Both the position numbers and the translations under genes were made by a program. Below the pieces are notes generated by a model. The model made no database searches. It was not told the DNA's origin and saw only the letters and a list, made by a program, of their open reading frames with translations. A stretch of 33,822 bases of DNA from a virus, in the IMG/VR virus record IMGVR_UViG_3300025070_000126, positions 1 through 33,822 of that record, one strand, 5' to 3'. Below are positions 1 to 33,822 of this stretch, one piece after another; the first letter of the stretch is position 1, and every line of letters starts with the position of its first letter.

Positions 1-1
1 C

Positions 2-103
2 GTTGACAAATGGATAGCAAAGAAACTCAAGGTCGTGTATGAAACACTCGACTGGGATTTAGAACGACTCACTGCGAAGCGGGTCTTAAAACAATACTGG
101 TGA
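2..103 (+). CDS. 3' end of an unidentified gene (partial)
   Basis: An open frame enters from the left edge and ends at a TGA at 101-103, giving a 33-residue C-terminal fragment that ends LTAKRVLKQYW. It is charged and probably helical, with no motif I can assign. It stops 4 bases before the ATG of the next gene, and its last codons carry the GGTGAT ribosome binding site of that gene. This is the spacing seen throughout the block, so I take it as the tail of a real upstream gene in the same operon. Its function cannot be inferred from this fragment. Confidence 0.55.
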   Translation, partial: VDKWIAKKLKVVYETLDWDLERLTAKRVLKQYW

Positions 104-107
104 TAAA

Positions 108-296
108 ATGAGCAGAATAGAAGACGAAGTATGCAAGAAAATTGCACAGCGAGCAGAAGTAGGCAAAGCGAAGTACGGGGTCACTATGGAAACCGCACCA
201 CTCTCTCGTCTTCAATGGCTCATCCATGCTCAAGAAGAAGCGATGGACTTGGCCGTGTACTTGCAGAAATTGATTGAAATGGAGATGAAAGAATGA
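108..296 (+). CDS. small MazG-like / nucleotide pyrophosphohydrolase-fold protein
   Basis: This is a 62-residue protein with the pattern RAEVGKAKYG (15-24), then LQWLIHAQEEAMDLAVYLQK (35-54). Small phage proteins of this kind are usually annotated as MazG-like. The E43-E44-x-x-D47 cluster matches the metal-binding EExxD motif of all-alpha NTP pyrophosphohydrolases, which remove pyrophosphate from nucleotides. A full MazG domain is longer and has a second acidic motif that I do not see here, so activity is uncertain; it could be a structural relic or a binding protein. The start is supported by GGTGAT four bases upstream of the ATG. It overlaps the next gene by 4 bases (ATGA), which suggests coupled translation with the nuclease. 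Confidence 0.5.
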   Translation: MSRIEDEVCKKIAQRAEVGKAKYGVTMETAPLSRLQWLIHAQEEAMDLAVYLQKLIEMEMKE

Positions 297-1315
297 GATG
301 GAATCCTACTGGTGATGATAGTCGCCCACGCATAGACGATTACCTTGAGGCTACCGGCAACCAATTGGAGGCTGACTCATACAAGAGTAGCACCTACGCT
401 TGGAATCCGAATGAGGATGAAAGTAAAATCCTAAGAGTTACCAAGTCAAGTTATGGCACATTCGGCTGGTGTCCACAGCAATACTACCTTGAGAAGTTCA
501 AGGGTTTGCGTGGAGAGACAGTGGACCACCATATACGAGGGCTAAATGTTCACGACATGATGGAGTGGTTTTGGGGTAACTTCACCGACGAACAAGAAAA
601 ATCAGTGTTAAAGTTAATTGATGAAGGTGATTTACTTGAGGCTGAAAAGTTGTTCAACAGTGCTATACCATCCCCTCCCGAACCGTATGAGTTCGGTGAG
701 GATGAACAAATAGCACAGTGGGTGAAATGGCAATTCAACCGCTTGGTTATCACCAACGGTAATCAGTGGCGACCTGTCGCTATTGAAGCAAACATACAGG
801 CCACACGCTTCGTTGAAGTAGATGGTGTACACATTCCTATTCACATGAACGGTTTCATAGATGGACTGTTCGCTGATGATGATGGCTTCGCTCTCATGGA
901 GTTGAAGACTGGTAAGTATAACAAGAGCAAACCCGGCTCTATGCGTAAAGAAATGCAGTTTTACAAAATGATGCTTGAACACAGCCCCCATCACGAGTTC
1001 CTCCCTATCACCCATTGGGGCTGGGAGTTCCCCGGCGGTGGTATTAACGGCGGTGATGGCCCTACAGTATTCTATGAAGACACCAAGAAAGGTGGTAAGT
1101 ACTCATCTAAGAGTATAGAGAAAGGATTGGTGCGTCTACTTGAAGCACACATAAACATGGAGTTTCCACCCACACCGTATTTGGGTAGGCTGGTAGAAGG
1201 TTTACCTTTAGAGGAACAAAAACTGAAATGCAACTGGTGTAGTTACAAAGCCCATTGCGAGTTTTGGGATATGGACACATATTTGGATAATACAAATGAA
1301 GAAAAAAATAAATGA
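293..1315 (+). CDS. Cas4/RecB-like PD-(D/E)XK nuclease with Fe-S cysteines
   Basis: This 340-residue protein has the core of a RecB/Cas4-family PD-(D/E)XK nuclease. H87 lies in the RGLNVHDMMEW helix, D190 in MNGFIDGLF, E203-x-K205 in MELKTGKY, and Q222/Y224 in EMQFYKMML. Four cysteines, C60 (GWCPQQYYL) and C313, C316, C322 (KCNWCSYKAHC), are arranged as in Cas4, AddB and Dna2, where one N-terminal and three C-terminal cysteines hold a 4Fe-4S cluster. Family members resect DNA ends or cut flaps. There is no cas1 gene or CRISPR array here, and the gene sits between a MazG-like gene and a primase, so a role in viral DNA replication or recombination is more likely than spacer acquisition. The ATG lies in the ATGA overlap with the upstream gene, with GGAGATGA just before it. 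The exact substrate is not visible. Confidence 0.85.
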   Translation: MRWNPTGDDSRPRIDDYLEATGNQLEADSYKSSTYAWNPNEDESKILRVTKSSYGTFGWCPQQYYLEKFKGLRGETVDHHIRGLNVHDMMEWFWGNFTDEQEKSVLKLIDEGDLLEAEKLFNSAIPSPPEPYEFGEDEQIAQWVKWQFNRLVITNGNQWRPVAIEANIQATRFVEVDGVHIPIHMNGFIDGLFADDDGFALMELKTGKYNKSKPGSMRKEMQFYKMMLEHSPHHEFLPITHWGWEFPGGGINGGDGPTVFYEDTKKGGKYSSKSIEKGLVRLLEAHINMEFPPTPYLGRLVEGLPLEEQKLKCNWCSYKAHCEFWDMDTYLDNTNEEKNK

Positions 1316-1620
1316 GGATGAAAAGAATGATTGAAATAATAATGTTAATAGAAAGAATGATGAATGAAAAAGTAGGTAATTTCAACTATGTGGTGAAAGT
1401 ACAAAAGTCAACTGGTGCAGGTCGTAAGAAGTATTTGCGTAATGTTGTACGGCAGACAACTCTTGATGAGTTCGCTGATATAGACGGTGAGGCTCAATAC
1501 AGACACCCTAAGACGATTACTTATACTGTACACCCATCACACATGCGAGCCGATAATCTCAACGACTTGATAGACGATTTGATGAAAGACCTCGACATTT
1601 ATCTACACGAGCATCGGTGA
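1312..1620 (+). CDS. hypothetical protein
   Basis: This is a 102-residue protein I do not recognise. It starts in an ATGA overlap with the nuclease gene. The first 17 residues are rich in Met, Arg and Ile and may not be translated; an in-frame ATG at 1360 would give a protein starting MNEKVGNFNYVV. The body has a beta-like segment (NFNYVVKVQKS), a basic stretch (GRKKYLRNVVRQ), and an acidic, probably helical C-terminus (NLNDLIDDLMKDLDIYL). There are no cysteines and no membrane segment. Its position between nuclease and primase suggests a replication accessory role, but that is context only. Confidence 0.6.
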   Translation: MRMKRMIEIIMLIERMMNEKVGNFNYVVKVQKSTGAGRKKYLRNVVRQTTLDEFADIDGEAQYRHPKTITYTVHPSHMRADNLNDLIDDLMKDLDIYLHEHR

Positions 1621-1624
1621 TACA

Positions 1625-2716
1625 GTGGCTTTCTTACCCATAGACTTCCCTCGTGAAGTCCTTGAATTACCGAGTAGCGGTGAGCGTGGCTGGCGAAGAC
1701 TCGTCAAAAATGCCTCCGAATTAGAACGCTACTGGTCGGGTAAGAACGGGAGTGGTAATGTTTACTTTACCGCTTATGGTTACAATGAAACCCAAGCACC
1801 CAAGCACCACAGGGTAGATTACAACACACCCAAAATACACCACTTCGTACTGGACTTTGACTGTAAGGATTTCAAGGACAAAGGTAGAGACTTACCGTTT
1901 GAAATACCACATAGTGAGGTAAAAAAACTACATCGCTTGTTGATGGACAAAGACATACTACACTATGTTTGGTTCAGCGGTGGTGGTTTTCATGTTTGGA
2001 TTCCGCTTGATGAAACAATAGAGCCAAAAAATGGTGCAGAACTTTCACGCATAAAGCACTCCGGTAAACTACTCATCAATGAATGGGAAAGTAAACTGGG
2101 AGGGTTAAGGTGTAACGACCCCGCTGTTGCCTTCGATACAAGTGGTATGATACGCATACCTAATTCGTATAACGCCAAGCGAGAAGTTTGGTCGTTCCCT
2201 TTGAACAGTGAAGACCTTCTCAATCTATCGTATGATGATTTAATGAATAAAGGACAAGAACCGCATTACGGTTACATTACTTTAGGTAATATACCTGTTA
2301 AATTAAAAGTTATACAAAGTAAAATTATGACAATGGGGCATATCAAGACGGTGGATATACCGACTGTATCACTTGATGACTTACACATGCTACCCTGCCT
2401 ATCTCAAGCGGCTATGGGTGGCGGTAATCCTACTCACAGGGCGAGGTTTCACCTTGCCTCTTACTTAGCCGACCGGCTTCGCATGTTCTTTCCCGCTTGG
2501 CGCATAGCCAATGAAGAAAAAGAGAAGCATGTAGGTATGATTTCAAAAATTATATCCGGTCAAGGATGGGTTGACTACCGACAAGAGAAGACAGAAGAAC
2601 AAGTACGCAGTATAGTGATGGCTGGTTATCCACATGCTACCTGTGCTACACTTTACCAAGAGGGTTTCTGTGTGGGTAAGTGTAAATACTACGATGAAAC
2701 CGGCGATATGGAGTGA
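1625..2716 (+). CDS. archaeo-eukaryotic primase, PriS-like catalytic half fused to PriL-like Fe-S half
   Basis: This 363-residue protein would make RNA or DNA primers for viral replication. The N-terminal half carries the archaeo-eukaryotic primase motifs: the metal-binding D77-x-D79 in FVLDFD, the S118GGGFHVWIP motif with H123, and R177IPNSYNAKR, which usually contacts the nucleotide. The C-terminal part (about 255-355) looks like the PriL Fe-S domain: PC258LSQAAMGGGNPTHRARF, then C340, C349 and C353 in HATCATLYQEGFCVGKC. That gives the four cysteines expected for a 4Fe-4S cluster. In cells these halves are separate PriS and PriL subunits, so this is a fused, compact viral form. The start is GTG, with GGTGAT three bases upstream. 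Just downstream lie a winged-helix gene, a nuclease and a helicase. Confidence 0.85.
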   Translation: MAFLPIDFPREVLELPSSGERGWRRLVKNASELERYWSGKNGSGNVYFTAYGYNETQAPKHHRVDYNTPKIHHFVLDFDCKDFKDKGRDLPFEIPHSEVKKLHRLLMDKDILHYVWFSGGGFHVWIPLDETIEPKNGAELSRIKHSGKLLINEWESKLGGLRCNDPAVAFDTSGMIRIPNSYNAKREVWSFPLNSEDLLNLSYDDLMNKGQEPHYGYITLGNIPVKLKVIQSKIMTMGHIKTVDIPTVSLDDLHMLPCLSQAAMGGGNPTHRARFHLASYLADRLRMFFPAWRIANEEKEKHVGMISKIISGQGWVDYRQEKTEEQVRSIVMAGYPHATCATLYQEGFCVGKCKYYDETGDME

Positions 2717-2720
2717 TATT

Positions 2721-3023
2721 ATGAGTAACATATTCGACGCACATGACGATAAAATTAAGCCTAAAAAAAGACGCAACATTAACACAATTAAAAGAGTTGT
2801 TAAATTACTTCAAGACGAATGTGAAATGAACACTATTGAGATTCATCAAGCATTACATCGAACATGGCCTCGGTGGTGTCCGGGTATGACTCGTTTAGGT
2901 AACATTCTAAGTCGTAACAAAGAGTTCGTAAAAATAGGTAGTGAAAAGGTATCAAGTGGTGTATCGGGTCATTATGACATCATGGTATGGGGGTTGGCAA
3001 ATGAAGCCGGACTTGATAATTGA
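2721..3023 (+). CDS. small winged-helix protein
   Basis: I place the start at the ATG at 2721, preceded by GGAGTGAT, giving 100 residues. An in-frame ATG inside the primase gene (2634) has no such site. After a basic stretch (KPKKRRN) the protein reads TIKRVVKLLQDECEMNTIEIHQAL, then a second helix WCPGMTRLGNILSRN, then a hairpin-like end (FVKIGSEKVSSGVSGHYDIMVW). That order fits a winged helix-turn-helix DNA-binding domain. It may be a regulator or a replication accessory factor; the sequence does not decide. Its last 23 bases overlap the nuclease gene that follows. Confidence 0.6.
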   Translation: MSNIFDAHDDKIKPKKRRNINTIKRVVKLLQDECEMNTIEIHQALHRTWPRWCPGMTRLGNILSRNKEFVKIGSEKVSSGVSGHYDIMVWGLANEAGLDN

Positions 3024-3696
3024 TAGCAACGAAAGAGGTTCACTGTGTGAATCTATTGAGCGTAAAGCGAAGAAGGCCGGTCTTACTGTCGTAAGACAAA
3101 CATTGGTGGTAGGCGATTATCAATTAGGCGGTGCTTTAGTTGAGGCTAAAAGTATTCCCGACCTGTTTCAGTCGTCACACTCCGGCCACCTGTGGAGACA
3201 ACTTGACAACATGGATGCAAACTTTGAACGGTTCTTTCTTGTCATTCACGGCTCAATTGAAAAGTATGTTACTATGGCTAAACGCAACGGTAAGAAGGTA
3301 AGTTACTCCAAGGTGCAAAGTGAACTGACTGGTACTATCGCTCGGATAATGAGTGATTTTGAATGCCAAGTTTTCTTCACACCCGATGTAAGTAGTGCGG
3401 CTCTTTTCGTAGTAAAATTACATGACAAGTTACACAAGCCAGCGAGTAAGCATGGGGCGCAATCAATCCGTAGGGTAGCGAGTAACGACCTACGCTTGGA
3501 CATGATAATGACTGTTCCGGGTGTAGGGCGTGAAGTAGCGGAACGCCTCTTAGAATCATGCGGTAACATAGAAGAAATGTGCTTTCCCGAATCACTTAAG
3601 CAAATCAAAGGCTTAGGCGAGGTAAGAAGAAAATTACTTATTAAAATACTTACAAGTGAAGACCCTGTAAAGCAAGAAAGAAAGGTCAAACGGTAA
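3001..3696 (+). CDS. ERCC4/XPF-type structure-specific nuclease with HhH domain
   Basis: The ATG at 3001 gives 231 residues beginning four residues before the typical nuclease core; the longer in-frame start at 2941 would add unrelated residues. The ERCC4 nuclease domain spans about 5-140. It has D8-x-x-E11 in IIDSNERGS, G38-D39 in LVVGDYQLGG, and the catalytic VEAKS..D motif (E48, K50, D54), a variant of the family's ERKxxxD. The C-terminal region has two helix-hairpin-helix motifs, VPGVGREVAERLL (172-184) and IKGLGEVRRKLLIKI (202-216). XPF/Mus81/Hef proteins use this layout to bind and cut branched DNA such as flaps and stalled forks. There is no helicase domain, so this is a minimal nuclease-plus-HhH form. 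It probably processes replication or recombination intermediates. Confidence 0.87.
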   Translation: MKPDLIIDSNERGSLCESIERKAKKAGLTVVRQTLVVGDYQLGGALVEAKSIPDLFQSSHSGHLWRQLDNMDANFERFFLVIHGSIEKYVTMAKRNGKKVSYSKVQSELTGTIARIMSDFECQVFFTPDVSSAALFVVKLHDKLHKPASKHGAQSIRRVASNDLRLDMIMTVPGVGREVAERLLESCGNIEEMCFPESLKQIKGLGEVRRKLLIKILTSEDPVKQERKVKR

Positions 3697-3700
3697 AATC

Positions 3701-3711
3701 ATATATAAATA
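3701..3711 (+). promoter_or_regulatory. candidate archaeal TATA box before the helicase gene
   Basis: ATATATAAATA lies in the 31-base gap between the nuclease and helicase genes, the only such gap in a block where genes otherwise overlap or nearly touch. An archaeal TATA box sits about 25 bases before transcription start, which would put the start at or near the ATG at 3728 or 3737 and give a leaderless or nearly leaderless message. In AT-rich DNA such a match can arise by chance. Confidence 0.35.
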
Positions 3712-3727
3712 CTAAAAGAAATGAGAG

Positions 3728-5137
3728 ATGAAAACCATGACACAATTATCAAATTACAAGGCCGTACAAAAGTTTCCTGTTCTTGAAGGGTATTTACACC
3801 ACTTTTCACGAACTTCGATGATGAATGAGATTCCGGGCTTACTGTCTTTCTTTTTCATTCAAGGGCAAGTGGCTCTACCTTACATTCGCATTCCTACTGG
3901 TGATTCTCACCTTGACCCTCGTGTGCATGTATTTTGGATTCAACCTTCTCGTACTGGTAAGTCCATAGCATGGAACTTCATTAGTGACATCATGGAACAA
4001 ATCGAAGTACCTTATGATTCGTTTGCTTCGGGTACAGATGCAGGTTTGATTGGTTCTACCAATGCAGTGCTTGATGAAAACATGAAACCTACGGGTGAGT
4101 TTGAAACCGTTCCGGGTTTACTCGCAGGTCGCAAGGCTATCAATTTCGATGAAGGTTCAATCCTTCTCACCCCCAATAAACACAGCCAAGAAACAGTATT
4201 GTATCTACAGACAGCGTGTAACGCAGTGGGTAGCAACAGCAATGTACTGGTAAAGCACATGAAGGGGAATAAAATTGAGTGTGATTCTTTAGTGTCTCTT
4301 TGGATTACTACTTATCCACCGAAGGGTGTCAAGGATTATGTATTAACAAAGGGTATTTTTCAGCGTGTCCTGCTTTACTGGGCGCACTGGGACATGGGTA
4401 TGCGACAAGAAGTGAGTACTACCCGTCTTGGAACTTTTTGGCAGAAGCCCGAAGAGAACGATTTGTCTAAGGATGACATTTGCGATTACTTCAAGAATAC
4501 AGAAAAGCGTATTCGTGACCGCTTACTCAACATGAGTGAAGTAACATTCACACAGTGGGGTGAAATGACTGATGATGAGCGAGAAGAAATTGTACAGCGT
4601 CATATGTGGGATATGTTCAAACCAAGTTTGAATTATACCACCGCATTGTATCAAGCATCCGAAGACATCTACGGTTTACTGATGGACATGAACCCATCTA
4701 TGTCGGAGATTGTAGCATCATTCACGCCCGGTATTGAGAACTACCTTGGCATCATCTCACTTCACATGGCACTACTTGATGAGTCATGGGAGATTAATGA
4801 TGAGCATGTAGATATGGCTCACGAGATACTGATTGACTTGTTTCAAAACCTCATCTCTTGGCTTGAGGATTCAGTTGAAATTGGTGGTAACAAAGCCAAA
4901 GAAGGTAAAATCCTTGGTGACATGCAGAAAGCATACGAGCAATGTGCAGGTTACGAACTTGAAGGTCACGGCGATGGTTGGTGCAGACAGTCAGCCGTAT
5001 GGAATACATACATGGCTGATACAGGTGTAAGTAAAAGCACAGCCCAAAGACACTTTAAAGACTACAGTAGTAAGGTATTTGTAAACCGTAAACAAGGTAA
5101 GCGGGTTTACTACAGACATAAGGTGGCTAAGAAATGA
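3728..5137 (+). CDS. MCM/AAA+-like replicative helicase with C-terminal winged helix
   Basis: This 469-residue protein is probably the replicative helicase. A P-loop is visible at QPSRTGKS (72-79) after a beta strand VHVFWI. A Walker B-like motif is at INFDEG (138-143), a sensor-1-like strand at SLWITTYPP (190-198), and a candidate arginine finger at R213 in GIFQRVLLYW. The P-loop, DE, polar sensor and arginine order fits AAA+ hexameric helicases of the MCM type, or the related primase-helicase ATPases of phages (DUF3987-like). The N-terminal DNA-binding region of a cellular MCM is missing; the ATPase starts within 70 residues. The end (about 395-465) looks like a winged helix, with VSKSTAQRHFKDYSS as recognition helix and a basic wing. 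I am sure of the P-loop ATPase, less sure of the subfamily. A second ATG (3737) is possible. Confidence 0.7.
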   Translation: MKTMTQLSNYKAVQKFPVLEGYLHHFSRTSMMNEIPGLLSFFFIQGQVALPYIRIPTGDSHLDPRVHVFWIQPSRTGKSIAWNFISDIMEQIEVPYDSFASGTDAGLIGSTNAVLDENMKPTGEFETVPGLLAGRKAINFDEGSILLTPNKHSQETVLYLQTACNAVGSNSNVLVKHMKGNKIECDSLVSLWITTYPPKGVKDYVLTKGIFQRVLLYWAHWDMGMRQEVSTTRLGTFWQKPEENDLSKDDICDYFKNTEKRIRDRLLNMSEVTFTQWGEMTDDEREEIVQRHMWDMFKPSLNYTTALYQASEDIYGLLMDMNPSMSEIVASFTPGIENYLGIISLHMALLDESWEINDEHVDMAHEILIDLFQNLISWLEDSVEIGGNKAKEGKILGDMQKAYEQCAGYELEGHGDGWCRQSAVWNTYMADTGVSKSTAQRHFKDYSSKVFVNRKQGKRVYYRHKVAKK

Positions 5138-5739
5138 GTAACATAATGGCATTAGATATTGAAACAGGTAATTACTCGTGGGAGATTGGAGGATGGGATA
5201 AGACCGCCTCCTTTGAGCCTACAGTGGTCGCTACATGGAACGGCAACGATGGAACGGTATATTGTAACAAGTCACTCGACATTGATGCCACAGTGAAAGA
5301 ACTTCACCCTCGTACACTGGGCGAGGACTTAGCAAAGCATGTTGCTGGCGGTGGCGTTGTCATCGGTCATAACATCAAAGGATTCGATTTACCTGTACTG
5401 CGTGATGCACTTGACTGTTGGACAGCCGGTGATATACTCGGTAAAGCCGATGCTGTCATTGACACGAAGCACTTGGTACAGAAGGCGGCAACTGCCGTTG
5501 GTAAGGTATCAACAACACTGGGAATGCTGACAAAGACCACTTTAGAGGACAATAAACTTATGAACAGTGAGGATGCCCCCTTAGCATGGAGAGCAGGTAA
5601 GTTCGATGAGGTAGCCAAATACTGCCTTAGCGATGCTCAATTAACATTCGACTTGTATCAATTTGGAAAGAGTGAAGGCTATATCAAATCAAGACAATTA
5701 GATACAGGCGAAATAGTAAAAATAGAAGTGGAATGGTAG
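5134..5739 (+). CDS. DnaQ-like 3'-5' exonuclease (DEDD)
   Basis: This is a 201-residue stand-alone exonuclease domain. The Exo I motif is D8-x-E10 in ALDIETGN, Exo II is HNIKGFD (79-85, with D85), and Exo III is Y163-x-x-x-D167 in [14 protein letters not shown]. This is the DEDDy arrangement of proofreading exonucleases and of the exonuclease part of family B polymerases. No polymerase domain is attached, so it either proofreads in trans or trims DNA or RNA ends. It starts in a 4-base ATGA overlap with the helicase gene, and its end overlaps the chaperonin start by a few bases, so the three are probably co-translated. Confidence 0.82.
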
Positions 5740-7244
5740 ATATGACGGAGATTGAAAGTACGAAAAGTAAAGCACAGATACACAACATACGGGCGGCAAA
5801 GACGGTAGCAGATACCGTCAAATCAACGCTTGGCCCTATGGGAATGGATAAACTGATGGTTGATGGTGGAGGCGGTGTTATCGTTACAAACGATGGTGCT
5901 ACTATCCTGCGTGAACTTGATGTATCACACCCCGGTGGTAAAATGATTGTTGAAGTAGCGAAGACTCAAGAAAACCTGTGCTATGACGGTACAACGAGTA
6001 CTGTCATTCTTGCAGGTCAACTACTTGGTAACAGTGAAACGCTGTTTGAGAAGGGATTGCACCCTAATGTAATTTGTCGTGGTTATCACGAGGCATCTCA
6101 AATGGCTATTGAATACCTTCGCACTAATATATCACTGACAAGTGATAAGCGTGATGTACTGGTATCGGTGGCTAAAACTGCTATCACTGGTAAAGCACTT
6201 GAGAACTCACTTAATGCTGTTGCTGAACTTTGCGTAGCCGCTGTCGAAAAAGCCGGTGATGCTGAAAGCGTCAAGGTTGTTTCATTCCCCGGCGGTTCAC
6301 TTGATGACTCCTACCTTTACGAAGGTTCGATTGTAAACAAGGATTATGTGCTTGAAGGCGAGGATGCTTACTCGAATGTAGTGTTGTTGAATACTGGGCT
6401 TGAGAATGAAAAGAGTGAAGACAATGTACAGGTACAACTTGATGCTCAATCATTCCAATCATACAAATCGTCGGGTAAAGCAAACCTCATCTCAACGGCT
6501 AAATTACTTGTGAAAGTATTACCGAAAGGTGGTGTTGTTTTTGTCCGTGATGCCGTCAACGACCATGTATGCGCTCACCTCAAGAAGCATAACATTATGG
6601 TTGCTCGTAGAGTACCCGAATCAACACTTCGCTCATTGAGTAGAGTTACAGGTGCTACTATCTATCAAACACCCGAAGAGGTAGAAGGACACACAGAATG
6701 TATCGTAGAGCGACAGAAGCATAACGATGTTTGGTATCTCTTCGTTCAAGGTGATGTCAAGAGCGATGAGGCAACACTCGTGCTAAGGGGTGCAACATCT
6801 CACACGCTTGAAGAAGTTGAGCGTGGATTTGATGATGCACTCGGTGTAGTTTCTTTAGTGTTAAAGAACGGCAACTTTGTTGTTGGTGGTGGAAACGCAT
6901 ACGCTCGTATGTCGGCTCACCTACGCCAACATGCGGCACAGATAGGTGGTAGAGCGCAGATGGCAATAGAAGCCTTTGCAGACGCATTAGAGTGCATTCC
7001 TGCCACTATTGCCGAAAATGCGGGGCATGACCCACTCGACACCGTACTTGCTATTCGCCACGAAATCCTACAGGGCAACCGTGAAATCGGGCCGGATGTA
7101 CACAACGGCGGTGTATGTAATATGATGGAACTTGGTGTTTATGAGCCTACAGAACTGGTTCGTCAAGCAGTACTAAGTGCCAGTGAAGTCACTAATTCAA
7201 TACTCCGTATTGACGATATAATAGCACGAAGGCCACCTCAATGA
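5733..7244 (+). CDS. group II chaperonin (thermosome subunit)
   Basis: At 503 residues this is a nearly full-length thermosome/CCT-type chaperonin; cellular archaeal subunits are about 540-550. Equatorial motifs are clear: [13 protein letters not shown] (32-44), [19 protein letters not shown] (148-155), VVGGGN (383-388), [14 protein letters not shown] (425-438) and RIDDIIA near the C-terminus. The aspartate expected to drive ATP hydrolysis is at D368 in FDDALGVV. The nucleotide loop that usually reads GDGTT is Y84-D-G-T-T here, so the glycine before D85 is replaced by tyrosine. The glycine- and methionine-rich C-terminal tail of many cellular subunits is absent. It would form a double-ring folding chamber, alone or with host subunits, perhaps for the very large or multimeric virion proteins encoded opposite. 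The start may be ATG 5733 or 5742. Confidence 0.93.
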
Positions 7245-7357
7245 CGACTTACATATGCGTATTCTGCGATGAGCCTTGTAAGGTTCTTGTTGATGGAGAT
7301 TTTTGCGAGGCTTGTTACGATGGGGCGGCTAATAGAGAAGTTAAAAGTAAAGTGTAG
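7241..7357 (+). CDS. 38-residue zinc-ribbon protein
   Basis: This small frame starts in an ATGA overlap with the chaperonin stop and runs 38 codons to a TAG. It reads [15 protein letters not shown], then VDGDFCEACYDG. Two CxxC knuckles (C6/C9 and C22/C25) are separated by 12 residues, as in a zinc ribbon. The 4-base coupled start is the junction type used elsewhere in this operon, and four cysteines in paired spacing are unlikely by chance in so short a frame, so I think it is a real gene. It may bind nucleic acid or a protein partner; no specific role is visible. Confidence 0.6.
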   Translation: MTTYICVFCDEPCKVLVDGDFCEACYDGAANREVKSKV

Positions 7358-7505
7358 GGCTTGCGCTCATTGGCACATAGCCCGACGCATATCGGCTCGA
7401 TTCCTTGATGATGAGCGTGAGCGTTTCCTGTTACTACAATGTAGGCGATGCGGTCATTATTGGCAAGACACAGCAATTAAGAAAAATAACAGTGAAAGTA
7501 AATGA
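7320..7505 (+). CDS. small zinc-ribbon protein
   Basis: The conserved part holds two CxxC pairs, VKCRACAHWH and LLQCRRCGHYWQ, 24 residues apart, like the zinc ribbons of transcription-factor and rRNA-associated proteins. I place the start at the ATG at 7320 (61 residues), with GAGG about ten bases upstream. An in-frame ATG at 7269 would give 78 residues with a hydrophobic leader but would overlap the preceding zinc-ribbon gene much more. The frame is +1 relative to that gene, so a frameshifted fusion carrying both ribbons is also possible. It is the last gene of the + strand block. Confidence 0.55.
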   Translation: MGRLIEKLKVKCRACAHWHIARRISARFLDDERERFLLLQCRRCGHYWQDTAIKKNNSESK

Positions 7506-7511
7506 AAATAA

Positions 7512-7529
7512 TTTTCTTTCTTCTATTTT
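7512..7529 (+). terminator. T-rich tract at the convergent junction
   Basis: TTTTCTTTCTTCTATTTT follows the stop of the last + strand gene by a few bases and lies between the two converging blocks. Archaeal RNA polymerases stop at T-rich tracts without a needed hairpin, and I see no strong hairpin here. On the other strand, T-runs at about 7503-7509 and 7481-7486 (inside the zinc-ribbon gene) could end the tail transcript. The rest of the 65-base gap, 7506-7570, shows nothing else. Confidence 0.4.
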
Positions 7530-7570
7530 GAATCGCCCATATATCATATCCCCTTTCTTAGTCCATCTCA

Positions 7571-9118
7571 TCATGGTATCGGCCCTCCTAATGTGAAGAG
7601 TTGCGCCGCTAATCGTTGTATTGCTGTCTCTAAATCGGGGGGAGGGCCGCCCGCCCAATTACCTGCACCTGCGCCGGGGTTGTATGGTTCAGCACCACCT
7701 TGTCCGGCTGGCAAAGCGGCGGCGGCTAAAACACCTTGAGCCGCAGTAGCGTAGTCGGCGGAGTTGAATGCTTTGACTTGGGCGAGGTTGGTAACTTCAC
7801 TATCCATGAGCGCACCCGCCGCAGTGACATTTGTTGCATCAGTCACATCCGCACCGTCTTCAACATTGAGTAGTGTCAGCACTTCTGCTTTGGTTATCCC
7901 CGAAGCAAACACAGGCGTTCCACTGTTGTCTTCAATAGCCGGGGCAGTGCCACCACCGCCCGAATCATCGGATAGTACACTAAATACAGGTGTAGAAGCA
8001 TGACTCGTAGTGCAAATAAATCTCGTAAGAGTGCCACCGTTTACAGTGTAACTACTGCTACGAACAAAAGTAACAGTGCGGGTTGCGTGAAGGTTTCTTA
8101 CTTCTATGATGTAACCAGCAGGGAATGAACCACTTGTAGTTACAGTAGCATTACCACTGGGGGTCAAGAGTAGGATATTCGCATCAGTTGATTTAAGTGT
8201 GATACTTGTTGCTGTACTTGTCAATACACGGTTGAAAACTGAACGGGTGTATCGTGCGGCGTGTGTGCCGCTGTAGTATAATGTGTCTTTGTTATCATCG
8301 GGTACAGTAGCACCTGTCACAGCCGCACCGAATGATTGCCACATTGCACCAAAGCGTGATGCACCTAAAGCACCATTACCTATCCCACTGTGAAAAGCGT
8401 CAAGGTCAAGCAGTTCATCGGTTGATGCTACATCTCCACTGGTAACAGGTGAGAAGTACATAGGTGATGGTCGAACAAATACCCGCTTATCATTTACTTC
8501 TGTGATTGATAATTTGAGGTCATCACCTCCTGCATCATACACTACACGCAATACAGCGAGAACAACTGTTTGAGTGTTTGCTAATGCACTACTACCTGTT
8601 GCGGTAGGTGTGTTAAGGAATCCTGTGGGAGTAGCAGGGTAACTGTTTGTACCGGCAGTAATAGCAGTTCCTAATTCCCAATAAATATTTTTAACAGTAG
8701 AAGTATTATCAGCGGAAACATACACTACAACTAATGCTTCTTTACCACTGGTAAGAGCAGTAGGCGAGCCAGTCGCACTTGCACTACTCGTGTTGAGGGT
8801 GTATGTTGTTGTTGCACCTACACCACCTGCGAATTGATACATGATACCATCAAGTACAGCATAGCCCCCTTTAACAGTAAAAGTAGTTCCACTTGCGTAA
8901 TTGACAGCACCGGGTATATTTGCGGGAATGTTTCTATCACCTTCTCCACCCGATGTATCATCATACATGATAACACCATTACCGTGAATACCCTCTACCA
9001 TGTTGGTGAGTGTGGGTGACAGGATATGGTCGCCGTCACCTAAGCCGTCAACATTCGTTGCTGTCGCTACTGTCAAGTTATGATTCGTATGCCCCGATAC
9101 TGGATTACCGTTTCCCAT
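7571..9118 (-). CDS. tail-fibre-like virion protein
   Basis: This 515-residue protein is rich in Thr, Ala, Gly, Ser and Val and has the low-complexity beta look of phage tail fibres. A motif typical of marine phage fibres is present near the C-terminus: LLNVEDGADVTDATNVTAAG followed by a SADYATAAQG segment. Before it, a domain reads GNATVTTSGSFPAGYIIEVRN. The end is rich in Gly, Ala and Pro (GAGAGNWAGGPPP) and finishes in a short helix (ETAIQRLAAQLF), perhaps a trimerisation tip. The ATG is one base after the stop of the upstream gene. It is the last gene of the tail block, where host-recognition fibres commonly lie. No enzymatic residues are visible. Confidence 0.75.
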   Translation of the reverse strand: MGNGNPVSGHTNHNLTVATATNVDGLGDGDHILSPTLTNMVEGIHGNGVIMYDDTSGGEGDRNIPANIPGAVNYASGTTFTVKGGYAVLDGIMYQFAGGVGATTTYTLNTSSASATGSPTALTSGKEALVVVYVSADNTSTVKNIYWELGTAITAGTNSYPATPTGFLNTPTATGSSALANTQTVVLAVLRVVYDAGGDDLKLSITEVNDKRVFVRPSPMYFSPVTSGDVASTDELLDLDAFHSGIGNGALGASRFGAMWQSFGAAVTGATVPDDNKDTLYYSGTHAARYTRSVFNRVLTSTATSITLKSTDANILLLTPSGNATVTTSGSFPAGYIIEVRNLHATRTVTFVRSSSYTVNGGTLTRFICTTSHASTPVFSVLSDDSGGGGTAPAIEDNSGTPVFASGITKAEVLTLLNVEDGADVTDATNVTAAGALMDSEVTNLAQVKAFNSADYATAAQGVLAAAALPAGQGGAEPYNPGAGAGNWAGGPPPDLETAIQRLAAQLFTLGGPIP

Positions 9119-9119
9119 T

Positions 9120-9464
9120 CTATGCCACCTCTATGAGTATTTCAATGTTAATTTCGTTTGCCGATGTCTTGATAATCGGTTTTGTTGTATAACGAGCGAC
9201 AGGTGTGAAGTCGGAGGTGGTACGATTTTGTATGTACACCTCACGGATGCTATCAGTGAATGTGTCATCAATACTCATTGATGCTTCGATAAGTAGAGCA
9301 GTGTCATCAATAATCGTCACTGTCGGTGTGAGAACGATAGCAGGGCGACCCGCCGCACCATCCTCCGCAGTAGCCGGTGTTCCGTCGAAACCTACCACTA
9401 CTTCGTTGATAGTATCAGCGATAGTCTGTAAGAGCAAACGGCGCATGTGATTCGATACAGGCAT
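9120..9464 (-). CDS. tail-collar/fibre-attachment-like protein
   Basis: I choose the ATG at 9464 (114 residues), which has TTAGGAGAT eight bases upstream; a GTG at 9497 in the same frame lies inside the previous gene. After a helix (MRRLLLQTIADTINEV) the protein reads VVVGFDGTPA, then a beta-rich body with SIREVYIQN, ARYTTKPIIKTSANEINIEI and a short terminal strand. The order 'Gly-rich loop, IREx, aRt...pi.Kt..e..i' resembles the small collar domains that head phage tail-fibre proteins. It lies directly before the fibre gene, so it may link the fibre to the baseplate. The family match is a pattern judgement. Confidence 0.5.
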   Translation of the reverse strand: MPVSNHMRRLLLQTIADTINEVVVGFDGTPATAEDGAAGRPAIVLTPTVTIIDDTALLIEASMSIDDTFTDSIREVYIQNRTTSDFTPVARYTTKPIIKTSANEINIEILIEVA

Positions 9465-9465
9465 G

Positions 9466-10884
9466 TCAATATCTCCTAATCTCGGTCTTATTCGCACCTA
9501 TCGGCAACCCTTCGCCACCAATTTTGCCTCTTGTCTTCGTGCCTTTAACCCCTCCGATTAAGAAGGCGGAGGTATGAACACCTCGCTCGGTTACTTGAGA
9601 AGTGATACGCAATTCAATTTTACCGAACATGGATAAGTTTTCTTCGACAATTTGAACATAAGTAAGAGGTGCTTCTCCACTGGAAACAGCGGTTGCCCCT
9701 TCACTAATGCCTTGCAGTACACCTTCTATACCCGACTCGATGTTAAGCATAGTAAGGTCGGTAATACCTACTATCGGCATATGTCTTGCTTCTGTGATGA
9801 CACGAGTTCGACCGTCATACTCAATCGTCATACCCGGTCGCATGTCAGTGATGCCGGGATGACCGCTACTGCTGATTGCACCCGCTGTAAGTGTATGACC
9901 TCGTAGGATTTGACGAGCGACTCTTCTTGCCCCGTTGGTTGAGCGTACCGTCATATCTACGACTGGTGCTGGTTCTTCTCGTATCTCACCGTTGTTACCG
10001 CTTTGTCTTTCAGTGTCATCAACAGTAACGATAACCAAGTCATTCAATGCCATCGGTTGACCTTGTACAGTGACACGGTTTGGTGTATTATCCACAGGGT
10101 CAGTTCGCTTAGAACCAAAACGGATGTTGGCGTTTACACTACGAGTGGCTTCGCTGAATGTGATAGGAACATACAACATATTACCGAATCTGTCTATGAG
10201 TATCATGCGGCTGTCATGCCGACCGATAAACCGTAGTGCGGTCATCAAGTTGACATTTGTAAAGTCTTGACCGAGGAAGCGAGTAGAGTGGAGTCTTCGA
10301 CCGTTGTTGTTGTTTGCGGAACTCATACTACGACCAATGTTGAAACTATTCATACTGGTAGTTGCTTGCTGACCTAAACGGATAGCCATGTCTGTTGTTC
10401 GCAAACCAACATCAATCGGCTGACCCAACTTAACTTCACGCTCAAGGAAACCAAGGTCGTTAAGTGTTTTACCTTTCATGTTTTGTAGATTCATAAGAAT
10501 ACCGACAGTGCTGGATTCAAGCGTGGAGATAGATAGCCGTTGGGCGGGGTTGTCGGCATTGTAAACAAGCATGGGTTTGTTGGTTGAACTCAATACATTG
10601 TCACCCAAAAAAGGTACTGCGGTGCTACTATGCCCCGGTGTTTCTTTATGTGTGATTTGAATTGACGACTCACCCTCAACAATTTGATAGCGGGTTTCGG
10701 GCATGACTTGAAAAGTAGATGCGTTACTATTTTCAATGGTAACTTTTGCTTGTACACCTGTACTCGTGTCCACCTTTGCATGATGAACGGCGTTGTCAAC
10801 GAACACCGGCTTACGCACATGGTCCATTACTGCGGGCATGTCAGTACTAAACCGACCGACGACTGTATTTTTGATAACTACCAT
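9466..10884 (-). CDS. baseplate hub-like tail protein
   Basis: This 472-residue protein resembles phage late-control/baseplate hub proteins (gp27/gpD-type). The centre has a surface-exposed beta domain (RMILIDRFGNMLYVPITFSE, then PNRVTVQGQPMALND). The later part has the hub-like run GITDMRPGMTIEYDGRTRVI followed by ARHMPIVGITDLTMLNIESG. Such hubs form the ring at the end of the tail tube. The ATG at 10884 is preferred over one at 10905 because AAGGAGGAA, the strongest ribosome binding site in the window, lies eight bases before it and overlaps the stop codon of the upstream gene. The C-terminal 50 residues are Gly/Lys-rich (GGVKGTKTRGKIGGEG). It lies far downstream of the tape measure, as expected for a late baseplate part. 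Confidence 0.5.
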   Translation of the reverse strand: MVVIKNTVVGRFSTDMPAVMDHVRKPVFVDNAVHHAKVDTSTGVQAKVTIENSNASTFQVMPETRYQIVEGESSIQITHKETPGHSSTAVPFLGDNVLSSTNKPMLVYNADNPAQRLSISTLESSTVGILMNLQNMKGKTLNDLGFLEREVKLGQPIDVGLRTTDMAIRLGQQATTSMNSFNIGRSMSSANNNNGRRLHSTRFLGQDFTNVNLMTALRFIGRHDSRMILIDRFGNMLYVPITFSEATRSVNANIRFGSKRTDPVDNTPNRVTVQGQPMALNDLVIVTVDDTERQSGNNGEIREEPAPVVDMTVRSTNGARRVARQILRGHTLTAGAISSSGHPGITDMRPGMTIEYDGRTRVITEARHMPIVGITDLTMLNIESGIEGVLQGISEGATAVSSGEAPLTYVQIVEENLSMFGKIELRITSQVTERGVHTSAFLIGGVKGTKTRGKIGGEGLPIGANKTEIRRY

Positions 10885-10890
10885 GATTGA

Positions 10891-10899
10891 TTCCTCCTT
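10891..10899 (-). promoter_or_regulatory. strong ribosome binding site AAGGAGGAA
   Basis: On the - strand AAGGAGGAA ends eight bases before the ATG at 10884 and overlaps the TAA stop of the preceding gene. It decides the start of the hub-like protein against the upstream ATG at 10905. Confidence 0.75.
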
Positions 10900-11413
10900 A
10901 ACCATTCATCATGTTCATTAACCATTCATCATGTTCATTTTCATTCATAGAATCTGTAACACTGTAAGAAGGTTGTGAAAATACAATGTTTTCCCAATCA
11001 AAAGGTCGGTCATGAGAAACAAACGCTTCATCCATTTTAGCATCGTTAGTAGGATTCCACTCATTTTGTCGTCGCTGAACATCCCCAATATTTTCCAATC
11101 TACCCCTGTGTCCTAATATAATGCCTCGCTTATCATCCTCCCGCGTAAAACCATTCGGATGCATTCGAGAAAAAAACGAAGCAGTAGCGTGTGGTTCTGC
11201 CCCACCTTCAGCCCACCATGTTCCTTTCCTGTCAAGGTCAATTGGGGTATTTTTTTGATGCCATTGTGTAGCATCCATAGGTTGTGTAGTTAAGAACGGT
11301 ACTCCACGGTAAGCAGTTACAGGCTCTTTACCGGGGTAATCTTCTATGTAGTTGTACAACTTCATTTGGCGTGATGCCTTGAGGAAAACCCATGCTTTAT
11401 CTATTGGAGTCAT
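10898..11413 (-). CDS. ADP-ribosyltransferase-like small protein
   Basis: This is a 171-residue protein whose ATG at 11413 shares one base with the upstream stop (TGATG); a GTG four codons earlier is possible but less likely. It starts with TPIDKAWVFLKASRQ, a peptide like one in the neighbouring basic protein. Then PVTAYRGVPF (R36), KGTWWAEGG (63-71), ATASFFSRM and RGIILGHRG follow, ending with DEAFVSHDRPFDWENIVF. This order (YRG, G-[TN]-[WF]-[WF]-A, helix with SxF, G-I-I-L strand, late DE and a terminal 'p.e.I' strand) recalls phage ADP-ribosyltransferase-fold proteins, which move ADP-ribose from NAD to a target. The assignment is a pattern judgement and the catalytic glutamate is not certain. 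It may be a virion-packaged enzyme or a plain structural protein. The extreme C-terminus is remodelled by a 20-bp repeat. Confidence 0.35.
   Translation of the reverse strand: MTPIDKAWVFLKASRQMKLYNYIEDYPGKEPVTAYRGVPFLTTQPMDATQWHQKNTPIDLDRKGTWWAEGGAEPHATASFFSRMHPNGFTREDDKRGIILGHRGRLENIGDVQRRQNEWNPTNDAKMDEAFVSHDRPFDWENIVFSQPSYSVTDSMNENEHDEWLMNMMNG
10901..10940. repeat. 20-bp tandem direct repeat
   Basis: On the + strand, ACCATTCATCATGTTCATT occurs at 10901-10919 and again at 10921-10939, a unit of 20 bp with 19 of 20 bases identical. Because 20 is not a multiple of three, the two copies are read in different frames at the end of the ART-like gene (as NEHDEWL and then MNMMNG). Confidence 0.9.
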
Positions 11414-11751
11414 CAGCAGTTCCACCGTTTAAGAGAAGCCCCTTTCGGTGTTAATTTACCTTTCTTACTCGTTGCGCCTTTCATGCCACTCATACGAGCG
11501 CAGAATGATTTACGACGCTTGGCCTTCTTTGAGCCGGGCTTGAGTTTACTTGGCTTAGTTGTCACAGGGGGTTTGAGATTTGCGCCACTCTTGCGCTTGG
11601 CGGCGGCACGACCCTTAGCGTTCAGTCCACCCTTTGGACTGTGCTTGTTTGGGTTATAACCGTGAAATGGTTTACTTTTTTTCTTTGCCTTCATCAAAGC
11701 AAACGCATTTTCCATTGGTGTACAACAATTACAAAAGTCGTATTCAATCAT
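11413..11751 (-). CDS. small basic phage protein (DUF6321-like C-terminus)
   Basis: This 112-residue protein is very rich in Lys, Arg, Gly and Ser. After a cysteine cluster (C7, C9, C10) and the peptide TPMENAFALMKAKKK, the rest (about 36-112) reads KHSPKGGLNAKGRAAAKRKS, NLKPPVTTKPSKLKPGSK, KRRKSFCARMSGMKG, and ends LKRWNC. This ordered set of short motifs is one I recognise from many marine phage proteins; I believe it is the domain named DUF6321, of unknown function. Its charge suggests nucleic-acid binding or packing inside the virion. It starts in a 4-base ATGA overlap with the giant gene and ends in a one-base TGATG overlap with the next, so it is translated with them. Confidence 0.65.
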   Translation of the reverse strand: MIEYDFCNCCTPMENAFALMKAKKKSKPFHGYNPNKHSPKGGLNAKGRAAAKRKSGANLKPPVTTKPSKLKPGSKKAKRRKSFCARMSGMKGATSKKGKLTPKGASLKRWNC

Positions 11752-14700
11752 GCGCCATCACCACTGTGGTCTGTTGAGTTGTAGGAGACATCTCCTTTAT
11801 GTCCTTTTGGATGTAAGGCTTGACTGAACCGTGGTTGTACACTGTAGTCCTTACGAACAATAGTCTCATCGTTTTCTACAGATGTACGGCGGCGTGATGC
11901 ATCGGAACGGTAATGTTCTAAAGTATTCTCACTGATAATTACACGAGTAACTTCATTGTCAATTTTACTACTATCAAAGCCGCTGTCAGCCGTTCCGATG
12001 ATTTTTGGGCCTTTACTCATAGGCACAGTGTCACTTGCACTAATGTCCATGTAATACGCAGGTGTGTAAGGTGGATTAGTGTCGGGGTTGGTGGCACGAA
12101 TGTATGACCCAACTGATGCCTTACCGTTATCCACATCATACACATACAGTCCATACTTACCACCAGCAGTAGCACCGAAGTAGTTGCTACCTACTTGTGG
12201 GCTTGATGAGTGCAAGTTGAGATTAGAACGGAACATCTCAATGTGTTGCTTGTCCATCATACGCACTGGGCGCATCATGTATGTGACCTTCTTATCAGTC
12301 ACATTTGTACGCACATGTCCGTTAGTGTCTGTATGGTATGGATTGCTGGACTTCCATTGACTCGGATTACTTGAAAATCCATACTTTTCAGCGAGGTAGC
12401 CTTCTACTTGTCTTTCTTCTTCAGTAGTCATTGAGCGATTGTACTGTATTACTTCTGCAATTTTTCCATTTAAGTAAAACGACGAGGGTACATTACCAAC
12501 AATGTAGCCTCCTGTGTCTGCTTTCCAAAAAGCACTTGTCGTAGTGTAATTTCCTGCGCCTTGTAAGTTCATTTTGAGGGTAGCGGTACTTCCATTACCA
12601 TCGCCACCAGTAATAGAGGCAGTGACTAATTCGGCCTGTCCACCCACTGCGCTGTTTGTTGCTGAACTCACCGTAGCCCACCCAGTGTCAGCACCTCCCC
12701 ACCACTGCCACCTGTTGTTTGAATCCATTCGGATGTACAGATTAAATCCACTACGAGTGGCTGGACTACCTGCTCTTGACTCAATGATTCCATGAATGCC
12801 ACCATCATCGCTGTCTGCCCAAGCGACAACAAACACTGTCATTTCAGCAGTGTTTAAACGAGCGTCAAATGATGTTTCCAATTTATCATCGCCGTCACAA
12901 TCTACAACGGGCATGTTGTTTACATTGGATGATGAGGCAATATAGGATGGTTGGTTGGATGCAGTGGATTGTGTGAACTCAAAGCCATACGGCCCACTAT
13001 CTTTCCATGATGATACAGCCGCCCCATCAGCCAAATCAAGACTATCGGCTTTGAGCCATAGTACCATGCCCGATGTAGGAATACCACCCCAATCAGTATC
13101 ATCAACAGGTGAAAGGAAGTTGCGAGTTTCAGCAAGGTAAGTACCACCAAGCGGGTTGAAGTTTGATGTATGACTCATACGCACCGCACCACCTTGAGGT
13201 TGTCCTCCAAAGTCAAGTGCGGTAAGGTCGTAGTTACCTATTGTTTGAGAGCCTGTTTGCATACCACCTTGTAATACAACACGCTGTCCTACATTGCGGT
13301 CAGTGTGTAGGCTGTGCGCTTCGGTGTTGATGATGATTTGATTGGTGTCAACACCTTGTAGGTTTTCGGTGTCAAGACCGATACGAGGACTACTGCGGCT
13401 TACTGCATCCTTATGCGGTGAGTCACCGACAATGTTCTCTATACGGTCGCTTACTACTGCTTCGGGCTTGAGTAGTCCGTCTTCTGCAATCTCCAAGCGT
13501 GAACTGATACCACGAGGTACTTCTGTGTTTTGCAGTACATCGTTTCTTGCACGAATGAAGCCATCGTTGAGTATAGGCTCGGCGGTGTGATGAGAGAGAA
13601 CAAGTCCTGTTGTATGAATAGGTTCACTCAATGCGGTGAGTATATCCTCGTTGAACTGTGTTGGGTATCGAATACCCCGACCGTTACCCATGTCACCTAC
13701 ACGCTGTGCGTTTGATGGCATGAATACATCAACCAAAGTGTTTGTATCGTTATTATTAGTGTTGTTTAAACGACCACCGAATCTTGGTAGTGTTGCCGAT
13801 ACACTCAATGCTGTATCAGCCGCATTAGTAAGCCCCTTCAAATTGACAAGGTGGTTGCCGTTGTTGTGTATTCGTTGATACGGTGTGCGGTTGTTTCGCC
13901 GGTCGTATTCGTATGCGTCACCCGCATCCCATGATGGGCGAATACCAAATGAACGGACAGGGAAGCGGCGAACATCCTCACCACGAGTATTACCCCACCA
14001 ATCAACAATGTAATACTTAGCGGCATCCTCTATCGAATCTAAACCTTTACCGTTACCGTCACCCCACCAGTCACGCAGTACAGTAGCACTGTTGCGTAGG
14101 GTGCGAATAGGGCAACCGAATGGGCGGGTAAAGCGAACACCGTCACTGTATCGAACCTGCCACTCCGGTTTGTCAACACCAAGCATACCGGAGAAGTTGG
14201 TTTGGCGTTCCATAATACCAGTGTAGGTGTTCGGGAAAGTGGAGGTTGAACTACCGTCACCACCAGCGTATGTCGAAGTTTGAGTTTCTGTTTGCACTAA
14301 TGGGCCGTGAGTGTAACCTACACTGGCGTTGGTGGCGGTCACTGCTGTCTCTCGCAATGCTCGCAATCCATACATAGACCACTGCGGCTTGTTGTATGGT
14401 TGGCGTAGGCCAAAGCGATAACCGAATGGGCGTGGGCGTGTTGGGTTGCTGATGCCATCATACGATGATTTACTGATACCGCTACTTACAGCATACGAAC
14501 CATCATCATCAGCATCGGACCAAATAGGCCCATCGAAGCCGTAATCTCGTGGATAGTCCCATGTAGATGAGACATAAGCGTAACCATCGAGGCGGCTTAC
14601 CAACGGTCCACCACGGCTACCACTCGGCCAAAAGTGATTGAGCATACTCTTGGTGGCTGTATCGGTGCTGTCCGACTGTCCACCTTGCATAAGTCCTGTT

Positions 14701-17700
14701 CCGATAGTAGTATCAATTGTTTGAGCAGTTTGAGGTGTTCCATCAGCATCAGTGTATATGATAGAACCTACAGCGATTTGAGGTGGTAGTGTATCAAAGA
14801 CTACAACACTTGTACCTCCTTCTGCAACAGTACCGTTTACTTGATACATACGACCATCAACAAATATGTAAGCCTCATCTGCAATAACCTCTCCACCGTT
14901 TGTTGTGATTGTATTACCAGTGTGTGATACAACTTGACGAGTGTGTGAACCATCAGCGGCAAGGTCAGCGGTCTTGTAATAGCGCAGTGAATGATTACCA
15001 CTCGCCATAGTTGTCAATGGTGTACCCTTAACATTGACACACCCTGTTAATGTTGTACCGCCAGCACCACCACCGGTATAAGTGAATATTTCTTCCTCAC
15101 TACCACTATTGACATACACTGTGTTTGTACCACTTGTAGGCCATCCGGCCATGATAGCACCTGTAGCAGTTACAGTTGTACCACTCACACTCGCAGATGT
15201 AGCAGTGTAGTATGTTGATTGTGCTTCGGTAGGTGGCATGGCTGTTTTCATTCGCAAAGCAAACGGCCCTATACTGGCATAGTAAGTAGCGTCATGGTAA
15301 TGAACCGTTTCAAAATGTTCCGGCATACTGTTGAGTGGTTTTTGGTTGATGGCTCGGTCAGTCAGTGGGTTCAACCATGTTCGACTTGCATCACTGTAGA
15401 AAGTATGTGGGCGACCAAGGTTTGGATGCCACAGACAAAGGAAAGCATCAGCCATGTGTAGGCTGTTGGTATCACGACTACCTGCTAAAGTTTGAGATAA
15501 GGTTTGATTGATAATACTTGTTTTACTGTCACTTAAAATTGTATTCGCTGGTCGGAAATCATACGCACGAGATAAGCGTAATTTTGTTCCTACTGTTAAA
15601 TTATTTGTAAAAGTAGAGTTGGCTACTATAGTAAATTGTTTAGGCTTATTCATCAATGATGAATCATAACCACTGCGTTCAGTGTAAGTGTGTGTTCTTC
15701 GTGTACCTGTAGCATCGGTGTATTCAAGCACCATACCGTAGTAAGGTTGCTTAGGGAATCCTCGTGCATCATCTACTGTGATGATTGTAGATGCTACACT
15801 CACTACAGAACATACAGGTGTGAGACTGATATTCTCAAGTATCTCGGAATATAAGTCGGGATAGAAACTTGGGTAGCCAGCAAGCGTAATTTGAGAAGCA
15901 ATCGAGCCGCTACTTGCTCTCAAGAACTCATAGTAGTTGTCAAGACGATGCCAAGACAAATGGTTGAAGCGGTCAGCATCAGCGTTATCCGGGCCAACCT
16001 TGTGAACAATAGACCACCACGGTATGTTGGTTGTGAAACCGGGCGTAGCATCTACGAACATACTGGGGTAATACGGTAGAGAGCGACGGACAAAGGCTGG
16101 TGACTCCGTGGCTTGTACACCAAGTGGGTTGTATAACATCAACGGTGGTATATTAGTGAAATGGCTACCGTGGTCGGGGTCATGGTCTATCATCAATTCA
16201 TTGACAAATATTTCACAGCCTCTTACATCAGCCATAGTAGCATTAGCCAGTACAAGCGCATAAGCACCATACCTGCTATCGGGTTCACGAATACCTACAA
16301 CCAGTGCGACTTGTTGGCTTGTTAATTCACTTACACTACCATTAGGAACATCATTAGCAGGGCCATTTGCATGATAACCGATAAATTGCGAACTATGCAT
16401 ATTTGGTTGTATAATGATTTGATACGCACCAACCTCGGCAGGGTCGGGGAAATGTTCTTTCAGTGTGTAATTACCTGCGGCTTCAAGAACAACAGTGTGT
16501 CCACCCTTTGAGTTTGTAACACCCGCATCACCCTCGGATGCAAGAACACCGTAACCGTCGTTACGCAACTTAGTTTCAAACATCAGTGAGAATCCACCAC
16601 CGTGTATGTCACTTGGGCCGCTTGGTGTAGCGGTTAATGAACCAAAGACCAACAACGGGTCATAGGTAGGGAAACGATGAACAGAAGCACTTCCTAATGT
16701 AACTAAATCATCCATATCAAAACGCTCATCAAGAATAGTAAACTCATCCGATTGTAAAGTAGCCGCACGACAGGCTCGGTGTTTGTCGTATAATCCTTGG
16801 TAGGCAGGATGCGCCCAATGTCCGGGTAGCATAGCCATTGTTGCGTTGACAAAGTGATGACCCATACGGGGGATAGGTGCAGGTGTCAATTGCGGCTTTT
16901 TGTATATTGAATAACCAGTCATGGCTTCTTCGGCTGTTACCGAGTAATTGACATAATGAGTATGTGCCATGTCGGGGCTGTTACCGCTTACTTCGGCATG
17001 GTCCCGAATACGGCGTGAACCATAGAATCGGGTGCTACCGGCAGGAATGTAATACGAAGGAACTACTTTCAGTGTAGTAATACTACTAAGAACAAGTTTG
17101 TTGAACGCTTCATCGCCTACGCAACCTGTAAATGTAGAACCGCTGATACCAGTAAAGGATGCTACGCCACCTTCATCGGTGGTAGGGTTATACAAGCGAA
17201 GGAATCTGCGCTCTCCGACTCGCTCTTTGTTACCGAATGTAGAATCATAAACAGCGGAGTTTACACTTGTATTCACTGTTAAAGTAGTGCCACTAAAAGA
17301 CACGCCTGTAAGTTCGTGATTAACAACACCATCTGCATGAGAATAGATGACTGGATGCTTGTGAGTGTTGGTATTACCCATTTTTGTTACATGGAAAAAC
17401 AAGGTACGGTCGTGTAATTCGTATGCTGTTTCAAGGGGTGCGTTTCCAGTGGAACTTTGCCAGCCCGACATCGTGCTTTCGGGGTTATCACTGCCTTGTT
17501 TGAGGTGTTCCCAATTATGGTCGCTGTAAGTAGGGCCGAGGTTTGGACTCACCAAACTGTTATCGAACATATGTTCTACAGTGGATTTAGTCATCATACC
17601 ACCTGTACCCATTGTTTCAGTTTGATAGGCTTGGAGTCTATCAAAGCCGGAGCGAACAATCAAGTTACCCGGTATAGAATCGGGGTCGGGTAAGCGTATT

Positions 17701-20700
17701 TTCATGTTCGGTTCAACACCGCTACCGGAGATTGCAGGGGCTAATCCTTGCGCTGAACGGTTGGATAGTTGAGTAAACGCTCGTATGATTGTCCCAAACG
17801 GTGAGCCACCCTCTACTGTATGTTCTTGCCCTGTATCATCTACTACTGTAATACTTTCAAACTGAATCTCTTCATTTGGTATTTCAAGAATGTTACGCAA
17901 CAAATCGGGGTGACGAGATGCCATCTGTGGGTGTGATAATTCTTGGGCTTGGATGATAGGGAACATAGCACTGTTGGTAGATTCAAAGGTAAAGCGGTTA
18001 TTACCGTACAGTTTTTCACCAGTGGTGTAAGCGTTACCACCTGCTACACGAGTAACAAACGGTACAGCACCCAACCCTCGTGCGTTTGGTGCAGGAAGGC
18101 TAAGGTTGCCACCATCCATTCGCTTCCAAACTACATGTTCGATACTAAAGTTTTGAGCAGGTGTACGCTGTGATAACTTGTAACCGTTGGTATCACCAAG
18201 CCAGTAATCATCATTAGTGTAATCGTAATTATCAATTTCAGCATCAGTGCTTGATAACTCAAGTTCTTTTGTAATATTACGAGTCACATTGGTGACATCC
18301 TCAAGTAGCATTGTACCGGGGCTAATATCAGTGTCAAAGAATAAATCACCTGTGACAGCAAAACAAGGTTCTGCGTTGTAGAGATTTGCGTCTTGGTCGC
18401 CAGTTAATGCAGTGTGTAAAACATAGGCGGCGTTTGGTACATCAGCAGTAGGTGTTGCTGTTCCTGTAGCAATCAAGGCTTCTACATTAGGACCAGCGTT
18501 GGCGGGGGCTATGTATCGTTCAGCATTATGGAATCGTTCATCCCACCGTGTTGTACCAGCAAAAGTGATAGCAGTAGCGGCGGCTACACCGGCACGAGTT
18601 TTTGATACTACGGAAAGCCAATCACCGGTTGCTGTTATACCGTCACGGTCGGTCTTGGCTACAAGTGCCAACTCACTTTCATTACTGATAACAAGCATTG
18701 CTCGACTGAATACACCCTGTTGATGGTGGAGTTTCTTATCAAGAATATACGATGTATTGGAATCTGTTGCTTCTAATATGTGAGGTGGTTTAGCACTCAT
18801 TATGTCCTTTGTACTTTCAACATCAGTGAAATCGTAATTATCGTACCAAGTGTCACCACCGACTAAACCGATATTCCAAGTGTACGGTGTGGTAAGCGCA
18901 ACATCATATGATACATTAGATGCTTCTTGTCCGTTGACTCTTGGACTTGCTTCGGGGCTGTTATACATTGGGTACGAACTTGGTAGATGACCCAATACAC
19001 TCATACACGAGGCTGATGAGCCATACGGGGTAAAACCCATTTTAGGATGCCAAGCACCTTTTCCAGCACCATATCCTTCTGTACCTACCTTGAGGGAGTT
19101 GAGGTAAGAATAACGCTCTCCCGCCCATCCTACAGCCCCTACAGGGCGTGTACGGTCAATAGCATCTACTAAACCACCAAAGTGAACTTGAGTCATGTGG
19201 TTACGAGATGATTCATTTTCGTTGTTGAAACGGTGTACGCCCGCTTTCGACCATACATAGATATTACTTGGAGAAGGGTGAACTAAGCCACCACCGCCGG
19301 GGTCATATCCCGGTGTCGGGAAAGTCATAGTTGCACTTTGACATTTGTTATGCCAAGTGGTTATGTCTTCTAAAAGAGGTAATCCGCTTATTCTATTCGG
19401 TGCGAGGTAAAACTTGATTTTGTATGTACCGCTATCATTCCATATTTCTCGGCTGTGATAACACCCAAAAGAGGATTTTATGTATCTATCTGCTTCTGCA
19501 ACATCTGTTTCGGTATAATCTCTTCCACCTGTATCGGTTCTTATCCAACCACACGCTGGTATTTGTTCTAATTCTGCTTGCGTAGCACCTGTAATAGTTG
19601 CTACAATATGAACTTCGGAATTATCAACATCTCCGGTTGTATCATCGAATGCTTCACCACTGAATACCTTACCGAGTAAATCATCAGCGAGATTATTATA
19701 TGAAACAAAGTTGGTTTCAATCCAACCGTATCGGTCTTGACGCATTGCGTTACCCATAGACGGTAGGAATGTTCCACCCATTGCTTTAAGCGCACCTTTA
19801 CCGGGGTTTTCATTGATGGCTTGGCCGATGATAGTCGCCAGTTCCTCACCGTTTTGACATCGTGTGCCATCTACAACGATGTAATCACTGTCAAAGTTAA
19901 GTGCTGTTTCGCTGTTCGCACCTTCAAGAATAGTTTTAGCCATAACACCCGAAACACGGAATGCTGTGGCATTAACTTGATTCCATGATTCCAAAGCGTA
20001 ACGATAGTTACTGTTGGGGTTTGGTGCGTTGAAAGACATTTGATTATCAAGCCATGAACCACCCGGATGATACCCACCATCCATATGAAATGTCATGTCT
20101 GCACTCATAGCGATACCGTAGTATGCGACAGCACTATGTTTGTAAGGATGGGCTTTGTAATAATCAGCGGCGTTATCACTTGTTAATTTACCAGCGGTTG
20201 GGTTTGTAAATACTTCACCATAATGAGAACCGTGTTCCGGTCGCTGTTGTAAATAACCTACATTTGGTATTCCTTGCGGTGGCGACCAGTTTAGCGTAGT
20301 ACGCCAATGGTAACGCTGTCTTGCGGTTTGATATGTTGAATCGGGCGGGCCATACAAATTGTCACTGTTGGTAATTTCATTTGGTAAGAACTTACTATGA
20401 GGTACTTTACTCCAAGTGTTGCCAGTAGTAACAACATATCCGGGGTGTGGTTCGACAGCCGCATTTGAGTTGTCGTCTTCGGTGAATGGGAATGCTTGAC
20501 CCGGCCCATAGACAAGGTAAGTGGTTTTGTTTTCAATATAATTAAATGTTAAAGTAACCGGGTCTGTGCTTGCAGTGGCGGCGGCACTCAATACAAATGT
20601 AGTAGCGTCGGTGATGGATGCTACTGTAGCCCCATCGGGAATACCTGCACCTGTCACTGTCATACCAACAACAAGTTGGGCTGTTGAATCCATGTTGACG

Positions 20701-23700
20701 GTAGTGTTACTGTTAATGTCACAGGTAGCGTCAACGATAGGCTGACTGTCGTGATAGCGGGCGGTAGGATGAGCGAAGCGAAGCACCAACGGTACAGGCT
20801 GTTGGCGAACAATACCTGCGGCGTATCTTGCTCGTACATCACCTGCCGCCGCCGCATTCAATAAAGCGAAGTCGGCATCCAAATTGCCACCTCGTAGGTC
20901 GGGTGATAGGATGCTGTCTTTGTTCGACACTGGGCTGTTGATTGACCCTCGGTGCTGATTGAGAAGGGCTGTGCCGGGGAAGAAAGCGAGCAGTGCATTA
21001 CAATCCACCATAGCGAATGACCCGCTAATTTCATTGGCGTTTTGAATACCCGCTGTTCCTGTTGGCCCACCGGAATACGGGTGAGTGTAGAACGGCGAGT
21101 AGTCGTTCTGTGTCCCGTCGTTAATGTCGAGTGTAACACCAGTGAACCCACCACCAAAGTAAAGCGGTACACTGTGGTCTATACTGTCTCTTGCACCACG
21201 GAAGAAAATGATAGGTTCACTGTCAACGCTACCATATGAACGATAACCGCATATTGCTTCACGCTCAATTCCGGGTTGGTTTGGTTCAGCAAAGCGAGTA
21301 AGAACAAAGTCATCATTTACATCACCGTTAAACGCTGTTCGCCATAATCCATTACCGTGTCCATCGGTATATGTCAAAGAGGTGTGCGATACAGTGCTTT
21401 TAATTGATTTAACTGCACCTCTCGCTATACCATCAGCGGTAGCATATGAAAATACCAACTCTTCTCCGAATGAACCTTCTTTAGCAAGACTATCAATTGA
21501 ATCCGCTTCTTGTCCGGCTGGAATTATAGCGTGTGCTATTTTATTGGTTTTTGAAACAAACTCATTTTCTATGTTGCCGCCTGTTGAGTCATAATTATTA
21601 AACAGTAAAATCGGATTGTTTAAGCAAGGTAGAATATGGTCGCCAGTAATAGATGTGTAATTTTCACCTTTGAGATTTCTTCGCCAAGAAGTAACCGATA
21701 AAGGAGTATTAGATGAATCTACCAGTACAGGAGTGGCTGTGTTTGCATTAAACCCTCGACCCTTACTTCGTAATTGAAGTACAGTGTATGGTAAATATCC
21801 TACATCCATTCGACGGTGTGAATCAAGTTCAGCATCGCTATACGGTTTGTTAATAGGGTCAGTAGCAACAAGAGTCCAACCTACTGTTGTTTCATGTAAA
21901 GTTGTATATTCACCATATTCAAGGTGGGCGGCTTGAATACCCCAGTCTTTATGCAATGTAGCCTCAAACATTTGAGAAAGCGGTAATGTGTTTCTTGATG
22001 GAGTATGCGCTCGTATTTTGATAGCATCGGGGGCTACACCCCATTGCCCAAATGTACGCCCATCTGCGGCATACATCTCTCGGCAATCAAAGTTGAGTAA
22101 ACGGTTTGGGTCTTCATGGTTAATTGCCGCCGCAGTAACAGCCGCCATCAATTCATCAGTAACAAGCGTTGTCCAGTTAATTCGAGGTGAAAGTAATACA
22201 CGCAGTTGCACATTGTCGGTTGGATTTACTTTGGTAGTATCGTCTACTGTTCCGCTGTTTACAAAGTGAGAAGAAGTGAATGTATCTCCAACCACTCCGT
22301 AGAAAATATGTGTTCCGTTGTTATCGTTTTGTGTACGGTGTGTGTAAGAAACGGTATGCCCGACAATACCTTTTATTCCGGCATTACCATCAGCGTCAGT
22401 ATATCCTGTAGTGCCGGTAAAGGTATCATTGATTTGGAGAAGGCCGTTTGTTTTCGGGAATCCGAGATAACCGAGAACATCGGGGTGATTACCCATTACC
22501 CCGTCGCCAACTCCACCAGTATCAAACGGTGCTTGTAGTACAACTGTTAATTCTGTTCCCGACCAAGTAACACTTGCATCAATACCAACAGAAGGTGCGG
22601 GTACACCATTCCAGCGATTACCACGGTATGACGCTTCTGTAAGGTCGCCTGTTGTATCAATGCGACCAGTAACATCACCAAAACCGAGCATGTGATTACC
22701 AATGGTAAATCCTCCTTGCCCTACATCTCGGTCATCAAAATATACACATATTTCATTGTCAAGAGTAGGCGGTAATATAGTATTATCATTACTAAAATTA
22801 GTTCCCATATCTCGATAAATGTAGCGTACACCGTAATTATTACCACGGTGGTCTTCAAATTGGAATCCATATAGTTGTCCATCACCTACATTTTCAACTT
22901 GAGAATCTGTCACATGGTCCGAATAGTCTGCTATTGATGTAGGTGCTGTATTACCTGTAGAAATAGCATTAGAGTAGCGAGTATCAAAGTCTGTATTACC
23001 TCGCTCACCAAGACCCCATACACCTGCATCGGGGGCGAAACCCGGAATACCAGCGGCTACCATACCACCAAAGTTGATTCTACCTACGGCCTGTGTACCA
23101 GTTCGTAATCCTTCAACAAGGGTCTTTGACGGGCTTTGCGATTCAAAAGACTCATCATTGATTGTATTGGCATTCATTCCACTACCATTAAACGCTGAAA
23201 TACTTCTTTTTGTATTTCTTCCTTGTATGGTACTGGACAAATCATTTTGCCTTACATCAAAGTCACCATTACTTACAAAATTATCATCTGTTTCTTCTTG
23301 CGTAACATACTCTCGGAGTGTAGTAATCGGTGCAAATGGTCTGCCATGCTTGTTAATAGGCATAGGTGCAGGGTGCATATTCTCACCACTGGTTTCGTCG
23401 GGTTGACACCAAAAGTTTCGGAAACGCCCACCGTGACCGATAAGGAATTGGGGTTTGTATTGAGATTGACCCTTACTGTTGTCCAACCATGTACAGAAGT
23501 TACGACCACTTGCACCCGGTATGGTAGAATGTATAACGATAGAATGACCTGTGTTACCGTCAAGGTCTTCTACAACTCGACCCAAATGCGCTCGTAAATA
23601 ACCCATATGGCTACCACGGTCTTGAGTATCAAATGCTTCGTCAGCAAACCACCAAGGTGCAGGGTCGTGTATAGAACCAGTATCAGCGTTCATAGCACCG

Positions 23701-26700
23701 GTAGTAAGAGCGTTCTTTGCACCACCTTGATTGATTAAACGAACAATCTCTCGTGCGGCGGCTTCAATATCTGTAACACCTTCTTTGATACCTACTTCAC
23801 CAAAGTCAATAGTAAGACGACGCACGAAATCCATTTTACTCCAATGGTCGAGGTGTTGCAAACGACTTTCTTCATGGTTAGAAAGTAATAGACTTTGAGA
23901 GCGAATACCCTTTAAGCAAAGGAATGCTGAAATGGCTCGTGTGCCATCCGGTGTGTCCATCATAGTACTGGCATCACGAAGAGTAAATGTATCGGGATTG
24001 TTTGCAAGACGAGACTTTTTCAAAGCACCAGCGAGTGTTTGTGTAGCACCAAGTGATTTTCTTGATAAAGCGTGTAATCGGTCAGCCCAGTAGGGTGAGG
24101 CTACGGCTGGCTGAACACGAGGTAATGTACTGTCTGCAACAGTGAAAGAACTACTTGTTCCTTCATTCATAAAACCAGTATGAACATAATGACCGTGACC
24201 CTTACCCATAAAGTACGAATTATTTGTCGTAGTGAATGTTAATGTTTGATTTGAATTGGTTGCCGTAGTGTCCTTATCAAGATACAACAAACCTGCATTG
24301 ATATCTATTTCAATAATTTTAGAACCACTTGCTATACCCGTTCCGCTTACAGTCATACCCACTGAAAACTTACTCAATCTTATACCAATAGTACCATTCA
24401 ATCGTATAATTCTTACATTACCACCAAATACATGAGTATCAGTTCCCGTAGCGGCATGGTCGGTATCACATGCTTCGGTAAACGAGTTTCCTATTAGTGC
24501 TAATTTTGTTTTCCCTTGACCGGGTATAGCATAAGAGTCATGATTCAAGAAATTACTAATTGGGTTTTCACCACCAGCATTCGTTCCCATTACATCTTCG
24601 GATGTGTTACCTGCTATGTTATGCACATATGCACTTTCAATAAACTTTGATTGCTGTGTTCTACGCATGTATGGATTTTCACTTGGGAAACCATTTGCTA
24701 CATCTATTTGAGTAGTAAAGTAATGCGGTGCGCCACCATTCTGTTGCACCAAGTATCGGTCAATATCTACAATACCATCAGCAGTAACAATGTGCCGACC
24801 GAAACCGATGTGCGGTGTAGCGGCACTCGATTGAACCTGCATATGTAAATCATGGAAAGCAATGAACTCACGGTCGTGTGCTACATCAAACATCAAAACT
24901 CGTGCGTGGCCTTTGGTAGCGAGATAAGGGTCGAGATAAGCAACAGTCGGTGCTTGAGATGATGATAGTCCCATTGATTCGTAATTTAATTCAATGGTTT
25001 TGTTTACATGTTGAACAAAGTTGTTGGCGGTTTCAAGACATGAATCTCCAATTAAAAAGTTTTCAAGTGGTATAGAATCACGAGGTCGAGTCGCTAAAGC
25101 ACCCTTTCCGCCATTAAAACCTGTCCAAACTTGACCTTCGCTTAACACACCACGAGATTTAGCAAACAACCCTTCAACAGCATGAGGGTTATTCATTGTC
25201 ATGTTCATCCATATGGTATCACCGTTTCGTAGCCCGCCTTGAGCATAAGGGTATAACCATGTACGGTTGAGGATAGCATCGGGGTCGTTTTCAGTAACAG
25301 TTCCAAAACTTACTCGCAACGGGTCGCCGGATGCAATAGTAGTTGCATTAGTACCATCAAGTGTAATTACTGTGTTTGTAGCGTGTCCACTACCAGCATA
25401 CGGTGATTCAATAAATGCAACCTTTCCTACATATTTGATGTGATTAGCGTCACTCACATCCTCTATAAAGAGTTCATCACCCGGTCGAAGGTTGATACCT
25501 ACAGTATTGGCCTGTGGCATAAGAGTAGCAGTTGCAGGTGCTATCGAAAGAGTAGTTGCACCTACCGCACCCGCCGCTGTAAATGTCCATTGCTCACCAC
25601 CTACCGATGGTTTGAAAGTTGTCGCACTAAACTCATTGATGTAAGCATTAGCAGGGTCAGTAAGTGAATACAAAGCACGACAGGCTTTTTTCAATCGTAT
25701 TGTTTTACCTTTAAAATTAGTTGTAGAAAAACTTGAAGGTGCGGCGCAGACAAATTGATTTGCCGTTTCACTCACACTTGCAATGTTTCCGAGAAAAATC
25801 ATTTCGATAGGCGTGTCAGTGAGAACTTCGGCAACAAATATCATATCACCATTCCCGAATGTAGGATTATTGGAATCAGTCTCATAACCACCTATTTTAC
25901 TAAACGGCACTTCGGGGAATGTAGATGCATCATCAACAGTAAAATAATATAGTGACTGATTATTGTCTAAACCCGCAGATACTTTGTTTACTTCTAAAAT
26001 AGTTGATGAAGCGTTCTTTGATTGTATGCGAGGGGCGTGGGGATTGGTAAGCGGTCCTTCTTTGAACTCCACTGCGCTTACATATTGACGCAATCCGTAA
26101 TCGAGGTTGCCGCCTTGAGTTTGCATGTTGGCGGGGTCGTAATAGTAAGGTGAGCGATTTTCTAAGTCGGATGACGGTGTACTTTCATCCGATGCAATTG
26201 GAATAAGCGTTTCGTTTCGATAACCACCCGCTACATACAGTAAAGCACCTACAATAGCATCTGCGAAGAAGTCCTCCGAAAAGCCACCAGTAAAACCACC
26301 CGATACATTGGTCGGGATGCGAATATAGCCATCAGTAGCAGGGTCGTTTTGGTATATACCCCATTGGTTGTTTGACAGGAAAACACGACGATAGCGTATT
26401 ACATCCTTCATGTTTCTATGCTGATTCTCCGCTGATTCAGCACTTGGGAATAACTTTGGGTGTGAAACATATATGTCAGTGTGATTAGTACTTACTACGA
26501 TTTGAGTAATAGTGGTTGATGATACATGCTCGTTACTATTTGCGTTAAACCCGTATGCTGAATGAGCATTACGGTCGCTTACAGCGATGTCGTCTGCCCG
26601 ACGACCGACAGGAGTTGGATTCCATGAGTGTGCGGTATAGGTAGCATCAAGGTGTATTTTCATACTGTTGTCCGGTCCGGGGAAAATACCAGTAGGTGCG

Positions 26701-29700
26701 TGGTCGAAAAACTGCTTAGGGAAAAGAGGAACTTCAACCATTGCACGAGTACTGGCATATTGCGTACCCAATTGATAATCATGATTAACAGTGTCCATAC
26801 TTTGGAACATTCTATCGTTTACTGTACTACCGTCTTCGCAAAGGTTGTCATCACCAAAGTGAGGGTCGTTGAATAGTTTTACACTTATTTCATATTCATC
26901 TTCTGTGGCATTTGTAATAATACCAACACCGTTTAACCATTCATGAAATGATGTGTAGGCTGTACCGTTTGCATCTAAAAACGACCTTAGTTCTTCTATA
27001 CTTGCCCCACCGCTTGTATCAACAGTAAACACAAACCCACTACCAGTTTTTTCGCTATAGGCGGCACTTGCCCCGTCTTCAAGGTAAACACGACCTACTT
27101 TTGGAAAACAATATGTTCCCCACGATGCCATATCTGTTGACAGGTTATTGAGGGGTTGAACTGACATGTATATCCTATCGGTATCAGTATTGACACTCAC
27201 AGCCTGTACAGCGCAACTACGGCGGGTTGAGCCGGGTAATCGCATTAGCGGGCTTGGGTCATAGGTAGGTTTGGTGTTAATCGCACCCTGCCCCGGCCCG
27301 CCAAGTGTTACAGTAACTACAGGGGCGTTTGGCTCAATCTCTTTGACGATGTGTGAATCCGGTGAGCCGCTACCGGTGATGTTGACATTTTGATTAGCGA
27401 GTCCTTCTGCGATACCCGTCGCCAATACAGTGACGGTTTTTTCATTTGTACCGGGGTCTTCGTCTTCTTTTATTGAGCGAATACGAGTGCGGCTCATGAG
27501 GTACAGTAACGATGCGATACTTGGTGAGTTACCTTCTGTTTGATTTGTACGCATTTTCGATAACTGATTTGTTCGGGTTCTGTCGGATGGCTGAACAAAT
27601 ATAATACCGGAATACTCGTGTGTATTATAGACGACATTATCTATAATGTCAAACATTTCAAAGTTATTACTCGCATCAGTAGTTGAACCTTCATCGAATA
27701 CTCCTGTACCAGTATTGATTACAGCCGCCGGTTTAATAGACTGTAAACCTATTTCAGTCATATTTTTAACAGAATTATCAGCATTTGGTTCTATACATAA
27801 TTTATGATATGCTGAATCGTGTACGCCGTTATTATGTGACGCTGTAAGGTGTTGAGGTGTTGTATTACCATCTGTTGTTGCGTTACCGGGTGGCGTATAA
27901 TTGACAGGACAACGACTAAAATCTACTTCACTGTCAAGTTCATACCCTCCGGTATTATCACCGATTAACGAATGTTCTGTCTCTAAATGATGTGTAGTGG
28001 TCGTTTGACTGTTACCTGTCATAATGAGGCCACCGGGTGCAAACAATGTGGTGTCTTTTGTAGCATCGGCTAAGTCTGCCTCAATGACATCAAGCACTGT
28101 AGTAGAGCCGGTAAGAACATAATTACCACTCGGTACAGTCTTTTCTATCATCAAACAAGGTGTTGTTTTACCCATACTCGCACCAGTCAAGTCAACCGCA
28201 TTGTAGTGTATCTCAACATACGGTGCAAGGCTATGTGTGGTTTGAAGAGTAGGAACTTTGAGTAAAGCAATACGGCTCACACTTTCCGGTCGCAAATGAT
28301 ACAACCGTGTATCATCATTGATGTCACCTTCAAACTCCGGTACTGGACCTTTTAGCATAAATGGGCGGTAATCAAAGTTTGTACCACCAATAGCAATGGC
28401 TTGCTCTTTACTTTTTGCTAAACCATTTGACACTACAAAAGTTGCAGGTGTCGAATTGATAAAATTAGCCACTGTCACCTGTGTACTTTCTTCATAGAAG
28501 TCGGATAGAGCGTTCATTGCAAACAAATCAGCAATACCCTTTGTATTACTGTCATATCCCATTTCAACAACATCTGCCGTTCCACCCATGATTTGGTCTA
28601 TTGAGAGGTATGCGGGTTGAGGATAGCGGCGCATATACTCATGACCTGTGATATGAGAATATCTATGTCGCCCACTGTGTCCTACTTGATACAAAACATC
28701 CAATGTAGAAGGCCAAGAAACAGCAAACGGGTTGCTTGGTGAATTATCAGTAGTAGCCATTTGAGTAGAGTACACTAATGCGTGTTGTGAAAAGTTACTC
28801 TCGTCAATCACCATTTGACCCGTTTTATCAAATATTTGACTACCGTAGTGTGGAGGTTGATACGGCTTACCTGTTCCATTATCAATCAACAAATCAGCAT
28901 TTACAACGACAAAGTAGTTGTCAATATCAGCAGTACGGGAATGTAATAGCCCCCGCTTACCCCCACTAATGTTAAAATCAATGTGAATACTACTTACTGT
29001 GATTACCCCAGTAGAACCGTTAATTGACTCTATTCTTGCTCTTTCCGGCGGAGAAGCGTTTGGTTTTTCCGTATTCCGGTTAATAGAACCCGGATTGATG
29101 AGAATGTTGTATGGGGTATGAGGTATAGCAAGTGTCGCTTCTGTGCCGGGTGTGGTGGCAAAATCGGTAACTTTGTAGTTACCCATACTGTAAGGAGTGG
29201 CTGTGAATGTAGTTGTAGCACTGGTGCTGTCATACGGTTTACCGGTCAAGCGAGCAATGAGGGCTTGAGCGTCAGTAGCGGCTACGGTAATGGTAGTTGT
29301 CGTACCATCAGCGGCTACAGTAAAGGCGTTAAAGTCATAGGATTCTTCTACAATATCCAGTGGTTCTTCAAAGCGATACATACCTTTTGTTGTATCACTG
29401 TTGACGGGTACAGTACTTACAGCCATTTGCGAATCGAACTCACTATTAAAGTGAATAGCCTCGATAGCCCCTCTAAACTCTCCACCTTTACCGCCGATGT
29501 ACACATGTGCTGTTGAGTCTGCTATTCTACTTTCAATGTCAATTTCTTGCGTTGCTACAACATGTCCGTTGACATACAAAAAAACAGAACCCGCTGTAAC
29601 TCCTGCTACTACATGATACAATCCACGGTGTTTGAAATTGAGGTTTGTAGCATCGTTGTAAGCGGTATTGTCTTTCAAGTATCTATTGTAGGTATCATGT

Positions 29701-30095
29701 ATTCCACCTACTTCTTGCGGCGGGTAAACCACTCCATCCCATCGTGTTGATGTAGCCTTGGCTGTGCTTAAGGAAACAGGATGCATACCACTTTGTGTTT
29801 TTAATTGTACAGTAAACTTAGCAGGGCCGGGTGTATCTACTGTACCAAACTCAAGAGTAAATTGTTCATCACGGTGTGCGACTATACCACCACAGTCCGG
29901 TACTACCCACGCTTCGATAACAAAACTATCATCCATGATAGAGTTGATATGTGTAAACTCGTCACCGCCTCTACTTGTTTTCCCAAGTATATCTCGTGCT
30001 GGTCCTACGCTGGTAAAGTTACCTTGAGGGATAAGTATTGAATCAGTAACGCCATCAAAAAAGAAAGCGTTGCTTGTTCTACCTATCCCTACCAT
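11748..30095 (-). CDS. giant 6115-residue virion protein with terminal LamG-like domains
   Basis: This single uninterrupted frame of 18.3 kb encodes about 670 kDa, far beyond usual phage tail proteins of about 1000-2000 residues. Residues 1 to about 235 form a LamG/concanavalin-like domain (AFFFDGVTDSILIP, FVIEAWVVPD, YHVVAGVTAGSVFLYVNG, HVYIGGKGGEFRGAIEAIHF). Residues about 5670-5907 form a second one (GMVLWLKADSLDLADGAAVS, GKIAEVIQYNRSMTTEEERQ). Such domains bind carbohydrate. Between them is a long Asn/Thr/Gly/Asp-rich beta-like region with few cysteines, two copies of a VGMTV[ST]G[TA]GI motif and other phage-type beta segments. I see no signal peptide, membrane segment or protease motif. 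GAGGTG six bases before the ATG supports the start. Its place after the tape measure suggests a tail-tip adhesin or very long fibre; the cell surface is the likely partner. Confidence 0.85.
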   Translation of the reverse strand: MVGIGRTSNAFFFDGVTDSILIPQGNFTSVGPARDILGKTSRGGDEFTHINSIMDDSFVIEAWVVPDCGGIVAHRDEQFTLEFGTVDTPGPAKFTVQLKTQSGMHPVSLSTAKATSTRWDGVVYPPQEVGGIHDTYNRYLKDNTAYNDATNLNFKHRGLYHVVAGVTAGSVFLYVNGHVVATQEIDIESRIADSTAHVYIGGKGGEFRGAIEAIHFNSEFDSQMAVSTVPVNSDTTKGMYRFEEPLDIVEESYDFNAFTVAADGTTTTITVAATDAQALIARLTGKPYDSTSATTTFTATPYSMGNYKVTDFATTPGTEATLAIPHTPYNILINPGSINRNTEKPNASPPERARIESINGSTGVITVSSIHIDFNISGGKRGLLHSRTADIDNYFVVVNADLLIDNGTGKPYQPPHYGSQIFDKTGQMVIDESNFSQHALVYSTQMATTDNSPSNPFAVSWPSTLDVLYQVGHSGRHRYSHITGHEYMRRYPQPAYLSIDQIMGGTADVVEMGYDSNTKGIADLFAMNALSDFYEESTQVTVANFINSTPATFVVSNGLAKSKEQAIAIGGTNFDYRPFMLKGPVPEFEGDINDDTRLYHLRPESVSRIALLKVPTLQTTHSLAPYVEIHYNAVDLTGASMGKTTPCLMIEKTVPSGNYVLTGSTTVLDVIEADLADATKDTTLFAPGGLIMTGNSQTTTTHHLETEHSLIGDNTGGYELDSEVDFSRCPVNYTPPGNATTDGNTTPQHLTASHNNGVHDSAYHKLCIEPNADNSVKNMTEIGLQSIKPAAVINTGTGVFDEGSTTDASNNFEMFDIIDNVVYNTHEYSGIIFVQPSDRTRTNQLSKMRTNQTEGNSPSIASLLYLMSRTRIRSIKEDEDPGTNEKTVTVLATGIAEGLANQNVNITGSGSPDSHIVKEIEPNAPVVTVTLGGPGQGAINTKPTYDPSPLMRLPGSTRRSCAVQAVSVNTDTDRIYMSVQPLNNLSTDMASWGTYCFPKVGRVYLEDGASAAYSEKTGSGFVFTVDTSGGASIEELRSFLDANGTAYTSFHEWLNGVGIITNATEDEYEISVKLFNDPHFGDDNLCEDGSTVNDRMFQSMDTVNHDYQLGTQYASTRAMVEVPLFPKQFFDHAPTGIFPGPDNSMKIHLDATYTAHSWNPTPVGRRADDIAVSDRNAHSAYGFNANSNEHVSSTTITQIVVSTNHTDIYVSHPKLFPSAESAENQHRNMKDVIRYRRVFLSNNQWGIYQNDPATDGYIRIPTNVSGGFTGGFSEDFFADAIVGALLYVAGGYRNETLIPIASDESTPSSDLENRSPYYYDPANMQTQGGNLDYGLRQYVSAVEFKEGPLTNPHAPRIQSKNASSTILEVNKVSAGLDNNQSLYYFTVDDASTFPEVPFSKIGGYETDSNNPTFGNGDMIFVAEVLTDTPIEMIFLGNIASVSETANQFVCAAPSSFSTTNFKGKTIRLKKACRALYSLTDPANAYINEFSATTFKPSVGGEQWTFTAAGAVGATTLSIAPATATLMPQANTVGINLRPGDELFIEDVSDANHIKYVGKVAFIESPYAGSGHATNTVITLDGTNATTIASGDPLRVSFGTVTENDPDAILNRTWLYPYAQGGLRNGDTIWMNMTMNNPHAVEGLFAKSRGVLSEGQVWTGFNGGKGALATRPRDSIPLENFLIGDSCLETANNFVQHVNKTIELNYESMGLSSSQAPTVAYLDPYLATKGHARVLMFDVAHDREFIAFHDLHMQVQSSAATPHIGFGRHIVTADGIVDIDRYLVQQNGGAPHYFTTQIDVANGFPSENPYMRRTQQSKFIESAYVHNIAGNTSEDVMGTNAGGENPISNFLNHDSYAIPGQGKTKLALIGNSFTEACDTDHAATGTDTHVFGGNVRIIRLNGTIGIRLSKFSVGMTVSGTGIASGSKIIEIDINAGLLYLDKDTTATNSNQTLTFTTTNNSYFMGKGHGHYVHTGFMNEGTSSSFTVADSTLPRVQPAVASPYWADRLHALSRKSLGATQTLAGALKKSRLANNPDTFTLRDASTMMDTPDGTRAISAFLCLKGIRSQSLLLSNHEESRLQHLDHWSKMDFVRRLTIDFGEVGIKEGVTDIEAAAREIVRLINQGGAKNALTTGAMNADTGSIHDPAPWWFADEAFDTQDRGSHMGYLRAHLGRVVEDLDGNTGHSIVIHSTIPGASGRNFCTWLDNSKGQSQYKPQFLIGHGGRFRNFWCQPDETSGENMHPAPMPINKHGRPFAPITTLREYVTQEETDDNFVSNGDFDVRQNDLSSTIQGRNTKRSISAFNGSGMNANTINDESFESQSPSKTLVEGLRTGTQAVGRINFGGMVAAGIPGFAPDAGVWGLGERGNTDFDTRYSNAISTGNTAPTSIADYSDHVTDSQVENVGDGQLYGFQFEDHRGNNYGVRYIYRDMGTNFSNDNTILPPTLDNEICVYFDDRDVGQGGFTIGNHMLGFGDVTGRIDTTGDLTEASYRGNRWNGVPAPSVGIDASVTWSGTELTVVLQAPFDTGGVGDGVMGNHPDVLGYLGFPKTNGLLQINDTFTGTTGYTDADGNAGIKGIVGHTVSYTHRTQNDNNGTHIFYGVVGDTFTSSHFVNSGTVDDTTKVNPTDNVQLRVLLSPRINWTTLVTDELMAAVTAAAINHEDPNRLLNFDCREMYAADGRTFGQWGVAPDAIKIRAHTPSRNTLPLSQMFEATLHKDWGIQAAHLEYGEYTTLHETTVGWTLVATDPINKPYSDAELDSHRRMDVGYLPYTVLQLRSKGRGFNANTATPVLVDSSNTPLSVTSWRRNLKGENYTSITGDHILPCLNNPILLFNNYDSTGGNIENEFVSKTNKIAHAIIPAGQEADSIDSLAKEGSFGEELVFSYATADGIARGAVKSIKSTVSHTSLTYTDGHGNGLWRTAFNGDVNDDFVLTRFAEPNQPGIEREAICGYRSYGSVDSEPIIFFRGARDSIDHSVPLYFGGGFTGVTLDINDGTQNDYSPFYTHPYSGGPTGTAGIQNANEISGSFAMVDCNALLAFFPGTALLNQHRGSINSPVSNKDSILSPDLRGGNLDADFALLNAAAAGDVRARYAAGIVRQQPVPLVLRFAHPTARYHDSQPIVDATCDINSNTTVNMDSTAQLVVGMTVTGAGIPDGATVASITDATTFVLSAAATASTDPVTLTFNYIENKTTYLVYGPGQAFPFTEDDNSNAAVEPHPGYVVTTGNTWSKVPHSKFLPNEITNSDNLYGPPDSTYQTARQRYHWRTTLNWSPPQGIPNVGYLQQRPEHGSHYGEVFTNPTAGKLTSDNAADYYKAHPYKHSAVAYYGIAMSADMTFHMDGGYHPGGSWLDNQMSFNAPNPNSNYRYALESWNQVNATAFRVSGVMAKTILEGANSETALNFDSDYIVVDGTRCQNGEELATIIGQAINENPGKGALKAMGGTFLPSMGNAMRQDRYGWIETNFVSYNNLADDLLGKVFSGEAFDDTTGDVDNSEVHIVATITGATQAELEQIPACGWIRTDTGGRDYTETDVAEADRYIKSSFGCYHSREIWNDSGTYKIKFYLAPNRISGLPLLEDITTWHNKCQSATMTFPTPGYDPGGGGLVHPSPSNIYVWSKAGVHRFNNENESSRNHMTQVHFGGLVDAIDRTRPVGAVGWAGERYSYLNSLKVGTEGYGAGKGAWHPKMGFTPYGSSASCMSVLGHLPSSYPMYNSPEASPRVNGQEASNVSYDVALTTPYTWNIGLVGGDTWYDNYDFTDVESTKDIMSAKPPHILEATDSNTSYILDKKLHHQQGVFSRAMLVISNESELALVAKTDRDGITATGDWLSVVSKTRAGVAAATAITFAGTTRWDERFHNAERYIAPANAGPNVEALIATGTATPTADVPNAAYVLHTALTGDQDANLYNAEPCFAVTGDLFFDTDISPGTMLLEDVTNVTRNITKELELSSTDAEIDNYDYTNDDYWLGDTNGYKLSQRTPAQNFSIEHVVWKRMDGGNLSLPAPNARGLGAVPFVTRVAGGNAYTTGEKLYGNNRFTFESTNSAMFPIIQAQELSHPQMASRHPDLLRNILEIPNEEIQFESITVVDDTGQEHTVEGGSPFGTIIRAFTQLSNRSAQGLAPAISGSGVEPNMKIRLPDPDSIPGNLIVRSGFDRLQAYQTETMGTGGMMTKSTVEHMFDNSLVSPNLGPTYSDHNWEHLKQGSDNPESTMSGWQSSTGNAPLETAYELHDRTLFFHVTKMGNTNTHKHPVIYSHADGVVNHELTGVSFSGTTLTVNTSVNSAVYDSTFGNKERVGERRFLRLYNPTTDEGGVASFTGISGSTFTGCVGDEAFNKLVLSSITTLKVVPSYYIPAGSTRFYGSRRIRDHAEVSGNSPDMAHTHYVNYSVTAEEAMTGYSIYKKPQLTPAPIPRMGHHFVNATMAMLPGHWAHPAYQGLYDKHRACRAATLQSDEFTILDERFDMDDLVTLGSASVHRFPTYDPLLVFGSLTATPSGPSDIHGGGFSLMFETKLRNDGYGVLASEGDAGVTNSKGGHTVVLEAAGNYTLKEHFPDPAEVGAYQIIIQPNMHSSQFIGYHANGPANDVPNGSVSELTSQQVALVVGIREPDSRYGAYALVLANATMADVRGCEIFVNELMIDHDPDHGSHFTNIPPLMLYNPLGVQATESPAFVRRSLPYYPSMFVDATPGFTTNIPWWSIVHKVGPDNADADRFNHLSWHRLDNYYEFLRASSGSIASQITLAGYPSFYPDLYSEILENISLTPVCSVVSVASTIITVDDARGFPKQPYYGMVLEYTDATGTRRTHTYTERSGYDSSLMNKPKQFTIVANSTFTNNLTVGTKLRLSRAYDFRPANTILSDSKTSIINQTLSQTLAGSRDTNSLHMADAFLCLWHPNLGRPHTFYSDASRTWLNPLTDRAINQKPLNSMPEHFETVHYHDATYYASIGPFALRMKTAMPPTEAQSTYYTATSASVSGTTVTATGAIMAGWPTSGTNTVYVNSGSEEEIFTYTGGGAGGTTLTGCVNVKGTPLTTMASGNHSLRYYKTADLAADGSHTRQVVSHTGNTITTNGGEVIADEAYIFVDGRMYQVNGTVAEGGTSVVVFDTLPPQIAVGSIIYTDADGTPQTAQTIDTTIGTGLMQGGQSDSTDTATKSMLNHFWPSGSRGGPLVSRLDGYAYVSSTWDYPRDYGFDGPIWSDADDDGSYAVSSGISKSSYDGISNPTRPRPFGYRFGLRQPYNKPQWSMYGLRALRETAVTATNASVGYTHGPLVQTETQTSTYAGGDGSSTSTFPNTYTGIMERQTNFSGMLGVDKPEWQVRYSDGVRFTRPFGCPIRTLRNSATVLRDWWGDGNGKGLDSIEDAAKYYIVDWWGNTRGEDVRRFPVRSFGIRPSWDAGDAYEYDRRNNRTPYQRIHNNGNHLVNLKGLTNAADTALSVSATLPRFGGRLNNTNNNDTNTLVDVFMPSNAQRVGDMGNGRGIRYPTQFNEDILTALSEPIHTTGLVLSHHTAEPILNDGFIRARNDVLQNTEVPRGISSRLEIAEDGLLKPEAVVSDRIENIVGDSPHKDAVSRSSPRIGLDTENLQGVDTNQIIINTEAHSLHTDRNVGQRVVLQGGMQTGSQTIGNYDLTALDFGGQPQGGAVRMSHTSNFNPLGGTYLAETRNFLSPVDDTDWGGIPTSGMVLWLKADSLDLADGAAVSSWKDSGPYGFEFTQSTASNQPSYIASSSNVNNMPVVDCDGDDKLETSFDARLNTAEMTVFVVAWADSDDGGIHGIIESRAGSPATRSGFNLYIRMDSNNRWQWWGGADTGWATVSSATNSAVGGQAELVTASITGGDGNGSTATLKMNLQGAGNYTTTSAFWKADTGGYIVGNVPSSFYLNGKIAEVIQYNRSMTTEEERQVEGYLAEKYGFSSNPSQWKSSNPYHTDTNGHVRTNVTDKKVTYMMRPVRMMDKQHIEMFRSNLNLHSSSPQVGSNYFGATAGGKYGLYVYDVDNGKASVGSYIRATNPDTNPPYTPAYYMDISASDTVPMSKGPKIIGTADSGFDSSKIDNEVTRVIISENTLEHYRSDASRRRTSVENDETIVRKDYSVQPRFSQALHPKGHKGDVSYNSTDHSGDGA
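12375..13088 (-). other. C-terminal LamG/concanavalin-like domain of the giant protein
   Basis: This covers residues about 5670-5907. The domain opens GMVLWLKADS and includes AAVSSWKDSGPYG, MPVVDCDGDDKLET and TVFVVAWADSDDG. It closes NGKIAEVIQYNRSMTTEEER followed by VEGYLAEKYGF. This opening and closing are the standard ends of LamG_3-type lectin-like domains in marine proteins. Confidence 0.75.
20538..20733 (-). other. VGMTVTGAGI-type beta motif, copy 2, in the giant protein
   Basis: Around residues 3120-3185: VNMDSTAQLVVGMTVTGAGI followed by PDGATVASITDATTFVLSAA and a TLTF strand. This is a recurring beta unit of phage structural proteins, and copy 1 lies about 3.7 kb upstream in the gene. 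The two are diverged in sequence but keep the same order of elements. Confidence 0.6.
24220..24421 (-). other. VGMTVSGTGI-type beta motif, copy 1, in the giant protein
   Basis: Around residues 1892-1958: RLSKFSVGMTVSGTGIASGS, then KIIEIDINAGLLYLDKDTTA and QTLTFTTT. It has the same layout as the copy near residue 3150, with a G-I-[AP]-[SD]-G turn and a closing TLTF strand. Confidence 0.6.
29391..30095 (-). other. N-terminal LamG/concanavalin-like domain of the giant protein
   Basis: This covers residues 1-235. It shows the AFFFDGVTDSILIP opening, DDSFVIEAWVVPD, the LYHVVAGVTAGSVFLYVNG strand pair and GEFRGAIEAIHF, which is the usual order for a LamG sandwich. A lectin-like domain at the N-terminus of a tail protein could attach the protein to the particle or bind glycans. 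Confidence 0.6.
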
Positions 30096-30104
30096 AATTA
30101 CACC

Positions 30105-31313
30105 TCATATGATATGCTCTACAGGAACAAATTGAATGTTAAATTGATAGATAGGCTCGCCACCCAATTGTACAAAAGTGGCTTTAGTTACCGTACCTTT
30201 AATGAACGCTTTATCACCAGTAGCGTTTGGATTTACTACTCTTGAAGAAGCATCCTTGGCTTTATTTGGATGTTTTGAATCTATGTCGTGAAATGGACCA
30301 GTAGGCATAAAGAAGTTTTTCGCCACATATTTGTCACCTGTTGTATTATTAACGGTTGAATTAAACGGTATTTGAATACCTTTTATGTAATCACCGTATT
30401 TTTTGTTTAATTTACTACCACCTGTAAACACTTGTTGTGCATATTGCGCCCCTGCTACTAAAGGTACAATAGAACCACCGTCATTGGAATTGTTAAGTGT
30501 AGCGTAAAGCGACATTACTTTGTCACCCGCACTCATACTTGTAAACTCCGAAGCAGTATCAACACCTCCTGTAAAAAACTCCGAAAGTGGTGGTCGGCGG
30601 TTTTTAGCCTCCCAAGTAGGTGTGTTATTACCGTTTACTCTACCCGCTGTATCAAGGGTAATAACTACGGTGGTGTCTGCTTCGTCTGTATTGGTAGAGT
30701 CAACTCTTGTAGCCGTAAATCTACTACTAAGAGCATTACTATTTGCACTACTGTTGATTAAATCTCTTAAATATCCAGCAATTTCAACGGCTGTACGCAT
30801 AGTGCCATCAGCCTGTCCTATCGAAACATGATATTTACCACTACTACCTAAATCATACCCGTATGTTGTATTGGATTTGATAAAGAAAATTATGTAAGAA
30901 GTTCCGTCTTTTGCTTGTATAGTAAGTTGAGGTATTCCTGTATCTGCAAAATCATCAGCAGTTAATCCTGCCACCAATGCTGTTAATGTACTACCAACAA
31001 ACGGTTGATGGATTTGGTTTATTCTACCCGATACAGCACTTCTCACTCCTTCTGTACCAGTGGTGGAAAAATCAATACTCGCTTTTGCACTTCTACCAAG
31101 TTCCACACTTACTAAATCATCATCAGTAATGACACCTTCTAAAAGAATAACCGCTTTAGCCATGTTCAAATCAAAAGCAAAACGCTCACCACCAGCAAAG
31201 GGTATGGTATGCGGGTTGATACTACGGTCAACATCCAGTGTAAGGGTGGTAACATTCAGCGGTATCAATCCACCGTCTTTACGCACCAATCGAACAGGAA
31301 TATTTGTCGGCAT
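30105..31313 (-). CDS. tail/baseplate protein after the tape measure
   Basis: This is a 402-residue protein whose ATG shares one base with the tape measure stop (TGATG). Its N-terminus reads NIPVRLVRKDGGLIPLNVTT, then PFAGGERFAFDLNMAKAVIL and EGVITDDD. The middle has phage-like beta segments with an insertion helix (AVEIAGYLRDLINSSANSNA). The end (KGTVTKATFVQLGGEPIYQF, then NIQFVPVEHII) looks like the closing strands of tail or baseplate proteins. It sits where distal-tail or hub-adaptor proteins lie in siphoviruses, between tape measure and adhesin, so it may anchor the giant protein to the tail tip. I do not recognise a named family. Confidence 0.55.
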   Translation of the reverse strand: MPTNIPVRLVRKDGGLIPLNVTTLTLDVDRSINPHTIPFAGGERFAFDLNMAKAVILLEGVITDDDLVSVELGRSAKASIDFSTTGTEGVRSAVSGRINQIHQPFVGSTLTALVAGLTADDFADTGIPQLTIQAKDGTSYIIFFIKSNTTYGYDLGSSGKYHVSIGQADGTMRTAVEIAGYLRDLINSSANSNALSSRFTATRVDSTNTDEADTTVVITLDTAGRVNGNNTPTWEAKNRRPPLSEFFTGGVDTASEFTSMSAGDKVMSLYATLNNSNDGGSIVPLVAGAQYAQQVFTGGSKLNKKYGDYIKGIQIPFNSTVNNTTGDKYVAKNFFMPTGPFHDIDSKHPNKAKDASSRVVNPNATGDKAFIKGTVTKATFVQLGGEPIYQFNIQFVPVEHII

Positions 31314-32350
31314 CAGTATCGCCCTCTCATGGTTGAGCCGCCAATACTGCGAGCGAGTTCTTGTTGAATCATGTTACCAATCTCTCTCGCTAATGCTCTC
31401 TTGTCTGTGCGGTCTGTAATACCTCCGGCGTTGACGGTGATGTTGTATGTACCACCGCCCATACCAGCCCCACCGGGGTTGTTGCGTTGGCTTAGAGGTA
31501 CGACCGCTTCCGGCCCATCCTCACCAATCATAGCGAGTGTAGGCTTGTTGACGATACCACCCTTGGCTAATTGAGGTATTTGCCAGTCGGACAAATCAAC
31601 TCCAAATGAATATTCTGTACCGGTAAAGGGGTTGGTTACAGTTTTATTGAAGTTGATACCCGCCAATAGGTCGTTAAACAAACCAATGAGAGCGTTGATA
31701 CCCGTTTTGATACCACTAATAATTGAATCACCGATACCGCTTAACGAAGCACCGATGTCTTTAGCAAGCCCTTTCCAATAATCGAGAGTTAAAAAATCCG
31801 GTATGGTGGGTATTGCATCCCATAAATTACTTAAAACGCCTGTTATAGTATCTCTAATGCTACCAAATGTAGCGATTGCACTCGACTTAAGACCTGTAAT
31901 TCTACCTGTAAGTGCTTCCCATTTTGCCATAACAGGGCCAACTACTTTGTCCATAATGAAGTTTCTAATCGTAGTAAACTTTTCAACAACTGAATCCTTA
32001 AGTCCACCAAACCATTCCTTCAACCCATTCCATTTTTCTTGTACAGGGTCAACTACATTATCACTAATGAAGTCCTTGATACCCTGCCATTTTTCTTGTA
32101 TGGGTGCAACTACATTGTCGCTAATAAAATCCTTGATACCCTGCCACTTTTCAATGACAGTCTCCTTGAATCCACCCCACCATTCTTTGATGCCGTCGAG
32201 TTGCTCTTTGAGTGGCTTGATGAACTTATCATTAACGAATGTTTTGAGGTCGCTGAACATTTTCTTTGCAATTTGGCCTATACCTTTGAACGCTGGTCCG
32301 ATGCTGTTTACCATCGTTGACATGGAGGCGAGGGTGGCTAAGAGTGTCAT
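31313..32350 (-). CDS. short tail tape measure protein
   Basis: At 345 residues this is small for a tape measure protein, which in siphoviruses is commonly 600-2000 residues. The identification rests on the C-terminal motif GGIVNKPTLAMIGEDGPEA (264-282) followed by VVPL, typical of tape measure ends, and on a helical repeat region. From about residue 48 to 160, units such as EKWQGIKDFISDNVVAPIQ recur with Trp and Phe at regular spacing (W57, W69, F74, W88, F93, W107, W144). A hydrophobic stretch at 195-230 (IGASLSGIGDSIISGIKTGI) could insert in membrane. The ATG overlaps the upstream chaperone frame by 4 bases. It sets tail length and is probably ejected with the DNA. The gene order tube, chaperones, tape measure supports this. 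Confidence 0.85.
   Translation of the reverse strand: MTLLATLASMSTMVNSIGPAFKGIGQIAKKMFSDLKTFVNDKFIKPLKEQLDGIKEWWGGFKETVIEKWQGIKDFISDNVVAPIQEKWQGIKDFISDNVVDPVQEKWNGLKEWFGGLKDSVVEKFTTIRNFIMDKVVGPVMAKWEALTGRITGLKSSAIATFGSIRDTITGVLSNLWDAIPTIPDFLTLDYWKGLAKDIGASLSGIGDSIISGIKTGINALIGLFNDLLAGINFNKTVTNPFTGTEYSFGVDLSDWQIPQLAKGGIVNKPTLAMIGEDGPEAVVPLSQRNNPGGAGMGGGTYNITVNAGGITDRTDKRALAREIGNMIQQELARSIGGSTMRGRY
32039..32152 (-). repeat. two 57-bp tandem repeats in the tape measure gene
   Basis: Residues 67-85 (EKWQGIKDFISDNVVAPIQ) and 86-104 (EKWQGIKDFISDNVVDPVQ) are consecutive 19-residue units, 17 of 19 identical, with obvious DNA similarity too. Less perfect copies follow (EKWNGLKEWFGG, EKFTTIRNFIMDKVVGPVM). 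The near identity points to recent duplication, a known way for tape measure genes to change length. Confidence 0.85.
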
Positions 32351-32631
32351 TCAGTACCCTCCCAATCCAAAAACGAGTAATCCAAACTTACCATCTCCCT
32401 GTCACCTGCCTTCGCCTGTTGTTTGCTATGTTCGGTTTTCTTTTTCTCTTCTTCGGTTGCAACCATCGCCCAAACGAGTGATTGCTTGAATAACCGAGGG
32501 GGCATTGAGTAAACTTCAAGCAAGGATATTGAATAATGTTTAGCGATTGTATAGGCCCAAAGTTCTACTTGAGTTGTTAAATCACTTTCACTGTCAATTT
32601 TATCCTTACGAAGAAACTTCTCGACCCTCAC
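32347..32631 (-). CDS. tail assembly chaperone, downstream (GT-like) frame
   Basis: This is the -1 frame following the upstream chaperone gene. A GTG at 32631 would give 94 residues, but the frame is open back through the slip site at 32646-32654, so it is more likely made as the C-terminal part of a frameshifted fusion of about 218 residues. The fused reading passes GG to VYEADRVRVEKFLRKD. The protein is helical and charged (EEEKKKTEHSKQQAK) and ends YSFLDWEGTE. This pair before the tape measure matches the lambda G/GT tail chaperones, which bind the tape measure and recruit tail tube protein and are absent from the mature particle. It overlaps the tape measure start by 4 bases. Confidence 0.65.
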   Translation of the reverse strand: MRVEKFLRKDKIDSESDLTTQVELWAYTIAKHYSISLLEVYSMPPRLFKQSLVWAMVATEEEKKKTEHSKQQAKAGDREMVSLDYSFLDWEGTE

Positions 32632-33002
32632 TCGGTCGGCTTCGTAAACCCCCCTTGCAAAGCCTCCGCCATCTCATTAGGTTGCGGTAGCACTTTGGAG
32701 AGTTGCTCACCGACATAACCCTTGAGAGACAGCATTTCTTCTGTAGTCAAGGATGGATTAGTTTTAGTAACCCAATGGGTGAATGCGAATTGCCAGTAGC
32801 CTTTCAAGTTCAATGCTACATCGCCGTTTGATACAAGGAACATTTCTTGTGCGGCGGCTTGGATGTCAAGGAATGATATTTCACGAACCCATACTTCAAT
32901 TACGGCACTTTCGTCATCGGGGTCAACCCGAATCGTGTGCTTGGTAACATCGTCATTCTTCAATAATAGGCTCTTGTTCATCACTACTTGTTTCTTGCTC
33001 AT
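32628..33002 (-). CDS. tail assembly chaperone, upstream (G-like) frame
   Basis: This is a 124-residue protein with an N-terminal beta region (HTIRVDPDDESAVIEVWVRE) and a helical body (LDIQAAAQEMFLV, LKGYVGEQLSKVLP). Its sequence is not diagnostic alone. Size, position between tube and tape measure, and the -1-frame partner behind it fit the phage tail chaperone G. GGAAGTGA six bases before the ATG at 33002 supports this start, even though it overlaps the SAP gene by 50 bases. It stops at TGA just after the six-G slip site, with termini FTKPTE in the zero frame. Confidence 0.6.
   Translation of the reverse strand: MSKKQVVMNKSLLLKNDDVTKHTIRVDPDDESAVIEVWVREISFLDIQAAAQEMFLVSNGDVALNLKGYWQFAFTHWVTKTNPSLTTEEMLSLKGYVGEQLSKVLPQPNEMAEALQGGFTKPTE
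32646..32654 (-). promoter_or_regulatory. candidate -1 ribosomal frameshift site GGGGGGTTT
   Basis: On the - strand the zero frame reads CAA GGG GGG TTT ACG. A one-base back-slip on the six-G run leads into GTT TAC GAA GCC GAC CGA GTG and so into the second chaperone frame, which is exactly the -1 frame. The site lies seven codons before the zero-frame stop, as in lambda-type G/GT genes. I did not find a clear stimulatory structure by eye. Confidence 0.6.
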
Positions 33003-33438
33003 CTATTTCACTTCCATTGGGTGCGGCCACCTCTTCGGTGGGGGCATCCGGCGTTTCTTCGGGGGCTACCTCTTCGGTAGGGCCGTCAGTCACACCCTCG
33101 TCGTCTTGGTTGAGTCGCAAAACTATCTCGGCTTTAGTGCCATAAACAGGCAAGCCTCGTTCTTTACATAGTTTTCGCAATTCAGCGACAGTAAGGGAAT
33201 CGTATTGTACTTCGTCAACGACGAAGGGGGATGGTGTTTCTTCTTGCACCAGTGGGTTAATTTCTTCTTCAATCACTTCAATGGGGTTGTTGAGGATGTC
33301 AGCAACAGCGGCGTGAATGGTGTGATTTGAAGCACAGTCAATATCCATCTCCACTAAGTCAAGACCGTTTGCCTTAATCACCCACTTGGCATATCCAACT
33401 GGTCCGAGGCGGCGGTATTTTTGTAGTGATTGCTTCAT
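32953..33438 (-). CDS. SAP-domain protein with acidic tail
   Basis: This 161-residue protein has a SAP motif at about 79-113 (YDSLTVAELRKLCKERGLPV, then YGTKAEIVLRLNQDD), a helix-extended loop-helix fold that usually binds DNA. The N-terminal part is small and partly basic (MKQSLQKYRRLGPVGYAKWV). The C-terminal 50 residues are very acidic with a TEEVAP repeat and end EQEPIIEE. A DNA-binding fold in the tail cluster, between tube and chaperones, is not usual. It may have been a tail or head completion gene that gained a SAP motif, or a protein that contacts DNA at tail joining. GAGGTGA lies five bases before the ATG at 33438. Confidence 0.72.
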   Translation of the reverse strand: MKQSLQKYRRLGPVGYAKWVIKANGLDLVEMDIDCASNHTIHAAVADILNNPIEVIEEEINPLVQEETPSPFVVDEVQYDSLTVAELRKLCKERGLPVYGTKAEIVLRLNQDDEGVTDGPTEEVAPEETPDAPTEEVAAPNGSEIDEQETSSDEQEPIIEE

Positions 33439-33442
33439 ATTT

Positions 33443-33449
33443 TCACCTC
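33443..33449 (-). promoter_or_regulatory. ribosome binding site GAGGTGA
   Basis: GAGGTGA lies five bases upstream of the SAP-gene ATG and overlaps the stop of the tail tube-like gene. It matches the anti-SD end of 16S rRNA perfectly and fixes this start. Confidence 0.75.
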
Positions 33450-33822
33450 AATACTTTGGTACTGCGTCACTTGCTATTACCTTAACAGACTTTGGCATAA
33501 TTTTCAATGTGGATTTTACTACACCTTTGTCTTCGGGGATTTGTAACGGTGCTTCGATAATGTAGTAATCATCAATCAGTAACACCATTTTTTCACCAGT
33601 AAGGTTCTTTTCAAATATAATACGGATTTGGTTGGTAGTAGAATTACCCTCACCATTGACACTAAACTCGGTTCCTGTACGCATTTTATGATAGAAAAGT
33701 GGGTCATCAACTGCAATTTCCATAGTCATTTCATACGAAGTTTGACCTTCAACCATGAGGTTTGCGTTTCTTGCACCAGCAAATGGCACTTGGTCGCCAT
33801 AAGCAGAAGTTGATTGATAATG
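33448..33822 (-). CDS. tail tube-like protein, C-terminal part (cut by window edge)
   Basis: The frame is open to the right edge (the extra codons read HYQSTSAYGDQ), so the GTG at 33789 is not the start and the gene continues beyond the window. About 124 residues are visible. They show alternating beta segments: TSYEMTMEIAVDDPLFYHKM, TNQIRIIFEKNL, EKMVLLIDDYYIIEAPLQIP, and a final strand TLKIMPKSVKVIASD. This beta-sandwich-like end, followed by chaperone and tape measure genes, fits a major tail tube protein. Sequence alone is not diagnostic, and a tail completion protein is an alternative. Confidence 0.5.
   Translation of the reverse strand, partial: HYQSTSAYGDQVPFAGARNANLMVEGQTSYEMTMEIAVDDPLFYHKMRTGTEFSVNGEGNSTTNQIRIIFEKNLTGEKMVLLIDDYYIIEAPLQIPEDKGVVKSTLKIMPKSVKVIASDAVPKY

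Follow-up and report, generated by a model that had tools for sequence, protein, structure and literature searches.

A 6,115-residue LamG-bearing protein encoded in the tail module of a magrovirus-type archaeal virus

Results

The tail module and its giant gene

The stretch of DNA analysed here, referred to as the window, is the 33,822-nucleotide (33.8-kb) IMG/VR record IMGVR_UViG_3300025070_000126, whose near-complete relatives are about 95-115 kb in length. Its minus strand carries genes in the order tail tube, SAP-domain protein, two small genes, tape measure, 402-residue protein, giant protein, DUF6321 protein, 175-residue protein, 479-residue protein, 125-residue protein and tail fibre (Table 1), and its plus strand encodes a PD-(D/E)XK nuclease, an ERCC4 nuclease and a group II chaperonin. 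Synteny around the giant gene is fixed: it is encoded after the tape measure and the connector position and before the hub position, the roles of these neighbours being assigned from position, and its median distance to the gene for the 402-residue protein is 3 bp. Profiles of the 402-residue protein, the 479-residue protein and the tail tube retrieved no sequence match in the PDB.

Several of the smaller genes have features of their own. The SAP-domain protein (32953-33438, minus strand; PF02037, 3e-12) is encoded between the tail tube and the tape measure, an odd spot for a DNA-binding motif. The tape measure gene contains a 57-bp tandem repeat at 32030-32152 that corresponds to a repeated 19-residue unit, and the length of the tape measure varies among relatives; an exact 20-bp tandem repeat (10898-10939) is located where the genes for the 175- and 479-residue proteins meet. 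The DUF6321 protein is present only in some relatives, yet keeps 83-91% identity even in cases where that of the giant falls to about 45%, a pattern that suggests either recent horizontal spread or extreme constraint.

Table 1. Features of the window and of the giant protein encoded in it
Feature	Coordinates	Strand	Basis and remarks
Group II chaperonin (thermosome)	5733..7244	+	Cpn60_TCP1, 1e-125; PDB thermosomes closest solved structures; convergent with the tail operon
Tail fibre protein	7571..9118	-	phrog_24456, phrog_892; 371-1199 residues in relatives
479-residue conserved protein, HFTV1 baseplate hub position	9466..10905	-	Synteny; no PDB sequence match
DUF6321 protein, 112 residues, basic	11413..11751	-	PF19846; ATGA overlap with giant stop
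Giant tail-module coding sequence	11748..30095	-	Open frame and codon periodicity; 6115 residues, 664 kDa
Conserved C-terminal ~208 residues of giant	11751..12374	-	Alignment, conservation profile
C-terminal LamG insert, residues 5670-5907, insertion hot spot	12375..13088	-	phrog_10356
Predicted small beta-rich domain, residues ~4759-4859	15519..15821	-	Confident island in a low-confidence model
Predicted small beta-rich domain, residues ~4249-4347	17055..17351	-	Confident island in a low-confidence model
Plug-in module copy 2, residues 3121-3184	20544..20735	-	hmmsearch; profile match to copy 1; lacking in most relatives
Plug-in module copy 1, residues 1897-1955	24231..24407	-	hmmsearch; lacking in about half of the relatives compared
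Predicted beta-rich core, residues 241-1080	26856..29375	-	Mostly well predicted; pLDDT mostly 65-95 outside 897-960
N-terminal LamG / concanavalin A-like domain, residues 1-240	29376..30095	-	Pfam Laminin_G_3; AlphaFold; Foldseek; family-conserved
402-residue tail protein, HFTV1 baseplate-tail connector position	30105..31313	-	Synteny; gene-order analogy only
Tape measure protein, 345 residues	31313..32350	-	phrog_1535, E 1e-30, and many others
Two small overlapping genes, tail-assembly-chaperone position	32347..33002	-	Between tube and tape measure
Tail tube protein, C-terminal end	33448..33822	-	PF18906 Phage_tube_2, E 4e-9 in record L003 (633 residues there)

The giant gene starts with an ATG at 30095 and ends with a TGA at 11748-11750, and its 6115 codons specify a protein of 663,833 Da with a pI of 5.2 that is enriched in Thr, Gly, Ser and Asn. 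A preliminary description of this DNA had reported a single uninterrupted frame, and this is exact: there is no in-frame stop in any 500-codon block, against 13-55 in each full block of the other frames, and codon-position G+C is periodic all along the gene (about 0.52/0.46/0.34). The same description had noted 4-base and SD-linked junctions with the flanking genes; the giant stop indeed overlaps the start of the next gene as ATGA, and GAGGTG lies directly ahead of the giant ATG, with the upstream gene ending just before. An identical protein is encoded in three other IMG/VR records (L002, L003 and L006), which, with the low dN/dS described below, argues against any chimera or frameshift within 11748-30095. 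Indeed, it is exceedingly improbable that the frame is an assembly artefact, an explanation for which nothing of substance speaks beyond two records with short frames (L012 and L022). Many independent assemblies bear identical or collinear giant frames, the codon composition is periodic and dN/dS is far below 1, and assembly error was rejected on these grounds.

LamG domains, body and plug-in modules of the giant

LamG-like domains had been proposed at residues 1-235 and about 5670-5907 of the giant. At the N-terminus, Pfam Laminin_G_3 is matched in 8 of 14 relatives (best 1e-7), the window's own sequence falling below the curated cut-off, and an AlphaFold model of residues 1-1180 (41 sequences; pLDDT 76, pTM 0.72) retrieved in Foldseek the LamG domains of PAPP-A, laminin and neurexin, together with other jelly-roll folds. 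Matches to the binding-domain fold of clostridial neurotoxins were set aside as reflecting only the common jelly-roll fold, with no functional meaning. Near the C-terminus the evidence comes from phrog_10356 (6e-14) and, in relatives, Laminin_G_3 (1.3e-7). Thus, a LamG jelly-roll is predicted at the N-terminus by both sequence and modelled fold, and at the C-terminal site by sequence.

These two domains differ in kind, one being fixed and the other optional, as revealed by the occupancy of an insertion hot spot after residue ~5665: among 106 distinct relatives, 77 have no insert there, 19 have a LamG domain, 8 have a module of ~80 residues and 2 have other inserts. The proposal of lectin-like domains at both ends is therefore true of the window sequence, but the C-terminal one is an insert that most relatives lack. 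Nor does this domain form the terminus of the chain, since ~208 conserved residues follow it.

Between the two LamG domains, the body of the protein has few recognisable features. No relative of the core at residues 241-1080 was found in the PDB or BFVD besides its own homologue, and the top Foldseek matches were of low coverage and LamG size; as the listed matches are only LamG-sized, this region may hold an unrecognised fold. A model of residues 3800-4960 had a pLDDT of 38, with two small beta-rich domains as confident islands, and this poor prediction could reflect chains that intertwine, an alignment of insufficient depth or genuine flexibility. Profile self-comparison of the giant detected no internal repeats beyond two plug-in modules, and a repeat-built fibre seems unlikely on this basis. 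No enzymatic domain was found in the body in a Pfam analysis of 14 relatives, and weak matches to Hint, GCH_III and Gp18 were judged to be due to chance.

The plug-in module comprises ~60-80 residues, is also what fills the hot spot in the 8 relatives with an ~80-residue insert, and occurs in up to eight copies per giant in relatives. Its flanks in relatives map to one point of the window protein (for example 3675/3671, 5215/5215 and 4388/4390), and because they do so at many sites the module appears to have been cleanly inserted. It matched no Pfam family and was not found in isolated phages. The same module is present in some tail tubes (700-732 residues, against 617-656 typically) and in some homologues of the 402-residue protein (450-558 residues). 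The occurrence of a common module in giant and tail tube suggests that the giant is exposed on the tail surface. It would also be in keeping with a different arrangement, in which the giant forms a sheath-like or skirt-like coat around the tail tube or connector rather than a tip fibre, as would its great size and its lack of fibre-like repeats. Its gene, however, lies beyond the tape measure and connector genes, in a place typical of tip and fibre genes, and no sheath homology was seen apart from a Pfam match (0.029) of a single relative to Gp18 domain I; we regard a coat as decidedly unlikely.

Conservation and selection

More than 300 relatives of the giant are present in IMG/VR. Single scans with different parts of the protein yielded 57 stretches (48 loci), 321, 218 and 354 relatives, the four sets overlapping in part. 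Where intact, these relatives span about 5,200-6,800 residues, and the core is collinear across the family at 45-60% identity. Besides the identical copies, about 20 distinct complete frames of 5227-6779 residues can be aligned from end to end, well above the 4000 residues for which a homologue search had been recommended.

Two further look-ups, anchored on the tail tube and on family B DNA polymerase (PolB), were chosen so as not to select on the giant itself; the two queries derived from giant-bearing lineages, the best 80 matches to each were used, and the resulting counts cover these lineages. The giant is next in place in 50 of 50 tail-tube-anchored contigs that extend more than 6 kb downstream, at identities down to 35%, and is found in 22 of 23 PolB-anchored records of at least 74 kb, with intact frames of 5484-6148 residues. 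The one record that lacks it (G033), linear and 77 kb long, may be incomplete.

Comparison of the giant with four relatives gave dN/dS values of 0.11-0.20 overall and of at most 0.31 in any 500-codon block, and purifying selection is strong in every such block. Together with the conserved synteny, this selection backs two expectations voiced at the outset, that the giant is expressed (co-transcribed) with the tail genes and that its role is costly and important.

The giant core is 60% identical where the tail tube is 60% and the 479-residue protein 59% identical; the giant evolves at the pace of these two proteins, whereas the tape measure, the 402-residue protein and the tail fibre evolve faster. 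These rates bear on the possibility that the giant is the main receptor-binding adhesin determining host range. Its LamG domains, the tail-fibre position of its gene, domain swapping at the C-terminal site and a C-terminal LamG block that has the highest dN/dS (0.22-0.31) in 4 of 4 comparisons would all suit an adhesin, but the core is conserved and collinear throughout the family, and the downstream fibre (7571-9118), with its threefold spread in length among relatives, is a more typical variable, host-range candidate. With a core conserved to the same degree as the tube and hub-position protein, and with a variable fibre encoded separately, the giant is not necessarily what chiefly sets host range, and we consider that role unlikely. 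The initial idea of a tail-tip fibre agrees with the gene order, and the surface coat proposed alongside it is conceivable, but the core evolves as structural proteins do and not as a receptor-binding tip.

A protein with many different domains, no repeats and a size very large for one folded chain could also be a polyprotein from which several virion proteins are released, for example through a virus-encoded prohead protease, an enzyme that magroviruses do encode (PMC10160649). Among intact contigs, however, no split version of the gene turned up, and an apparent natural split of the gene in one relative (L380) proved to be a run of N, that is, a scaffold gap. We rate cleavage of this kind as very unlikely.

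Two records have unusual giant frames. In IMGVR_UViG_3300004457_000028 (G007; 103,294 bases), a 3548-residue frame exits one contig end and a 2176-residue frame re-enters at the other, as if a circularly permuted genome had been opened inside the giant gene. In one record of the contig IMGVR_UViG_3300000101_000071 (L022/L124), the frame ends at 3740 residues, through either a sequencing error or a true truncation.

Virus identity and host

Magroviruses are among the most abundant viruses of the ocean, and to our knowledge none is in culture. The window represents part of an archaeal tailed virus of the magrovirus type. A chaperonin-family gene is present in 21 of 21 giant-bearing records tested, and PolB in 17 of 19, including one nearly identical to the window (G001, the same as L003), the window fragment itself ending short of PolB. 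Genes of the window run in opposite directions. An archaeal-type group II chaperonin is encoded in all 18 genomes of magrovirus clade 1 (PMC5332604), and the replication and morphogenesis modules of Apasviridae are transcribed in opposite directions (PMC12999244). PolB, the group II chaperonin and the opposed gene directions thus lead us to an assignment of the magrovirus clade A / Apasviridae type. On the basis of published assignments (PMC5332604, PMC12999244), the host is probably a Marine Group II (Poseidoniales) archaeon. The giant accounts for about a sixth of the genome in these viruses.

A link to the host was also sought through cellular genomes, and no relative of the giant was found among GTDB genome contigs, as expected of a lytic virus. 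A chaperonin query of GTDB, made with exact peptide patterns from one virus-specific sequence and for that reason uninformative, retrieved nothing. Among isolated-phage records, the match was to the C-terminal LamG region only, in cyanophage KBS-S-2A.

Discussion

With moderate confidence, we propose that the giant is an obligatory structural protein of a non-contractile tail of the magrovirus clade A type, serving as an external tip fibre or scaffold with glycan-binding-type domains. Its gene would occupy the tail-fibre slot between those of the connector-position (30105-31313) and hub-position (9466-10905) proteins, and a few copies, perhaps trimers, would be attached at the distal tail. The mostly non-repetitive, beta-rich body would form a large external fibre or skirt, with the LamG domain and plug-in modules on its surface engaging glycans of the host surface weakly and multivalently. 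Finer host specificity would then be provided by the variable fibre (7571-9118), and the hub would trigger DNA ejection. Gripping of host glycans or S-layer sugars, which was suggested for the protein from the beginning, is something we infer from gene position and the LamG fold.

A broader proposal is that the giant founds a new class of virion proteins, namely megadalton-scale, largely non-repetitive tail scaffolds of new fold with interchangeable glycan-binding domains, whose folding depends on the adjacent virus thermosome. We advance this tentatively, and doubt that it will hold in full.

As a near-universal tail protein that takes up about a sixth of the genome, the giant is a strong candidate for host attachment. 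Its conserved N-terminus and swappable modules are concrete pieces to express and test, and the protein bears on the question of why magroviruses carry a chaperonin. Laminin_G_3 has been listed as an auxiliary metabolic gene in four magrovirus groups (PMC10160649). The domain described here belongs to the same Pfam family and at least one copy of it resides in a tail-module protein, which suggests that at least one such 'auxiliary metabolic gene' in magroviruses actually encodes a virion part. No earlier description of a giant magrovirus tail protein was found in a partial coverage of the literature, and a prior description is possible.

The giant can be described as an extremely large fibre or tip protein of the tail whose surface modules are interchangeable, and a long homologue of it is already deposited. 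This is the unnamed viral protein A0A1B1IU10 (UniProt; split in BFVD into four or more pieces of ~1,380 residues), to which no function is attached. It matches the N-terminal slice of the giant at 45% identity (TM 0.74) and the slice 3800-4960 at 48-50%, and these matches to both slices indicate that the deposited homologue is ~5,500 residues or more in length. A0A6J5T0D4, from an uncultured marine member of the Caudovirales (at least 3 BFVD pieces), is likewise a large viral protein of LamG / concanavalin A-like type, but proteins of this kind reach TM-scores of 0.13 or below against the giant, consistent with a LamG domain only, and no common core was seen. The plug-in module recalls the Ig-like domains on the tail tubes of phages (lambda gpV, T5 pb6), which are reported to be dispensable and for which carbohydrate binding has been proposed (PMC5717097). 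Both are small and plugged into several structural proteins, here the giant, the tail tube and the 402-residue protein; no Ig-like Pfam family was matched in the giant or its relatives.

The closest parallel in overall arrangement is HFTV1, a haloarchaeal siphovirus solved from head to tail, in which the genes are ordered tape measure (gp40), connector (gp41), trimeric fibre (gp42) and hub (gp44) (PMC12494034). Neighbouring genes of the giant gave no sequence match to HFTV1 tail parts, and for the 402-residue protein the analogy is one of gene order only. Furthermore, no similarity to gp42 was detected among PDB sequences for residues 1-1250 and 5001-6115 or for the profile of residues 1-1180, and gp42 was not among the best 50 Foldseek matches to residues 1-1180. 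In HFTV1, a 341-residue tape measure goes with a 56-nm tail, and the hub has a predicted carbohydrate-binding domain (PMC12494034). By comparison, the 345-residue tape measure of the window would predict a tail of about 56 nm. The two viruses therefore resemble each other in their order of tape measure, connector, fibre and hub, in the length of the tape measure (341 and 345 residues), and in a carbohydrate-binding-type domain at the tail tip, the tip placement in the magrovirus being predicted from gene order. In contrast to gp42, the protein in the fibre slot of the magrovirus is of extreme size and is equipped with LamG and plug-in modules.
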